This document shows, in pieces, positions 1-64,000 of a stretch of 64,000 nucleotides of DNA (positions within the stretch are counted from its first letter, which is position 1; every line of letters begins with the position of its first letter). A program made the translations under genes and the position numbers. The DNA comes from Pseudomonadota bacterium (GTDB taxonomy: Bacteria > Pseudomonadota > Gammaproteobacteria > Burkholderiales > Rhodocyclaceae). The notes under the pieces are model-generated. The model saw only the letters and a list, made by a program, of their open reading frames with translations, searched no databases and was not told the DNA's origin. The DNA lies in assembly GCA_018262095.1 (NCBI GenBank), contig JAGTRW010000013.1, forward strand, positions 124,001 through 188,000, written 5' to 3'.

Positions 1-121
1 GCGGGTGCGGGTTGTTGGTGATCGTCTTGGCGATCAAATCGTAATAGAACGCAGCGCCGACGAGCAGCGCGGCGAAAGGCAGGGCAACGTAAAAGTAGTA
101 AATTCTGAGCCGTTTAAACAT
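1..121 (-). CDS. Membrane protein, N-terminal fragment (possible MotA/TolQ-like partner), cut by window edge
   Basis: Only the first 40 residues are visible, beginning MFKRLRIYYFYVALPFAALL and ending in ITNNPHP at the window edge. A short basic start is followed by one hydrophobic segment (about residues 8-30), so the protein is membrane anchored. A GGAAT stretch about ten bases upstream could be the ribosome site. It follows the HlyD-like gene by 48 bases on the same strand and is probably in the same operon. The preceding MotB-like gene makes a MotA/TolQ/ExbB-type proton-channel subunit a reasonable guess, but nothing in these 40 residues proves it. A type I secretion ATPase or an unrelated accessory protein is also possible. 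Confidence 0.6.
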   Translation of the reverse strand, partial: MFKRLRIYYFYVALPFAALLVGAAFYYDLIAKTITNNPHP

Positions 122-169
122 GGTCAATTCCGTTCAGTGGATCCATTTATCGATGACAGCGGCCGATCC

Positions 170-1471
170 TCAGCGCGGATCGCGGAAAGCGCCGTCGCGA
201 AATTTGAGCAGCGGCGACAGAACATAAGAGAGCACGGTGCGTTTGCCGACGACGATGTCTGCCGAAACGCTCATGCCGGGGACGATCTCGCCGGGCTGGC
301 GGGAGCCCGGCGCTGGCGTCGCTTCGATGCGCACGCGGTAGAAGCGGCCTTCCTTTTCATCGACGAGCGTGTCGGCGCTGACTTCGGCGACTTCGCCGTC
401 CATCGCGCCAAAGGTCGCGTAGTCGTAGGCGCCGAGGCGAACTCGCGCCGGTAGCCCGCGGTGCAGATTGGCGCGGTCGTTGGGTCGCGCGCGCGCCTCG
501 ATGACCACACGCTGGTCGTTGGGCGTGATTTCCATCAGGACTTCGCCGGGGCGAACGACGCCGCCGACGGTGGTCACCGCCAGCCGGTTGATGAAGCCCG
601 AGACCGGGGCGCGCACGCTGTTGCGGTGCAGGCGGTCGGCGTTGGTGCCGACCTCGAGCGTCGATTTTTCGAGGTCGGCGCGCACCTGTGTGAGTTCGGA
701 CGAGGCCTCCGAGCGAAAGCGCGCGCGCACCTCGGCAATACGCGACGCGGTTTCGGCTTCGCCGGCGCGCAGCCGCGGAACCGCCGCTCCGGCTTCGGCG
801 ATTTGCGAGCTCAAGCGCTGCGTGCGCGACTGGATCTCGAGCGCTTCGAGTTCGGATGCCGCGCCGTCCTTTCTGAGCCCGTCGATGACGCGCTGCTGTC
901 GTTGCGCCACTTCAAGTTCGCCGATCAGGTTTTGCCGGCGCGATCCGCTTTCGGCGATTTCGCCGCGCTTCTGCGCGCCCTGGTCGCTGAGCACGCGGAC
1001 CTCTTCGGCGAGGCGGGCGCGCCGCGCCCGCCAAGCGTCTGTTTCAGCACGGCGCACGTCAATGTCGTCAAGCCCCGGCGGAAAGGCGATCGCGTCCAGC
1101 CCGTTGAGCTCGGCCAGCAGTCGCGCTTCGCGGCCGCGTAGCGCCGCCAGTTTGGTCTGCTCCTGTCCCAGGCTCGAACGCGCCTGAATGTCGGATAATT
1201 CCATCAGCGGCTGACCGGCGCGTACCACCTCGCCCTCCTGGACCAGCAACTGGCGAACGATACCCCCCTCGAGGTGCTGGATGATCTGCGACTTGCCGGC
1301 GGGGATGATGCGGCCCTCGGTGCGCACGATGATGTCCAGCTTGGCCAGCCCGGCCCACAGCAGAAGGCAGGCGCCGCTCGCCGCCGTGAGCAGCACGAAG
1401 GCGCGCGGCGGCGACAGCGTTGAACGGAACTGCTCAAGCCGCTGGCGCAGCAGGAGAAGCGACCTGCCCAT
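170..1471 (-). CDS. HlyD/LapC-family type I secretion periplasmic adaptor (membrane fusion protein)
   Basis: Membrane fusion protein that would link an inner-membrane ABC exporter to a TolC-type outer membrane channel. Its 433 residues match the usual length of HlyD adaptors. There is a cytoplasmic N-terminus, one membrane segment (about residues 24-44), a first half-lipoyl strand containing HLEGGIV, a long Glu/Arg/Ala-rich coiled-coil hairpin (about 95-270), a second lipoyl half with VRAPVSGFINRLAV, and a C-terminal beta-barrel domain ending in GMSVSADIVVGKRTVLSY, typical of the family. Its ATG overlaps the stop of the MotB-like gene by one base (TGATG), so the two are translationally coupled. 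No ABC ATPase is seen in the window; it may lie beyond the left edge. Confidence 0.9.
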   Translation of the reverse strand: MGRSLLLLRQRLEQFRSTLSPPRAFVLLTAASGACLLLWAGLAKLDIIVRTEGRIIPAGKSQIIQHLEGGIVRQLLVQEGEVVRAGQPLMELSDIQARSSLGQEQTKLAALRGREARLLAELNGLDAIAFPPGLDDIDVRRAETDAWRARRARLAEEVRVLSDQGAQKRGEIAESGSRRQNLIGELEVAQRQQRVIDGLRKDGAASELEALEIQSRTQRLSSQIAEAGAAVPRLRAGEAETASRIAEVRARFRSEASSELTQVRADLEKSTLEVGTNADRLHRNSVRAPVSGFINRLAVTTVGGVVRPGEVLMEITPNDQRVVIEARARPNDRANLHRGLPARVRLGAYDYATFGAMDGEVAEVSADTLVDEKEGRFYRVRIEATPAPGSRQPGEIVPGMSVSADIVVGKRTVLSYVLSPLLKFRDGAFRDPR

Positions 1472-2124
1472 CAGCGCGGCATCACGCGAACCTGCGACGC
1501 GTCGGCGGCGGCTTTGCCCTCGCGCACCGAGACCTCGATTCGCCCTGGCGGAACCTTCATTTCGATCAGCAGGTTGCGTACCGCCATGGCGCGGTAAAAA
1601 CCCATGCGCTTGGCTTCCGAGAAGCCGGTCGGGACGACCACGTCGAGCCGCGCGCCGCCGCTGGCGACGATCGGTGCGAGACTAGCGCGCAGCTTGTCGG
1701 CTTCGGCCGCGGTCAGCGTCACCGCGTCGTCGGTGTAGCGCACCAACAGGCCGCCGCCGTTTGGCGTCGCCTGGTCGACGCTCTTTTTCGGCGCGGCCAC
1801 CGCCGACGATGCCGGAACGATCTTTTGCGCCGAGAGCAGTTCGTTGGCGATGCGCGCTTCGCGCTTGAGTTCAGTCACTTGTTTGCGCAGTGTTTCGACC
1901 TCGGCTTCAGGCTCGGCGGCTTTGGCCTGCTCGGCCGAGGTCGTCGCTTCGTGGCGCGCGTCGCCGGTCGACTGCTGTTGTCGGCCTAGCTCCATGGCGA
2001 ACATGAATACCGCGACCGTCATGATGGTCAGCAGAAACAGCAGGTTGAGCACCAGATTGGTGACCGCGTCGACATAGCCGGGCCAGAAGATGTTCGAGCT
2101 GTCATTGTGGTTGTCGAGGGACAT
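1471..2124 (-). CDS. MotB/OmpA-like single-pass membrane protein in a type I secretion operon
   Basis: 217 residues. The start was chosen at the ATG two bases after the tolC-like stop, with AAGAGAA upstream. The single membrane segment (about residues 14-40) begins with YVDAVTNLVLNLLFLL. The Asp at its start is placed like the proton-binding Asp of MotB, ExbD and TolR. A Glu/Ala/Lys-rich coiled-coil linker follows (about 45-110). The C-terminal domain (about 125-205), with AKRMGFYRAMAVRNLL and PPGRIEV, resembles the helix-strand pattern of OmpA-like peptidoglycan-binding domains. It lies between the TolC-like and HlyD-like genes. The likely role is a cell-wall-anchored, possibly ion-driven accessory of secretion. 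That role is inferred; the membrane topology and linker are directly visible. Confidence 0.65.
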   Translation of the reverse strand: MSLDNHNDSSNIFWPGYVDAVTNLVLNLLFLLTIMTVAVFMFAMELGRQQQSTGDARHEATTSAEQAKAAEPEAEVETLRKQVTELKREARIANELLSAQKIVPASSAVAAPKKSVDQATPNGGGLLVRYTDDAVTLTAAEADKLRASLAPIVASGGARLDVVVPTGFSEAKRMGFYRAMAVRNLLIEMKVPPGRIEVSVREGKAAADASQVRVMPR

Positions 2125-2126
2125 CT

Positions 2127-4133
2127 TCAGTTCTCTTGCGCCGTCGTCCGGACCAGCGCCGGTGTCACGCGCAGTGTCGAATCGGCCTGCTCCGACCATC
2201 TCGCTACCGGCTGAACTCGCTCGCTGGTGGCCGTCTGGTCGGGGGCCGGCGCCGCCAGCGAAGAGGGCGCGTCGACGGTGGTGCGGCGGGCGGCCGGCTT
2301 GGCGGCGGATAACTTGTCAGCGATGGGCTGTTGCGGAACGCCTTGCACCAGGCGAACGACCTGGGCCACCGAGCCCATTTCCAGGATGTGCAAATTGACC
2401 AGTTGCACCCGCGACTGGTAATAACGGTCGTAGACGTCGAGCAGGTCGAGCAGCGACTGGTTGCCCGAGAGCATTCGCTTGGACATCGCCTCGGCGGCGA
2501 TCGCCATCGACTTGAATTCCCGATAGACCGTGGTCAGACGTTGGCGGGTAGCAGTGAGCGTCGCGTATTGCGCCGACAGCGTCTGAATCACGCGGCGCCG
2601 TTGGTCGTCCAGGCGGTACTTCAACTCCATGTAACGCGATTCGCGTTCCCGGCCGTACTGAATGTCGCCGCCGCCGCTGAACAGGCTCCAGTTCATTACC
2701 ACCATGGCGCGCTTGTCGCGCTGGCCGTCAGGATTGGTGTCGCCACCGGCGTGCAATGACTTGACGTCGGAGAGCTCGAGGTCGATGCGCGGCAGGAAGC
2801 GGCCCTTGGCGACCGACTTGTCGATCTGCGCGGCATTGGTCTCGGCGACCAATGCGGCGATGTCCGGGTTGGCTTCCATCGCCACGTCGACGGCGCGACC
2901 GAGCGAGTCGGGCATCGTCGCCACGCCAAGATCGGCGAGCTCGGGCAGGCGCGCCATGCGCGGCGCGAGGTTGGTCAAACGGACGAACTCGACGCCGGCG
3001 GCGGCGTGCGCCGCTTCTTGCTCGAGCCGTGACGACTTGGCGGCCAGCGCGCGCGCGCGTACCCGCGCCATGTCGGCGGTGCTCGATGCGCCGGCCTTGG
3101 CGCGTTTCTCGACATAGACCAGCAGTTCCTTCAGTTCCCCTTCGAAATCGCGCGCCATATCGGCCTGCAACCGGGTGGAAACGAGCGCCAGATAAGCGTT
3201 GGTCGTCGCCAGATAGGCGTCGCCGTCGGCGGCGCGGCGACTTTCGTCGCGCGATTGCTCGATGACGCCGCGCCGCCCGTAATCGAACAGACTGGGGAGG
3301 TCGATCAGCGGCTGCTTGAGGACGATGGATGTGTCGGTCCGGTGGTGTGAGTCGTTGGCGATCGGAACCCCGTTGGCGTCGAGCGCCACCGACGGCATCG
3401 AGGTTTCCCTGCCGCCGCTGGCGCGTACGGCCAGTGACGGCAACAGCAGGGCCAGTGCCTGCCCGGTTTGCGCGCGGGCCTGGTCGGTGCGGGCGCCGGC
3501 GGCCAGCACCTCGCGACTGAACCCTCGCCCGGCGCCGATCGATTCGCCGAGACTCGTTTCCGAATCCATATTGACCGGTGCGCTATCGAGCGTTTGTTGT
3601 CCGGAGATGCCGTTGTTGAATTCGCCGCGCGTATCGACCGTTACCGGGATCTCGTAAGCGCCGACCAGGCCGACCAGCGTGTGTTGGTCGGGAACCAGGA
3701 AACGGGTGTTGCTGTTTCGGCTTTTCTCGGGGAGCGGGTCGCTTTCGCCGAGCAGAACGCCGGGCGCGGTGTCCGGCAACTTTTGAACGACTTCTTCAAC
3801 GGGCTTCGCGCTGGTGGCGGTCTTGGCCGGCGGCGCGGCCCGCTGCGCTGCCGGCAGGATAGCGTTGATTGCCTCGAGCGCCGCGTTCGCCGCTGAAGCC
3901 GCCGCAGTCGCCGCGCTCGCCGCCGCAGTGGCCGCGTTGGCCGCTGCCGACGCCGCGACCGCGGCATTCGACAGCACGCCGGAGGTCTTTAACTGCAAGC
4001 CACGCTGGTCGTCGCCGCGCGCGTCGGCGCCATGCACCATCGGCGCCGCGGCACAAACCCCGGCCAACAGCGCGATGCACACTCTCTTGCGACTGAAAAT
4101 TCCGGAATTTACCGGCCGCCCCTGATTTGTCAT
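2127..4133 (-). CDS. TolC-like outer membrane efflux protein of type I secretion, with long Ala-rich N-terminal extension
   Basis: Outer membrane channel of a type I secretion system. The first 38 residues look like a signal peptide (basic start, then a hydrophobic stretch ending near VHGADA). An Ala-rich segment with repeating AATAAASA units (about 55-95) comes next, then a linker. The TolC core (about 200-620) carries the family's paired helical repeats, with IEQSRDESRRAADGDAYLAT in the first and GNQSLLDLLDVYDRYYQSR in the second. At 668 residues it is about 200 longer than ordinary TolC, nearly all at the N-terminus. It is the first gene of the operon with the MotB-like and HlyD-like genes. 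The substrate is unknown; a large adhesin would fit the context. Confidence 0.85.
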   Translation of the reverse strand: MTNQGRPVNSGIFSRKRVCIALLAGVCAAAPMVHGADARGDDQRGLQLKTSGVLSNAAVAASAAANAATAAASAATAAASAANAALEAINAILPAAQRAAPPAKTATSAKPVEEVVQKLPDTAPGVLLGESDPLPEKSRNSNTRFLVPDQHTLVGLVGAYEIPVTVDTRGEFNNGISGQQTLDSAPVNMDSETSLGESIGAGRGFSREVLAAGARTDQARAQTGQALALLLPSLAVRASGGRETSMPSVALDANGVPIANDSHHRTDTSIVLKQPLIDLPSLFDYGRRGVIEQSRDESRRAADGDAYLATTNAYLALVSTRLQADMARDFEGELKELLVYVEKRAKAGASSTADMARVRARALAAKSSRLEQEAAHAAAGVEFVRLTNLAPRMARLPELADLGVATMPDSLGRAVDVAMEANPDIAALVAETNAAQIDKSVAKGRFLPRIDLELSDVKSLHAGGDTNPDGQRDKRAMVVMNWSLFSGGGDIQYGRERESRYMELKYRLDDQRRRVIQTLSAQYATLTATRQRLTTVYREFKSMAIAAEAMSKRMLSGNQSLLDLLDVYDRYYQSRVQLVNLHILEMGSVAQVVRLVQGVPQQPIADKLSAAKPAARRTTVDAPSSLAAPAPDQTATSERVQPVARWSEQADSTLRVTPALVRTTAQEN

Positions 4134-4160
4134 ACTGCTTTTATTATCTAAAACCCGCGC

Positions 4161-4166
4161 ATTATA
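4161..4166 (-). promoter_or_regulatory. Candidate -10 box for the tolC-like operon
   Basis: On the minus strand this reads TATAAT, about 27 bases upstream of the tolC-like start codon. No convincing -35 box was found at the expected distance. It lies in the AT-rich gap shared with the divergent rnpB promoter. Confidence 0.35.
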
Positions 4167-4245
4167 ACTTTAGTCATTGTTTCTCCGGCGAAATTGTTTT
4201 CGCAGCTCATTCGTCGCTATGCCGGTCGGCGGCGGCTTGGCGCGG

Positions 4246-4251
4246 TATAAT
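4246..4251 (+). promoter_or_regulatory. -10 box of the rnpB promoter
   Basis: A perfect TATAAT lies about seven bases before the predicted 5' end of RNase P RNA, the right distance for a sigma-70 -10 element. No good -35 hexamer is visible. Confidence 0.6.
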
Positions 4252-4257
4252 CGGCGC

Positions 4258-4772
4258 GGGAAGTCGGCCAGGCAACCGCTGGGCAAAGGGCGCAAGCTTC
4301 GAGCCGAGAGGAAAGTCCGGGCTTCGCAGAGCGAGATGCCGGTTAACGACCGGGCACCGTGAGGTGACGGAAAGTGCAACAGAGAATAGACCGCCGATGG
4401 CCGAAAGGACTTCGTCGCCGCAAGGCGACAAAGTCTCTTCAGTAGAGTGGTGCGACGCTTGTCGGAGCACCGCTCTGCACGGCACAGGTAAGGGTGAAAC
4501 GGCGTCCCGGCGTGAGTCGGGACGGTCGGCCTTCAAGTCGGCCGCGCCAGCGCAAGCTGGAGTGGTCGGGCGAAAGTCCGGCCGAGGTAAGAGCTCACCG
4601 CGGACGTGGTAACACGGACGGCACGGCAAACCCCATCTGAAGCAAGGCCAAATAGGGAAGCGCATGGCGTGGCTCGCGCCGCTTCCGGGTAGGCTGCTTG
4701 AGCGTGCTGGCAACAGTACGCCTAGAGGAATGGTTGTCCACGACAGAACCCGGCTTAACGACCGGCTTCCCC
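4258..4772 (+). ncRNA. rnpB: RNase P RNA (type A), enlarged
   Basis: Catalytic RNA that matures the 5' ends of tRNAs. Diagnostic conserved blocks are all present in order: GAGAGGAAAGTCCGGGCT near the 5' end, GCAACAGAGAATAGACCGCC, GGTAAGGGTGAAA, GGTAAGAG, AGCAAGGCCAAATAGG, GGTAGGCTGCTTGAG and GTCCACGACAGAACCCGGCT. The 5' GAAGTCGG pairs with 3' CCGGCTTC to close the terminal helix, and a T-run follows. At about 515 nucleotides it is much longer than the roughly 350-400 typical of proteobacteria. The extra length is in two hairpin-rich stretches, about 4402-4485 and 4500-4584, where the E. coli RNA has short loops. All core elements are retained, so it should be functional. Confidence 0.96.
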
Positions 4773-4929
4773 CTTTTTTTCAATCCTGTCGGTTGCGCGG
4801 ACGTTCTTTTGCCTGCGGCGAGGCAGAAAATGGCCGCCGCCAGACTGGATAAAAATACCCTTGGCGTTATTTGGTCCGGCTAGAATCAACGGATTCTCGC
4901 AATGACCTCGACGATTACTGGAGCTTGCA

Positions 4930-6639
4930 ATGGCTCGGCCGGAAAAGATTCGCCTCGGCGATCTGCTGATACAACAGGGTTTGCTCACCGACGAGCAGCT
5001 CAAGTTCGCGCTCGACGAGCAAAAGCGCAGCGGTCGAAAACTGGGGCGCATCGTCGTCGAAAGCGCCTTCGTGACAGAAGAGGCGATTTCGCAGGCGCTG
5101 GCCAGGCAGTTGCAGATTCCCTTTGTCGATCTCAAGCACTTCAACCCCAAACCTGAACTGATCAGCCTGTTGCCTGAGGCGCAGGCCCGGCGTTTTCGCG
5201 CGGTGGTGCTCAGCGAGGCCGACGGCCGGCTGCGCATCGGCCTGGTCGATCCGACCGACCTGCAGGCCTACGACGACATCCTGCGTCTGCTGCGCCGCGA
5301 GATCGACCTGGCGGTGGTGAGCGAGAGTTCGCTGCTGGCACTGATCGACCGCGTCTACCGGCGCACCGAGGAAATCTCGGGATTGGCCAAGGAGCTCACT
5401 GCCGATCTTGGCGACGTTCCGGTCGAATTCGGCGACCTGCTCGGGAACGCCAGCGGCGCCGAGGAGGCGCCGGTCGTCAAGCTGTTGCAGACGGTGTTCG
5501 AGGAAGCGATGCGCTCGCGCGCGTCCGACATCCACATCGAACCGCAGGAGCGCTCGCTGCGCGTTCGTTTCCGCATCGACGGCGTGTTGCACGTGCAGAT
5601 GGACGCCGACAGCAAGATCGCCGCGCCGCTGGCGCTGCGCCTCAAGCTGATGTCGGGACTCGATATTTCCGAGCGGCGCCTGCCGCAGGACGGCCGTTTC
5701 GCGATCAAGGTGCGCGGCAACACGGTCGATGTGCGCATCTCGACGATGCCGACGCAATACGGCGAGTCGGTGGTGATGCGCCTGCTCAACCAGAATACCG
5801 GCCTGCTCGGACTCGACCACCTGCATATGCCGCCGCGCGTGCTCGAGCGATTGCGCCACGCGGTGCGTCGTCCGAGCGGCATGGTGCTGGTCACCGGGCC
5901 GACCGGCAGCGGCAAGACGACGACGCTTTACGCCGCGCTCGCCGAGCTCAATACCACCGAAAAGAAGATCATCACCGTCGAGGACCCGGTTGAATACCGT
6001 CTGTCCGGTATCAACCAAGTTCAGGTGCACGACAAGATCGATCTCGGTTTCGAGCGCGTGCTGCGCTCGGCGCTGCGCCAGGACCCGGACATCGTGCTGG
6101 TCGGCGAAATGCGCGATCAGGTCACTGCCGAGATCGGCATGCGCGCGGCGATTACCGGCCACATGGTGCTGTCGACGCTGCACACCAACGACGTGATCTC
6201 GACGCCGATCCGCCTGCTCGACATGGGTGTTCCGCGCTACATGGTCGCCTTGTCGCTGCAGCTGGTGCTGGCGCAGCGCTTGGTGCGTGTGATCTGCGAA
6301 AACTGCAGCGAGCCGTATACCCCCGCGCCGAACGAGCACGAATGGCTGCGCCTCGAACTGGGCGATGCCGTCGATCAGCAAAAGAAATACGCCAAGGGCA
6401 GAGGTTGCGCGCACTGCGGCGGAACCGGCTACAGCGGGCGGACCGCCGTCTACGAAATGCTCGAAATGAGCAACGAGATCGTCGAGGCGATCAACGTCGA
6501 CGACACCAGCGCCTTCGTCCACGCCGCCCGCGCGCAAATGGCCGGCCAGACGCTGCGCCGCGACGCCGTGCGGTTGGTGCTCAAAGGCCGAACGACGATC
6601 GACGAAGCGATGCGCGTCAGCAACCAGTTCGAGGATTGA
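4930..6639 (+). CDS. mshE: MSHA pilus assembly ATPase MshE (GspE/PilB family)
   Basis: Hexameric cytoplasmic ATPase that powers pilus extension. The N-terminal domain (about 1-140) holds two repeats of the c-di-GMP-binding MshEN type: RLGDLLIQQG through Q31, and KLGRIVVESA through Q60. The motor domain carries Walker A GPTGSGKTTT (about 323-332), the EDPVEY Asp box, Walker B DIVLVGEMRD (about 388-396), the His box LSTLHTND, and the four Cys (CENC, CAHC) of the zinc site. At 569 residues it is of normal length. It is the first gene of the MSHA block, one base ahead of mshG. PilB of a second type IV pilus is the main alternative, but the neighbours favour MshE. Confidence 0.93.
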   Translation: MARPEKIRLGDLLIQQGLLTDEQLKFALDEQKRSGRKLGRIVVESAFVTEEAISQALARQLQIPFVDLKHFNPKPELISLLPEAQARRFRAVVLSEADGRLRIGLVDPTDLQAYDDILRLLRREIDLAVVSESSLLALIDRVYRRTEEISGLAKELTADLGDVPVEFGDLLGNASGAEEAPVVKLLQTVFEEAMRSRASDIHIEPQERSLRVRFRIDGVLHVQMDADSKIAAPLALRLKLMSGLDISERRLPQDGRFAIKVRGNTVDVRISTMPTQYGESVVMRLLNQNTGLLGLDHLHMPPRVLERLRHAVRRPSGMVLVTGPTGSGKTTTLYAALAELNTTEKKIITVEDPVEYRLSGINQVQVHDKIDLGFERVLRSALRQDPDIVLVGEMRDQVTAEIGMRAAITGHMVLSTLHTNDVISTPIRLLDMGVPRYMVALSLQLVLAQRLVRVICENCSEPYTPAPNEHEWLRLELGDAVDQQKKYAKGRGCAHCGGTGYSGRTAVYEMLEMSNEIVEAINVDDTSAFVHAARAQMAGQTLRRDAVRLVLKGRTTIDEAMRVSNQFED

Positions 6640-6640
6640 C

Positions 6641-7870
6641 GTGCCAAGCTACGCCTACAAAGGACGCAATTCCGGTGGCCAGCTGGTCGAGGGGGTGCTT
6701 GACGGCGCCAACTCGGGGGCGATCGTCGATCTCTTGCGCGGCCAGGGGCTGACGCCGGTGGCGATCAGCGAGACCAAGGGCGGCGCGGGCCAGCCGTCGT
6801 TCGACTGGAACTTCAGCCTGACGCGGCCCAAAGTCAGCCACATCGATCTGCTGCTGTTCAGCCGGCAGATGCACACGCTGCTCAAGTCAGGCGTGCCGAT
6901 TCTGCGCGCGCTCGCCGGCCTGCAGGACGCGGCGATCAATCCGGAAATGAAGCGCGTGATCGGCGAGATCCGCGAAAGCCTCGAAGGCGGGCGCGATCTG
7001 TCGCAGGCGCTGGCCCGCCATCCGCGCGTCTTCTCGTCGTTCTACCTGTCGATGGTTCGCGTCGGCGAGGCGACCGGCCTGCTCGAAGAGATTTTCCTGC
7101 GCCTCTTCGAGCACCTCGAGTTCGAGCGCTACATGCGCGAACAGGTCAAGTCGGCGCTGCGCTACCCGAGCTTCGTCGTGCTGGCGATGGGTATCGCCAT
7201 CGTCGTCGTCAATATTTTCGTGATCCCGGCGTTTGCCAAGGTGTTCGCCGGCTTTGGCGCAGAGCTTCCGTTGATGACGCGCATCCTGCTCAATTTCTCC
7301 GAGTTCATGATCGCCTCGTGGCCGCTGCTGCTCGCCGCGGCGGCCGGTGGCGCGCTGGCTTTTCGCGCCTGGATCGGCACTGCCGGCGGGCGCTACGCCT
7401 GGGACCGGCTGTCGCTCAAGTTCCCGATCGCCGGAAAGATCCTGCACAAGGCCGCGCTGTCGCGCTTCGCGCGCAGCTTCTCGCTGGGAATTCGCAGCGG
7501 CGTTCCGGTCATGCAGGCGCTCTCCAACTCGGCGCAAACGGTCGACAACAGCTTCGTCGAGCGTGCCATCGAAGGCATGCGCGAGCACGTCGAACGCGGC
7601 GAAAGCCTGCTGCGCGCGTCGATCAGTTCGGGAATTTTCACGCCGATCGTGTTGCAGATGGTCGCCGTCGGCGAGGAGTCGGGCGCCGTCGACGAGATGA
7701 TGGACGAGATCGGCGACATGTACCGGCAGGAAGTCGAATACGAACTCAAGACGCTCTCGCAGCAGATCGAACCGATCCTGATCGTGATGCTCGGCGTCAT
7801 GGTGCTGATCCTGGCGCTCGGCATCTTCCTGCCGATGTGGGACCTCGGCAAGGTCGCGCTCAAACGGTGA
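6641..7870 (+). CDS. mshG: MSHA pilus inner-membrane platform protein MshG (GspF/PilC family)
   Basis: Polytopic inner-membrane platform protein on which the assembly ATPase acts. The 409 residues show the two repeated GspF cytoplasmic domains (about 70-190 and 270-395), each followed by membrane helices (about 170-190, 220-245, 380-400). Typical sequences include FSRQMHTLLKSGVPILRAL and its repeat FARSFSLGIRSGVPVMQAL, and the conserved VGEATG and VGEESG. Translation starts at GTG one base after the mshE stop, and the end overlaps the next GTG. This is one of three genes in the locus that do not start with ATG. Confidence 0.93.
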   Translation: MPSYAYKGRNSGGQLVEGVLDGANSGAIVDLLRGQGLTPVAISETKGGAGQPSFDWNFSLTRPKVSHIDLLLFSRQMHTLLKSGVPILRALAGLQDAAINPEMKRVIGEIRESLEGGRDLSQALARHPRVFSSFYLSMVRVGEATGLLEEIFLRLFEHLEFERYMREQVKSALRYPSFVVLAMGIAIVVVNIFVIPAFAKVFAGFGAELPLMTRILLNFSEFMIASWPLLLAAAAGGALAFRAWIGTAGGRYAWDRLSLKFPIAGKILHKAALSRFARSFSLGIRSGVPVMQALSNSAQTVDNSFVERAIEGMREHVERGESLLRASISSGIFTPIVLQMVAVGEESGAVDEMMDEIGDMYRQEVEYELKTLSQQIEPILIVMLGVMVLILALGIFLPMWDLGKVALKR

Positions 7871-8373
7871 GCGCGCGAAGCGTGGCCGGCGAAGATACGC
7901 CAAAATTGGCGAGAAAAACCAGGCGAAAATTCGAATTCGCCGTGGTGGTGCTGATCGTCGGCGCGCTTGCGCTGTTGCTGATGCGCTCGCTCGACGCTAC
8001 GCGCGAAGAGATCGAGGAGGCGAGCGTGCAGTCGGAGGTGGCGGCGCTGCGCGTCGAATTGCTCGACGCGCTGGCGCACCGCGAAGCGTTCGGCGGCGCG
8101 CTGCCGCCCGGCAACAACCCGCTGCGCTGGGCCGGGCGCGAACCCGCCGCCTACCTGGGCGAGCTCGACGCGGCGCCGCTCGTGCGCGGTGTCTGGTATT
8201 TCGACCGCGCGCACGGCGAGCTGGTCTATCGTTTCAGGTCGGCGCGAGAAGCGCGTTTTCGCTTGGTGCGCGGCGCCGATGCGGCCGGCGTTCCGGGTAC
8301 GCTGGGCGGCGTCGGCCTGTTGCGCGTCGATACGGCGCCAGTCAGCGTTAATTCGCGTAAAGGCGGCGAATAA
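7867..8373 (+). CDS. mshF: MshF-like pilus biogenesis membrane protein
   Basis: 168 residues starting at a GTG that overlaps the mshG stop by four bases. A basic N-terminus is followed by one membrane helix (about residues 22-40, reading VVVLIVGALALLLM) and a periplasmic domain of about 125 residues rich in Ala, Arg and Glu. The family is poorly conserved, so the name rests mainly on position, between mshG and the first pilin gene as in Vibrio and Shewanella, and on the matching topology. Its exact role in pilus assembly is not known. An alternative start is the in-frame GTG fifteen bases downstream. Confidence 0.7.
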   Translation: MSARSVAGEDTPKLARKTRRKFEFAVVVLIVGALALLLMRSLDATREEIEEASVQSEVAALRVELLDALAHREAFGGALPPGNNPLRWAGREPAAYLGELDAAPLVRGVWYFDRAHGELVYRFRSAREARFRLVRGADAAGVPGTLGGVGLLRVDTAPVSVNSRKGGE

Positions 8374-8414
8374 TCGGTGGTATCGCGGCAATACCCGCGT
8401 TATCATCGCGGGCT

Positions 8415-9017
8415 ATGACTAAAGCTGTATGCAAAAAATCCGTTAACGACCTTATGACTAGTCTGCCTTCGCGCGCGCAATGCGGTTTCACCTTGATCGA
8501 ACTGATCGTGGTGGTGATCATCCTCGGCATTCTCGCCGCGGTTGCCTTGCCGCGCTTCATCAATCTTCAGCGCGACGCGCGCATCGCCAAACTGCAGGCG
8601 GCGCGCGGCAGCGTCATGGCGGCTTCGGCTTTGAGTCACGCCGGGACCTTGTCGCGCGGCGGCGTCGCCGATCCGTCCGCTTGCCCCGCCGGTGGCGGTA
8701 CCGCGACCAACAGCACCGGGGCGAGCGGAACGATCTGCTCCGAGAGCGGGCTGATCTACCTCGTCTATGGCTATCCGCAGGCCACGGCTCTGGGCGGCAA
8801 TCCAGGTATACTCGCGGCCGCCGGGCTGACCGGAGTCTTCAATCCGAGCGCCGCGCAACTCGCCGCCGAGGGCTACACGTATTCGTCGGACGGCGCCATC
8901 GCGACCTTCGGCGTCGTCGGCGCGACCGACGCCGGCAACTGTTATTTCACCTATACCCAACCGGGAGCCGCGAGCGTCGCAGCGACGATCAGCGGACTGA
9001 CGATTTCGGGCTGTTAA
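8415..9017 (+). CDS. mshB: MSHA minor pilin MshB (type IV prepilin)
   Basis: Type IV prepilin-like protein. The class III signal is [20 protein letters not shown], with Glu at position +5 of the mature protein, followed by the usual hydrophobic helix and [12 protein letters not shown]. The mature domain is Ser/Thr/Gly-rich, with Cys residues suitable for a disulfide. From the first ATG the leader is 24 residues; from the in-frame ATG at 8454 it is 11, closer to the usual length, so the later start may be correct. It sits just upstream of mshA, as in other MSHA loci. It probably primes or caps the fibre. Confidence 0.85.
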
Positions 9018-9039
9018 TTTTTTTAAAGGGAGCAACACC

Positions 9040-9501
9040 ATGAAAACTGTGCAACGCGGCTTTACCTTGATCGAATTGATTGTTGTCATCTTGATTCTCG
9101 GTATTCTTGCGGCGACAGCGCTGCCGAAATTTGTTGATTTGAGTGCAGATGCGCGTAACGCCTCAGCCCAAGGGGTGGCGGGAGCGCTGTCTTCAGGTTA
9201 TGCGGTGAATTACGGTGCGAAGCTTGCTGGAAATGCGGGGGCTACCTCTGTTAATACTGCAACGGAGTGCACTGCTGCCAAGATGCAGAACTTCGTTTCT
9301 GGAGTGACTCTCGTTGATAAGGCGGACTTGGCTGCAGCGACGGCAACCACTCCAGAGAATAATAGTTTCGCGGTATTGGCCTCGCCAGCAGGCGTCTGTA
9401 CTGCCGCAACGGTCGCTGCAGGGACAGTTGTCAACTGTAGTATCGCTGCGCTTGGTGGCACCGCGGCTGCTAATGTGTCGGTGATCTGCACAAAATCTTA
9501 G
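9040..9501 (+). CDS. mshA: MSHA major pilin MshA (type IV prepilin)
   Basis: Major structural subunit of the MSHA-type fibre. The leader is short (MKTVQRG), cleaved before [18 protein letters not shown], with Glu at +5. The mature protein of about 146 residues continues [20 protein letters not shown], a sequence typical of MshA rather than PilA, and ends with a Cys-containing disulfide region. A good ribosome site, AAAGGGAG, lies upstream. Third-base usage is visibly more AT-rich than in the flanking genes. Two strong terminator-like hairpins follow directly, which should make this transcript end separately from the downstream genes. Confidence 0.9.
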
Positions 9502-9509
9502 GAAGCGTG

Positions 9510-9565
9510 ATAGGGGACAAGTCCCGTTTTCCAAGAATGGAAAACGGGCTAGGCCCCTTTTTTTC
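9510..9565 (+). terminator. Terminator-like REP element 1 after mshA
   Basis: Begins ATAGGGGACA. CCCGTTTTCC (9523-9532) pairs perfectly with GGAAAACGGG (9539-9548) around a six-base loop; outside it AGGGG (9512-9516) pairs with CCCCT (9554-9558), and a run of seven T follows. It has the form of an intrinsic terminator and shares its first ten bases with the next element. Confidence 0.8.
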
Positions 9566-9590
9566 TTGACTCCTTTCTCTTTGTAAAGAA

Positions 9591-9643
9591 ATAGGGGACA
9601 GACCTCGTTTTTCGAGAAAGGAAAAGGGGCAAAGCCCCTTTTC
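9591..9643 (+). terminator. Terminator-like REP element 2 after mshA
   Basis: Also begins ATAGGGGACA, 80 bases after the first copy. It contains a small CTCG/CGAG hairpin and then AAAAGGGGC (9622-9630) pairing with GCCCCTTTT (9634-9642) around a three-base loop. It is a diverged second copy of the same repeat and could be a backup terminator. Confidence 0.7.
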
Positions 9644-9757
9644 TTGTATCCGGTCGTTGTCTATTGTTCTGCTTCACTCCTTGTGCTTTGTCGCGCCAGG
9701 CGTTGGCAGGAGCGGTTTTCGTCAGGAAGGGTTGGAGGCGGGCTGATTAAATTCAAC

Positions 9758-12700
9758 ATGAAGAAACCGTGGTTCGCCTTCATTCTCGCCGTGCTCGGGC
9801 TGGCGCTGACCTCGACGGCAGCGTTGGCGACCGTCTATGACTTCTCCAGTATCTATCCCGCTTGCAGTTCGAGTTCGGGTGTGTGGTCGCAAAGCGGGAC
9901 GACCTATACCTGCAGCAGCGGATCGATGAGTCTGGCGGCCGGCGACAGCATCGTCGCCGCGTCGAGCATCACCGTCGTCGCGGAGAGCGGAATCACTCTC
10001 GCCGGGAGGAACACGATCGGCAGTTCGAGCGTTGCCGTTAACCTGCAGACCGCCTGGGGCGACATCGTTGCCAGCAATAGCGGCAACAAAACGACGACTT
10101 TCTACGGAAACCTCACGTCGAGTAGTGGCGATATCAACCTGACCAACGCGCTGGTTTATGGCTATATCGACACCCTCGATCACGCTGTCCTGAGCGGCGG
10201 CAGCGTAACCGGTAACGTCTCCGGTCGCAACGGCGTGACGACGACCAACGGCACTGTGATCGGTGGCAATGTCACAGCCAATGCCGGGAAGATCAGCCTG
10301 TCGGGCGGCAGCGTCACCGGATCGGTGCATTCGGACTGCTGCACGATCACCGCGACCCATACCGACATTGGCGGCAACCTAAGTACGACGGTGATCAGCA
10401 GCAGCAGTAACACCGTCACCATCATCGGCGGGACGGTCTCGGGGAGCATTTCGACGAGCGGCGGTTCAGGCATCGTCATCAAGGGCGGCGCGACGGTCAC
10501 TTCGGGCAGCATTACGGCCACCGGTGTGGCGATCGAGATAAGCAACAGCACGATTGGCTCATCGACCAGTCAGGTCAATGTGACCGGCGACAATAAAGTC
10601 ACGATCACCGGCTCGACGGTCTGGGGCAACGTCACCGCGGGCAACTGGGCGAGCGCACTGTCGATCGATTCTTCGGTGATTTACGGTATTTGCACCTCGG
10701 ACAACAATTCGGTCACGACGCCGACGCAGTACCCGCACTGCGCGACCGCGCCATCGGGGCCCGACCATATCCGCGTCTTCTTCAACAACAACACGACCGC
10801 GCTGACCTGCGCGCCGCGCACGCTCGACGCGATCGCCTGCAAGAACTCGAATTGCGCGGCGCTCTATGCATCGCCGGTCAGCGTGACGCTCGGTCCCGGC
10901 GGAACGGCGGCGACGATCCCGGCCGGCGGAACCGGAACGCCGTCGGTCGCGCAATCGACCGAGGGCGCTGCGACGATCGCGTTGGCGGCGAGCAGTCCGG
11001 CGGTCACCGCCTTGAGCTGCTATTCGGGAACAGTAGCGAGCCCCGGAAGCCTCGTGTCGCCGTGCAATCTGACGTTCAGCAAGTCCGGCTTCTTCGTTTC
11101 CGCTCCCGATCATGTCTCGGGTGTCACGCAAACGCTGACGATCACCGCGGCCAAGACCGACGACAAAACCAAGACCTGCGTTCCCGCCTTCAATGGCGTA
11201 TCGCGCAACGTCAAGCTGCGTTTCGCCTACGTCAACCCGGCGAGCGGCGCGGCGACGCCCGTCGTTCCCGCGGTCGGCAGCGCGAGTCCGCCGACGTCGG
11301 CGCTGGCAACGGCGATCGATCTTTCGCTCGCGATGACCTTTACCAGCGGCGTCGCGACGACCAATTTTCGCTACAACGACGCCGGCAGCCTGAGCGTCTC
11401 GGCGAGCTATACGGGGTCGGCAGCGACCGGCGATGTGGGCCTGGTCATGGATACGGTCGCCGGTTCGGCCTTCGTCGTTGCCCCCGCGAATTTCTTGATC
11501 AGCGGCATCCCGGCGGCGCCGCTGACCGCCGGCTCGCCTTTCAATATCACGGTGACGGCCAGGAACAACAGCGGCGCGACGACGGCCAACTTCGGTCGCG
11601 AGACGCCGATAGCGACGGCAGCGACGGCGCTGTTGACCTCGTCGAATCCGCTGCCAGGGCTCGGCAATGCGACCGCCATCAGCCAGACGCTGTCGGGCTT
11701 CAACAAGGGTGTGGCGAGCACCGACCTGAAGTGGAACGAGGTCGGCACCGTCGACATCACCGCGACGACGAGCAAGTACCTGGCTTCGAGCCTCGACGTC
11801 GTCGGTACCCAGGCCGCCGTCGGCCGCTTCAAACCGGCGTATTTCGACACCATCGTGAGCCACGGCTGCAGCGGCGCGTTCACCTACGCCGGGCTGACCA
11901 CTCCGGCGATCGCCGGCCAGCCGTTTACCGTCGAGGTCAAGGCCAAGCGCTATGGCGGCGACTTGACCGACAGCACCAATACCGCCAATTACGCCGGGAC
12001 GGCCTGGGCCAAGGCGGTGACGCTGTCGGACGCCAACGGCGGCAGCGGAACGCTCGCCAACAACAGTTTTACCGCGACCGATTTTGTCAGCGGCAAGGCC
12101 AAGCGCGACGACGTGAGCTACGCGATGGCGACCAAGCTCACAGCACCCTACGCGCTGACGATCCGTGCCGTCGATGTGGACAGCGTCAGTTCGAGCGGGC
12201 ACACCGAAGGCAGTACGCCAACACGCAGCGGACGGTTGCGGCCTTCCAACGCTTTTGGGTCGGAGAAGGTTGATCTCAAGATGCCTGTTCAGGCGCAGTA
12301 TTGGAGCGGGAAGTCCTGGGTGCTCAATAGCGATGACAGCTGCACCAGTCTGCCGGCCAGCGCTTTTGCGCTCTATCCTTTCGGTATTGCGACCAGTGCC
12401 TCGGCGGTGGCGCTGAGTTCAGGGAAAAGCGATTTGACCTTGACCAAGCCCAGTCCCAGTCCGGTGACAACGGGTTACGTCGATGTCGCGGCGAATCTCG
12501 GCGCGAGCGGCAGCGGCAACGATCTGTCGTGTCTGACGTATGCGACAACGCAGGCCAGTACGCCGGCCGGCCTGCCATGGCTGCGCTCGCTCAACGGCAA
12601 TTGTTCGGCTACCTACGATCGCGATCCGTCGGCGCGAGCGAGCTTTGGCATCTACTCGCCCGAATCGAAGAGAACGGTCGATGTCAGGGAGTCGTATTGA
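9758..12700 (+). CDS. mshQ: MshQ-like giant pilus-associated protein (DUF6701-type C-terminus)
   Basis: Large exported protein of 980 residues. The chosen ATG gives a signal peptide (basic MKKPW, hydrophobic core, cleavage near ALA/TVYDF). The N-terminal half (about 60-330) is built of short repeats such as GSVTGNVSG, GGNVTANAG and GTVSGSISTSGG, suggesting a beta-helix. The C-terminal half (about 350-960) has paired Cys and phrases such as FTVEVKAKRYGGDLTDST, ANFGRETP and VGRFKPAYFDT, typical of MshQ C-terminal regions. In Vibrio the gene lies at the end of the locus; here it lies between mshA and mshC. It is probably a tip adhesin or fibre-associated protein. That role is inferred from the family. 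Confidence 0.8.
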   Translation: MKKPWFAFILAVLGLALTSTAALATVYDFSSIYPACSSSSGVWSQSGTTYTCSSGSMSLAAGDSIVAASSITVVAESGITLAGRNTIGSSSVAVNLQTAWGDIVASNSGNKTTTFYGNLTSSSGDINLTNALVYGYIDTLDHAVLSGGSVTGNVSGRNGVTTTNGTVIGGNVTANAGKISLSGGSVTGSVHSDCCTITATHTDIGGNLSTTVISSSSNTVTIIGGTVSGSISTSGGSGIVIKGGATVTSGSITATGVAIEISNSTIGSSTSQVNVTGDNKVTITGSTVWGNVTAGNWASALSIDSSVIYGICTSDNNSVTTPTQYPHCATAPSGPDHIRVFFNNNTTALTCAPRTLDAIACKNSNCAALYASPVSVTLGPGGTAATIPAGGTGTPSVAQSTEGAATIALAASSPAVTALSCYSGTVASPGSLVSPCNLTFSKSGFFVSAPDHVSGVTQTLTITAAKTDDKTKTCVPAFNGVSRNVKLRFAYVNPASGAATPVVPAVGSASPPTSALATAIDLSLAMTFTSGVATTNFRYNDAGSLSVSASYTGSAATGDVGLVMDTVAGSAFVVAPANFLISGIPAAPLTAGSPFNITVTARNNSGATTANFGRETPIATAATALLTSSNPLPGLGNATAISQTLSGFNKGVASTDLKWNEVGTVDITATTSKYLASSLDVVGTQAAVGRFKPAYFDTIVSHGCSGAFTYAGLTTPAIAGQPFTVEVKAKRYGGDLTDSTNTANYAGTAWAKAVTLSDANGGSGTLANNSFTATDFVSGKAKRDDVSYAMATKLTAPYALTIRAVDVDSVSSSGHTEGSTPTRSGRLRPSNAFGSEKVDLKMPVQAQYWSGKSWVLNSDDSCTSLPASAFALYPFGIATSASAVALSSGKSDLTLTKPSPSPVTTGYVDVAANLGASGSGNDLSCLTYATTQASTPAGLPWLRSLNGNCSATYDRDPSARASFGIYSPESKRTVDVRESY

Positions 12701-12701
12701 A

Positions 12702-13148
12702 ATGATCCGGGACGCGCGTGGATTTACCCTGGTCGAACTGGTGACAATCATGATCATCATCGGAATCCTGGCGGTGGTGGCTATTCCGCGAATGGACACC
12801 AGCGCCTATCGCGCCGTCGAGTTTCACGATCGGACCGTCGCGGCGCTGCGTTTCGCGCAGAAAACGGCGGTGAGCCACCGGCGCTTGGTTTGCGTGACCT
12901 TTCCCGATACCTCGACGGTGCAATTGAATATCGAAACAAGCATAAAGAGTGGCTCTTGCAGCGCTTCTGCACCGGCGCTGCCGATTCCCGGCTCGGCGAA
13001 CCATCAGGTGCATTCCGACAGCGCCAGCTTCACGGCGCTTCCGGCAACGCTCAACTTCGATTCGCAAGGGATGAGTGGCGGCGCCTTGCTGGATATCGCC
13101 GGCGCGGCGCAAATAACCGTGGTCGGAGCGACTGGCTATGTCCAATAG
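12702..13148 (+). CDS. mshC: MSHA minor pilin MshC-like (type IV prepilin)
   Basis: Prepilin-like protein with leader MIRDARG and cleavage before FTLVELVTIMIIIGILAVVA, Glu at +5. The helix continues IPRMDTSAYRAVEFHDRTVAALRFAQKTAV, the GspH/FimT-like pattern of minor pilins, followed by a small beta domain with two Cys. The start was placed at the ATG just after the mshQ stop, with GGGAG ten bases upstream. An in-frame ATG 21 bases earlier, inside mshQ, is possible. The end overlaps mshD by 11 bases. It is probably part of the priming minor-pilin complex. Confidence 0.8.
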   Translation: MIRDARGFTLVELVTIMIIIGILAVVAIPRMDTSAYRAVEFHDRTVAALRFAQKTAVSHRRLVCVTFPDTSTVQLNIETSIKSGSCSASAPALPIPGSANHQVHSDSASFTALPATLNFDSQGMSGGALLDIAGAAQITVVGATGYVQ

Positions 13149-13617
13149 GCGCGTCTCCGGTTTCACGCTGGTCGAGATGGTCATGGCCATCGTGATCATC
13201 AGTGTCGGCCTGGCGGGCGTGTTGCTGGCGTTAAACACTGCGGTCAAAGCGAGCGCCGATCCGCTGATCCACAAGCAGATGCTGGCGGTCGCCGAGGAAA
13301 TGATGGAGGAGATCCTGCTCAAGCCCTACGCGGTGAGTGGTACGGCGCCGATCAATTTGCTCAAAACCTGCGACGGCGCGTCGCCACCGTCGCGCGTCGA
13401 TTTTGACGACGTGCGGGATTACGCGGGCTATCAGACTACGGGGATTTGCGATATCGACGGCGCGGCGGTAGCTGGCCTGGGGGCGTACAGCCTTAGCGTT
13501 ACGGTCGTTTCGACGGACTGGCAGGGGATCGCCGGTACGCTGCTGATCACGGTGGACGTGCGCCACGACGGCGAGATGCTTTCCCTCGACGGCTGGCGCA
13601 CGGGGTATGCGTCATGA
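13138..13617 (+). CDS. mshD: MSHA minor pilin MshD-like (type IV prepilin)
   Basis: 159-residue prepilin-like protein with leader MSNRRVSG and mature start FTLVEMVMAIVIISVGLAGV. The Ile/Ser/Val-Gly-Leu pattern after the helix start resembles GspI/PilV-type minor pilins. Downstream lies LAVAEEMMEEILLKPY, the conserved part of MshD-type proteins, and two Cys that could form a disulfide. It overlaps mshC by 11 bases and mshO by four, so the minor pilin genes are translationally coupled. Confidence 0.82.
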   Translation: MSNRRVSGFTLVEMVMAIVIISVGLAGVLLALNTAVKASADPLIHKQMLAVAEEMMEEILLKPYAVSGTAPINLLKTCDGASPPSRVDFDDVRDYAGYQTTGICDIDGAAVAGLGAYSLSVTVVSTDWQGIAGTLLITVDVRHDGEMLSLDGWRTGYAS

Positions 13618-14462
13618 GGGCGCGCGGCTTCACGCTGGTCGAGCTGGTGATGGTGATCGTCATCACCGGGGTTTTGGCCGCGACGCTGGTAGTTTTCCTC
13701 AAGCCGGCGATCGACAGCTACGTCGATACGCGTCGCCGCGCGGATCTTACCGATATGGCCGATACGGCGCTGCGCCGCATGGCTCAGGACATCCGCAGCG
13801 CGGTTCCCAATTCGGTACGCTCGGTGTCGCCAACTTGTTTTCAACTGGTGCCGACGATTGCCGGTGGGCGTTATCGCATGGCGTCGGACACGGTCAAGGA
13901 CACGGCACCGTTGCCCTGCACGCCGTCGCCGACCTGTAGCGCGCCGCTCGACACGGCGCAGGCGACGACCGTTTTCGACGTGTTGTCGCCGCTGGCGAAC
14001 GTTCCGGCGGTGGACGACTGGGTCGTCATCGACAACCAGAATGCGGGCGATGTCTATGCCGGAGCCAATAGCGCGCAGATAAGCGCGATCAGTGCGGCGC
14101 CTCCACTACCGCGAGCTAGCGATGGTTTGTACCGCGTCACCGTCGCCTCGAAGCAGTTCCCCTCTGGTTATGACGGTGGGCGCTTCGTCGTCGTGCCGAA
14201 TGCGCAACAGACGGTGTTCTACAGTTGCGTCGGGACGACGCTCTACCGCACCGTCGCCGCTTTCGCCGCCAATCAGGCGGCAAGCTGCGCGCTCGCCACT
14301 AGCCCTGTCGTCGCCACCGACGTCGCTGCTTGCACTTTCGTTTACGATGCCAACCACGGCGCCACCCAGCAAAGCGGCTTCGTCTGGATGCGCCTCGAAT
14401 TGAGCCGCGCCGGCGAGGCCGTCGCGCTGGCCCATGGCGTTCATGTGGATAATTTTCCATGA
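13614..14462 (+). CDS. mshO: MSHA minor pilin MshO-like (GspJ/PilW-type prepilin)
   Basis: 282 residues with the very short leader MRARG and mature start FTLVELVMVIVITGVLAATL, Glu at +5. The helix is followed by DTRRRADLTDMADTALRRMAQDIRSAVPNSVR, the conserved region of GspJ/PilW-type pseudopilins and MshO. The remaining 200 residues are a Ser/Ala/Val-rich beta domain with several Cys. Four-base overlaps with mshD and mshP show one translational unit. It probably acts in the initiating tip complex. Confidence 0.85.
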   Translation: MRARGFTLVELVMVIVITGVLAATLVVFLKPAIDSYVDTRRRADLTDMADTALRRMAQDIRSAVPNSVRSVSPTCFQLVPTIAGGRYRMASDTVKDTAPLPCTPSPTCSAPLDTAQATTVFDVLSPLANVPAVDDWVVIDNQNAGDVYAGANSAQISAISAAPPLPRASDGLYRVTVASKQFPSGYDGGRFVVVPNAQQTVFYSCVGTTLYRTVAAFAANQAASCALATSPVVATDVAACTFVYDANHGATQQSGFVWMRLELSRAGEAVALAHGVHVDNFP

Positions 14463-14938
14463 GTTCGCGGCGACGGCAAAGCGGTTTCGGCGCGATCGCC
14501 GCGATCGTCGTGCTGGTGATCCTGGCGCTGCTGTCTGCGGCGATCGTCTCGATCAGTACGACGCAGCAGATTACCTCGGCGCAGGATGTGCAGTCGGCCA
14601 AGGCCTGGCAGGCGGCGCGTGCGGGCAATGAATGGGGTCTTTACAAAGCGCTGAAGAACGAGACGTGGAGCGCAAGTCCCGCGGACACATGCATTACTGC
14701 ACCGCGCAATGCGACGCTCGATCTTTCCGCCGTTACGGGTTTTTATGTCACCGTAAGCTGCGCGTCCTGGCCCTATAACGAGGGAGAAACCGTTCCCGGC
14801 ACGCCAAGCACGCTGACGGTTTATCAGGTCAAGGCTGTTGCCTGTCCCGTCGCCGCGGGATGCCCGGCACTTGATGCGTCGGCTGCCGGCTTGGGCTATG
14901 TCGAACGCACGCGGGTCGTGTTGGCGACCAACCGATGA
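14459..14938 (+). CDS. mshP: MshP-like pilus protein (PilX/GspK-type N-terminus)
   Basis: 159 residues. The N-terminus MSSRRRQSGFGAIAAIVVLV has a Gly/Phe processing site and a hydrophobic helix but lacks Glu at +5, as is usual for MshP and PilX-type proteins. The following SISTTQQITSAQDVQSAKAWQAARAGNEWGLY matches the conserved helical part of MshP. Two or three Cys pairs lie in the C-terminal half. It is the last gene of the minor pilin block. A 188-base gap separates it from mshI. Confidence 0.8.
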   Translation: MSSRRRQSGFGAIAAIVVLVILALLSAAIVSISTTQQITSAQDVQSAKAWQAARAGNEWGLYKALKNETWSASPADTCITAPRNATLDLSAVTGFYVTVSCASWPYNEGETVPGTPSTLTVYQVKAVACPVAAGCPALDASAAGLGYVERTRVVLATNR

Positions 14939-15126
14939 CGCAGGCCGCAAGCCGATCGGGACTTGCCGGTGGCGGTGTTTGCCCGGGCCAACTCCACCGA
15001 TCAACAAGTCGGGGCCAGATCGTGCGGAGTTCGGCTCTGCTAGAAAATAGAGGGGCGGCCGGTCTCCGGCCTAAAACCCCTTGTGATCTAATGGCTTAAT
15101 CGGTACCCTTGCGCCGGATTACGAGT

Positions 15127-16083
15127 ATGGGAATGAGGATGTTTTCGTTTTTCTCCGCACGACGCCTGCCGGGCTGGATCGCGATCCTGCCGCAGGAGGG
15201 GGCGGTGACGCTGGCGCACGTGGTTCGCGAAGTCAATTCGCGCCCGGAAGTTCGCCGGCTGGAGAGTTTTGCGGTCGAGAAAGGCGAGGCCAACCCCTTG
15301 CAGCGCCTGCGCGTGGCGCGCGGGCTCAAGTCCTGTGCGTGCACGACCTTGATGGCCGACGGCGACTACAACGTGACGCCGCTCGACGCGCCGCCGGTTC
15401 CCCCGGACGAGCGCCGCGAGGCCTTGCGTTGGGCGCTCAAGGAAATGGTGAGCTACCCGGTCGACAGCGCCTGCGTCGATGTGCTCGATATTCCCAACGC
15501 CGGCTTGCCGCCCGGGCGGCAAGCCGGTGTGCTGGTCGTTTCCGCCGCCGAAGCGGCGGTGCGCGCGCGTGTTGCCGCTTTCGAAGCGGCGAAGATCACG
15601 CTTTCTGCCGTCGACATTCCCGAGTTGGCGCAGCGCAACGTCGCGGCGCTGCTTGAGGACGACAACCGCGGACTGGTTTTTCTGCGCGTCGACGAGCGCG
15701 GCATGATGTTGACGCTGACCTTCCACGGCGAGTTGATCGCCGTACGGCGCGGCGAAATGAGCACGCTGCAGCTTAACGGCGGCAGCGACGAGATGCGTGC
15801 GCGGGTCCGCGAGCGCCTGGTCCTCGAACTGCAGCGCAGCCTCGACAACTTCGACCGGCAATATGGCCACATCCCGGTTTCCAAGGTCGTGCTGGCGTGT
15901 TATCCGCAGGCCGACAAGCTGCTCGCCGAACTCGCGGCGAACAGCTATGTGCCGGTGCACGAGATGGATCTGTCGTCGGTGATCGATTTTCCGGCGCTGC
16001 CGGAGTTGAACGATACCCAGTTTCAGGCCAGGAATCTGCTGGCGATCGGCGCTGCGCTGCGCCTTGAAGAGGCCGTCGCGTGA
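15127..16083 (+). CDS. mshI: MshI-like pilus assembly protein (PilM/GspL actin-fold family)
   Basis: About 318 residues, a cytoplasmic actin-like ATPase-fold protein that would link the assembly motor to the inner-membrane alignment complex. Recognisable parts are LPGWIAILPQEGAVTLAHVV at the N-terminus, EALRWALKEMVSYPVDSACVDV, and RERLVLELQRSLDNFDRQYGHIPVSKVVL near the C-terminus. ATG codons at 15133 and 15139 are also possible starts; the last is preceded by GGGA at a good distance. Residues AGLPPGRQAG (codons at about 15498-15530) are encoded by a perfect 28-base palindrome and look like an in-frame insertion. The end overlaps the next gene by four bases. Confidence 0.82.
   Translation: MGMRMFSFFSARRLPGWIAILPQEGAVTLAHVVREVNSRPEVRRLESFAVEKGEANPLQRLRVARGLKSCACTTLMADGDYNVTPLDAPPVPPDERREALRWALKEMVSYPVDSACVDVLDIPNAGLPPGRQAGVLVVSAAEAAVRARVAAFEAAKITLSAVDIPELAQRNVAALLEDDNRGLVFLRVDERGMMLTLTFHGELIAVRRGEMSTLQLNGGSDEMRARVRERLVLELQRSLDNFDRQYGHIPVSKVVLACYPQADKLLAELAANSYVPVHEMDLSSVIDFPALPELNDTQFQARNLLAIGAALRLEEAVA
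15500..15527. repeat. 28-base perfect palindrome inserted inside mshI
   Basis: The first half CCGGCTTGCCGCCC is the exact reverse complement of the second half GGGCGGCAAGCCGG. It is read in frame as GLPPGRQA. The residues on either side (IPNA and GVLVV) would join smoothly if 24 bases were removed, suggesting insertion of a small palindromic repeat into coding DNA. Confidence 0.85.
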
Positions 16084-16760
16084 GTCAGCAGATCAACCTT
16101 TACGAAGCGCGCCTGCGGCCGAGCTGCGAGGTGTGCACCGGGCGCAATGCGGGAATCGCGCTGGCGCTGGTGCTGGCCGCGATTGTCGCGCTGGGCGTGC
16201 TGGCGCGCGCCGCGGCCGAGCGTACGGAGGCTGAGCTGAAGGGATTGCAAGCCGAGGTCACGGCGGCGCAGCAGACGCTTGCCGGCGTCGGTAAAACGCA
16301 GGCCGAGCGCAAGGTTTCTGCAGCGCTGCAGGCCGAGATTGCCGGTGTCAAGGCGCAGCTGGCGAGTCGCAATGCGGTGATGGCGCAGCTCGATTCCGGT
16401 CAGTTGGGCAATAGCACCGGTTTTTCCGAGGTGATGGCGGGTTTTTCGCGGCAAGCTTCGAGCGATCTGTGGCTGACCGGTTTCTCGGTCGGCCTGGGGG
16501 GGCGCGAAATCGAGATTCGCGGACGCTTGCTCGACTCGAGCAAGCTGCCGGCCTACGTGTTGCGTTTGGGCGATGAGCCGGCGTTCAAGGGGCGCCGCTT
16601 CGCCACGCTCGACATGCACAGCGTCGATCCGGCCGACGCCAAGCCGGCGGCCGCTGGTGCTGTTCCCGAAGCCGCGCTCTCGCCGACGCTGCCGCGCTAC
16701 GTCGAGTTCGTGCTGCGCTCCGAGATGAGCGCCGAGCCCGCGGCCGGGGGTAAGAAATGA
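16080..16760 (+). CDS. PilN-like MSHA assembly protein (second MshI-type subunit)
   Basis: 226 residues with the PilN start MSQQINLYEARLRP, one membrane helix (about 24-46), a coiled coil rich in Glu, Ala and Gln (about 47-105) and a small periplasmic ferredoxin-like domain, including SSDLWLTGFSVGLGGREIEI. PilN-type proteins pair with PilO/MshJ to connect the cytoplasmic PilM/MshI to the secretin. In Vibrio the PilM and PilN parts are described under mshI; here they are two genes overlapping by four bases. The split itself is visible; the assignment to the MSHA system rests on position. Confidence 0.82.
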   Translation: MSQQINLYEARLRPSCEVCTGRNAGIALALVLAAIVALGVLARAAAERTEAELKGLQAEVTAAQQTLAGVGKTQAERKVSAALQAEIAGVKAQLASRNAVMAQLDSGQLGNSTGFSEVMAGFSRQASSDLWLTGFSVGLGGREIEIRGRLLDSSKLPAYVLRLGDEPAFKGRRFATLDMHSVDPADAKPAAAGAVPEAALSPTLPRYVEFVLRSEMSAEPAAGGKK

Positions 16761-17446
16761 AGTCATTTTTGTCCGGACTGGCCGCCAGATTCGAGGCGCT
16801 GGCCAAGCGCGAGCGTTATCTGGTCATGCTTGCCGTTTATGGCGGCGTGCTGTTGATCGGCTGGACGGCGCTGATCGATCCGGCGCTCTCGCGAGCGCGG
16901 ATCGCCGAGCGCGCCATCGTCGACCAGCGTTCGCAACTGGCGGCGCTTGCCGCGCAGACGCTGGCGCTGCAGTCGCCAGCACAGAATCCCGAGGTGCTGG
17001 CCGCGGCCGAACTCGCCGAGCTCAAAAAGCAGTTGAATGCCCTGTACGCGCGCTATGCCGCGCTGGGCGGCGAACTGGTTCCGCCGCAGCGCGTGGCGCG
17101 CCTGCTCGAAGAGATGCTCGGGCACAAGAGCCGCGTGCGCTTGCTGAGCCTGCGCACCTTGCCGGTGGCGCCTGTGCTCGACCGGAGCGCCGACACTGGC
17201 GGCGCGGCGCCCGCGGCTCCCGTGGCGGCGACCGCCAGCGCGCCGGCCGGGCTCTACAAGCATGGCGTCGAGATCAAGCTTGAGGGCAGCTATGCCGAGC
17301 TGGCCGATTATCTGGCGCGTCTTGAGAAGTCGCCGCAGAAGCTGTTGTGGAGCAGTGTGACGCTGTCGGCAGAAAACTACCCCAAACTGGTGCTGACTTT
17401 GACCGTATTTACCTTGAGCCTCGATCGAACATGGCTGATCGTCTGA
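16757..17446 (+). CDS. mshJ: MshJ-like (PilO/GspM-type) pilus alignment protein
   Basis: 229 residues: a cytoplasmic start, one membrane helix (about 25-43, MLAVYGGVLLIGWTALI), a coiled coil (about 50-110) and a periplasmic PilO-like domain ending in KHGVEIKLEGSYAELADYLARLEKSPQKLLW, the most recognisable part of the family. It would form the inner-membrane alignment complex with the PilN-like protein before it. It overlaps that gene by four bases and mshK by 16. Confidence 0.84.
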   Translation: MKSFLSGLAARFEALAKRERYLVMLAVYGGVLLIGWTALIDPALSRARIAERAIVDQRSQLAALAAQTLALQSPAQNPEVLAAAELAELKKQLNALYARYAALGGELVPPQRVARLLEEMLGHKSRVRLLSLRTLPVAPVLDRSADTGGAAPAAPVAATASAPAGLYKHGVEIKLEGSYAELADYLARLEKSPQKLLWSSVTLSAENYPKLVLTLTVFTLSLDRTWLIV

Positions 17447-17838
17447 AGCGCGCGCTCGCCGCGCTGTTCGCCCTGGCTGCGCTTGCCGCGCTGATCCCGG
17501 TGGCGCGTGCGCAGATCGCTGACCCGACGCGACCACCGAGCGGCGTCGCCGAAGCGGCCGGCGAGGCTGGGGCGGCGACCGGCCCTGTGTTACAGTCCGT
17601 GCTGATTCCCAAGCGGGGCAAGCCGCTGGCGATCATCAGCGGGCAGCAGGTCGGTTTGGGCGAACGCTACGGCGAGAGTCGTCTGGTCAAGCTCTCCGAG
17701 CGCGAAGCCGTTCTCGACGGTCCGTCGGGAGTCGAGCGTCTGCAGCTGACGCCTGATGTCGAGAAAACCAATATTGCAGCGAAAAATGTGATGAAGACGC
17801 CTGCGCCAAGAGCCGCGCGGAGTGAGGGTAAGCAATGA
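17431..17838 (+). CDS. mshK: MshK-like (PilP-type) periplasmic pilus protein
   Basis: 135 residues with a signal peptide ending near ARAQ/IADPTRPP. The motif DPTRPP directly after the cleavage site is characteristic of MshK and GspC/PilP-type secretin-interacting proteins. The small beta domain that follows includes LQSVLIPKRGKPLAIISGQQVGLGERYG. It probably links the inner-membrane alignment complex to the secretin. It begins inside the end of mshJ and ends in a four-base overlap with mshL. Confidence 0.85.
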   Translation: MADRLKRALAALFALAALAALIPVARAQIADPTRPPSGVAEAAGEAGAATGPVLQSVLIPKRGKPLAIISGQQVGLGERYGESRLVKLSEREAVLDGPSGVERLQLTPDVEKTNIAAKNVMKTPAPRAARSEGKQ

Positions 17839-19595
17839 AGTTCAGATTAGTCCTGTGTTTCGCCTTGACGCTGCTCGCTGGCTGCGCCTCCAGACAGCCG
17901 GCGCCGGGCGCGACTTTCGACCGCATCGGCCAGGAAATGCAAGGCGCGCTTGCCAGCAAACCGAAAACGCTCGACGACGCGCTCAATCAGGCGATGCTGC
18001 CGCCGCTGCAACTCGAATTGCCGAACTCGGCGCAGAAGGTCGAGCCGCGCTTCGACCTGGCGGTGAGCAATGCGCCGGCCGCCCAGGTCTTCATGGCGCT
18101 GGTCAGCGGCACGCGCTATAGCATGTTGCTGGCGCCCGAAGTCGCCGGCAACGTGACGGTCAATCTCAAGAGCGTGACGGTGCACGAGGCGCTCGAAACG
18201 CTGCGCGAACTCTACGGCTACGAGTTCAAGGTCCAGGGGACGCGAATCTACATCCAGTCCAACGCGATGCAGACGCGGATCTTTCAGATCAACTATCTGG
18301 CCGGCAAGCGTCAGGGGCAGTCGGACGTGCGCGTGACGTCGGGTTCGATCACCATGTCGAGCAACACGAATAACCCGAACAATCCCTCGGCAACGGCGGC
18401 GACATCGTCGACCTCGGGAACGACTTCGGGTAACAGCGGCAATACGACGTCGGGGCCGCCCAGCAGCCATATCTCGACGACCCAGAACAGCGACTTCTGG
18501 AGCGATTTGACGCAGGCGCTGACCAGCATCGTCGGCACCCAGGAGGGGCGTTCGGTGATCATCAACGCGGCTTCCGGCGTCGTGCTGGTCAAAGCCTTTC
18601 CGGCCGAGATTCGCTCGGTCGAGGACTATCTGCGGCTCACCCAGGTGATCGCCGAGCGCCAGGTGATGCTCGAAGCCAAGATCATCGAGGTGGCGCTCAA
18701 CGAGGAGTTCCAGGCCGGCGTCAACTGGATGGCCTTCGGCGGCGTCAACAATCGCGTCGCGGCCGGCTCGGTCAATCCGGGAACATCACTGACCTCGACC
18801 GGCAACATCACCTCGACGTCGAGCAGCAGCGCTAGCTCGACTTCACGCGGTCTGGTGACGGTTTCTCCCGGAACGGCTGGCGCGGCGGTCGCCTCCGCAG
18901 CAAGCGGTGGCCTGTTCGGGCTGGCTTTCCAGACCGCCAATTTCGCAGCGCTGCTCAATTTTCTCGAAACCCAGGGCAATACGCAGGTGCTGTCGAGTCC
19001 GCGCATCGCGACGATCAACAACCAGAAAGCGGTGCTCAAGGTCGGCACCGACGAATTTTATGTCACCAACGTGAGTTCGACGGTGACCTCGTCGGGAACC
19101 AGCAACATCTCGACGCCGACGATCACCTTGCAGCCTTTCTTTTCGGGAATCGCGCTCGATGTGACGCCGCAGATCGACGGTGACAACAATATCGTACTGC
19201 ACGTCCATCCTTCGATCAGCGTCGTCACCGAGAAACAGAAAGTCATCGACCTCGGCACGCTGGGCACCTATACGCTGCCGCTCGCCAACAGCGCGATCAA
19301 TGAAACGGACAGCATCGTTCGCGTTCAGGACGGCAACATCGTCGCCATCGGCGGGCTGATGAAACAGTCGCAATCGTCGGACGCCAATGGGCTGCCCGGG
19401 ACCACGTCGTCGTCGGGCCTCGGCCTGCTGTTCGGCTCGCGCGACAGCTACAAGAGAAAGAGCGAACTGGTGGTGTTGATCAAGCCGACGATCATCCGCA
19501 ATGGGTCGAGCTGGAAGGACGACCTCGTCGAAACGCAGAATCGCGTGCAGCAGCTCGACCCGCGGCAGAAGCAGCCGCCGGGCGCGCAGCAATGA
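17835..19595 (+). CDS. mshL: MSHA secretin MshL
   Basis: 586-residue outer membrane secretin through which the pilus passes. A lipoprotein signal is visible (LTLLAGC, Cys at about 17). N domains follow (STN/N0-like with FDLAVSNAPAAQVFMALVSG), then a Ser/Thr/Asn-rich loop (about 175-215), a second N1-type domain (VEDYLRLTQVIAERQVMLEAKIIEV) and the secretin barrel with GNTQVLSSPRIATINNQKAVLKVG and VRVQDGNIVAIGGLMKQ. The length fits MshL/PilQ secretins. Its lipidation suggests it may reach the outer membrane without a separate pilotin. It overlaps mshK by four bases. Confidence 0.93.
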   Translation: MKFRLVLCFALTLLAGCASRQPAPGATFDRIGQEMQGALASKPKTLDDALNQAMLPPLQLELPNSAQKVEPRFDLAVSNAPAAQVFMALVSGTRYSMLLAPEVAGNVTVNLKSVTVHEALETLRELYGYEFKVQGTRIYIQSNAMQTRIFQINYLAGKRQGQSDVRVTSGSITMSSNTNNPNNPSATAATSSTSGTTSGNSGNTTSGPPSSHISTTQNSDFWSDLTQALTSIVGTQEGRSVIINAASGVVLVKAFPAEIRSVEDYLRLTQVIAERQVMLEAKIIEVALNEEFQAGVNWMAFGGVNNRVAAGSVNPGTSLTSTGNITSTSSSSASSTSRGLVTVSPGTAGAAVASAASGGLFGLAFQTANFAALLNFLETQGNTQVLSSPRIATINNQKAVLKVGTDEFYVTNVSSTVTSSGTSNISTPTITLQPFFSGIALDVTPQIDGDNNIVLHVHPSISVVTEKQKVIDLGTLGTYTLPLANSAINETDSIVRVQDGNIVAIGGLMKQSQSSDANGLPGTTSSSGLGLLFGSRDSYKRKSELVVLIKPTIIRNGSSWKDDLVETQNRVQQLDPRQKQPPGAQQ

Positions 19596-19617
19596 ACGAC
19601 GCGGCGCGGAGTCTGCC

Positions 19618-20460
19618 TTGTATCTGAAACATTTCGGCCTGATCGAGTTGCCGTTCCGCATTACGCCGGACACCAGCTTCACCTGTTTGGTCCAGTATCA
19701 TCAGGAAGCGCTCAATACCCTGCTGATGGCGCTCAGTCAGGGCGAGGGTTTCGTCAAGATCTGCGGCGAGGTCGGTACCGGCAAGACGCTGCTCTGCCGG
19801 CGGTTGCTGCAGGCGCTCGACGACAGCGACGAGGACTGGGTGACCGCCTATCTGCCCAATCCCAATCTCGACCCGGATACGCTCTTTCTGGCGCTCGCCG
19901 AGGAGCTCGACATCAAGGACGTGCTCGGACTCGATCAGTACCATCTGGTGCGCGGCATCAACCATGCGCTGCTCGACTATGCGCGCGCCAAGAAACGCGT
20001 CGTCGTCTGCATCGACGAGGCGCAGGCGATGCCGCTCGAAACGCTCGAGTCCTTGCGCCTGCTTTCGAATCTCGAAACCGAGAAGCGCAAGCTGCTGCAG
20101 ATCGTTCTCTTTGGCCAGCCCGAACTCGATCAGAAGCTGCGCCGTCCCGAGGTTCGCCAGCTGCAGCAGCGCATCGCCTTTCACTACCGGCTGCGCGGTC
20201 TCCAGAAGAGCGAGATCGGCGACTACGTGGCGCACCGCCTGCGCGCCGCCGGCTATCGCGGCGACGGTCTGTTCACCGCGGCCGCCTTGCGCGCGCTTTA
20301 TCGCGCGAGCGGCGGAACGCCGCGGCTGATCAATATCCTGGCGCACAAGTCGTTGATGTCGGTGTTCGGCGAGGGCCAGCATACGGTCAAGGTCCGTCAC
20401 GTCAGACTGGCGCGCCGCGATACCGAGGGCGCGCACCGAATCTGGTGGGGCTGGGGATGA
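19618..20460 (+). CDS. mshM: MshM-like AAA ATPase (ExeA family)
   Basis: 280-residue cytoplasmic ATPase beginning MYLKHFGLIELPFRITPDTS, the hallmark start of MshM/ExeA proteins. Walker A is GEVGTGKTLL (about 50-59) and Walker B is VVVCIDEAQ (about 130-138), with an ExeA-like C-terminal helical domain (SGGTPRLINILAH). The start codon must be TTG: no ATG or GTG occurs in frame close upstream, and GGAG lies six bases before it. The family helps secretins assemble or pass through peptidoglycan; the exact MshM role is not settled. Confidence 0.88.
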   Translation: MYLKHFGLIELPFRITPDTSFTCLVQYHQEALNTLLMALSQGEGFVKICGEVGTGKTLLCRRLLQALDDSDEDWVTAYLPNPNLDPDTLFLALAEELDIKDVLGLDQYHLVRGINHALLDYARAKKRVVVCIDEAQAMPLETLESLRLLSNLETEKRKLLQIVLFGQPELDQKLRRPEVRQLQQRIAFHYRLRGLQKSEIGDYVAHRLRAAGYRGDGLFTAAALRALYRASGGTPRLINILAHKSLMSVFGEGQHTVKVRHVRLARRDTEGAHRIWWGWG

Positions 20461-20479
20461 AGCGAACGCGGATGGCGCC

Positions 20480-21628
20480 ATGAGCCTGATCAACCAGATG
20501 CTGCGTGACCTCGATGCGCGAGGCGTCGATAAGCGCCTGCCCAACGACGTTCGTCCGCTGCCGGCGCCGCGGCGCTCGCGCCTGCCGGTCATTTTCGGCA
20601 GCCTCGCCGTGCTGCTGTTGGCCGTCGGCTTGGCCGTCCATCAACTCAATCTGATGCAGCCGCTGGTTGCGTCGTCGCCGGCACCTGCGACGGCAATCAC
20701 CCCGGCGGTGGGCGCTGCTCCCGTGGCCTTGCCGCCCGCGCCGCCGCAGGCCTTGGCGACGACCGCGCCGCTTGCCGAAACGCCAACGCCGGTGCCGCCG
20801 GCGCCGCCCCCCGGCCTTGTGCCGCCGCTGCCCGCGACGACGGTGCCGGAAGCGAGCCCGCGTTCGCGCCCGGCGCCGCCAAAGGCTGCGCCGGCAGAGA
20901 AGAAGTCCGTGGAAAAACCGGTCAAAGCAGCGGCGGTCGATGGCGAGCCTACGGCTAGCCGCAAGCCGCAAGCGACGCCGTCGCCGGCGGCCGCAGATCG
21001 TGCGCCGCCAGCCGTCGGGAAATCGGCCAAGGAGTCGACGATAGAGCGCAGCGATTCGGCCGGTTCGCCGCGTGCCCGCGCCGAGAGCGAGTATCGCAAG
21101 GCCATCGACGCGGTCAATCAGGGGCGGGTTGCCGAGGCGGTCGATGGCTTGACTCGCGCGCTGCGCGACGATCCCTTGCATACCGGCGCGCGGCAGTTGC
21201 TGGTCAAGCTGTTGCTCGAAGCCAGGCGGGTCGACGAGGCGCTGCAGGCGCTGCACGAGGGCCTTCAGGGGCAGCCGGCGCAGCTCGGCTGGGCGATGAC
21301 CTTGGCGCGCCTGCAGGTCGATCGCGGTGATCTTGCCGGGGCCTGGCAGACGCTGGAGTTCTCGCTGCCGGCGGCGGAGCGCAACGCCGACTACCAGGGC
21401 TTCGCGGCGCACGTGCTGCAACGCCTTGGGCGGCAACGCGAGGCAGCGGTCTATTACCAGGCAGCGACCCGCCTGGTTCCCGGCGACGGGCGCTGGTGGC
21501 TGGGCCTGGGTCTGGCCATGGAGGCCGAGGGGCGCGTCAGCGAATCCCGTGAGGCCTTGCTGCGTGCCAAGCAGTGCGGCAATCTCAACAGCGCATTGAG
21601 CGCGCTGGTCGAGCAAAAGCTGCGCTGA
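20480..21628 (+). CDS. mshN: MshN-like TPR pilus assembly protein
   Basis: 382 residues. MSLINQMLRDLDARG at the start is the signature of MshN/PilF-like proteins of this locus. One membrane helix (about 35-52) is followed by a Pro/Ala-rich linker of about 130 residues (about 60-190) with long runs of Pro-Ala-Pro. A tetratricopeptide-type helical domain with repeated A-rich helices (about 195-380) comes last. The Pro-rich linker is suited to crossing the periplasm. It is the last gene of the MSHA locus. Confidence 0.85.
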   Translation: MSLINQMLRDLDARGVDKRLPNDVRPLPAPRRSRLPVIFGSLAVLLLAVGLAVHQLNLMQPLVASSPAPATAITPAVGAAPVALPPAPPQALATTAPLAETPTPVPPAPPPGLVPPLPATTVPEASPRSRPAPPKAAPAEKKSVEKPVKAAAVDGEPTASRKPQATPSPAAADRAPPAVGKSAKESTIERSDSAGSPRARAESEYRKAIDAVNQGRVAEAVDGLTRALRDDPLHTGARQLLVKLLLEARRVDEALQALHEGLQGQPAQLGWAMTLARLQVDRGDLAGAWQTLEFSLPAAERNADYQGFAAHVLQRLGRQREAAVYYQAATRLVPGDGRWWLGLGLAMEAEGRVSESREALLRAKQCGNLNSALSALVEQKLR

Positions 21629-22030
21629 TTTCCTGAAACGTTGGCCATCGCCGCGTCCCGTTTGATGCACGGCCCGCTGCCGGCGCGCGCGTCGGTTCTA
21701 ACGAAATTCCCCCGCTCGGCTCCCTCCGCTTGGCCTCGTCAGCGCCGCCGTTTCTTCGGCGTGAGCTTTCGTCGCGCGGATTTCCGGCAGTTTTTCGATG
21801 CGCTCGCCTTTGTGTGATAAATCACTTTAACTTGTTTTTTCTTAGCATTGTTTTTTAAGGGAAATAGTTTTAAAAAAAATGTAAGGAATATTCCATAAGT
21901 CATTGTAGTCATTGGAAAATATCGAGAAATACCCCTTGCTTTGCCCAATTCTTTGCCTTAAAGTGGGGTCCAGTGGTGAAAAGTGGGGAATCGGGGATTC
22001 TCTAATGGGCCAACAGGGGGAGTGGTTTTG
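21629..22030. other. Intergenic region between mshN and mraZ (dcw promoter region)
   Basis: 402 bases without a supported gene. The first 150 bases are GC-rich like coding DNA but hold no convincing gene; a 69-codon minus-strand frame at 21739-21948 ends in a Lys/Arg-rich tail and was not accepted. From about 21810 to 21960 the DNA is strongly AT-rich, which fits a promoter region for the dcw operon. The MraZ operator lies at 21964-21998, just before mraZ. Confidence 0.6.
21964..21998 (+). promoter_or_regulatory. MraZ operator (spaced TGGGN boxes)
   Basis: Three direct boxes at 21964 (TGGGG), 21974 (TGGTG) and 21984 (TGGGG) are each separated by five bases, with a weaker fourth in phase (GGGAT, 21994). 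This is the known MraZ-binding arrangement, placed 33 bases before the mraZ start, and predicts autoregulation of the dcw operon. Confidence 0.85.
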
Positions 22031-22477
22031 ATGTTTCAGGGAGCGGCTGCGCTAAGTCTCGATGCCAAAGGTCGGCTCGCCATTCCGGCGCGTCACCGGG
22101 AGGCGCTCGTGGCGGCATCCGGCGGTCAATTGGTGTTGACCGCGCACCCGCATCGTTGCCTGCTGCTCTATCCCGCTGTCGCCTGGGAGCCGATCCGCGA
22201 CCAAGTGCTGGCGGCGTCCAGCCTCAACCTGCAAGCCGCAGCGATCAAGCGCTTGCTGGTCGGTAATGCGCGCGAAGAAACGATGGATTCGGCAGGCCGT
22301 CTGTTGGTGGCGCCCGAGTTGCGCCAGTTCGCGCAGTTTGAAAAACAGGTCTGGCTGGTCGGTCAGGGCAGCCACTTCGAGATCTGGTCGGATTCCGGCT
22401 GGCAGAAACAGCAGGATGTCTTTCTGACCATGGGTGATCAGCAGTTGCCGCCGGGTCTTGAGGATCTGGCGCTGTGA
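22031..22477 (+). CDS. mraZ: Transcriptional regulator MraZ
   Basis: 148-residue AbrB-fold DNA-binding protein that heads the dcw cluster and represses it in E. coli. The start [24 protein letters not shown] is the first conserved MraZ half, with DXXGR motif DAKGR; the second half has [20 protein letters not shown] with DSAGR. The ATG at 22031 fits the family N-terminus; an upstream in-frame GTG inside the operator was rejected. The stop overlaps the rsmH GTG. Confidence 0.97.
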
Positions 22478-23427
22478 GCGTTGTGTCGTCGCATCAGACG
22501 GTGTTGTTGCAGGAGGCGGTCGAGGCGTTGCAGGTCAAACCCTCGGGCACCTACGTCGATGGCACTTTTGGCCGCGGCGGGCACAGCCGCGCGATTCTCG
22601 AGCGGCTCGGGCCGAACGGTCGGCTGCTCGCGCTCGATCGCGATCCGCAGGCGGTCGCTTGCGCGCGCGACATCAATGATCATCGTTTGACCATGCTGCA
22701 CCACAGTTTCGGCGAACTCGCCGCGGCCGTGCAGCAGGCAGGAATCGACGCTGTCGATGGCGTGCTGCTCGACATCGGCGTGTCTTCACCGCAGCTCGAT
22801 GATGGGGAGCGGGGCTTTTCCTTTCGCTTCGACGCACCGCTCGACATGCGCATGGATACCACGCAGGGCGAGACGGCGGCAGAGTTTCTGGCGGTTGCCG
22901 GAATAAAAGAAATCACGGAGGTCATCAGAAACTATGGCGAAGAACGGTTTGCTTTCCAGATTGCAAAGAAGATTGTGGCTGCTCGGAGCGAGCGGCCTGT
23001 TACAACCACGGGCCAGCTCGCCGCGCTCGTACGCGAAGCCGTGCGGACCCGCGAGCTCGGCCAGGATCCGGCGACGCGTACCTTTCAAGCTCTACGGATT
23101 CACGTCAATCAAGAGCTCGAGCAGCTTGCGTTAGTTCTGCCGCAGGCCACCGACATGCTCAGGCTCGGCGGACGGCTGGTGGTGATCAGCTTCCATTCGC
23201 TCGAAGACCGCATCGTCAAGCGTTTCATGCGCCAGCAAGCGTCGCCCGATACCTTGCCGAAGAACCTGCCGTTGCGTTCGGTCGATTTGCCGCAACCCAA
23301 GCTGCGCCTGATCGGCAAGCCGGTCAAGGCGAGTCCGGCCGAGCTTGCGGGCAATCCGCGGGCGCGTAGCGCGGTGCTGCGTATCGCCGAAAAGAACGTC
23401 GACGACGCGAACCCGGGGGCGGCTTAA
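22474..23427 (+). CDS. rsmH: 16S rRNA (cytosine1402-N4)-methyltransferase RsmH
   Basis: S-adenosylmethionine-dependent methyltransferase acting on 16S rRNA C1402. 317 residues, starting at a GTG that overlaps the mraZ stop by four bases. Conserved sites: [13 protein letters not shown] near the start, the SAM-binding [16 protein letters not shown] (about 28-43), [22 protein letters not shown], and the C-terminal [17 protein letters not shown]. The position after mraZ is the standard dcw order. Confidence 0.97.
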
Positions 23428-23428
23428 G

Positions 23429-23710
23429 ATGGTTCGCTTCAATATCCTGCTGTTGCTCGCCGCGGTGCTTTGCTCGCTCAGCGTGGTGACCTCGCAGCAC
23501 CAGGCGCGCAAGCTCTTTCAGGCGATGGAGAGCGAGCAGGAGCGCGCCAAGCAGCTCGACGTCGAATACGACCAGCTGCAGATCGAGTTGTCGACCTGGG
23601 CGACGTCGCCGCGCATCGACAAGATCGCGCGTGAGAAGCTAAAAATGCGTACGCCCGAGCCCGCCAAGATAATTACCGCGTCGGCGAGCGCCAGCGGGGT
23701 CGCGCGATGA
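23429..23710 (+). CDS. ftsL: Cell division protein FtsL
   Basis: 93-residue bitopic divisome protein. The N-terminus is short, followed by a membrane helix (about 4-22, FNILLLLAAVLCSLSVVTSQ) and a periplasmic leucine-zipper-like coiled coil through KIAREKLKMRTP, the conserved end of the family. It forms the FtsQLB complex with FtsB and FtsQ. The ATG lies two bases after the rsmH stop, and the end overlaps ftsI by four. Confidence 0.93.
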   Translation: MVRFNILLLLAAVLCSLSVVTSQHQARKLFQAMESEQERAKQLDVEYDQLQIELSTWATSPRIDKIAREKLKMRTPEPAKIITASASASGVAR

Positions 23711-25449
23711 TCAACTTCAAGGGCGCGCGCGCGCACAAATTCGCCGAAAGTCCGGTGCTCAAGTTGCGCTTGCCGGCGTGGCGTTCGCGCCTGATGGCGC
23801 TCGCCATCCTGTCGTGTTTTGCCGTGCTGATCGGCCGTTCGTTCTATCTGCAGGTGCTCAACAACGATTTCCTGCAGGAGAAGGGCGATTCGCGCTACCG
23901 GCGCGATCTCGAGATTCCGGCGTCGCGCGGCCGCATCGCCGACCGCCACGGCGACGTGCTGGCGATCTCGACGCCGATGAAATCGGTGTGGGCGATCCCA
24001 TCCGACGCGCGCCTGACGCCGCAACAAACCAAGCAGCTCGCCGGCCTGCTCGAAATCGAGTTCAAGGAACTGGCGCGCCGCTTGGCCAGCGACAAATCAT
24101 TCGTCTTCCTCAAGCGCCAGCTGCCGCCCGACGTCGGCGATCAGGTCGCGGCGCTCAAGCTGCCCGGCATCGGTCAGGACAAGGAATATCGCCGCTACTA
24201 CCCGAGCGGCGAGATGACGGCGCATATCGTCGGCTTCACCGGCGTCGACGACAAGGGGCTGGAGGGCGTCGAACTCGCTTACCAGAGCCAGTTGCTCGGC
24301 CATCCGGGCAGCCGCAGCGTGATCAAGGACCGGCGCGGCCAGATCGTCGAGGACGTCGGTTCGATCAAGCCGCCGCAGGATGGCCGGGACATCCGTCTGT
24401 CGCTCGACGCCAAGATCCAGTACCTCGCCTATAGCCAGCTCAAGCAGGCGGTCACCGACTACAAGGCCAAGGCCGGCGGCGCCGTGGTGGTCGACGCCAA
24501 GACTGGCGAAATTCTGGCGCTGGTCAACTGGCCGACCTATAACCCGAACAATCGCGAGCGCTTGTCGGGTGCGCAGCTGCGCAACCGGGCGATGACCGAT
24601 ACCTTCGAGCCCGGGTCGGTGCTCAAGCCATTCACCATCGCCCAGGCGCTCGAGTCCGGCAAAGTGCGCTTCGACACCATCATCAACTGCGCTCCCGGCA
24701 AGCTGACGATCGGCACGGCGACGATCTCCGACTCGCATCCGCACGGCGCGCTGACCGTCGCCGAGGTGATTCAGAAGTCGTCGAACGTCGGTGCCGCCAA
24801 GATCGCCGCGATGCTCTCGGCGCAGCAAATGTGGGACATGTTCGACGCCGTCGGCTTCGGCCAGGTCTCGCATCTTGGCTTTCCCGGCGAAGTGTCCGGC
24901 CGCTTGCGGCCGTGGAAGAGCTGGCGGCCGATCGAGCAGGCGACGATGTCCTACGGGCACGGCATTTCGGTGTCGCTGATCCAGCTGGCGCGTGCCTACA
25001 CGGTGTTTGCGCGCGAAGGCGACATGATTCCGCTGACGCTGACCAAAGCCGACAGCAACCCGGTCGGCACCACGCCGGTGTTCAGCCAACAGACCGCGCG
25101 CGAGGTTCGCGCCATGCTCGAAATGGCCGTCCAGCCCGGCGGCACCGCGCCGAAGGCGCAGATCCCCGGCTATCGCGTCGCCGGCAAGACCGGCACCGCG
25201 TACAAACTCGAAGGCGGCCAGTACGCCAAAAAATACGTCGCGTCTTTCGTCGGCCTGGCGCCGGCCTCCGACCCGCGGCTGATCGTCGCGATCATGATCG
25301 ACGAGCCGGGCGGCGCCCAGCATTACGGCGGCGACGTCGCCGGTCCGGTGTTCGCCGGCGTGATGAGCGGCGCGCTGCGCACGCTCGGCGTCGCCCCGGA
25401 CATCTCGCTGCAGATGGCGCAAACGCCGGCCGGCAAGGAGAAGCTGTGA
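23707..25449 (+). CDS. ftsI: Septal peptidoglycan transpeptidase FtsI (PBP3)
   Basis: 580-residue class B penicillin-binding protein cross-linking septal peptidoglycan. One N-terminal membrane helix (about 28-48) is followed by the dimerisation/pedestal domain with EIPASRGRIADRHG (about 69-82). The transpeptidase domain has catalytic S304 in SVLK, SSN at 358-360 and KTGT at 494-497. All catalytic motifs are intact. It overlaps ftsL and murE by four bases each. Confidence 0.97.
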   Translation: MINFKGARAHKFAESPVLKLRLPAWRSRLMALAILSCFAVLIGRSFYLQVLNNDFLQEKGDSRYRRDLEIPASRGRIADRHGDVLAISTPMKSVWAIPSDARLTPQQTKQLAGLLEIEFKELARRLASDKSFVFLKRQLPPDVGDQVAALKLPGIGQDKEYRRYYPSGEMTAHIVGFTGVDDKGLEGVELAYQSQLLGHPGSRSVIKDRRGQIVEDVGSIKPPQDGRDIRLSLDAKIQYLAYSQLKQAVTDYKAKAGGAVVVDAKTGEILALVNWPTYNPNNRERLSGAQLRNRAMTDTFEPGSVLKPFTIAQALESGKVRFDTIINCAPGKLTIGTATISDSHPHGALTVAEVIQKSSNVGAAKIAAMLSAQQMWDMFDAVGFGQVSHLGFPGEVSGRLRPWKSWRPIEQATMSYGHGISVSLIQLARAYTVFAREGDMIPLTLTKADSNPVGTTPVFSQQTAREVRAMLEMAVQPGGTAPKAQIPGYRVAGKTGTAYKLEGGQYAKKYVASFVGLAPASDPRLIVAIMIDEPGGAQHYGGDVAGPVFAGVMSGALRTLGVAPDISLQMAQTPAGKEKL

Positions 25450-26933
25450 GCAGCGCCGCCTTTACTGCCGCCGCGGCGCTGATCCGCGAACTCGCCGCGC
25501 GCGGCGTCGAGCCGACCGGCGTCGCCGACGACAGTCGAGAGGTCAAGCCCGGCGATCTTTTCATCGCCTATCCCGGCGACCTCTCCGACGGCCGCCGTTT
25601 CATCAATGATGCCATCGCGTGCGGCGCTTGCGCCGTGCTCTGGCAGGCCGGCGGCGATTTTCGCTGGAACCCTGACTGGAAAATCGCCAACCTGTCGGCC
25701 GACGGTCTGCGCCAGCTCTGCGGGCCATTGGCGCACGCGCTGTTCGGCCAGCCCAGCGAGCGCCTGTCGCTGATCGCGATCACCGGAACCAACGGCAAGA
25801 CGACGATCAGCCAGTGGATCGCGCGCGCCTACCCGCACCCTTGCGCGATCATCGGCACGCTTGGCGCCGGCTTGCCCGACCAGCTGGTCGATACGGGGCT
25901 GACGACGCCCGAGGCGACGACGCTGACGCGTTACCTCGCCGAGTTTTGCGAAGCCGGCGCGCAGGCCTGCGCGCTCGAAGCGAGCTCAATCGGCATCGAG
26001 GAGGGGCGTCTTGACGGCGCGCGCGTCGATGTCGCGGTGTTCACCAATCTGACTCGCGACCATCTCGACTACCATGGCACGATGGCTGCTTACGCGGCGG
26101 CCAAGGAACGGCTGTTCACCTGGCCGCGCCTGCGCCTGGCGGTGATCAATCTGGACGACCCGTTCGGCCCGGAACTCGCTGCGCGCAGCAGCGCGGCCAA
26201 GGTGATCGGCTACACGCAAAGCGAAGCGCGCTGCGACCGGCAAGGCGTGATCAGCGCGCAGGACGTCGAGCAGACGATAGACGGTCTGCGTTTTCGCCTC
26301 TGCGCGCCGAACGGACGCGCGCGCGTCGAGACCGGCCTGCTCGGCCGCTACAATATCTCGAACCTGTTGGCGGTCGCCGCCGTGCTGATCGACGCCGGCT
26401 TGACGCCGCGCGAGGTCGCCGAGCGTTTTGCGACGCTGCGCTCTCCCGCTGGCCGGCTCGAAAAAATCGGTGGTCGCAACGAACCGCTGATCGTCGTCGA
26501 TTATTCGCACACGCCCGATGCGCTGCAAAGCGCCTTGCACGCGCTGCGCCCGCTGGCCTGCGCACGCGGCGGGCAGCTGGTCGCGCTGTTTGGCTGCGGC
26601 GGCGATCGCGATCACGGCAAGCGCCCGTTGATGGGGAAAATCGCCGCGCAGTTCGCCGACCGCGTCGTCTTGACTTCCGACAACCCGCGTAGCGAGGACC
26701 CGGCGGCGATTATCGAGCAGATCCGCAGCGCCGCGCCGCAGGCCGAGGCCATTGCCGATCGCGGCGAGGCGATTCTCCTAACGATCCTGGCGGCGCAGCC
26801 GGCCGATGTGATCCTGCTCGCCGGCAAGGGCCACGAGCCGTATCAGGAAATCGCCGGAGTCCGCCGCCCGTTCTCGGATGTTGAGCAGGCGCGTGCGGCA
26901 CTGGCCGACCGCCTGCAGAGGAGTAGCAAATGA
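25446..26933 (+). CDS. murE: UDP-MurNAc-tripeptide synthetase MurE (meso-diaminopimelate adding)
   Basis: Cytoplasmic ATP-dependent ligase adding the third amino acid to UDP-MurNAc-L-Ala-D-Glu. 495 residues, from a GTG overlapping the ftsI stop. ATP site ITGTNGKTTISQW (about 115-127), central FTNLTRDHLDYHGT, and the substrate motif SDNPRSEDP, whose DNPR form marks specificity for meso-diaminopimelate. The GTG was chosen over any upstream codon because the open frame before it runs through ftsI. The end overlaps murF by four bases. Confidence 0.96.
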   Translation: MSSAAFTAAAALIRELAARGVEPTGVADDSREVKPGDLFIAYPGDLSDGRRFINDAIACGACAVLWQAGGDFRWNPDWKIANLSADGLRQLCGPLAHALFGQPSERLSLIAITGTNGKTTISQWIARAYPHPCAIIGTLGAGLPDQLVDTGLTTPEATTLTRYLAEFCEAGAQACALEASSIGIEEGRLDGARVDVAVFTNLTRDHLDYHGTMAAYAAAKERLFTWPRLRLAVINLDDPFGPELAARSSAAKVIGYTQSEARCDRQGVISAQDVEQTIDGLRFRLCAPNGRARVETGLLGRYNISNLLAVAAVLIDAGLTPREVAERFATLRSPAGRLEKIGGRNEPLIVVDYSHTPDALQSALHALRPLACARGGQLVALFGCGGDRDHGKRPLMGKIAAQFADRVVLTSDNPRSEDPAAIIEQIRSAAPQAEAIADRGEAILLTILAAQPADVILLAGKGHEPYQEIAGVRRPFSDVEQARAALADRLQRSSK

Positions 26934-28348
26934 TGATGGATCTGCTCGCCGCAGCTCAGGCGATGGCCGCTACGCTGGTCGCAGAGAGTTCGTCGGCCAG
27001 CCTGACGTTCAGCGCGGTATCGACCGACAGCCGCGCGGTAGCCGCCGGCGAACTCTTTATCGCGCTGCGCGGCGAGAACTTCGACGGCCATGAGTTCGTT
27101 GCCGCGGCGCGCGAACGCGGCGCAGTCGCCGCGGTGGTCGCCGACGCCGCCGCCGAATCCTTGACCGAAGCCGGTCTGCCGCTGCTGGTCGTCGCCGATA
27201 CGCGGCTCGCGCTCGGTGCGCTGGCAGCGAGCTGGCGTAGCCGCTTCTCCTTGCCGCTGATCGCGGTAACCGGCAGCAACGGCAAGACGACGACCAAGGA
27301 AATGATCGCCAGCATCCTCAAGGCGGCTTTTGGCGGCGACGTGCTGGTGACGCCGGGCAACTTCAATAACGACATCGGTCTGCCGCTCACGCTGCTCAAG
27401 CTCAATTCAAGTCACCGCGCGGCGATCATCGAAATGGGGATGAATCATCCGGGCGAGATCGCCTACCTCGCGCGCATCGCGCGGCCGACGGTGGCGGTGG
27501 TGACCAACGCCCAGCGCGCGCATCTGGCCGGGATGGGCTCGCTGGAGACGATTGCCGCCGAAAAGGGCAGCATCTTCGAGGGGCTCGACGCGTCGGGAAC
27601 CGCGGTGTTCAGCGCCGACGATCGCTGGGCCGACCTGTGGCGCGCGCAGAGCGCCAACTGCCGGGTGCTCAATTTTTCGTTCGAGCGCGCAGCGCCGGTG
27701 ACCGGCAGCTACCAGGTGCGCGGTCTCGAAAATCGTCTGAATCTTTCGCTGGCCGGCGAGCCGATCGAGGTCGTTCTGGCGATGCCGGGCGCGCACAACG
27801 CGCGCAATGCGCTGGCCGCGGCGGCAGTCGCGGTCGCCGCCGGAATCGCGCCGGCTGCGGTGCGATCGGGTCTGGCCGCCTTTCGCGGGATCAAGGGGCG
27901 GCTGCAGCGCCGCGCGGGGGCGAACGGCTCGACGCTGCTCGACGATACCTATAACGCCAACCCGGATTCGGTTCGCGCCGGAATCGACGTGCTGGCGGCG
28001 ACCGTCGGCAAGAAAATCCTGGTGCTCGGCGACATGGGCGAGATCGGCGACATGACCGGTCAGTTTCACGACGAAATCGGCGGCTACGCCAAGAGTCAGG
28101 GCATCGACCGCCTGTTCGCCTTCGGCGAGTCGAGCGCTCTCGCAGCGCTCAACTTCGGCGCCGGCGGCCAGCACTTCAAGAAGATCGAAACGCTGATCGA
28201 ATCGCTCACCAGCGAGCTGACCGCGGAGACGACCGTGCTGGTCAAGGGGTCGCGCTTCATGCACATGGAAAGAGTCGCCAATGCGCTGGCCGAGGCGCAG
28301 GCCGAACCGGGCAGTTCGCCGACGATGGCCAGCGAAGGAGAAAAATAA
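26930..28348 (+). CDS. murF: UDP-MurNAc-pentapeptide synthetase MurF
   Basis: 472-residue ligase adding D-Ala-D-Ala to the UDP-MurNAc tripeptide. Features: [25 protein letters not shown] at the N-terminal substrate domain, ATP loop [13 protein letters not shown] (about 109-121), [14 protein letters not shown], and the C-terminal [16 protein letters not shown] and LGDMGEIG. Three ATG codons follow each other at the start, so the exact first residue is uncertain by two. It is coupled to murE and overlaps mraY by one base. Confidence 0.96.
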
Positions 28349-29436
28349 TGCTGTTGATGCTGGCGCAATGGCTGGGGCAGGACATCCGCGGCTTCAACGT
28401 GTTCAATTACATCACGCTGCGCGCGGTGCTCGCGGCGATGACCGCGCTGATCATTTCCTTCATCGCCGGCCCGCGCGTGATCCGCTGGCTGGCCGCCAAG
28501 AAGATCGGTCAGGCGGTGCGCAACGACGGGCCGCAGACGCACCTTGTCAAGTCAGGGACGCCGACCATGGGCGGCGCGCTGATCCTGATCGCGATCGCGA
28601 TCACCACTCTGCTCTGGGGCGATCTTGCCAACCGTTACATCTGGGTGCTGCTGATCGTGACGCTCGGTTTCGGCGCGATCGGCTGGTACGACGACTGGAA
28701 AAAGGTCGTCTATCGCGACCCCAAGGGACTCTCGAGCCGCTGGAAATACTTCTGGCAATCGGTGCTCGGTCTGGCGGTCGCTGTTTTCCTGGCGGCGACG
28801 GCGAGCGTTCCGGCGCAGCTCGAGCTGATCGTTCCCTTCTTCAAGACGGTGACTTACCCGCTCGGCATTTTCGGCTTCATCATCCTGACCTACCTGGTGA
28901 TCGTCGGTACCAGCAACGCCGTCAACCTCACCGACGGCCTCGACGGCCTGGCGATCATGCCGACGGTGATGATCGCCGCGGCACTCGCGATCTTCGCCTA
29001 CGTCGCCGGCAGCACGGTGTTCTCGCGTTACCTGTTCATGCCCTACATCCCGGGCGCCGGCGAACTGGCGATCTTCCTCGGCGCGATGGTCGGCGCCGGG
29101 CTCGGCTTTTTGTGGTTCAACGCCTATCCGGCCGAAGTCTTCATGGGCGACGTCGGCGCGCTGGCGCTCGGCGCGGCGCTCGGCACGGTCGCCGTGATCG
29201 TCCGCCAGGAAATCGTTCTGGCGGTGATGGGCGGCGTCTTCGTCGCCGAAACGCTGTCGGTCGCGATGCAGGTGCTCTATTTCAAATTCACCGGCGGCAA
29301 GCGGATTTTCCGCATGGCGCCGCTGCATCACCATTACGAACTGTCTGGCTGGAAAGAGACGCAGGTCGTCGTCCGTTTCTGGATCATCACCATCATGCTG
29401 GTGCTGGTCGGTCTGTCCACTCTGAAGATCCGCTGA
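28348..29436 (+). CDS. mraY: Phospho-MurNAc-pentapeptide translocase MraY
   Basis: Integral membrane enzyme that transfers phospho-MurNAc-pentapeptide to undecaprenyl phosphate, making lipid I. The 362 residues form about ten membrane helices. Conserved catalytic sites are [18 protein letters not shown] with the Asp pair, [16 protein letters not shown], and [20 protein letters not shown] near the C-terminus. The start overlaps the murF stop by one base (TAATG). Confidence 0.97.
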
Positions 29437-29437
29437 C

Positions 29438-30808
29438 ATGAATCTCTCCGGCAAACAACTCCTGGTGGTCGGTCTCGGCGAGTCCGGGCTGGCCATGGCC
29501 AAATGGGCGACACGCCAGGGCGCGCGGGTTCGCGTCGCCGACAGCCGCGTCGCGCCGCCCAACGCGGCCGCCTTGCGCTGCTGCGCGCCGAACGCCGAGC
29601 TGATCGCCGGGCCGTTCGCCGCCACCACCTTCGCCGACGTCGAGTTGATCGCCATTTCACCCGGTGTCGCTGTCCAGGAGCCGCAGGTGCAGGCGGCGAT
29701 TGCGCGCGGCGTTGCCGTCGTCTCCGAGGTCGAACTGTTCGCCTGGGGCGTCAGGCAATTGTCGCCAGCGGCCAAAATCATCGCCATTACCGGCAGCAAC
29801 GGCAAGACCACGACCACCGCGCTGACCGCGCATCTGCTTAACGCTGCCGGCGTTCGCGCAATCGCCTGCGGCAATATCTCGCCGTCGGCGCTCGATGCGC
29901 TGATGGCCGCGATCGACGATCACGCGCTGCCGCAAGTCTGGGTGCTCGAACTTTCGAGCTTCCAGCTCGAGACGACGCAGACGCTTAATGCCGAAGCGGC
30001 GACGGTGCTTAACGTCAGCGAGGACCACCTCGACCGCTACGCGGGCATGGACGACTACGCGGCGACCAAGGCGCGCGTCTTCCAGGGCTGCGGCGTGATG
30101 GTCGTCAACCGCGACGATCCGCGCAGTCTTGCCGCTGGCCGCGGCGGACGAGAGCTGGTGAGCTTCGGCCTAAACGCTGCGCCGCGCGAGAACGACTTCG
30201 GATTTGAAAACGGCGCGCTGACGCGCGGCAGCGAAAAACTGACCGCGCTCGATCAACTCAAACTGCCGGGACTGCACAACGCCGCCAACGCGCTGGCCTC
30301 ATTGGCGCTGTGCGCGGCGGTCGGTGTCGCGCCGCGCGCCGTATTGCCCGCGCTCGCCGCGTTCAAGGGATTGCCGCATCGCGTCGAACTGGTGGCGAGC
30401 GTTGGTGGCGTTTCCTACTACGACGATTCGAAGGGGACCAACGTCGGCGCGACGCTGGCGGCGGTCGAGGGGATGGGCTGCAAGGTCGCGATCATCCTTG
30501 GCGGCGAAGGCAAGGAACAGGATTTCTCGCCGCTTAAGGCGGCGCTCGCCGAGCATGGGCGCGCGATCGCGCTGATCGGACGCGACGCGATGCTGATCGG
30601 CGCGGCGATCGACGGCTGCGGCGTGCCGGTCAAGCATTGCGCCGACCTCGAAGACGCGGTGCGCTGGTGCGCGCGCGAGGCGCTGCCCGGCGACGCCGTG
30701 CTGCTCTCGCCGGCGTGCGCGAGTTTCGACATGTTCCGCAGTTACCTGCATCGCTCCGAAGTGTTCATCGACCTGGTGCGTACCTTGCAAAGCGAGGCGT
30801 CACGATGA
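29438..30808 (+). CDS. murD: UDP-MurNAc-L-Ala:D-Glu ligase MurD
   Basis: 456-residue ATP-dependent ligase adding D-glutamate to UDP-MurNAc-L-Ala. N-terminal Rossmann-like QLLVVGLGESGLAMAKWA, ATP loop [13 protein letters not shown] (about 114-126), ELSSFQLETT, NVSEDHLDRY and C-terminal LSPACASFDMFRSYLHRSEVF are all typical. It begins one base after mraY and overlaps ftsW by four. Confidence 0.96.
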   Translation: MNLSGKQLLVVGLGESGLAMAKWATRQGARVRVADSRVAPPNAAALRCCAPNAELIAGPFAATTFADVELIAISPGVAVQEPQVQAAIARGVAVVSEVELFAWGVRQLSPAAKIIAITGSNGKTTTTALTAHLLNAAGVRAIACGNISPSALDALMAAIDDHALPQVWVLELSSFQLETTQTLNAEAATVLNVSEDHLDRYAGMDDYAATKARVFQGCGVMVVNRDDPRSLAAGRGGRELVSFGLNAAPRENDFGFENGALTRGSEKLTALDQLKLPGLHNAANALASLALCAAVGVAPRAVLPALAAFKGLPHRVELVASVGGVSYYDDSKGTNVGATLAAVEGMGCKVAIILGGEGKEQDFSPLKAALAEHGRAIALIGRDAMLIGAAIDGCGVPVKHCADLEDAVRWCAREALPGDAVLLSPACASFDMFRSYLHRSEVFIDLVRTLQSEASR

Positions 30809-31965
30809 TTCCCGCGCTCGACGCGCCGCGCCGGATGCCGGCCGAAGTCGATCTCACCTTGCTGTGGAGCGGCCTGGTGCTGCTGCTGCTCGGCATGGTG
30901 ATGGTCTACTCGGCGTCGATCGCGATCGCCGAAGTCGGGCGCTTTACGGGCAATCACCCGACCTATTTTCTGGTTCGTCACGCCGTCTTTCTGGCCATCG
31001 GTCTGGTCGCCGCCGGCTGCGCCTTCCAGGTGCCGCTGGCGACCTGGCAGCACCTGTCGCCGTGGCTGTTCGTTGCCGGCGTCGTGCTGCTCGCGCTGGT
31101 GCTGGTGCCAGGCGTCGGCCGCGACGTCAATGGCGCGCGCCGCTGGTTGTCGCTCGGCGTCGCCAATCTGCAGCCGTCGGAACTGATGAAGCTCTTCGCC
31201 GTGCTCTACGCCGCCGATTACACGGTGCGCAAGATGGCGCACATGCACCAACTCAGGAAAGCCTTCCTGCCGATGTCCGGGGCGATGGTGGTGGTCGGCG
31301 TGCTGTTGCTCAAGGAGCCCGATTTCGGCGCCTTCGTGGTGATCATTTCGGTCGCCATCGGCATCCTGTTCCTCGGCGGCATGCGCGCGCGACTGTTCGC
31401 CATCCTGATCGTCGTTCTGGTCGCCGCTTTCGCCGCGTTGATCATCGTCTCTCCCTACCGTCGCGATCGCATCTTCGGCTTCATGGACCCGTGGTCGGAC
31501 GCCTTCGGTCGCGGCTACCAGTTGTCGCACGCGCTGATCGCCTTCGGCCGCGGCGAATTGCTCGGCGTTGGCCTCGGCGCCAGTGTCGAAAAACTCTTCT
31601 ACCTGCCCGAAGCGCATACCGACTTCCTGCTCGCGGTGATCGCCGAGGAACTTGGCTTCACCGGAGTCGTCATCGTCATCGTGCTGTTCGGGCTGGTGAT
31701 CCAGCGCGCCTTCGTCATCGGCCGCCAGGCCGTTGCGCTCGACCGCCTCTACCCGGCGCTGGTCGCCCAGGGAATCGGCATCTGGATTGGCATCCAGAGC
31801 TTCATCAACATGGGCGTCAACATGGGCCTCTTGCCGACCAAGGGCTTGACCTTGCCGCTGATGAGCTTCGGCGGATCGGGAATCCTCGCCAACTGCGTGG
31901 CCCTCGCCATCCTTCTCCGAGTCGATTGGGAGAATAGACAATTGATGCGTGGAGGAAAATTGTGA
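30805..31965 (+). CDS. ftsW: Septal peptidoglycan glycosyltransferase FtsW
   Basis: 386-residue SEDS-family polymerase of septal glycan strands, working with FtsI. About ten membrane helices are visible. Conserved sequences: VMVYSASIAIAE in helix 1, NGARRWLSLG with QPSELMKL, FGRGELLGVGLGASVEKLFYLPEAHTDFLLAVIAEELG, and GLTLPLMSFGGSGILANC. The start was set at the ATG overlapping the murD stop. A strong GGAGG near its 3' end serves the small frame that follows. Confidence 0.96.
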   Translation: MIPALDAPRRMPAEVDLTLLWSGLVLLLLGMVMVYSASIAIAEVGRFTGNHPTYFLVRHAVFLAIGLVAAGCAFQVPLATWQHLSPWLFVAGVVLLALVLVPGVGRDVNGARRWLSLGVANLQPSELMKLFAVLYAADYTVRKMAHMHQLRKAFLPMSGAMVVVGVLLLKEPDFGAFVVIISVAIGILFLGGMRARLFAILIVVLVAAFAALIIVSPYRRDRIFGFMDPWSDAFGRGYQLSHALIAFGRGELLGVGLGASVEKLFYLPEAHTDFLLAVIAEELGFTGVVIVIVLFGLVIQRAFVIGRQAVALDRLYPALVAQGIGIWIGIQSFINMGVNMGLLPTKGLTLPLMSFGGSGILANCVALAILLRVDWENRQLMRGGKL

Positions 31966-32078
31966 TGGCGATGACCTCGATTCATCAATTGGCGGTTTCG
32001 GCGCAGGCTAACTTGCGCAGCAAGTTAAGCGCGCAGCGCGGCCGCAGCCAAAATAGGCAGCGCGGGGGGAAATTATGA
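31965..32078 (+). CDS. 37-codon ORF bridging ftsW and murG
   Basis: Short basic reading frame beginning [20 protein letters not shown] and ending QRGGKL. GGAGG at 31951-31955 lies nine bases before its ATG. The ATG shares one base with the ftsW stop, and its TGA overlaps the murG ATG by four bases, so translation could pass without a break from ftsW to murG. It also contains the hairpin AACTTGC/GCAAGTT. No family is recognised. It may be a leader-type coupling frame rather than a functional protein; whether the peptide is made is unknown. Confidence 0.45.
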
Positions 32079-33139
32079 CCAAGACGCTCATGGTCATGGC
32101 CGGTGGTACCGGTGGCCACGTCTTCCCAGGGTTAGCAGTCGCCGACCTGTTGCGCGCGCGCGGCTGGAAGGTCGTCTGGATGGGAAACCCGAACGGCATG
32201 GAGGCCAAGCTGGTGCCGTCGCGCGGCTACGAAATGGCCTGGGTGCGCTTCACCGGGCTGCGCGGCAAGGGGCTGCTGCGCAAGCTGCAACTGCCGTTCG
32301 CGTTGTTCTCGGCATGCTGGCAGGCGCGCCGCGAGATCGCCCGCGTCAAGCCCGACGTGGTGCTCGGCATGGGCGGCTACATCAGCTTCCCGGGCGGATT
32401 GATGGCGCGCCTCGCGGGTTGTCCGCTGCTGATCCACGAACAGAATTCGGTCGCCGGTCTGGCTAACCGCGTGCTGGCCAAAATTGCGACGCGCGTCGCC
32501 TGTGGTTTCCCGCAAGCCTTGCCGGGCGGCATCTGGGTCGGCAATCCGGTGCGCGCTGAAATTGCGCAGATGTCGCCACCGGCCGAGCGTCTGGCCGCGC
32601 GTGCTGACGACGCGCCGCTGCGTCTGCTGGTGCTCGGCGGCAGTCTGGGCGCGGCAGCGATCAACGAGCGGGTGCCCAAGGGGCTGGCGCTGCTGGCCGA
32701 AAACGAACGGCCGCAGGTGGTGCACCAGGCCGGCGAAAAACATCTTGAGCAGCTGCAGAATAACTATCAGGCGGTTGGCGTCGATGCCAATTGTGTTGCC
32801 TTCATCGACGACATGGCCGGCGCTTACGAGTGGGCCGACCTGGTGCTCTGCCGCGCCGGTGCGCTGACCGTCGCCGAGCTCGCTGCGGTAGGCATCGCCA
32901 GCATTCTGGTGCCTTATCCGCACGCCGTCGATGACCACCAGAGCGCCAACGCGAGATTTCTCGCCAACGCTGGCGGCGCCTTCCTGCTCGCCCAGGACGA
33001 AATGACGCCCGAATCGATCAGCCTGATCCGCAACTACACGCGCGGACAGCTGCTGCAAATGGCGCAGCGCGCGCGCGCGCTGGCCAAGCCGGACGCCGCA
33101 GCCGAAGTCGCGGCGCTGTGCGAGGAGCTAGTGCAATGA
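32075..33139 (+). CDS. murG: Lipid II synthase MurG (GlcNAc transferase)
   Basis: 354-residue membrane-associated glycosyltransferase adding GlcNAc to lipid I. The first G loop [19 protein letters not shown] (about 7-25), [38 protein letters not shown], and [31 protein letters not shown] are all conserved. GGGGGA six bases before the ATG is the ribosome site, within the preceding small frame. Family length is normal. Confidence 0.97.
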
Positions 33140-33155
33140 ACGAAAAAAAACCAAT

Positions 33156-33279
33156 AACCACAGCGAACAGGGCGAACACGGCGAGATTCACGAGTGCGCA
33201 GCGAATCCTGTGCCGGCATTCCATACCCCAACAAAAATCGGGTTTGGTTTTTCGCCGTGCCCGCCGTGTCGCCGTGGTT
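33156..33279. repeat. Dispersed inverted repeat (CCACAGCGAACACGG family), copy in murG-murC gap
   Basis: The left arm (33156-33185) reads AACCACAGCGAACAGGGCGA followed by ACACGGCGAG. The right arm (33248-33279) is its imperfect reverse complement, ending CGCCGTGTCGCCGTGGTT. It separates two dcw genes that are usually tightly packed. A 54-codon frame (33136-33300) runs through it, overlapping the murG stop and the murC start, but its sequence is repeat-derived, so no separate gene is called. Related copies occur at 44491 and 61092. Confidence 0.75.
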
Positions 33280-33296
33280 AAACAAAGGCTTTCACA

Positions 33297-34691
33297 ATGA
33301 AACATAAAGTCAAAAGCATCCATTTCGTCGGTATCGGCGGTTCGGGAATGAGCGGAATCGCCGAGGTGCTGTCCAATCTCGGCTATTCGGTGAGCGGTTC
33401 GGATCTGGCCGACAACGCGACGACGCGCCGTCTGGCCGGACTCGGCATCCGCACGCTGGTCGGACACAGCGAACAGAATATCGAAGGCGCCGACGCGGTG
33501 GTGGTGTCGACCGCGGTCAAGGCCGACAACCCGGAAGTCGTCGCCGCGCGAGCGCGCAAGGTGCCGGTGGTGCCGCGCGCCCAGATGCTTGCCGAGCTGA
33601 TGCGCTTGAAGCAAGGCATCGCCATCGCCGGGACGCACGGCAAGACGACGACGACCAGCCTGGTCGCGTCGATCCTCGCCGAAGGCGGAATGGACCCGAC
33701 CTTCGTCATCGGCGGCCGGCTCAACGCCGCGGGCGCCAATGCGCGGCTCGGCTCGGGTGACTTCATCGTGGTCGAGGCCGACGAGTCCGACGCGTCTTTC
33801 CTGTTCCTGTCGCCGGTGGTCGCTATCGTCACCAACATCGACGCCGACCATATGGAAACTTACGGCCACGACTTCGGCCGTCTCAAGCAGGCCTTTGTCG
33901 ATTTTCTGCAGCGCCTGCCTTTCTACGGCGTTGCCGTGCTCTGTGCCGACGACGCCAACGTGCGCGAGATCATGCCGCAGGTGTCCAAGCAGATCGTTTC
34001 TTACGGGCTCAACGAGGGCGCCAACGTGCGCGCCGAGAACGTCGTCGCCAGCGACGGCCAGATGCGTTTTGACTGCGTTCGCGTCAATGGCAGCGAGAGC
34101 CGCTTCGCGGTGACGCTCAACCTGCCCGGAATGCACAACGTGCTCAACGCGCTGGCGGCGATCGCGGTGGCCACCGAACTCGGTGTTGCCGACGCGTCTA
34201 TCGTCAAGGCGCTTGCCGAGTTCAAGGGCGTCGGCCGCCGCTTCCAGCGTTATGGCGAGGTGGCTGTTTCGGCCGGCGGGTCGTTCACGCTGGTCGACGA
34301 CTACGGCCATCATCCGAGCGAAATGCGCGCGACGATCGCCGCGGCGCGCGGCGCTTTTCCCGGACGCCGCCTGGTGCTGGCTTTCCAGCCGCACCGCTAC
34401 ACGCGGACGCGCGACTGTTTCGAGGACTTCGTGAGCGTGCTCTCCGGCGTCGACGCGCTGGTGCTCGGCGAAGTCTATGGCGCCGGCGAGACGCCGATCG
34501 TCGCCGCAGACGGTCGTACGCTGGCGCGCGCGCTGCGCGTCGCCGGCAAGGTTGAACCGGTTTTCGTCGAGCAGATCGCCGACCTGCCGCAGGCGATTCT
34601 CGATGTCGTCAGAGATGGCGACGTGGTGATCACCATGGGCGCCGGGTCGATCGGCGCCGTTCCGGGCAAACTGGTCGGGGGGCAAGCATGA
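33297..34691 (+). CDS. murC: UDP-MurNAc:L-alanine ligase MurC
   Basis: 464-residue ATP-dependent ligase for the first amino acid of the stem peptide. N-terminal [21 protein letters not shown] loop [13 protein letters not shown] (about 108-120), [38 protein letters not shown] and [12 protein letters not shown] are conserved. The ATG is preceded by the repeat-bearing gap of 157 bases, unusual inside this operon. The end overlaps ddl by four bases. Confidence 0.97.
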
Positions 34692-35593
34692 GCGATTTCG
34701 GAAAAGTGGCGGTGCTGCTCGGCGGTCAATCGGCCGAGCGCGAGGTTTCGCTCAATAGCGGCGGTCGCGTGCTGGCGGCGTTGCAACGTCAGGGCGTCGA
34801 TGCCCAGGCCTTCGACCCGGCGCAAAGAAAGCTCGACGAGCTCATCGCCTTCGACCGCGTCTTCATCGCGCTGCACGGCCGCCACGGTGAGGACGGGACG
34901 ATCCAGGGCGCGCTCGAACTGATGCGTATCCCGTACACCGGCAGCGGCGTGATGGCTTCGGCGCTGGGCATGGACAAGTGGCGAACCAAGCTGCTCTGGC
35001 GCGCCGTCGGTCTGCCGATCCCGGAATTCGCGATGCTCGACGCGACCAGCGATTTTGCCGCGGTCGAACGCGAACTTGGGCTGCCGATCTTCGTCAAACC
35101 CGACTGCGAAGGATCGTCGATCGGCATCACCAAGGTCAAGCAGGCCGGGCAGTTGGCCTTGGCCTATCAGGACGCCGCCAAACACGACGCGCTGGTGCTC
35201 GCCGAGCGCGGCATCGGCGGCGGCGAATATACGGTCGCCATCCTTGGCGACCAGGCGCTGCCGATCATCAAGATCGAGCCGGCGACCGAATTTTACGACT
35301 ATGAAGCCAAATACCTGCGCGACGACACCGCGTATCGCTGCCCTTGCGGCCTGCCCGAAGCGCGCGAGCTCGAACTGCGCGCGCAGGCGCTCGAGGCGTT
35401 TCGCGTGCTCGGCTGCCGCGGGTGGGGACGCGTCGATTTTCTGATGGACGAGGCGGGCAACGCCTACTTCCTCGAAGTCAATACCTCGCCGGGGATGACC
35501 GACCACTCGCTGGTGCCGATGGCCGCGCGCGTCGCCGGAATCTCCTACGACCAACTGGTGCTGCGCGTGCTCGCGCTGGCGACGCTGGGATGA
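34688..35593 (+). CDS. ddl: D-alanine:D-alanine ligase
   Basis: 301-residue ATP-grasp ligase producing D-Ala-D-Ala for MurF. Typical sites: [17 protein letters not shown] at the start, [47 protein letters not shown] and [18 protein letters not shown]. It is the DdlB type usually found between murC and ftsQ. It overlaps murC by four bases and lies three bases before ftsQ. Confidence 0.96.
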
Positions 35594-35596
35594 GCG

Positions 35597-36361
35597 ATGT
35601 GGAACAAGCCGCAACTGCTGAGCGCCATTTCCGACCTGCTCTACGTCGCCGCCGCGGCGGCGCTGCTGGTCGCTGCCGTGCTGTGGAGTACGCGGCTGCC
35701 GCTCTTTCCGCTGCGCGAGGTGGTGGTGATGCAGGAGTTGCACGAGCTGCGGCGCAGCGACCTGGAACGCTCGCTGGCCGGCCGCCTGCGCGGCAACTTC
35801 TTCAGCATCAATCTCGATGCGCTGCGCGCCTCGCTCGAGCAGTTGCCGTGGGTGCGGCGCGTCGAAGTGCGGCGCCAGTGGCCGTCGCGTATCGAGGTCT
35901 CGATCGAGGAACACGTTCCGGTGGCGTTCTGGGGGCAGGCCACCGGGCAACTGGTCAATTCGTACGGCGAGGTCTTCTCGGCGGCGATCAACGTCGCGCC
36001 CGACGAGGCGATGCCGGTGCTGCAGGGGCCGACCGGAATGGCGCCGGAAATGCTGGTGCACTACCAGCAGGCGCAGGACATCCTCAAACCGCTCGGCCGC
36101 GTGCCGCGTGCGCTGCATGTATCGGCGCGTCTGGCGGTGCAGCTGCGCCTCGACGACGGCATGACCATCGAGCTTGGTCGCCAGCAGAGCAAGGCGCCGC
36201 TGCGCGAACGTCTGGAGCGCTTCGTCGAGTACTACCCGAGTGTGCTGACTGCCGCCAAGCAGCGGCCGAGCGTCGTCGATATGCGATATCCGAATGGTTT
36301 TGCGCTGCGCGTCAATGCACTCGCGGCAGCGCCGGCAATTGAGAACAAAGGAAAGCCATGA
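35597..36361 (+). CDS. ftsQ: Cell division protein FtsQ
   Basis: 254-residue bitopic divisome protein. Cytoplasmic start, membrane helix (about 14-32, LYVAAAAALLVAAVLW), POTRA domain (about 40-115, with FPLREVVVMQELHEL and NFFSINLDALRASLEQLPWVRRVEVRRQWP) and the FtsQ beta domain with SIEEHVPVAFWG and LVNSYGEVF. The end overlaps ftsA by four bases. Confidence 0.94.
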   Translation: MWNKPQLLSAISDLLYVAAAAALLVAAVLWSTRLPLFPLREVVVMQELHELRRSDLERSLAGRLRGNFFSINLDALRASLEQLPWVRRVEVRRQWPSRIEVSIEEHVPVAFWGQATGQLVNSYGEVFSAAINVAPDEAMPVLQGPTGMAPEMLVHYQQAQDILKPLGRVPRALHVSARLAVQLRLDDGMTIELGRQQSKAPLRERLERFVEYYPSVLTAAKQRPSVVDMRYPNGFALRVNALAAAPAIENKGKP

Positions 36362-37587
36362 GCAGGGATAACAAGGAAATAATTGTCGGCCTCGATATCG
36401 GGACGTCGAAGATCGTCGCGCTGGTCGCCGAGGTCACCGCCGAGGGGATGCTCAACATCATCGGCATGGGGTCGCAGGACTCCAAGGGCCTCAAGAAAGG
36501 CGTCGTGGTCAATATCGAGGACACCGTGGCGACCATTTCGCGCGTCTTGCAGGAAGTCGAGCTGATGGCCGACTGCAAGGTCAAGGACGTCTATACCGGG
36601 ATTGCCGGCAGCCACATCAAGAGCTTCAACTCGAACGGCATGGTCGCCATCAAGGATAAGGAAGTGACGACGATGGACGTCGAGCGCGTGATCGAAACGG
36701 CGCGCGCGATGCCGATTCCGGCCGACCAGGAGATCCTGCACATCCTGACGCAGGAATTCATCATCGACGATCAGGACGGCATCCGCGAGCCGATCGGAAT
36801 GAGCGGCTTCCGCCTCGAGGTCAAGGTGCATATCGTGACCGGTGCCGTCTCGGCGGCGCAGAACATCGTCAAGTGCGTTCGCCGCTGCGGCCTCGAAGTC
36901 AATGACCTGGTGCTGCAGCCGCTGGCGTCGAGCTACGCGGTGCTGTCCGAAGACGAGAAGGACCTCGGGATTTGCCTGGTAGACATCGGCGGCGGCACCA
37001 CCGACCTCGCGATCTGGACGCAGGGCGCGATCCGCCACACCTCGGTGATTCCGATCGCCGGCGACCAGATCACCAACGACATCGCGATGGCGCTGCGCAC
37101 GCCGACGCGCGAGGCCGAAGACATCAAATGCAAGTTCGGTTGCGCGCTGTCCGACCTCGCCGACCCCGAGGAGATCATCGACGTCGCCGGCGTCGATGAC
37201 CGGCCGTCGCGCAAGCTGTCGCGCCGCGCACTGGCCGACGTGATCCAGCCGCGCGTCGAGGAGCTGTTCGAACTGATCCAGGCCGAGCTGCGCCGTTCCG
37301 GTTTCGAGGAGGTGCTGTCGTCGGGAATCGTTCTCACCGGCGGTTCGTCGGTGATGCAGGGAATGATCGAGTTGGGCGAGGAGGTTTTTCACATGCCCGT
37401 GCGTCTGGGCATCCCGAAGTACCACGGCGCGCTCGCCGATGTCGTGCAAAACCCGCGTTTTGCGACCGCCTGCGGTCTGCTGCTTGAAGCGCAGACGCAG
37501 AGGAAGCGCGGCCTGAAAGTGCGTGAAACAAGGGACGTCAAGCAGGTGTTCGGGCGAATGAAGTCGTGGCTTGAAAAGAATTTCTAA
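36358..37587 (+). CDS. ftsA: Cell division protein FtsA
   Basis: 409-residue actin-like protein that tethers FtsZ to the membrane. Phosphate-1 loop IVGLDIGTSKIVALV (about 8-22), phosphate-2 LVDIGGGTTDLAIW (about 206-219), adenosine motif SSGIVLTGGSSVMQG, and the C-terminal amphipathic membrane-binding helix FGRMKSWLEKNF. It overlaps ftsQ by four bases. The 38-base AT-rich gap to ftsZ could hold a promoter. Confidence 0.97.
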   Translation: MSRDNKEIIVGLDIGTSKIVALVAEVTAEGMLNIIGMGSQDSKGLKKGVVVNIEDTVATISRVLQEVELMADCKVKDVYTGIAGSHIKSFNSNGMVAIKDKEVTTMDVERVIETARAMPIPADQEILHILTQEFIIDDQDGIREPIGMSGFRLEVKVHIVTGAVSAAQNIVKCVRRCGLEVNDLVLQPLASSYAVLSEDEKDLGICLVDIGGGTTDLAIWTQGAIRHTSVIPIAGDQITNDIAMALRTPTREAEDIKCKFGCALSDLADPEEIIDVAGVDDRPSRKLSRRALADVIQPRVEELFELIQAELRRSGFEEVLSSGIVLTGGSSVMQGMIELGEEVFHMPVRLGIPKYHGALADVVQNPRFATACGLLLEAQTQRKRGLKVRETRDVKQVFGRMKSWLEKNF

Positions 37588-37625
37588 CTTTTTTTATTCA
37601 ATAGTTTTTAGCCGAGGAGAGAGTC

Positions 37626-38804
37626 ATGTTTGAAATCATCGAGAAGGAAGATGTGGGCAGCGAATGGGGCACGGTGATCAAAGTGGTCGGCGTCGGTGGC
37701 GCGGGTGGCAACGCCGTCGATCACATGATTCGCGAAGGCGTGATGGGCGTCGAATTCGTCGCCATGAACACCGATGCGCAGGCGCTCAAACGCAGCGTCG
37801 CGCACAAGAAAATTCGGCTGGGAAAATCGGGTCTGGGCGCCGGCGCCAAGCCGGAAGCCGGGCGCGTCGCGGCGGTTGAGGAGCGCGAACAGATCGCCGA
37901 TTCGCTGCGTGGCGCGCACATGGTGTTCATCACCGCCGGCATGGGCGGCGGCACCGGCACCGGCGCCGGGCCGATCGTCGCCGAAGTGGCGCGCGAGCTC
38001 GGCATTCTGACGGTGGCGGTGGTCACCAAGCCGTTCGATTTCGAAGGCAAGCGCCTGAAGATCGCCGAACTGGGAATCGCCGAGTTGCAGAAGAACGTCG
38101 ACTCGCTGATCGTGATCCTCAACGACAAGCTGATGGACGTGCTCGGCGACGACGTCTCGATGGACGAGGCGTTCAAGGCGGCCGACAACGTGCTGCGCAA
38201 CGCCGTCGGCGGAATCGCCGAGATCATCAACTTCCCGGGCCTGGTCAACGTCGACTTCGAGGACGTTCGCACGGTGATGGGCGAGATGGGAATGGCGATG
38301 ATGGGATCGGCCAACGCTTCCGGCGTCGATCGCGCGCGAATCGCCGCCGAGCAGGCGGTCGCTTCGCCGCTGCTCGAAGGAATCAACCTCTCGGGCGCCA
38401 AGGGCGTGCTGGTCAACATCACCTCGACGCGCGGCCTCAAGATGAAGGAAGTCAACGAAGTGATGAATACCGTTCGCGAATTCGCCGCCGAGGACGCGCA
38501 CATCATCTTCGGCGCGGTTTACGACGAAGACATGGGCGAGGAAATCCGCGTCACGGTGGTCGCTACCGGCCTCGGCCAGGCGCAGGCCAAGCGTCAGAGC
38601 TTCGAGGTGATCAACACCCCGGTGATGAAAGCCAACGGCACCGACGGTTTTGCGCACGCCACGGCGCACGGCGGAATCGATTACAGCCACCTCGACGTTC
38701 CGGCGGTGGTACGCAAGGGACGCAACTCGACGGTCGAGGCGCTGGCCAACAGCGGCGTCGATCGCTACGACATCCCGGCCTTCCTGCGCAAACAAGCCGA
38801 CTGA
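37626..38804 (+). CDS. ftsZ: Cell division protein FtsZ
   Basis: 392-residue tubulin-like GTPase forming the Z ring. GTP site GVGGAGGNAVDHM (about 22-34), tubulin signature GMGGGTGTGAGP (about 108-119), T7 loop with NVDFEDVRTVM, and the conserved C-terminal peptide DIPAFLRKQ that binds FtsA and other partners. A good ribosome site (GAGGAGAG) precedes the ATG. The upstream T-rich spacer is the only AT-rich break near the end of the dcw block. Confidence 0.98.
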   Translation: MFEIIEKEDVGSEWGTVIKVVGVGGAGGNAVDHMIREGVMGVEFVAMNTDAQALKRSVAHKKIRLGKSGLGAGAKPEAGRVAAVEEREQIADSLRGAHMVFITAGMGGGTGTGAGPIVAEVARELGILTVAVVTKPFDFEGKRLKIAELGIAELQKNVDSLIVILNDKLMDVLGDDVSMDEAFKAADNVLRNAVGGIAEIINFPGLVNVDFEDVRTVMGEMGMAMMGSANASGVDRARIAAEQAVASPLLEGINLSGAKGVLVNITSTRGLKMKEVNEVMNTVREFAAEDAHIIFGAVYDEDMGEEIRVTVVATGLGQAQAKRQSFEVINTPVMKANGTDGFAHATAHGGIDYSHLDVPAVVRKGRNSTVEALANSGVDRYDIPAFLRKQAD

Positions 38805-38835
38805 ACGGCCGGCTGCGCGTCGCTCATGCGGCGTT

Positions 38836-38877
38836 GCGGGAACCCTTGCATAGCGCTGCTATGCGGCGGTTCCCCGC
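38836..38877. repeat. Compound inverted repeat between ftsZ and lpxC
   Basis: Outer arms GCGGGAACC (38836-38844) and GGTTCCCCGC (38868-38877) enclose a perfect inner hairpin GCATAGC-GCT-GCTATGC (38848-38864). No T-run follows, so it is a poor terminator. It may be a small repeat element or an RNA-processing or stability hairpin at the end of the dcw transcript. Confidence 0.6.
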
Positions 38878-39028
38878 GCCTTGCCTGAGCGGCGCTCGCT
38901 CGGTCGTCGACCGCTGTAGTTCTCTAGTTTTGTAGATCGGATGAGTCGAAGGCGCCGCGAAGCGAGTTCCCCCGGGAAGACGTTATCCGAGGTAGGGCCA
39001 AGGTAAAGACTTGTTATCGCTCGAAAGT

Positions 39029-39061
39029 GAATTGGCGGGCTGTGTTAGAATTCGCCAATTC
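39029..39061. promoter_or_regulatory. Candidate lpxC promoter within a 9-bp inverted repeat
   Basis: Perfect arms GAATTGGCG (39029-39037) and CGCCAATTC (39053-39061) flank a TAGAAT -10-like box (39046-39051), ending 17 bases before the lpxC start. No clear -35 box. The symmetry suggests an operator or a leader hairpin. Confidence 0.45.
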
Positions 39062-39078
39062 CCCGCTTTATCAATCAC

Positions 39079-40023
39079 ATGCTCAAACAACGCACCCTCA
39101 AGTCATTGATCAGCGCGACCGGCGTCGGCCTGCATTCGGGCGTCAAGGTCAGGATGGCGCTGCGTCCGGCAGCGCCCAATACGGGGATCGTTTTTCGCCG
39201 CGTCGATCTCGATCCGGTCGTCGATCTGCCGGCGTCGGCGCTTGGCGTCGGCGATACGCGCCTGTGTTCGTGTCTCGAGTGCGACAGCGTGCAGGGCAAG
39301 GTTCGCGTCGGCACCATCGAGCACCTGATGTCGGCTTTTGCCGGCCTTGGTATCGACAACGCCTTTGTCGACCTCGACGCCGCGGAAGTGCCGATTCTCG
39401 ACGGGTCGGCGTCGCCCTTCGTCTTCCTGATCCAGTCCGCGGGAATCGAAGAGCAGCCGGTGGCCAAGAAATTCATCCGCGTCAAGCGCCTGATCGAAGT
39501 TCGCGAAGATGACCGGTCGGGCGACAAGTGGGCGCGTTTCGAGCCGTATGAAGGATTCAAGCTCGATTTTTCGATCGTCTTCAACCATCCGGCGATCGAG
39601 CGCACCGGGCAACAAGTGAGCTTCGACTTTGCCGAGCAGTCGTATGCCAAGGACGTGGCGCGCGCGCGTACCTTCGGCTTCATGCAGGAGGTCGAGTGGC
39701 TGCGCGAGAACGGCTTGGCGCAGGGCGGCGGTCTCGACAACGCGGTGGTGCTCGACGAGTTCCGTGTGCTCAATTCCGACGGATTGCGCTACGGCGACGA
39801 ATTCGTCAAACACAAGGTGCTCGACGCGATCGGCGACCTCTACCTGCTGGGGTCTCCGCTGCTCGCGTCGTTTACCGCGCATAAGTCCGGGCACGCGCTC
39901 AACAATCTGCTGGCGCGCGAACTGCTGGCCAACCCGGACGCCTGGGAATACGTTTCGTTCGAAGGCGAGGCGCTGGCGCCGCAGTCCGTTGCGCGCTGGC
40001 TGGCGTTGCCGGCCGTTCAGTAG
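39079..40023 (+). CDS. lpxC: UDP-3-O-acyl-GlcNAc deacetylase LpxC
   Basis: Zinc enzyme of the committed step of lipid A synthesis. 314 residues: [21 protein letters not shown] at the start, zinc His in GTIEHLMSA (about 74-82), [20 protein letters not shown], and the [14 protein letters not shown] motif carrying the other zinc ligands. It follows ftsZ as in many proteobacteria, separated by a 274-base gap with its own probable promoter. Confidence 0.97.
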
Positions 40024-40030
40024 CCGTCCG

Positions 40031-40219
40031 ATGTGGCTGCTGCGTCTGCTTGCCGTACTGACGCTGCTGGTCGTCATCGTCGGCGTGGCAGCCTATCTGC
40101 TGACCCGGAATCCCTGGTATCTGCAGCTTTCCTATCGACTTTTTCGTTACGCGCTCGTCGTTGCGCTGCTGGCCTTCGCCTTGCTGATTCTCGAGCGCGT
40201 CGCGGCTATTGCGCTTTAG
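40031..40219 (+). CDS. Small hydrophobic membrane protein (62 residues)
   Basis: MWLLRLLAVLTLLVVIVGVA begins a first membrane helix (about 3-24); a short polar turn with RNPWYLQ separates it from a second helix (about 38-58). It starts seven bases after lpxC, so it is probably co-transcribed. Its last 14 bases overlap the end of dciA on the opposite strand. No family was recognised. The topology is clear; function unknown. Confidence 0.65.
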   Translation: MWLLRLLAVLTLLVVIVGVAAYLLTRNPWYLQLSYRLFRYALVVALLAFALLILERVAAIAL

Positions 40220-40640
40220 CCGAGCGCTCGATCAGCGTCGCCAAGGCCGCGCGCAGCGGCGATGAGGGCAGCGAGTCGCGCAGCCCTTCGAGCGTGTGGC
40301 TGGTTCGCAGCGTCAGCGGCTTTTTTGTCGAAGCCATTGATTGCGCGGTGGTTTTCCGGGCTTGCACTTTGATCTGAACGCCGTTACACTCAACGCCCTG
40401 TTTGGAAAACCCGTCCGCCAGGGTCGGCGCCAGTTGGCGCAACTTGGCGGCGACCGCGCCGCTGACGGCGTGAATAACGATAATTCCTGACTTGTAATTG
40501 GCTAGATGGCTGGCCTGCCCCAGATGTGCCGGCGCGATCTCCTGGTAGAGCGTCGTCAGTTTCATAAGCAGCCTCGCGTGCGCCAGCACCTTGCCGGCAC
40601 CATCGGCTGCGTCGAGATAGCTTTCAAGCGAATAGTTCAT
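40206..40640 (-). CDS. dciA: DciA-like helicase-associated protein (DUF721)
   Basis: 144 residues of the DUF721/DciA type, which loads the replicative helicase DnaB in bacteria lacking DnaC. The N-terminal half (about 1-95) contains YQEIAPAHLGQASHLANYKSG and the conserved IIVIHAVSGAVAAKLRQLAP. The C-terminal part is basic and probably disordered. The place between lpxC and secA is the usual betaproteobacterial site. Its start is only 23 bases from the start of the divergent peptidase gene, so its promoter must overlap that gene or the gap. Confidence 0.85.
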   Translation of the reverse strand: MNYSLESYLDAADGAGKVLAHARLLMKLTTLYQEIAPAHLGQASHLANYKSGIIVIHAVSGAVAAKLRQLAPTLADGFSKQGVECNGVQIKVQARKTTAQSMASTKKPLTLRTSHTLEGLRDSLPSSPLRAALATLIERSAKAQ

Positions 40641-40663
40641 CGGTAACTTCGAGGAGAGACAGC

Positions 40664-41662
40664 GTGCATATTATTCTTGTCCCCGACCGTCTGGCAACCG
40701 CGAGGACGCTCAATATCACGTCCAGGCTGGTGTTGGCCGTGGTGTCCGGCTTCATTGTGCTGTCTTTCGCGACGTCGTTTTTCTTTGCCTGGGTCGGCGT
40801 TCGTTTCAACCTGCCTTTCGCCGCCGACCTGGTGGCTGCGGTGCAGCAGGGGCAAAACCGCAAGACCGAAGAGTACCTGCGCGACAATATTTCAGCGATG
40901 GCGGTCAAGCTCGGCGAGATGCAGGCGCAGTTGATCCGTCTCGATTCGCTCAGCGAGCACATCTCGAAGCTGTCCGGCGTCAGCGCGCCGAAGGCGCCGG
41001 CCACGGGCGGGCAGGGCGGGCCGCTGATTCGTGCCGATCACCCGCTGGCGGCCAACGAGTTGCAGCGCGAAATCGATCGCCTGGCGCTGACCGTCGAGGA
41101 GCGCAGCGACACGCTGACCGCGCTCGAGTCGCAGCTCATGGAGCGGCGCATCAAGGCGACGCTGTTGCCGACCATCGTGCCGATCAGCTCGGACCGCATC
41201 GGATCGACATTTGGCCGCCGCGTCGATCCGATTGCCGGTGTCGGCGCGATGCACGAAGGCGTCGATTTCGTCGCCGACCCGGGAACCAAGGTGATTGCCT
41301 CGGCGGGCGGCGTCGTCGTCGGCGCCGAATTTCATCCGCAATACGGCAACCTGATCGAGATCGATCACGGCAACGATTTCTCGTCGCGCTACGCGCATCT
41401 TTCGAAGATCGACGTCAAGCCCGGCCAGGTCGTCAAGCGCGGTCAGCTGATCGGCGCTTCCGGCAACACCGGTCGCTCGACCGGACCGCACCTGCATTTC
41501 GAAGTGCGTTTCAAGGGCGTCGCGCAAAACCCCGCGCGTTTCCTGCAGTCGGGAACGCAGCTGGCACTCGCTTCTCCGGGCGAGACCAAACTGGTCGCGC
41601 CGGTCGCCGTGGCGCCGGCCAGGGCCGGGCGCGTCAGGGCAAGCCTCGGCGCGCCGCGGTAA
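40664..41662 (+). CDS. M23-family metallopeptidase (LytM/NlpD-like) with N-terminal membrane anchor
   Basis: 332-residue predicted murein endopeptidase. GTG start with GAGGAGAG upstream. One membrane helix (about 22-45), a coiled coil (about 55-160) and the M23 domain (about 180-290) with all zinc and catalytic motifs: GRRVDPIAGVGAMHEGVDF (HxxxD), SSRYAHLSK and GPHLHFEVR (HLHFE). The C-terminus is Ala/Arg-rich. It probably trims peptidoglycan at division or during envelope growth. Confidence 0.92.
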   Translation: MHIILVPDRLATARTLNITSRLVLAVVSGFIVLSFATSFFFAWVGVRFNLPFAADLVAAVQQGQNRKTEEYLRDNISAMAVKLGEMQAQLIRLDSLSEHISKLSGVSAPKAPATGGQGGPLIRADHPLAANELQREIDRLALTVEERSDTLTALESQLMERRIKATLLPTIVPISSDRIGSTFGRRVDPIAGVGAMHEGVDFVADPGTKVIASAGGVVVGAEFHPQYGNLIEIDHGNDFSSRYAHLSKIDVKPGQVVKRGQLIGASGNTGRSTGPHLHFEVRFKGVAQNPARFLQSGTQLALASPGETKLVAPVAVAPARAGRVRASLGAPR

Positions 41663-41759
41663 CCGGCGGTCGGCCGGGCCGGCCCGAACGACGAACAGCC
41701 GTCGCACTTGCTGCGCGTGATAGAATCGCTCTCTTTTACGCGCGCCAACACTCACCACA

Positions 41760-44471
<2,712 letters not shown>

Positions 44472-44490
44472 ACGAAAACGCTTTTTTGCG

Positions 44491-44545
44491 ACCACGGAGG
44501 GCACCGAGTTAACGATTTTGTTTGCTCCGTGCCCTCCGTCTTGAG
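44491..44545. repeat. Dispersed inverted repeat (CCACRGMG family), copy in secA-argJ gap
   Basis: The left arm ACCACGGAGGGCACCGAG (44491-44508) pairs with the right arm GCTCCGTGCCCTCCGT (44524-44539). It fills almost the whole gap between secA and argJ, close to the argJ start. Same family as the copies at 33156 and 61092, with AGG in place of GCG units. Confidence 0.7.
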
Positions 44546-44557
44546 AGAGACAAAACC

Positions 44558-45796
44558 ATGCCAGTCAATTTCGCCACCCCCGCCGCCGACGCCTTGTATC
44601 CTGTCGCCGGGGTCCGTCTGGGCCTTGCCGAGGCCGGAATCCGCAAGGTCGACCGGCGCGATCTGACGCTGCTCTCGCTCGACCCGGGCTGCACGGTCGC
44701 CGGCGTGTTCACGCAGAACCGCTTTTGCGCAGCGCCGGTGCAGCTGTGTCGCAGTCATCTCGATTCTGGCAGCGAGATTCGCGCGCTGGTGATCAACACC
44801 GGAATCGCCAACGCCGGAACCGGCGGCGCCGGACTCGCCGCGGCGCGGCAAACCTGTGCCGCGCTCGGCGAATTGCTCGGCGTCGCTGCCGACCAGGTGC
44901 TGCCGTTCTCGACCGGCGTGATCCTCGAAGCGCTGCCTGTCGACCGGCTGATCGCCGGCCTGCCGCGTTGCATCGACGACCTGGCTGCCGACCACTGGCA
45001 CGCCGCGGCGCACGCCATCATGACCACCGACACGGTGGCCAAGGCCGCATCAAGGCGCGTACAGATCAACGGCAAGCGCGTGACCATCACCGGTATCAGC
45101 AAAGGCGCCGGGATGATCAGGCCGAACATGGCGACCATGCTCGGCTTCGTCGCCACCGACGCCGGCATCGCCGAGCCGTTGCTGCGCGAACTCGTCCGCG
45201 AAGCCGCCGACGAGTCGTTCAACTGCATCACCGTCGATGGCGATACCTCGACCAACGACTCGTTCATCGTCATCGCCACCGGTCAGTCCGGCGCGCAGTT
45301 TTCCGACGCGCAAGCGCCCGGATACGCGGCGCTGCGCGAGGCGGTGATCGGCGTCGCGCTGGAGCTTGCGCAGGCGATCATCCGCGACGGCGAAGGCGCG
45401 ACCAAGTTCATCACCATCGCCGTCGAAGGCGGCCGCGACCGCGCCGAATGCAAGCGCGTCGGCTACGCGATCGGCCATTCGCCGCTGGTCAAGACGGCGT
45501 TCTTCGCCTCCGACCCCAACCTCGGCCGAATTCTCTGCGCGATCGGCTACGCTGACATCGACGCGCTCGACGTCGATAAGGTTCGCGTCTGGCTGAGTAG
45601 CCGCGGCGACGAGGTGCTGGTCGCCGAAAAAGGCGGCCGTGCAGCTTCCTATCGCGAAGAAGACGGCGTGCGCATCATGCAATCGTCGGAGATCACTGTG
45701 CGCGTCGACCTCGGGCGCGGTGCGGCCAGCGGCACCGTCTATAGCTGCGATTTTTCGTACGACTACGTCAAGATCAACGCCGACTACCGCAGTTAG
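44558..45796 (+). CDS. argJ: Arginine biosynthesis bifunctional protein ArgJ
   Basis: 412-residue acetyltransferase that transfers acetyl from N-acetylornithine to glutamate and may also use acetyl-CoA. It self-cleaves at a Thr; the site [23 protein letters not shown] is present (about 178-200), with the nucleophilic Thr in MATML. Upstream, [15 protein letters not shown] and [12 protein letters not shown] are typical. The ATG after the repeat was chosen because it gives the family start [20 protein letters not shown]. Confidence 0.96.
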
Positions 45797-46972
45797 ATGG
45801 TTGGGCACCGCTCATCTATGAATGCGAAAAACAGCGTCTGTTTCAAATGCGCCGTGCTTCTCTGGCTTGTCGCTTTTACCTATATCGCGGTCGGGCTCGG
45901 TGGCGACCCCTACCATCGCAGCATGACGCCGAGCTACCACGAGGCGGTCGCCCACTGGTGGGCGGGTCAGCCGGTCTATACCGGCCCGGCAGGGTTCAAC
46001 TATCTGCCGGTTTTTCTTCTGTTCTTCAGCGCTTTCGACGGCTTGCCGCTCGTCGTCGGTGAAATCGCCTGGCGTTTCCTCGCCTTTGCCGGGCTGGCGC
46101 TGGGCTTGTGGCGTTGCATTTCGCTGTTCGTTTCTGACGCCCGCGAGCAAACCAGTTCATTCGCCTTGGCGACGGCCTTGTTGCTGCCGATGGCGTTCAG
46201 CACGCTGCGCAACGGACAATCGAGCGCGCACCTTGCCGCCTGCCTGTTGTGGGCGTTCTGCTGTATCGGTCAGCAGAAATGGACTGGGGCGACGATCTGG
46301 CTGTGCCTGTCGCTGGTCTGCAAACCGCTCGGCTTGCCGGCGCTCGGACTTGCCGCGATGGCCTTTCCTCAGCTCAGAGGGCGAGCTGTGGTCGGGCTGG
46401 TCGTGGTGTTGCTGCTGCCCTACGTCTTCAATCCGGCAAGCTATGTCAATCAGATCTACCTCGAGTTTTGGCAGAACATCGTCGATTGCTCAGATGCCGG
46501 GGTGGCGATCGGCGATCGGACCTTTGCCGACCTCAATGGCGTACTCAGGATCGTCGGTCCGCAACTGACCGGAACATGGGCGCTGTGGACGAGCGCCTTG
46601 GCCGGGGTCGCGATGGCCGCCTTGTCGCTGCTGCTGGCGAAGTGCGAGGATAAAAAGATCAGCGGCTTGTATTGGCTCAGCTTTGCCGGCGGCTACATCA
46701 TGTTGTTCACCCCGATGAACGAACTCAATAGCTATGTCATGCTGGCGCCGGCCTTGTCGCTGTGGGCGGTGTGCTTTCAGGCGCAGCGCGACGCGAGGAG
46801 TTTTTACGCCATGCTGTTCATGGCGATCACGATCATTGCGCTGCCCGACCTCGTGGCGGTGTTTTTAGGAAAAGAGCCCGGCTTCGAGTTCGGCAAATCG
46901 TGGTGCCCTTTGCTGACGCTGATCTTCCTGGGCGTTCTCACGCAGCGACTCATTGCGATGAGGGAGCGCTAG
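45797..46972 (+). CDS. Polytopic membrane protein, GT87/DUF2029-type mannosyltransferase-like
   Basis: 391 residues with about ten hydrophobic segments. Features include an early PSYHEAVAHWWAGQPVY loop, the PVYTGPAGFNYLPVF motif, RNGQSSAHLAACLLWAF and CKPLGLPAL, typical of GT87-like polyprenyl-phosphate-dependent transferases. The start lies directly after the argJ stop; an in-frame ATG 21 bases later (MNAKNS) is equally possible. The acceptor is unknown. It ends 21 bases before the end of the convergent apaG gene. Confidence 0.7.
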   Translation: MVGHRSSMNAKNSVCFKCAVLLWLVAFTYIAVGLGGDPYHRSMTPSYHEAVAHWWAGQPVYTGPAGFNYLPVFLLFFSAFDGLPLVVGEIAWRFLAFAGLALGLWRCISLFVSDAREQTSSFALATALLLPMAFSTLRNGQSSAHLAACLLWAFCCIGQQKWTGATIWLCLSLVCKPLGLPALGLAAMAFPQLRGRAVVGLVVVLLLPYVFNPASYVNQIYLEFWQNIVDCSDAGVAIGDRTFADLNGVLRIVGPQLTGTWALWTSALAGVAMAALSLLLAKCEDKKISGLYWLSFAGGYIMLFTPMNELNSYVMLAPALSLWAVCFQAQRDARSFYAMLFMAITIIALPDLVAVFLGKEPGFEFGKSWCPLLTLIFLGVLTQRLIAMRER

Positions 46973-46993
46973 GTCTTTCAGGGAGGCAGACGC

Positions 46994-47377
46994 CTAATGC
47001 AGTACGCGCGGGATCGACAGCGTGAATTCGTCGACCGCCGCTTCGAACTGCATGCCGTCCTCGGCGGTGATCTGGAAGCTGCCGCGCATCGTTCCGACCG
47101 GCGTGTCGAGCTGACAGCCGCTGGTGTATTCGAAGGTCTCGCCCGGCTTCAAGAGCGGCTGCTGGCCGACGACGCCGAGGCCGCGCACTTCCTGCACGCG
47201 CGAGTTGCCGTCGGTGATCACCCAGTGGCGCGAAATCAGTTGCGCGGCGACGGTACCGACGTTCTCGAAAGTAATCGTGTAGGCGAAAACGTAGCGCTCG
47301 CCGGCCGGATCGGACTGGTCGGCGATGAACTGCGGAACGGCGCGCGCCGCGATCTGGTATTTCTTGCTTTCGGCCAT
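46994..47377 (-). CDS. apaG: ApaG domain protein
   Basis: 127-residue beta-sandwich protein. The conserved core runs from RYVFAYTITFENVGTVAAQL through SRHWVITDGNSRVQEVRGLG VVGQQPLLKPGE, FEYTSGCQLDTPVGTMRGSF and ends in FTLSIPRVLH. Its biochemical role is not settled; in enterobacteria it is linked to divalent cation resistance and ApaH. A longer upstream frame was rejected because the family begins near MAESKKYQI. Confidence 0.93.
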   Translation of the reverse strand: MAESKKYQIAARAVPQFIADQSDPAGERYVFAYTITFENVGTVAAQLISRHWVITDGNSRVQEVRGLGVVGQQPLLKPGETFEYTSGCQLDTPVGTMRGSFQITAEDGMQFEAAVDEFTLSIPRVLH

Positions 47378-47551
47378 GGCAGTCCTGATCCGTGAGTGAG
47401 CCCCGCATTGCACACCAAAGCGGCGCGCGAGGCAAGCGCGATCGCCAATGAGCAGCGCAAGGTGACGGTTTACGTCAGGTGGTGACGTCAATGGTCGGCG
47501 CGGCGCGCGGCTTGCGGACTCAAAAGCCCGGTTTCCCGTGATTTTCCCGCC

Positions 47552-47567
47552 TGGCACGGAACGTGAG
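47552..47567 (+). promoter_or_regulatory. Weak candidate sigma-54 promoter for the stand-alone pilin
   Basis: TGGCAC, ten bases, then GA where consensus has GC at -12. Only the -24 half matches well. It lies about 50 bases before the pilin start. pilA genes are often sigma-54 dependent, which is the only other support. Confidence 0.25.
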
Positions 47568-47615
47568 TGTATCTCGCCCAACGGGTCATCCGTTTCAACC
47601 TCAAGGAGTTACACC

Positions 47616-48074
47616 ATGAAAAAGGTTCAGCAAGGCTTTACCCTGATCGAACTGATGATCGTCGTCGCGATCATTGGCATTTTGGCCGCCGTGGCGCTGC
47701 CGGCTTATCAGGATTACACGATAAAGGCGAAGGTGTCGGAAGCGACATCAATCTCGTCTACGGCTCGTACGGCGCTTGCGTTGGCTTTTAATGAAGGCAC
47801 GCTTTCTACTAGCATTACCAATGCTGCTGCAGCTGACCCTGTCAGCGGTTTGCCAATCGCCACTGGCATTACGAGCACCTATGTCACCTCAGTTACTGCT
47901 GCTGGTACAAGTGCTACTGCCGGAACGGTTGTAGTAGTAATGAAAGGTACTGGAAACTCAGCCGTTGATACCAAAGACGTGACTTATACGATGACTTGTA
48001 CTGTCGCCGCTCAGTGCACATGGGCCGTTTCAAGTACTGGCGGGATCCCCGCGAAATATCTGCCGAAGATATAG
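47616..48074 (+). CDS. Type IV major pilin PilA-like
   Basis: 152 residues. Leader MKKVQQG and mature start [20 protein letters not shown] with Glu at +5, then [16 protein letters not shown], typical of true type IVa PilA pilins and different from MshA. A C-terminal Cys pair ([12 protein letters not shown]) forms the usual disulfide loop. Ribosome site AAGGAG is close upstream and a strong terminator follows, so it is a single-gene unit. Codon use is more AT-rich than in its neighbours. No other Pil genes are next to it. Its assembly machinery may be elsewhere, or be the MSHA machinery. Confidence 0.92.
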
Positions 48075-48140
48075 TTTTATTTCAACGAAGAACCGGAGGC
48101 AGACCACTGTTTCCGATCTGCCCTGCTGAGTTGAAGTACG

Positions 48141-48172
48141 AAAGCCCCGCCAGAAAAACGGCGGGGCTTTTT
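48141..48172 (+). terminator. Intrinsic terminator of the pilA-like gene
   Basis: Perfect 11-base stem AAAGCCCCGCC (48141-48151) with GGCGGGGCTTT (48160-48170), eight-base loop and a run of T. It is 67 bases after the pilin stop. Confidence 0.92.
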
Positions 48173-48227
48173 GTTGGGACATGCGTAGCGAAGTTACACT
48201 GGCGAGCAGCTGGCTTGCGCACGGAAC

Positions 48228-48698
48228 TCAGGCGAACTCAACCGGAATTGCCGCGCGCAGCACGGTCTGCGTCTCGCCCTGGCGCGTGCGGTTGGTAAAC
48301 CACCACAGCGCGCATTTCTTGATCGTCCAGTCGGCTTCCTCGCCGGAAAGCAGCAGCGCGGCGGCACGGCCGAGCGTCGGTTGGTGGCCGACGACGAGAA
48401 CTGCGCTATGGCCGTCTGGAGCGTCGCCGCCGTCGGGCCAGCCGATCGCGGCGAGCAGGCTGGCGACGTCGCTGCCAGCGCCGAGGCGCGCGTCGGTTTC
48501 GAACGGGACGCCGAGCGCGCGTGCCGTCTGCTGGCAGCGCAGCGCCGGGCTGGCGACGATGCGCAGCTTCTTAGGCGCGTTCTTCCTGAGCCACTGCCCC
48601 ATCTGCGCGGCCTGTTTCTCGCCGCGCGCGGTGAGCTTGCGTTTGGCGTCGGGGCTGCCTTGTTCGGCCTCGGCGTGACGCCAGAGCAGAAGGTCCAT
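48228..48698 (-). CDS. sixA: Phosphohistidine phosphatase SixA-like
   Basis: 156-residue histidine phosphatase-fold protein. The catalytic LLLWRHAEAE (RHG/RHA motif) is at the N-terminus, with VASPALRCQQTA and the second His in VLVVGHQPTLG. Short SixA enzymes remove phosphate from phosphohistidine in phosphotransfer proteins such as Hpt domains or PTS components. The start at MDLLLWRHA fits the family; a 25-codon upstream extension was rejected. Substrate here is unknown. Confidence 0.88.
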   Translation of the reverse strand: MDLLLWRHAEAEQGSPDAKRKLTARGEKQAAQMGQWLRKNAPKKLRIVASPALRCQQTARALGVPFETDARLGAGSDVASLLAAIGWPDGGDAPDGHSAVLVVGHQPTLGRAAALLLSGEEADWTIKKCALWWFTNRTRQGETQTVLRAAIPVEFA

Positions 48699-48769
48699 GA
48701 GCGTTTCCTCGGGAAAAGCATTCATGGTGGAAGGCGATTGTTGCACGCTGATGTCCACGGTGCCGGCGC

Positions 48770-49453
48770 TCACAGATCGTAGCCGCGCAGTTTTTCGACG
48801 TCGGGGATGGCGATCTTGCGTCCTTTGACGACGATCAGTCCGTTTTCGGAAAGCTCGTGCAGGATGCGCGAGAAGTGTTCCTGCGTCAGGTTGAGGCGCG
48901 AGGCGATGACGCCCTTGTTGGTCGGCAACGTGACGGTGAGCGCACCGCTGTCGCTATGGTCGCGCAGCAGGTAGCCGATGATTCGCTGGCGGCCCGAGTG
49001 CAGCGAATACGATTCGACGTCGGTGATCAGGTGGTGCAGGCGGATCGACAGGCTGGCGATCATCTTGCGCCCGAGCCTGGGGTCTTTTTCGATCTCGTCG
49101 AGGATCGCGGCTTTCGAAATGTGTAAGAGCTGCGAATCGGCGAGCGCCTGCGCGTAGACCATATACGGCTTTTCCATGAACATCACCGCTTCACCGAACG
49201 AGTGCCCCTGGCCGATGATGTCGACGACCTTCTCGCCGCCTTGCGGCGAGGTGAAGGCGAGCTTGATCTGGCCATAGACGATCAGGTGAAAGCCGGTCGA
49301 CACGTCGCCTTTGTGGAACAGCACGTCGCCGCGCAGCGCGTTGATCTGCCGCGTGCCGCGCGCGATGCGGGCGATTTCGTCCTGTTCGAGGCCGTTGAAA
49401 AGCGGGACGTGCGCGAGCAGCGCCTCGATGTTGATCCCCTGGGTGGCCGGCAT
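48770..49453 (-). CDS. Crp/Fnr-family transcriptional regulator (DNR-like)
   Basis: 227 residues. N-terminal cyclic-nucleotide-binding-fold domain (about 10-130, with VPLFNGLEQDEIARIARG and FHLIVYGQIKLAF, GHSFGEAVMFMEKPY), dimer helix (about 125-150) and a winged helix-turn-helix (LPTNKGVIASRLNLTQEHFSRILHEL). The Cys cluster of true FNR is absent, so it does not hold an oxygen-sensing Fe-S cluster. The sequence resembles DNR/NnrR-type regulators that sense NO through heme; that ligand is inferred. It follows guaC on the same strand by 24 bases. Confidence 0.85.
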   Translation of the reverse strand: MPATQGINIEALLAHVPLFNGLEQDEIARIARGTRQINALRGDVLFHKGDVSTGFHLIVYGQIKLAFTSPQGGEKVVDIIGQGHSFGEAVMFMEKPYMVYAQALADSQLLHISKAAILDEIEKDPRLGRKMIASLSIRLHHLITDVESYSLHSGRQRIIGYLLRDHSDSGALTVTLPTNKGVIASRLNLTQEHFSRILHELSENGLIVVKGRKIAIPDVEKLRGYDL

Positions 49454-49477
49454 GCGCGACTTTCGAATGACTGCTGT

Positions 49478-50518
49478 TCAGGCTTGTCCGAAGACTTCGT
49501 TGAGCTGCTGGGTGACGCGGACAAAGGTGGTGCGCTTGGAGAGTTCCTTGAGCGTTCGCGCGCCGACGTAGGTGCACGCCGAGCGAACGCCGCCGAGAAT
49601 TTCCTGCGCGGTGTGCTCGACCGGGCCGCGATAGTCGAGCAGCACGTCCTTGCCTTCGGCGGCGCGGTAGCCGGCGACGCCGCCGGCGTACTTGTCCATC
49701 GCTTCGCGCGAACTCATTCCGTAGAAGTGCATCTTGCGAACGCCGTCCTGCTCGACGATCTCGCCGCCGCATTCGTCGTGTCCGGCGAGCATGCCGCCGA
49801 GCATCACGAAGTCGGCGCCGGCGCCGAAAGCCTTGGCCAGGTCGCCCGGCGAGGTGCAGCCGCCGTCGGCGCAGATCAGCCCGTGCAGACCGTGCGCCGC
49901 GTCGGCACATTCGATGATCGCGGAGAGCTGCGGATAGCCGACGCCGGACATCCGCCGCGTGGTGCACACCGACCCCGGGCCGATGCCGACCTTGACGACG
50001 TCGACGCCGTCGAGGATCAGCTCCTCGGTCATTTCGCCGGTCACCACGTTGCCGGCCATGATGGTGATTTCGGGGTAGGCCGCGCGCAGTTTGTGGATGA
50101 AGCTGATGAAGGCTTTGGTGTAGCCGTTGGCGACATCGACGCAGACGTTCTGGATGGCGTCGCCGGCCGCTTCCTTGACGCGGCGGAACTTGTCGTAATC
50201 GGGCGCGGTGATCCCCATCGAGTAGAACGAGTTGGGCGGGCTCGCCGCTTCGGCAAAGAAGGCGAGCAGTTCGGCCTCGCCGTAGTGCTTGTGCAAGGCG
50301 ACGCAGAGCTGGTGGGCGGCCAGCGCGCGCGCCATCTCGAAGGTTCCGGTGGCGTCCATGTTGGCGGCGATCACCGGAATGCCGTGATACTTGCGCTGCG
50401 AGTGCAAAAAGACGAAATCGCGCGAAATATCGACCTCGGAACGCGAGGTCAGCGTCGATCGCTTGGGGCGGATGAGGACGTCCTTGAAGTCGAGTTTGAG
50501 GTCCTGTTCAATGCGCAT
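49478..50518 (-). CDS. guaC: GMP reductase GuaC
   Basis: 346-residue NADPH-dependent enzyme turning GMP into IMP for purine balance. Phosphate-loop and catalytic Cys in [22 protein letters not shown]-terminal [29 protein letters not shown], and the flap [22 protein letters not shown]. No CBS domains, which separates it from IMP dehydrogenase. Same strand and closely spaced with the Crp/Fnr gene. Confidence 0.95.
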
Positions 50519-50556
50519 ATCGGTGTTCTCTGGCGGTAGTTGACAAAATATCCGGT

Positions 50557-51126
50557 TCAGCCCGGCGCCGGCCGGGCTGCTTCGAGTTCAAGGTGGCAGG
50601 GTGCGAGCAGCAGGTGCGCGAGCTGCTCGGGATCGCTCGTTCCCAGATGGTCGGCAAAAGCCGCGAGCCGCGCGTCGCCGGCGGCGGTCAGCGCGTCGAT
50701 CAGCGCTTTGGCCGCCTCGCGCGGGTTGGTCGCCCCCGGCTGATAGCCCGGCCAGTCCTTGTAGTGCGCCAGCAACTGCGATCGGTGGTCCTGATAGAGC
50801 GCGCTTTGGCGGATGAACTCGAGTTCGACGCGCTTGGCCTCGATTTCGGCGTCGATCACCTCGTCGCTATCCTGGTAGTGCGCCTTCTCGGCGCTGCTCC
50901 AGTGCGGCTTGTCGCCATGGGTTTCGCGCAGCGTCACGAAGGTGTTCTTGAGCACCATCTGCGAATGCGTTCCAGCGTCGCGGAAGACATAGACGAGGTC
51001 CTTGCCCTGGCCCTCGGTGCCGACGTAGCGCATCCCCGCAGCGACGCGCCGCGGATTGAAGCCGAACTGGCGCGCGCACGCCGAGCGCAGGGTGGCTAGC
51101 AGTTCATTGGTTTTCGCAGGACTCAC
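50557..51126 (-). CDS. Unrecognised protein, 189 residues
   Basis: No family recognised. Soluble, mixed charge. The N-terminal half is well structured ([41 protein letters not shown]) with an aromatic [23 protein letters not shown], and a helical C-terminal part follows. No signal or membrane segment. It lies 38 bases before guaC on the same strand and may share its transcript. Clear coding character: GC-rich third positions throughout. Confidence 0.65.
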
Positions 51127-51313
51127 CGGACAATCCTTTCAGTGAATTATCGCCGTTTGGCGTTTCGCAGCATACGCCATTCGCCGGAAGAAAAGCAGGC
51201 CGTTCGCGCTGCGCTCGTCGCAGCGCAATGAGCAAGCTGGGCAGGCCTTCGACCGGTTCAGGCCGAACGCGCCAGCGTCGTCATTCTACCGAAACGAAGC
51301 AGAAGAAATACAG

Positions 51314-51829
51314 TCAGCCCGCGGGTCTGCGGAAGCCATCGGCGAGCCAGGCGCTGGCGCTCGCCAGCTTGAGTTTGAAGCCGGCGTCGACGCGCACCTG
51401 CGCCAGCTGTTCGCCCGCCTCGTCGTGCGCGGCGAGCAGCGCATGCGGGTCGTCTTCGTCGGCGACGAGGTCGAGCGTGATGCACAGCCGTCCGCCCGGC
51501 GTCGCCAGCGTCAGGCTCTTGTGCAGCTGCGCGTGCAGTTGTTGCTCGTGCCGGCGCAACACTTCGGCGGCGGTCTTGACCAGCGTGTTGAACGCCGAAA
51601 CGTCAAGCGGCTTCGGGTCTTTTTTGTTGCGTCCCATGGTCCACGGGCCGACCAAGGCAGGTTCGGGTTCGCCGTCCTTGATCATCTCGACGGCCCAGCC
51701 CTCGTCGTCTTCGTTTTTGATCACTCGAGCGGTCCAGCCGTTGTTGATCCACAGCCGCGCCTGGTGGACCGCGTCGGGCTGTTCGCAGTCGGCCACTGCG
51801 TCGGTTTCGTCAATTGGTTTGGAAGTCAT
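51314..51829 (-). CDS. Unrecognised acidic protein, 171 residues
   Basis: No family recognised. The start is placed at MTSKPIDETDAVA rather than 20 codons earlier. An acidic N-terminus is followed by a compact domain with ARLWINNGWTARVIKNEDDEGWAVEMI, then GPWTMGRNKKDPKPLDVSAFNTLVKTAAEVLRRHEQQL and a beta-rich end. No signal peptide or membrane helix, so cytoplasmic. A 187-base gap with a short GCTGCG inverted repeat separates it from the previous gene. Confidence 0.65.
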   Translation of the reverse strand: MTSKPIDETDAVADCEQPDAVHQARLWINNGWTARVIKNEDDEGWAVEMIKDGEPEPALVGPWTMGRNKKDPKPLDVSAFNTLVKTAAEVLRRHEQQLHAQLHKSLTLATPGGRLCITLDLVADEDDPHALLAAHDEAGEQLAQVRVDAGFKLKLASASAWLADGFRRPAG

Positions 51830-51987
51830 GGAGCGAATTGTACGTCGCCGCGGTTCTCCCGCGAAGTTCGGCCAGACGATCCTGAACATAGCGCAGTCGG
51901 GTGACCGACCGTAATAGTTTGTAAAGCCGGTCAGCGCATCGTGCTTCGCTGCGTTATATTGAAATCCTTACCGCTTCGGAGCTTCCA

Positions 51988-52377
51988 ATGAAAGCGTTCC
52001 TCCTGGCTATTCTGGCGCTGTTGCTGAGCCAGTCCGCCTTCGCTCAGTATCACGGACACGGTGGCTATTACGGCCACGGTGGCCACGGTTATTACGGGCC
52101 GCGTGTCGGCTTCTATTTCGGCGCGCCTTATCCGTGGGTTCCGCCGCCGACCTACTACTATCCGCCACCCGTGGTTTACGCGCCGCCGGTGGTCACCATT
52201 CGCGAAGCGCCGACCGTCTATATCGAACAGGACCAGGTGGCGGCGCCGGTCGTTCAGTCGCAGCAGACCTTCGAGCCGGGTTACTGGTACTACTGCCAGG
52301 AACGCCAGGGTTACTACCCGACGGTCAAAAGCTGCCCCAGCGCATGGCAAAAAGTCGCGCCGTCAACTAATCGGTGA
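51988..52377 (+). CDS. Exported Gly/His/Tyr/Pro-rich small protein
   Basis: 129 residues with a clean signal peptide (MKAFLLAILALLLSQSAFA). The mature protein opens with repeated HGHGGYYGHGGHGYYG, then a Tyr/Pro-rich PTYYYPPPVVYAPP stretch, and ends in a conserved-looking FEPGYWYYCQERQGYYPTVKSCPSAWQKV with two Cys. The His-rich segment could bind metal; the Cys-containing end resembles small periplasmic or surface proteins often found before glycine-zipper lipoproteins. The stop overlaps the next gene by four bases. Confidence 0.75.
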   Translation: MKAFLLAILALLLSQSAFAQYHGHGGYYGHGGHGYYGPRVGFYFGAPYPWVPPPTYYYPPPVVYAPPVVTIREAPTVYIEQDQVAAPVVQSQQTFEPGYWYYCQERQGYYPTVKSCPSAWQKVAPSTNR

Positions 52378-52955
52378 GCGCGATGACTGCCAAGACTTTT
52401 CTTCTGCGTCGATTCTCTCCCCTGCTGCTGCTCGGCCTTGCCGCCTGCGTCAGCGTCCCGACCGGACCGAGCTTGATGGCGCTACCGGGGTCCAACAAGG
52501 ACTTTGACCAGTTCCGCGCCGACGAGGCGATGTGCCGCAACTACGCCAGCCAGTCGATCGGCGCGACCACCGCCAGCGGCACCGCGGTCGATGCCGGCGT
52601 GACCAGCGCGCTGATCGGTACGCTGGTCGGCGCCGCGGCCGGCGCCGCGGTCGATGGCTCGCATGGCGCCGGCGTCGGCGCCGGCATGGGCCTGGTCGTC
52701 GGCAGCGTGGCTGGCGTCGGCGCCGCCGATGCGTCGCGTTACGGTACCCAGCAGCGTTACGACCAGAGCTACGTGCAGTGCATGTATTCGCGCGGCCATC
52801 AGGTTCCGGTCTCGGGCGGCTACAGCGTGCGTCGAGCGGTCGCTCCGGCGGTGCCGGCGCCTGATTACGTGCCGCCGCCGGGCAACCCGCCGCCACCGCC
52901 GGGAACGCCGCCCGCTCCGCCTGCGGGTGACCCGCCGCCGCCGCCGCTGCGTTGA
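52374..52955 (+). CDS. Glycine-zipper outer membrane lipoprotein with Pro-rich tail
   Basis: 193 residues. Lipobox LLLGLAAC near residue 24. The central part (about 60-125) is a Gly/Ala-rich zipper, ALIGTLVGAAAGAAVDG and GAGMGLVVGSVAGVGA, forming a membrane-inserting hairpin, followed by QSYVQCMYSRGHQVPV. The last 40 residues are mostly Pro and Gly (PPPGNPPPPPGTPP). It is translationally coupled to the small exported protein before it. The function is probably structural at the envelope. Confidence 0.8.
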   Translation: MSAMTAKTFLLRRFSPLLLLGLAACVSVPTGPSLMALPGSNKDFDQFRADEAMCRNYASQSIGATTASGTAVDAGVTSALIGTLVGAAAGAAVDGSHGAGVGAGMGLVVGSVAGVGAADASRYGTQQRYDQSYVQCMYSRGHQVPVSGGYSVRRAVAPAVPAPDYVPPPGNPPPPPGTPPAPPAGDPPPPPLR

Positions 52956-53033
52956 TCCTTCCTCGGTAGGCGCTTCGCTCTACCGACCTTCACGCTGGTC
53001 GGTAGAGGGGCGGGGTGCTAGCATTCGCTTCCC

Positions 53034-53893
53034 ATGAAAATCGAAGCCATCCGCCAGCGCCTGCGCGAGCTCGGCGCCAAACCCTGCCATGAACAACGCC
53101 TGCTGCGCGCCTGGCTGCAGGCGCAGTCGCTCGGCAGCGGTACGCGCCGCCAGCGTGCCGAGGACTTTCTGCCGCTCGCCTTGCGTGACGCACTGCCGGC
53201 GATCGGCGCCGAACTCTCGGCGCTGGCGCAAGTGCGCTCCGAACACCCCGGCGCCGACGGTTCGGCGCGCCTCTTGGTCGAACTCGCCGACGGGCAGGCG
53301 GTCGAGAGTGTGCTGCTGCCGCGTGCGGGCCTGTGCGTATCGACGCAGGTCGGCTGCGCGGTCGGCTGCCAGTTCTGCATGACCGGCCGCGACGGCCTGC
53401 TGCGCCAGCTCGGCAGCGCCGAGATCGTCGCCCAGGTGGTGCTCGGGCGAAGCCGGCGGAGCGTCGGCAAGGTCGTCTTCATGGGCATGGGCGAGCCGGC
53501 GCACAACCTTTCCAACGTGCTCGAAGCGATCGAACTGCTCGGCACCGCCGGCGCGATCGCGCACAAGAACCTCGTTTTCTCGACGGTCGGCGACCATCGC
53601 GTTTTTGAGCGTTTCGCGCAGCTGCCGCCCGGTGCCGTCAAGCCGGCGTTGGCGATTTCATTGCACACGAGCGACGCGCAGTTGCGCGCGACGCTCTTGC
53701 CGCGCGCGCCGCGCATAGCCCCGGCCGAACTCGTCGAACTCGGCGAACGCTACGCGCGAGCGACCGGTTATCCGATCCAGTACCAGTGGACGCTGCTCGA
53801 AGGCGTCAACGACGGCGACGACGAAATCGACGCGATCGCGAGGCTGCTTTCCGGCAAGTACGCGATGATGAATTTCATCCCCTACAACACCAA
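53034..53893 (+). CDS. RlmN/Cfr-family radical SAM RNA methyltransferase, 3' end lost at adapter
   Basis: About 287 genuine residues. Radical SAM cluster motif CAVGCQFC (about 104-111) follows RAGLCVSTQVG. VVFMGMGEPAHNLSNV, FSTVGDHRVFERFA, KPALAISLHTSDAQLRATLLP and YPIQYQWTLLEGVND are typical of the family. The genuine sequence ends at MNFIPYNTN; the following bases are sequencing adapter, so about 50-70 C-terminal residues, including the second catalytic Cys region, are missing from the assembly. It may be a paralogue of housekeeping RlmN, since the usual RlmN neighbours are absent. The gene is probably intact in the organism. Confidence 0.85.
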
Positions 53894-53952
53894 CTGTCTC
53901 TTATACACATCTGACGCTGCCGACGACGGAGAGAGTGTATATCTCGGTGGTC
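53894..53952. other. Illumina Nextera adapter sequence embedded in the contig (artefact)
   Basis: 53894-53912 is exactly the 19-base Tn5 mosaic end CTGTCTCTTATACACATCT. 53913-53926 (GACGCTGCCGACGA) completes the Nextera read-1 adapter. 53927-53934 (CGGAGAGA) sits where the i5 index belongs, and 53935-53952 matches the start of the P5 arm with one mismatch. The order is exactly that of a read running out of its insert, so this is not genomic DNA. Confidence 0.97.
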
Positions 53953-54125
53953 TTGATTTCTAGGCGGCGGACTTGGGAAAATAGGTTTAATATTCACCAG
54001 TTTGATTGGCCCGCGCGCTTGCCGAAATCGATGGGCTATTGCGGGGCTTGTTTCGGATTGGCCGTTGCGTTCAGGCGATTTCGCCCAGGCGTTTCGTAAC
54101 AGCGTTTGCAGGAAGTCAGCAGAAG

Positions 54126-56288
54126 ATGATTCCGCCTCAGCCGGTCAAGATCGAGATTCCCTTCGGGAGCCGCCCGGTGATGGCCGGCGCCGGCATGCGC
54201 AGCAAGCTGCCTCTGGTGCGCCTGCCGATGATGCCGCAGGTGCTGGTCTGTCTGCTCGACCTATACCATCGCGACGACGTCAGTCTTGGCGAAATCGCCG
54301 ACGTCATCCGGCGCGACGCCGGCATGTCGGCCAAGATCATGTCGGTCGCCACGTCGGCCAGCCTGCACGGACGCAGTCGGCCGGCTAGCCTCGATCAGTG
54401 TCTCTCGCTGCTCGGCATGAGCGCGCTCAAGAAAATCGTGATCAACGAATCGATCCTGCAGGTCTTTCGGCGCTTCACCAAGGATAGAGAATTCGACCTG
54501 CGCCGTTTCTGGGAGCATTCGCTGCGCAGCGCGCTGATCGCTCGCGAGCTGGCCAAGGCGATGGCTTACGCCAACCACGACGAAGCCTATCTGGGCGGCC
54601 TGTTGCACGATGTCGGTCAATTGGCGATGCTGGCCGCCGACGCCGACAGCTATTTCCCGCTGATTACCCACCGGGGCGACGATGACGGCCTGTGCGCCCT
54701 GGAGCAGCAAAGTTACGAGCTGACGCACGCCGAAGTCGGTGCCTGGCTGATCGAAAAGTGGGAGCTCGACTCGCTGCTTTCCGATGGCGTGCTTTATCAC
54801 CATGACCCGGTCGAGCGCCTGGTCGGCGCCCATGCGCTGATCCGCATCGTTTTTCTCGCCAACCGGCTGGCGCTTCTGCGCGGCCAGCCGCTGTCCGCGG
54901 CGGACAGCGAACTGGCGCGCCAGTGCGACGCCGGCAACGTCGAGCTGGCGCCGCTGCTCGAAAAAATCGAGCAGGAACTGATCGATCTCGCGCAGGAGCT
55001 CGGCATCGAGTTGCTCGAAACGCTGCCGGGTGATCCGGCGTCAGACGACGCCGCCAATTGCGGCGCCGACGTGCTGAGCGATCGGGTGCGCGACGTGTTG
55101 CTGGTCGATAACGTGCTTGGCGACGTGCTGCCTTCGGATAGCCTCGAGTCGACGCTCCATCATATTGCCCAGGCGGCAAAAGTGTTGTTCAAGGTCAATC
55201 CGGTCTTTTATTTCCTGCCGCACGAAAAAGGCAGCGATCGCTATTGCGCGCATCCGATCGGCGGTCGGTCGGCGCAGGTCTCGCAACTGGACTTCGTGCG
55301 CGGGCGCAGCAAGTCGGGCGTGGCGCGTGCGATCGATCACGGCATCCTGTCGATCGCCGCCGATTCGCCGGACAACGAGTTGCTCGATCATCAGCTGCTG
55401 CGCCTGACGGGAAGCGCCGGCTTGCTGCTCGTTCCGCTGCGCAGCAAGGGCGAATGTCAGGGGGTGCTGGTCGCCGGCTTCGCCAGCGTGCTGCAGGCCA
55501 ACGACTTGTGGACGCGAATTCCCTGTTTCGAGAGCTTTGCCAGCCTCGCCGGCGATCTGCTGCGCCAGGGCCTGCTGCCGGTGGCCGCTGCCTTGTCGGC
55601 GACCCCCGCCGGTGAGGACGCGGGGCGCGAACGTCTGCGGCGGGTGGTCCATGAAATAGGCAATCCGCTCGCCATCATCCAGAATTACCTGTCGACGCTC
55701 AAGGCCAAATACGCGCAGAGCGATGTCGGTACGCGCGAACTCGGGATCGTGAGCGACGAGATCGGCCGGCTGACCAGAATCCTGCATGACGCCTTGCACG
55801 ATTCCGGCGAGACGCCTAGCGCGGTCGGCGCCGTCAAGCTCAATGCGCTGATCGAGAACCTGGTTTTGCTCTGCCGCAACTCGGGTTTTGTCGCCAAGAG
55901 CGTCGATATCCGCACCGAGTTGTTCGCCGATCCGCCCGAGTTGTGGACCGATAGCGACCGGCTCAAGCAGTTGCTGCTCAATCTCATCAAGAACGCGGTC
56001 GAAGCGATGCCCAGCGGCGGCGTCGTGCGGGTCGGCTCGGCGCCGTGGGGCAACGGCGTGCGGCCGACGCACATCGAAATTCGCATCGATGATTCGGGTT
56101 CGGGAATCCCCGCCGAGGTTCTGGCCAACCTTTATCAGCCGGTGTCGAGCAGCAAGGGGAGCAACCATCAGGGCGTCGGGCTGGCGATCGTCGGCCAGCT
56201 GGTCGGCGATCTGCACGGCCTGATCAACTGCCGTTCGAGTGAACAGGGCAGCAGTTTTCAACTGCTGCTGCCGCTGGGCAAGCGATGA
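54126..56288 (+). CDS. HDOD-GAF-histidine kinase signalling protein
   Basis: 720 residues from the ATG at MIPPQPVKIE; an upstream extension was rejected as it runs toward the adapter join. An HDOD domain (about 25-225, with GLLHDVGQLAML) is followed by a GAF-like region (about 340-485) and a histidine kinase: phosphorylatable H509 in VVHEIGNPLAIIQNYL, N box NLIKNAVEAMP (N623) and G1 box DDSGSGIP. No membrane helix is seen, so a cytoplasmic sensor is likely. The stop overlaps the REC-GGDEF-EAL gene by four bases, which makes that protein its obvious partner. Confidence 0.9.
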   Translation: MIPPQPVKIEIPFGSRPVMAGAGMRSKLPLVRLPMMPQVLVCLLDLYHRDDVSLGEIADVIRRDAGMSAKIMSVATSASLHGRSRPASLDQCLSLLGMSALKKIVINESILQVFRRFTKDREFDLRRFWEHSLRSALIARELAKAMAYANHDEAYLGGLLHDVGQLAMLAADADSYFPLITHRGDDDGLCALEQQSYELTHAEVGAWLIEKWELDSLLSDGVLYHHDPVERLVGAHALIRIVFLANRLALLRGQPLSAADSELARQCDAGNVELAPLLEKIEQELIDLAQELGIELLETLPGDPASDDAANCGADVLSDRVRDVLLVDNVLGDVLPSDSLESTLHHIAQAAKVLFKVNPVFYFLPHEKGSDRYCAHPIGGRSAQVSQLDFVRGRSKSGVARAIDHGILSIAADSPDNELLDHQLLRLTGSAGLLLVPLRSKGECQGVLVAGFASVLQANDLWTRIPCFESFASLAGDLLRQGLLPVAAALSATPAGEDAGRERLRRVVHEIGNPLAIIQNYLSTLKAKYAQSDVGTRELGIVSDEIGRLTRILHDALHDSGETPSAVGAVKLNALIENLVLLCRNSGFVAKSVDIRTELFADPPELWTDSDRLKQLLLNLIKNAVEAMPSGGVVRVGSAPWGNGVRPTHIEIRIDDSGSGIPAEVLANLYQPVSSSKGSNHQGVGLAIVGQLVGDLHGLINCRSSEQGSSFQLLLPLGKR

Positions 56289-58507
56289 ATAGCCTGTCGA
56301 TCGTTCCGCGCAGCGAGCCGAATTCGTCGGTCAATGCCGATCAACGTGTTGCGCCGCACGCCGACCTGCTCAAGACGCGCCGTCTGGTGGTGGTCGATGA
56401 CGACGAAGCGTTCCGCATCAGCCTGTGTGATCTGCTGCACAGCCGCGGCTACCCGATGCCTGAGTCGTGCTCGGGCGGGCGCGATTTGATCAGTCTGCTG
56501 ATGGAGGGCGCGCCCTTCGACCTCGTTCTGCTCGACCTGACCATGCCCGATCTGGGCGGCCTCGACGTGCTCAGGATGTTGCGCCAGGCCAAGCTCGAAG
56601 TCGCCGTCGTGGTCGTCAGCGGTGACCGCATGATGGAGTCGGCGATCGGCGCCTTGCGGCTCGGTGCAAACGATTACGTGCGCAAGCCCTACGCTCCGGA
56701 AATGCTGCTGCATACCGTCGAGACCGTGCTGCGGCGCCACGACCTCGAAAAGTCGCATCGCCAGATGACGGCGCAGCTCGAGTGTTCCGAGCGGATGCAC
56801 CGCTTTCTGGTCAACACTTCGCCGGATCTGATTTTCACGCTCGACGAAGCGCATAATTTTTCGTTTGTCAGCGACCGCGTCGGACAATTGATCGGGTGCA
56901 CCGCCGATGAGCTCGCAGGCCTGTCGTTCTTCTCGATCATTTTCGAGGAGGATGTTGAACGAACGCGCTATCTCCTCGACCGCGTCGGCAAGGGCGAGTG
57001 TTCGACCGAGCTGCGCCTGGTCAGTCGCGAGCATTCGAGCTACCGCCATTTCGACGTCAAGCTGATTCCCGTCGAATTTTCCGATCTGCATCTATCGCGC
57101 GCAGCCGGGCCGCACCGTGGCGTCTATGTCGTGGCGCGCGACATCAGCGACAAGAAGCTGGCCGACGATCACCTCGCCTATCTCGCCTATCACGACGTGC
57201 TCACCGGCCTGCCCAACCGCGCGCTGTTCCGCGACCGCGTCGGGCTGGCGATGGTTCAGGCCAAACGCAGCGGAATGAAGGCGGCGACGATGTTCGTCGA
57301 CCTCGATCGCTTCAAGCTGGCCAACGACACCTTCGGTCATCAGAAGGGCGACGAACTGCTCAAGGAAGTGGCGCGGCGCCTGCAGGACAGCTTGCGCGAA
57401 ACCGATACCCTGGCGCGCATCGGCGGCGACGAGTTTACGGTGCTGCTGCCGTGCATCCGTTCGACCGAGGATGCGGCGCACGTCGCCGGCAAACTGGTCG
57501 CCGACATGGCGCGTCCGTACCTGGTGTCCGATAACGAGGTTTTCCTGACGGCGAGCATCGGCATTTCGATCTGGCCCGAGGATGGCGACGACATCGAAAC
57601 GCTGATGCGTCACGCCGACCTCGCGATGTATCACGTCAAGTCGACCGGCAAGAACAATTTCGGCTTTTTCTCGAGCACCATGGGCCAGGCGTCGAGCCGG
57701 CGCTTGTCGTTCGAGAACGAGCTGCGCCATGGCTTCGAAGACGAGCAGTTCGAACTCTATTATCAGCCCCAGGTCGATGCCGAGTCGCAGCAGGTGGTCG
57801 GGCTCGAAGCCTTGGTCCGCTGGCGGCACCCGGCCAAAGGCGTGGTCTCGCCCGGACACTTCATCCCGGTGGTCGAAGAGATCGGCCTGATGCCGGCGCT
57901 GACCTACTGGGTTCTTGAAACCGCGTGCCGTGATCTGCGCGACTGGTGGGAGCGCGGCTTTGACGTTCCGCGCATGTCGATCAATGTCTCTCCGGCGGTG
58001 CTCGACAACGGTGATTTCAGTCGGCGTCTGGAGGGGACGCTCAAGAAATACGCGATTCCGCACGAAAATTTCGAAATCGAAATCACTGAAAACATTTTCG
58101 TCGGCGACCGCCAGAAGGTCTCCGACTGCCTGCTGCGCATTTCGCAAAAGGGAATTCGCATCGCCATCGACGATTTCGGTACGCAATACTCGTCGCTGAG
58201 CTACCTGCGCTATCTGCCGGTCAGTACGCTCAAGATCGACCAATCCTTCGTTCGCGAGATCGACCGCGTCGACGACAGCTCGCCGATCGTTCGCGCGATC
58301 ATCGCCATCGCCGCCGGGCTCAATCTCAATGTCGTCGCCGAGGGCGTCGAGACCGAAGTGCAGGCCGAGTTCCTGCGCCGCCTGGGCTGCCGCGAAATGC
58401 AGGGTTACCTCTACGGCCGCCCGTTGCCGGTCGATGCGCTCGAGCGCTTGCTGACGCGCGTCTCGCCGCGACCGGTGGTCGAGATCGAGGCCGGCAGCGC
58501 GGGCTGA
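56285..58507 (+). CDS. REC-PAS-GGDEF-EAL response regulator (c-di-GMP turnover)
   Basis: 740 residues. Receiver domain (about 30-150) with D84 in LLDLTMPD and K134; PAS domain (about 165-290); diguanylate cyclase with intact GGDEF (380-384) and inhibitory I-site RETD (371-374) five residues before it; EAL phosphodiesterase with EAL (508-510), EITEN, DDFGTQYSS and AEGVETE. All catalytic motifs for both making and breaking c-di-GMP are present. It starts in a four-base overlap with the HDOD kinase gene and is probably phosphorylated by it. Net activity cannot be read from sequence. Confidence 0.93.
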   Translation: MNSLSIVPRSEPNSSVNADQRVAPHADLLKTRRLVVVDDDEAFRISLCDLLHSRGYPMPESCSGGRDLISLLMEGAPFDLVLLDLTMPDLGGLDVLRMLRQAKLEVAVVVVSGDRMMESAIGALRLGANDYVRKPYAPEMLLHTVETVLRRHDLEKSHRQMTAQLECSERMHRFLVNTSPDLIFTLDEAHNFSFVSDRVGQLIGCTADELAGLSFFSIIFEEDVERTRYLLDRVGKGECSTELRLVSREHSSYRHFDVKLIPVEFSDLHLSRAAGPHRGVYVVARDISDKKLADDHLAYLAYHDVLTGLPNRALFRDRVGLAMVQAKRSGMKAATMFVDLDRFKLANDTFGHQKGDELLKEVARRLQDSLRETDTLARIGGDEFTVLLPCIRSTEDAAHVAGKLVADMARPYLVSDNEVFLTASIGISIWPEDGDDIETLMRHADLAMYHVKSTGKNNFGFFSSTMGQASSRRLSFENELRHGFEDEQFELYYQPQVDAESQQVVGLEALVRWRHPAKGVVSPGHFIPVVEEIGLMPALTYWVLETACRDLRDWWERGFDVPRMSINVSPAVLDNGDFSRRLEGTLKKYAIPHENFEIEITENIFVGDRQKVSDCLLRISQKGIRIAIDDFGTQYSSLSYLRYLPVSTLKIDQSFVREIDRVDDSSPIVRAIIAIAAGLNLNVVAEGVETEVQAEFLRRLGCREMQGYLYGRPLPVDALERLLTRVSPRPVVEIEAGSAG

Positions 58508-58605
58508 ACGGCGATCGCTCGGGGCGTCTTCGTTCCGGCCATTGAAAACCCGTCTGATCTCGGGCGGGCGGTATACTGCGTCGCTAACACCCACTGGAGA
58601 AACAC

Positions 58606-59769
58606 ATGGCCGCTTCACCCGAGACTGTCAGCATGGCGATGTTCTGCGACTTCGAGAACGTCGCGCTTGGCGTACGCGACGCCAACTACGAGAAGTTCGA
58701 CATCAAGCCGGTGCTTGAACGCTTGCTGCTCAAGGGCAGCATCGTGCTCAAGAAGGCCTACTGCGACTGGGAGCGCTACAAGGGCTTCAAGGCGACGATG
58801 CACGAGGCCAACTTCGAGCTGATCGAGATTCCGCACGTCCGCCAGTCGGGCAAGAACTCGGCCGACATCCGCATGGTCGTCGATGCGCTCGACCTGTGCT
58901 ATACGAAATCGCACGTCAATACCTTCGTCATCGTCAGCGGCGATTCCGATTTCTCGCCGCTGGTCTCCAAGTTGCGCGAGAACGCCAAGTACGTGATCGG
59001 CGTCGGCGTCAAGCAGTCGACGTCGGACCTCTTGATCGCCAACTGCGACGAGTTCATTTTCTACGACGACCTGGTTCGCGAGATCCAGCGCAGCGCGGCG
59101 CGGCGCGATCCGAAGTCGCAGCAGCACGCGCCCAAGCGCACGCCCGAGGAGGACAAGAAGCGGCGCGACGAAGGCGAGGCGCGCAAGAGCCAGGCGATCG
59201 AGCTGGCGGTCGCCACCTTCGAGGCGCTGATCGCCGAGCGCGGCGACAGCGGCAAGATCTGGGCGTCGATGCTCAAGGAGGCGATCAAGCGCCGCAAACC
59301 CGATTTCAACGAGACCTACTACGGCTTTCGCGCTTTCGGCAACCTGCTCGAGGAGGCGCAGTCGCGCGGCCTGCTCGAACTGGGTCGCGACGAGAAATCG
59401 GGTGCTTTCGTCTATCGCAGCAGCGCTGCAGTCGCGGCGCGCGGCGAGCCGCTGCCTGGCGATGCGGCCAAGCCATCGACTCCAGCGAAGGTCGAAAAGG
59501 CGCCGGTCGCCGAGCCGGCGGCGCCGGTCGTGGCCGCGGTCGCGCCGGCCGCGCCCAAGCGCCGCGGCCGCGGCGGCAAGGTCAAGGCGGCTGCCGAAAA
59601 AGTCACAGCGGAATCGGCATCTGTCGAAACGATCGTCGCTGCTGCGGTTCAGGAGCCGCCGGCCGTCGCCGAAACGCCCGCCGTTGAGTCAGTTCAGGCG
59701 GAGAAAAAAACCGCGGCGCGCAGCCGTCGGCCGCGCCAGCCCAAGGCCGCAGCCCCCGAATCAGCCTGA
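58606..59769 (+). CDS. NYN-domain (LabA/PIN-like) protein with OST-HTH-type domain and basic tail
   Basis: 387 residues. NYN nuclease-fold domain (about 8-160): MAMFCDFENVALG, KKAYCDWERYKGF, SADIRMVVDALDLCY and VIVSGDSDFSPLVSKLRE hold the acidic catalytic residues. A charged linker is followed by an OST-HTH/LOTUS-like domain (about 195-275: AIELAVATFEALIAERGDSG, ASMLKEAIKRRKPDFNE). The final 110 residues are Ala/Pro/Val/Lys-rich with RRGRGG and RSRRPRQPKA, probably RNA-binding. A TATACT box at 58572 is a possible -10. It probably acts on RNA; target unknown. Confidence 0.88.
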   Translation: MAASPETVSMAMFCDFENVALGVRDANYEKFDIKPVLERLLLKGSIVLKKAYCDWERYKGFKATMHEANFELIEIPHVRQSGKNSADIRMVVDALDLCYTKSHVNTFVIVSGDSDFSPLVSKLRENAKYVIGVGVKQSTSDLLIANCDEFIFYDDLVREIQRSAARRDPKSQQHAPKRTPEEDKKRRDEGEARKSQAIELAVATFEALIAERGDSGKIWASMLKEAIKRRKPDFNETYYGFRAFGNLLEEAQSRGLLELGRDEKSGAFVYRSSAAVAARGEPLPGDAAKPSTPAKVEKAPVAEPAAPVVAAVAPAAPKRRGRGGKVKAAAEKVTAESASVETIVAAAVQEPPAVAETPAVESVQAEKKTAARSRRPRQPKAAAPESA

Positions 59770-59879
59770 AGGCCGGCGGACGGGACTTTCCCGAGGGGAT
59801 GCCGGGAAAGCCAGTGTCTATGCGCTTTCCCGGGCGGGTGGTCTGAACATCGTCGATTGGCGGGCCGCCCGCCAGGGTG

Positions 59880-61049
59880 TCAGGACTGCAGGTAACGAAC
59901 GCGCAGCACGCCGGCGATCGCCGAGAGCTGGTCGATCACCGCGGGCGGTACGGCGGCGCCGACATCGACCAGCGTGAACGCCAGGTCGCCGCGCGACTTG
60001 TTGGTCATGTTGACGATGTTGAGTCCGGCGTCGGCGAGCAGCGTCGAGATCTGCGCCAGCATCTTGGGCACGTTGGCGTTGGCGATCGCCAGCCGGTACG
60101 CCGATTCGCGCGCCATATTGATGTTGGGGAAATTGACCGAATTGACGATGTTGCCGTGGTCGAGATAATCGGCGACCTGGTCGGCGACCATCACCGCGCA
60201 GTTTTCCTCGGCTTCCTCGGTCGATGCCCCCAGGTGCGGCAGCGCGACGAAGCGCGGATGCTGGCGCAGCAGGTTGCTCGGGAAGTCGCAGACGTAGGCG
60301 TGCAGGCGGTTCTCGTTGAGCCCGTCGAGCACGGCCTGTTCATTGACGATGCCGTCGCGCGCGAAGTTGAGCAGGATCGTTCCCTTCTTCATCAGCTTGA
60401 TGCGTTCGGCGTTGATCAGGTCGCGGGTCGCGGGAAGCAGCGGCACGTGCAGGCTGATGAAGTCGGCGCGCTTGACGAGCTCATCGACGCTGGCCGCTTT
60501 CCTGACGCTCGACGGCAATCGCCAGGCGGCGTCGATGGTGATTTCCGGGTCGAAGCCGATGACGTTCATGCCGAGCTTGATCGCCGCATCGGCGAGCATC
60601 GAGCCGATCGCGCCGAGGCCGACGATGCCCAGCGTACTGCCGGCGAGCTCGTGGCCGACGAAGTGCTTCTTGCCGGCCTCGACCTGTTTGTGCAGCGACT
60701 CGTCGTCGCCGTGCAGGCCGGCGACGAAGTTGAGCGCCGGGAAGATGTTGCGCGTGCCGAGCAGCATGCCGGCGATGACCAGTTCCTTGACCGCGTTGGC
60801 GTTAGCGCCCGGCGCGTTGAAGACGACGACGCCGCGCTCGCTCATCGCCTTGATCGGGATGTTGTTGGTGCCGGCGCCGGCGCGGCCGATGGCCTGCACG
60901 CTGGCCGGGATGACCATTTCGTGCATGACCTGCGAACGCACCAGAATGGCGTCGGGGGCGCTGCCGTCATTGCTGACGACGTAGCTTTCGGGAAGCCGCG
61001 ACAGCCCCTTCTTCGAAATGGCGTTGAGCGTCTGGATTTTGCGGGTCAT
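59880..61049 (-). CDS. serA: D-3-phosphoglycerate dehydrogenase SerA
   Basis: 389-residue NAD-dependent first enzyme of serine synthesis. Rossmann signature LGIVGLGAIGSMLADAAIKLGM, catalytic Arg/Glu/His region with LHVPLLPATRDLINAE and PHLGASTEEAEENCAVM, and a C-terminal ACT domain (about 315-389: PKMLAQISTLLADAGLNIVN) for serine feedback. The short form without the extra intervening domain. It lies downstream of serC on the same strand, separated by a dispersed repeat. Confidence 0.94.
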   Translation of the reverse strand: MTRKIQTLNAISKKGLSRLPESYVVSNDGSAPDAILVRSQVMHEMVIPASVQAIGRAGAGTNNIPIKAMSERGVVVFNAPGANANAVKELVIAGMLLGTRNIFPALNFVAGLHGDDESLHKQVEAGKKHFVGHELAGSTLGIVGLGAIGSMLADAAIKLGMNVIGFDPEITIDAAWRLPSSVRKAASVDELVKRADFISLHVPLLPATRDLINAERIKLMKKGTILLNFARDGIVNEQAVLDGLNENRLHAYVCDFPSNLLRQHPRFVALPHLGASTEEAEENCAVMVADQVADYLDHGNIVNSVNFPNINMARESAYRLAIANANVPKMLAQISTLLADAGLNIVNMTNKSRGDLAFTLVDVGAAVPPAVIDQLSAIAGVLRVRYLQS

Positions 61050-61091
61050 GACGGGAGTCCTTCGTCGTTAGCTTGGCGTAAAAAGGGCATT

Positions 61092-61163
61092 CACCACAGC
61101 GAACACGGCGAAACCCGAATACGATCAGGTTTTTCGCTGTGTTCGCTGTGCACGCCGTGGTTG
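61092..61163. repeat. Dispersed inverted repeat (CCACAGCGAACACGG family), copy in serC-serA gap
   Basis: The left arm CACCACAGCGAACACGGCGA (61092-61111) pairs with the right arm TTTTCGCTGTGTTCGCTGTG continuing CACGCCGTGGTTG (61131-61163). The loop contains ATACGATC. It is the most regular of three copies in this window. Confidence 0.8.
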
Positions 61164-61182
61164 GCTGGTGTTGGGTCGTTGC

Positions 61183-62265
61183 TTAGCCGTGCTGCTTTTC
61201 GAAGTCGCGCATCAGGTCGACCAGCGCCTGCACGCCTTCGATCGGCATCGCGTTGTAGATCGACGCGCGCATGCCGCCGACCGAGCGGTGTCCCTTGATC
61301 TGGATCATTCCGCGCGCCTTGGCGGCCTTGATGAATTCGTCGTCGAGCGCGGCATCCTTGAGCGTGAACGGGATGTTCATCAGCGAACGGTTCTCCGGCG
61401 CGACCGGCGAGATGAAGAAGCTCGACGCGTCGAGCGCGTCGTAAAGCAGCTTGGCCTTGGCGCGGTTGGTCTTTTCCATCGCCGCCAGGCCGCCCTTGGC
61501 CTTGAGCATCTTGAATACCAGCCCGGCGATGTAGATCGCGTAGGTCGGCGGGGTGTTGTACATCGAGTCGTTTTCGGCGTGGATCGCGTAGTCGAACATC
61601 GTCGGCGTCCCCTTGACCGTCTGGCCGATCAGGTCGTCGCGGACGATCACGATGGTGAGGCCCGCCGGGCCGACGTTCTTCTGCGCGCCGAAGTAGATCA
61701 GCCCGAATTTTTCAACGTCGATCGGCCGTGACAGGATGTTCGACGACATGTCGGCGACCAGCGGCACGTCGCCGGTCTGCGGCGTCCAGAACAGCTCGAC
61801 GCCGCCGATCGTCTCGTTCGACGTGTAGTGCACGTAGGCGGCGTTGGGGTCGAGCTTCCAAGCGTCCTGTGTCGGCGCGTAGGAGAAGTTCTTGTCTTCC
61901 GACGTGGCGACGACATTGACCTGGCCGTATTTCTTGGCCTCCTTGATCGCCTTCTTCGACCATTCGCCGGTATTGAGGTAATCGGCCGACGCTTTGCCGC
62001 GCAGCAGGTTCATCGGCACCATCGCGAACTGCGCGGATGCGCCGCCCTGCAGGAACAGCACCTTGTAGTTGGCGGGAATTCCCAGCAGCTCGCGCAGGTC
62101 GGCTTCGGCGTCGGCCTGGATGCTCATGTATTCCTTGCCGCGGTGCGACATTTCCATCACCGACATGCCGCAGCCGTGCCAATTGACGAGTTCGTCACGC
62201 GCTTGTTCGAGAACCTCGAGCGGCAGGGCGGCGGGGCCGGCGCTGAAATTGAAGATGCGTTCCAT
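61183..62265 (-). CDS. serC: Phosphoserine aminotransferase SerC
   Basis: 360-residue pyridoxal-phosphate enzyme of serine (and pyridoxine) synthesis. MERIFNFSAGPAALPLEVLE at the start, FLQGGASAQFAMVPMNLL, the PLP lysine in YFGAQKNVGPAGLTIVIV, and GGMRASIYNAMPIEGVQALV at the end are all typical. The start was placed at MERIFNF; an upstream extension was rejected. It is followed on the same strand by serA. Confidence 0.96.
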   Translation of the reverse strand: MERIFNFSAGPAALPLEVLEQARDELVNWHGCGMSVMEMSHRGKEYMSIQADAEADLRELLGIPANYKVLFLQGGASAQFAMVPMNLLRGKASADYLNTGEWSKKAIKEAKKYGQVNVVATSEDKNFSYAPTQDAWKLDPNAAYVHYTSNETIGGVELFWTPQTGDVPLVADMSSNILSRPIDVEKFGLIYFGAQKNVGPAGLTIVIVRDDLIGQTVKGTPTMFDYAIHAENDSMYNTPPTYAIYIAGLVFKMLKAKGGLAAMEKTNRAKAKLLYDALDASSFFISPVAPENRSLMNIPFTLKDAALDDEFIKAAKARGMIQIKGHRSVGGMRASIYNAMPIEGVQALVDLMRDFEKQHG

Positions 62266-62352
62266 GGGGAAGTGATCCTTTCGTGAAAATGAGCGGGAGG
62301 AAATGGTCTGGCGGAGGGCAATGCTGTGCTGGTCGCGTGACGCCAAGCGCAC

Positions 62353-62383
62353 ATTCTAACGATATTGACCGCCGCTGTGGCAA
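62353..62383 (-). promoter_or_regulatory. Candidate serC promoter
   Basis: On the minus strand TTGCCA (62378-62383) and TAGAAT (62353-62358), separated by 19 bases, lie about 90 bases upstream of serC. The spacing is slightly long. Confidence 0.35.
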
Positions 62384-62470
62384 GCAGGCGACAAAGGCGC
62401 GCGGCAAAGCCGCGCCGATTGCCGAATCGGCAAGGCGAGCGGGACGATGCGCGGGGCGTCGGGCGCCAAA

Positions 62471-62518
62471 CCGCCGTCAGCGGCGGTCGCGCCAAGGGCC
62501 CGGACGTTTCGTCCGGGC
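62471..62518 (-). terminator. Hairpins after panD, possible pan operon terminator
   Basis: Read on the minus strand, GCCCGGACG-AAA-CGTCCGGGC (62498-62518) is followed by CCGCCGCTGACGGCGG and a short T-run (62471-62486). Either could end the panBCD transcript; the second is the better candidate. Confidence 0.5.
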
Positions 62519-62535
62519 TGCTTCAGGGGCTGGGG

Positions 62536-62916
62536 TCAGGCGGCCTGCGCGGGAATCGCGTGGCCGGTGCGAACGATGCGGTTTTGCGCGTCGACGTAGA
62601 TCAGCGACGGCGCGACGCTCGCCAGTTCGGCCTCGTCGTAGAGCGCAAAGCTGGCGATGATCAGCAGGTCGCCGGGCGCGGCGCGGCGCGCCGCCGAACC
62701 GTTGACCGAGATGATTCCCGAACCGCGTTCGGCGCGAATGGCGTAGGTGGTGAAGCGTTCGCCATTGTTGACGTTCCAGATGTCGATCTGTTCGTTCTCG
62801 ATGATGTTGGCCGCGTCGAGCAGATTTTCGTCGATCGCGCATGAGCCTTCGTAGTGAAGCTCGGAGTGCGTCGTCGTCACGCGGTGCAGCTTCGACTTGA
62901 GCATCGTTCTCTGCAT
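62536..62916 (-). CDS. panD: Aspartate 1-decarboxylase PanD
   Basis: 126-residue pyruvoyl enzyme making beta-alanine for pantothenate. It self-cleaves at Gly-Ser; the site [12 protein letters not shown] is present (about residues 22-33), so the mature alpha chain begins at that Ser. [13 protein letters not shown] and [19 protein letters not shown] are conserved. The start at [11 protein letters not shown] fits the family. It lies downstream of panC, 80 bases away. Confidence 0.95.
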
Positions 62917-62996
62917 GGTCTTTCCGGTGCAAGTAGGGTTGAGGGAGGGCATTGTAGCGGCTCACGGCGGCCTGTCAAATGGCCGCGCCGCGCTGC

Positions 62997-64000
<1,004 letters not shown>

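Follow-up and report, generated by a model that had tools for sequence, protein, structure and literature searches.

The 59 bases at positions 53894 to 53952 of the window (the whole 64,000-nucleotide stretch analysed here) are an untrimmed Illumina Nextera (XT) adapter, an assembly artefact without biological novelty. The best overall explanation, to which we assign a probability of about 0.87, is that the tail of a Nextera read-through adapter was fused to DNA lying a short way downstream. Judging from gene order in related genomes, the sequences on its two sides are most likely true neighbours separated by a local assembly gap, and not remote loci spliced together.

A base-by-base comparison with the oligos resolves the 59 bases into the Tn5 mosaic end, the part of the Nextera read-1 adapter that follows it, the index CGGAGAGA and part of the P5 arm:

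53894-53912, - strand: Tn5 mosaic end, 19 bases, synthetic; 19/19 identical and the sole exact copy within the window
53913-53926, - strand: remainder of the Nextera read-1 adapter, TCGTCGGCAGCGTC; 14/14 identical
53927-53934, - strand: 8-base i5 index S511, TCTCTCCG on the - strand; the same index is found in the adapter on contig C23
53935-53952, - strand: P5 flow-cell arm, 18 bases; 17/18 identical, mismatch at 53940

Nextera's read-1 transposon oligo, taken as its reverse complement, is identical to bases 53894-53926 at 33/33 positions. The oligo letters used agree with the oligos, including the Nextera read-1 adapter, printed in an excerpt of PMC7402673. The index CGGAGAGA is the reverse complement of S511, and the match to the reverse complement of P5 ends at 53952; in the 11 bases that follow, only 3 positions agree with P5. 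An earlier sequence-only reading of the window had placed a Nextera adapter at exactly these coordinates and had seen one mismatch in the P5 arm, and both observations hold. The index that it named was also right, because S511 is given as TCTCTCCG in an excerpt of PMC7589761, there on primers with other tails. The 5' to 3' direction of the adapter is that of the - strand, the orientation seen when a read runs past the end of its insert. We rejected a chance match: if all four bases are used equally, the 33-mer is expected to occur exactly about 1e-13 times in the 4.8 Mb genome, and the 51 fixed bases, with at most one mismatch allowed, about 3e-22 times.

The window belongs to a 223-kb contig (C55) in a genome of 82 contigs, and a search of this genome allowing at most one mismatch returns three copies of the mosaic end. 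Contig C23 (4,762 bases) terminates in an adapter of 70 bases that is complete, carries the same index and has P5 intact (29/29); it is followed by AAAAAAGG, a sign of reads running off the molecule. This adapter, at L071:4685-4762, interrupts an open frame whose start resembles, by eye, a flagellar hook protein. The interior of contig C68 holds an i7-side adapter at 6020 (L070:6020) that stops 3 bases into P7; its index, ATCTCAGG, is N715 in the excerpt of PMC7589761. With N715 on C68 and S511 on C55 and C23, N715/S511 is most likely the index pair of the library, whose reads would then have been trimmed incompletely. C65 has a P5-like stretch with 3 mismatches, but none of the three mosaic ends of the genome belongs to it, and it looks native.

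The mosaic end derives from Tn5 ends, and a reading of the stretch as native DNA would make it a real Tn5-type transposon end or the mark of a strain tagged with such DNA. In that case, however, one would have to explain why the mosaic end is followed, in the proper sequence, by the read-1 adapter, a catalogue index and the P5 arm, and why contig C23 closes with an adapter that has this index and is complete through P5, with a run of A behind it. Moreover, a search for exact matches in 40 genomes (this one and 39 relatives; 23 of the same genus) found the mosaic end in 0/39 relatives, making this genome the sole carrier. For practical purposes, a native Tn5 end is refuted. Five features of Nextera contamination are present: the mosaic end, the read-1 part directly after it, a catalogue index that is repeated in the assembly, a flow-cell arm and absence from relatives.

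The adapter interrupts an rlmN-like gene, whose reading frame continues into it:

53034-53893, + strand: genuine part of the rlmN-like gene, a PRK14464/NF011034-type RNA methyltransferase with its 3' end missing (NF011034 profile)
53894-53963, + strand: artefact tail of the open reading frame, (N)CLLYTSDAADDGESVYLGGLDF and stop (ORF list)

Against NF011034/PRK14464 the gene scores 523 bits (cut-off 422), and against TIGR00048 RlmN 169.5 bits, below the cut-off of 290. The sequence-only reading had called the gene truncated, as indeed it is: the match covers positions 1-281 of the 348 in the profile and ends where the adapter begins, so that the protein is not full length and adapter stands in the place of positions 282-348. 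A full-length RlmN lies on C48 of the same genome, and the cut gene is therefore a paralogue and not the sole RlmN. By hand count, 50, 50, 55 and 82 residues lie past the truncation point in the same-genus loci L056, L060, L065 and L054, respectively; at least the last ~50 codons are lost. As a separate observation, the rlmN-like matches in G018, G010, G011 and G020 (L010, L011, L021 and L022) each include a single in-frame stop within the range of the match; in G018 and G010 it sits at the extreme 3' end.

The open reading frame runs through the adapter to a stop at 53961-53963. The earlier reading had treated any database protein ending in LLYTSDAADD as an artefact. An artefact tail is present, but the protein predicted from the window ends in LLYTSDAADDGESVYLGGLDF and not in LLYTSDAADD (ORF list). 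As a remark on database proteins, the warning is reasonable; the last residue of such a tail, D or E after LLYTSDAAD, also depends on the first base of the index.

The missing 3' end of the gene was not found to the right of the adapter, either by three-frame translation or by tblastn with the C-termini of five relatives, in the window and neighbouring stretches. The best tblastn match on that side is a 26-residue stretch inside the kinase gene with E = 0.007, and with nothing better we rejected the possibility that the end lies there. We also rejected a location elsewhere in the assembly. A family search of the genome returned, besides the cut gene, only the full-length RlmN on C48, and the C-terminal 57 residues encoded by the G018 gene matched, above noise, only this same paralogue (32.9 bits, 42% identity). 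As a positive control, these 57 residues were found in 5/5 relatives, including G018, with scores of 60.6 to 120.3 bits.

To the right of the adapter, the window contains the following features:

53953-54125, no strand: apparently genuine non-coding DNA preceding the next gene, with no trace of the rlmN 3' end (three-frame translation, tblastn)
54006-56288, + strand: HDOD / histidine-kinase gene (Pfam; strong DNA matches in G007 and G022)
56285-58507, + strand: response regulator-PAS-GGDEF-EAL gene, paired with the HDOD gene (Pfam; same pair in G007 and G022)
58606-59769, + strand: NYN-domain gene, often located close to the rlmN-like gene in this genus (relatives' gene neighbourhoods)
59880-61049, - strand: D-2-hydroxyacid dehydrogenase, serA-like (Pfam for the domain)
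61183-62352, - strand: class-V aminotransferase, serC-like (Pfam for the domain)

By inspection, the HDOD / histidine-kinase gene more likely starts at 54126 than at 54006. The NYN-domain gene, 4.7 kb to the right of the adapter, is the one that bears on linkage. Of the 23 genomes from the same genus, an rlmN-like match exceeds the cut-off in 13, and 11 of those also have the NYN-domain gene. Measured between the matched ranges, the two genes lie at most 15 kb apart in 7/11, and in 5/11 they have the order and strand of the window, with NYN downstream by 65 bases in G005, 0.8 kb in G013, 6.9 kb in G006, 7.1 kb in G018 and 14.6 kb in G003. In G007, NYN is 0.3 kb upstream of the rlmN-like gene; in G009, it is 8.0 kb away, upstream and on the opposite strand. 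The genes are on separate contigs in G002, G021 and G023. If independence is assumed, the count expected by chance in place of 7 is 0.09, a figure that serves as a guide only, the genomes being related. Outside the genus, both genes are on one contig in 0/3 genomes that have both (G028, G035 and G037).

The sequence-only reading had held that linkage of the two sides is unproven. Exact adjacency is indeed unproven, but the doubt was overstated: the conserved order of the rlmN-like and NYN genes (7/11) makes a remote false join less likely and a read end at a local gap more likely. A false join would mean that the adapter tail fused remote pieces of the same genome and that everything right of 53952 belongs elsewhere. 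Three observations speak for it: the HDOD/EAL pair lies elsewhere in G007; the rlmN-like and NYN genes are ~1.3 Mb apart in G010, a genome in 4 contigs; and the other internal adapter of the assembly, C68:6020, joins flanks that are on different contigs in three relatives. The separate contigs of the rlmN-like and NYN genes in G002, G021, G023 and the three genomes outside the genus, and the absence of an HDOD/GGDEF-EAL pair between them in the 11 genomes, likewise count against a local join. A random join, however, would place NYN a few kb downstream and correctly oriented in well under 1% of cases, by an estimate based on ~15 kb in 4.8 Mb. We consider a false join unlikely, and because it would so rarely give the arrangement in the window, we take the join to be locally right, with some DNA missing.

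The join at C68:6020 has a different character. Here the adapter truncates a GGDEF gene at its 3' end, leaving the artefact tail LVGSEMCIRDS. The left flank is a cobT-cobS region, and the right flank, read by eye, is the cut GGDEF gene with the genes beyond it. G002, G003 and G005, the three relatives with good matches to the right flank, all have the two flanks on different contigs. The left flank occurs a second time in the same genome (C26) and several times in relatives, and this makes the flank test somewhat weaker. The C68 join is without gene-order support and is more suspect than that of the window.

What lies between and beyond the rlmN-like and NYN genes differs among relatives. The serA-like and serC-like genes are close to NYN in G013 and G010 and at most 10 kb from it in G005 and G006, and the serA-like gene adjoins NYN in G018; since they lie ~745 kb from NYN in G007, and in G002 and G003 are not on the contig of NYN, this block is not fixed. 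No HDOD/GGDEF-EAL pair was found between the rlmN-like and NYN genes in the 11 genomes (nine neighbourhoods were read, and G003 and G021 were covered by DNA search). G010 has a partial GGDEF match (32%) ~2 kb downstream of its rlmN-like gene, and G005 has a GGDEF-EAL match (36%) on the upstream side. Both G007 and G022 have the pair elsewhere, in G007 ~950 kb from its rlmN-like gene. In G018 (L060:2261-8962) a type I dehydroquinase accompanies an RND efflux operon in the slot, and G006 has open frames of similar size there; the slot therefore varies. If the join in the window is locally right, we lean slightly toward regarding the interval as a variable slot in the genus that is occupied here by the HDOD-kinase and GGDEF-EAL pair.

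The right side could also be a chimera, contributed by a different species in the metagenome bin, and the assembly does have an estimated contamination of 2.17%. Yet genes on both sides of the adapter have close same-genus relatives, with amino-acid identities to G018 of 84% for the rlmN-like gene, 91% for NYN and 93% for the IMPDH/GMP-reductase-domain gene at 49478. The G+C content is 0.637 in 44000-53893 versus 0.635 in 53953-64000. Such a chimera is highly improbable.

Fusion of an adapter tail to DNA a short way downstream probably came about as follows. A tagmented insert shorter than the read would have ended at 53893, and read 2 would have continued past its end through mosaic end, read-1 adapter, S511 index and P5 arm; it is the orientation of the adapter that points to read 2. 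The assembler would have retained this tail, and scaffolding, gap filling or polishing would later have joined it to DNA that lies shortly downstream in the real genome, the last ~50 or more codons of the rlmN-like gene being lost in the gap. We infer both the joining step and that little more DNA is missing.

The relevance of these results is to data hygiene only. The truncated methyltransferase is not to be taken as a natural variant, its artefact tail should stay out of protein databases, and claims on the sequence immediately downstream of this genome's rlmN-like gene need checking. UniVec and FCS-adaptor screens target Nextera-type adapter sequence. Finding an adapter in a contig is not in itself a sign that the flanks are unrelated; gene order in relatives can separate a likely local gap, as in the window, from an unsupported join, as at C68:6020.

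The same adapter is found in public contigs. Pattern scans for the 33-mer returned at least 120 genome stretches and at least 120 viral stretches, from which records of this genome itself may be left out. Among the matches listed, the 33-mer is at most 100 bases from the contig end in 121/126 matches to genome contigs and at most 500 bases in the other five; four of these five continue into A-rich or G-rich tails and the fifth (L101) into other sequence. For viral contigs, 117/120 of the matches listed are at most 100 bases from the end, and three are internal (L194, L255 and L264). An adapter inside a contig is thus the rarer form among the matches listed. The LLYTSDAAD frame is open for at least 80 codons upstream in 49 of the 246 matches listed, so gene models with this tail are to be expected; the literature searched yielded no mention of the artefact peptides LLYTSDAAD, LVGSEMCIRDS, SSAASDVYKRQ, SRGLGDVYKRQ and VSYTHLTLPT. 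The index CGGAGAGA follows the adapter in 0/197 listed matches that have 8 following bases, and these matches therefore reveal no sister assembly that shares the index.

Like the window, L101 and the viral L194, L255 and L264 carry the adapter away from the very end of a contig. In L194, however, Ns adjoin the adapter, and in L255 and L264 the stored stretch ends beside it. L101 (JAUCQE010000132.1, 3882-3943) shares with the window a P5 match that stops early, after 19 bases compared with 18, with other sequence continuing beyond; it differs in its 10-base index and in being a public MAG contig with the adapter 466 bases from its end. Set against Nextera/Nextera XT read-through as it is known (Tn5ME-A, i5 index, P5), the copy in the window is unusual in lying inside a 223-kb contig and not at its end, and in having a P5 arm that stops after 18/29 bases and carries one mismatch. 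In contrast, its 33/33 adapter bases, S511 index, P5 arm and read-through orientation are those of the known system.
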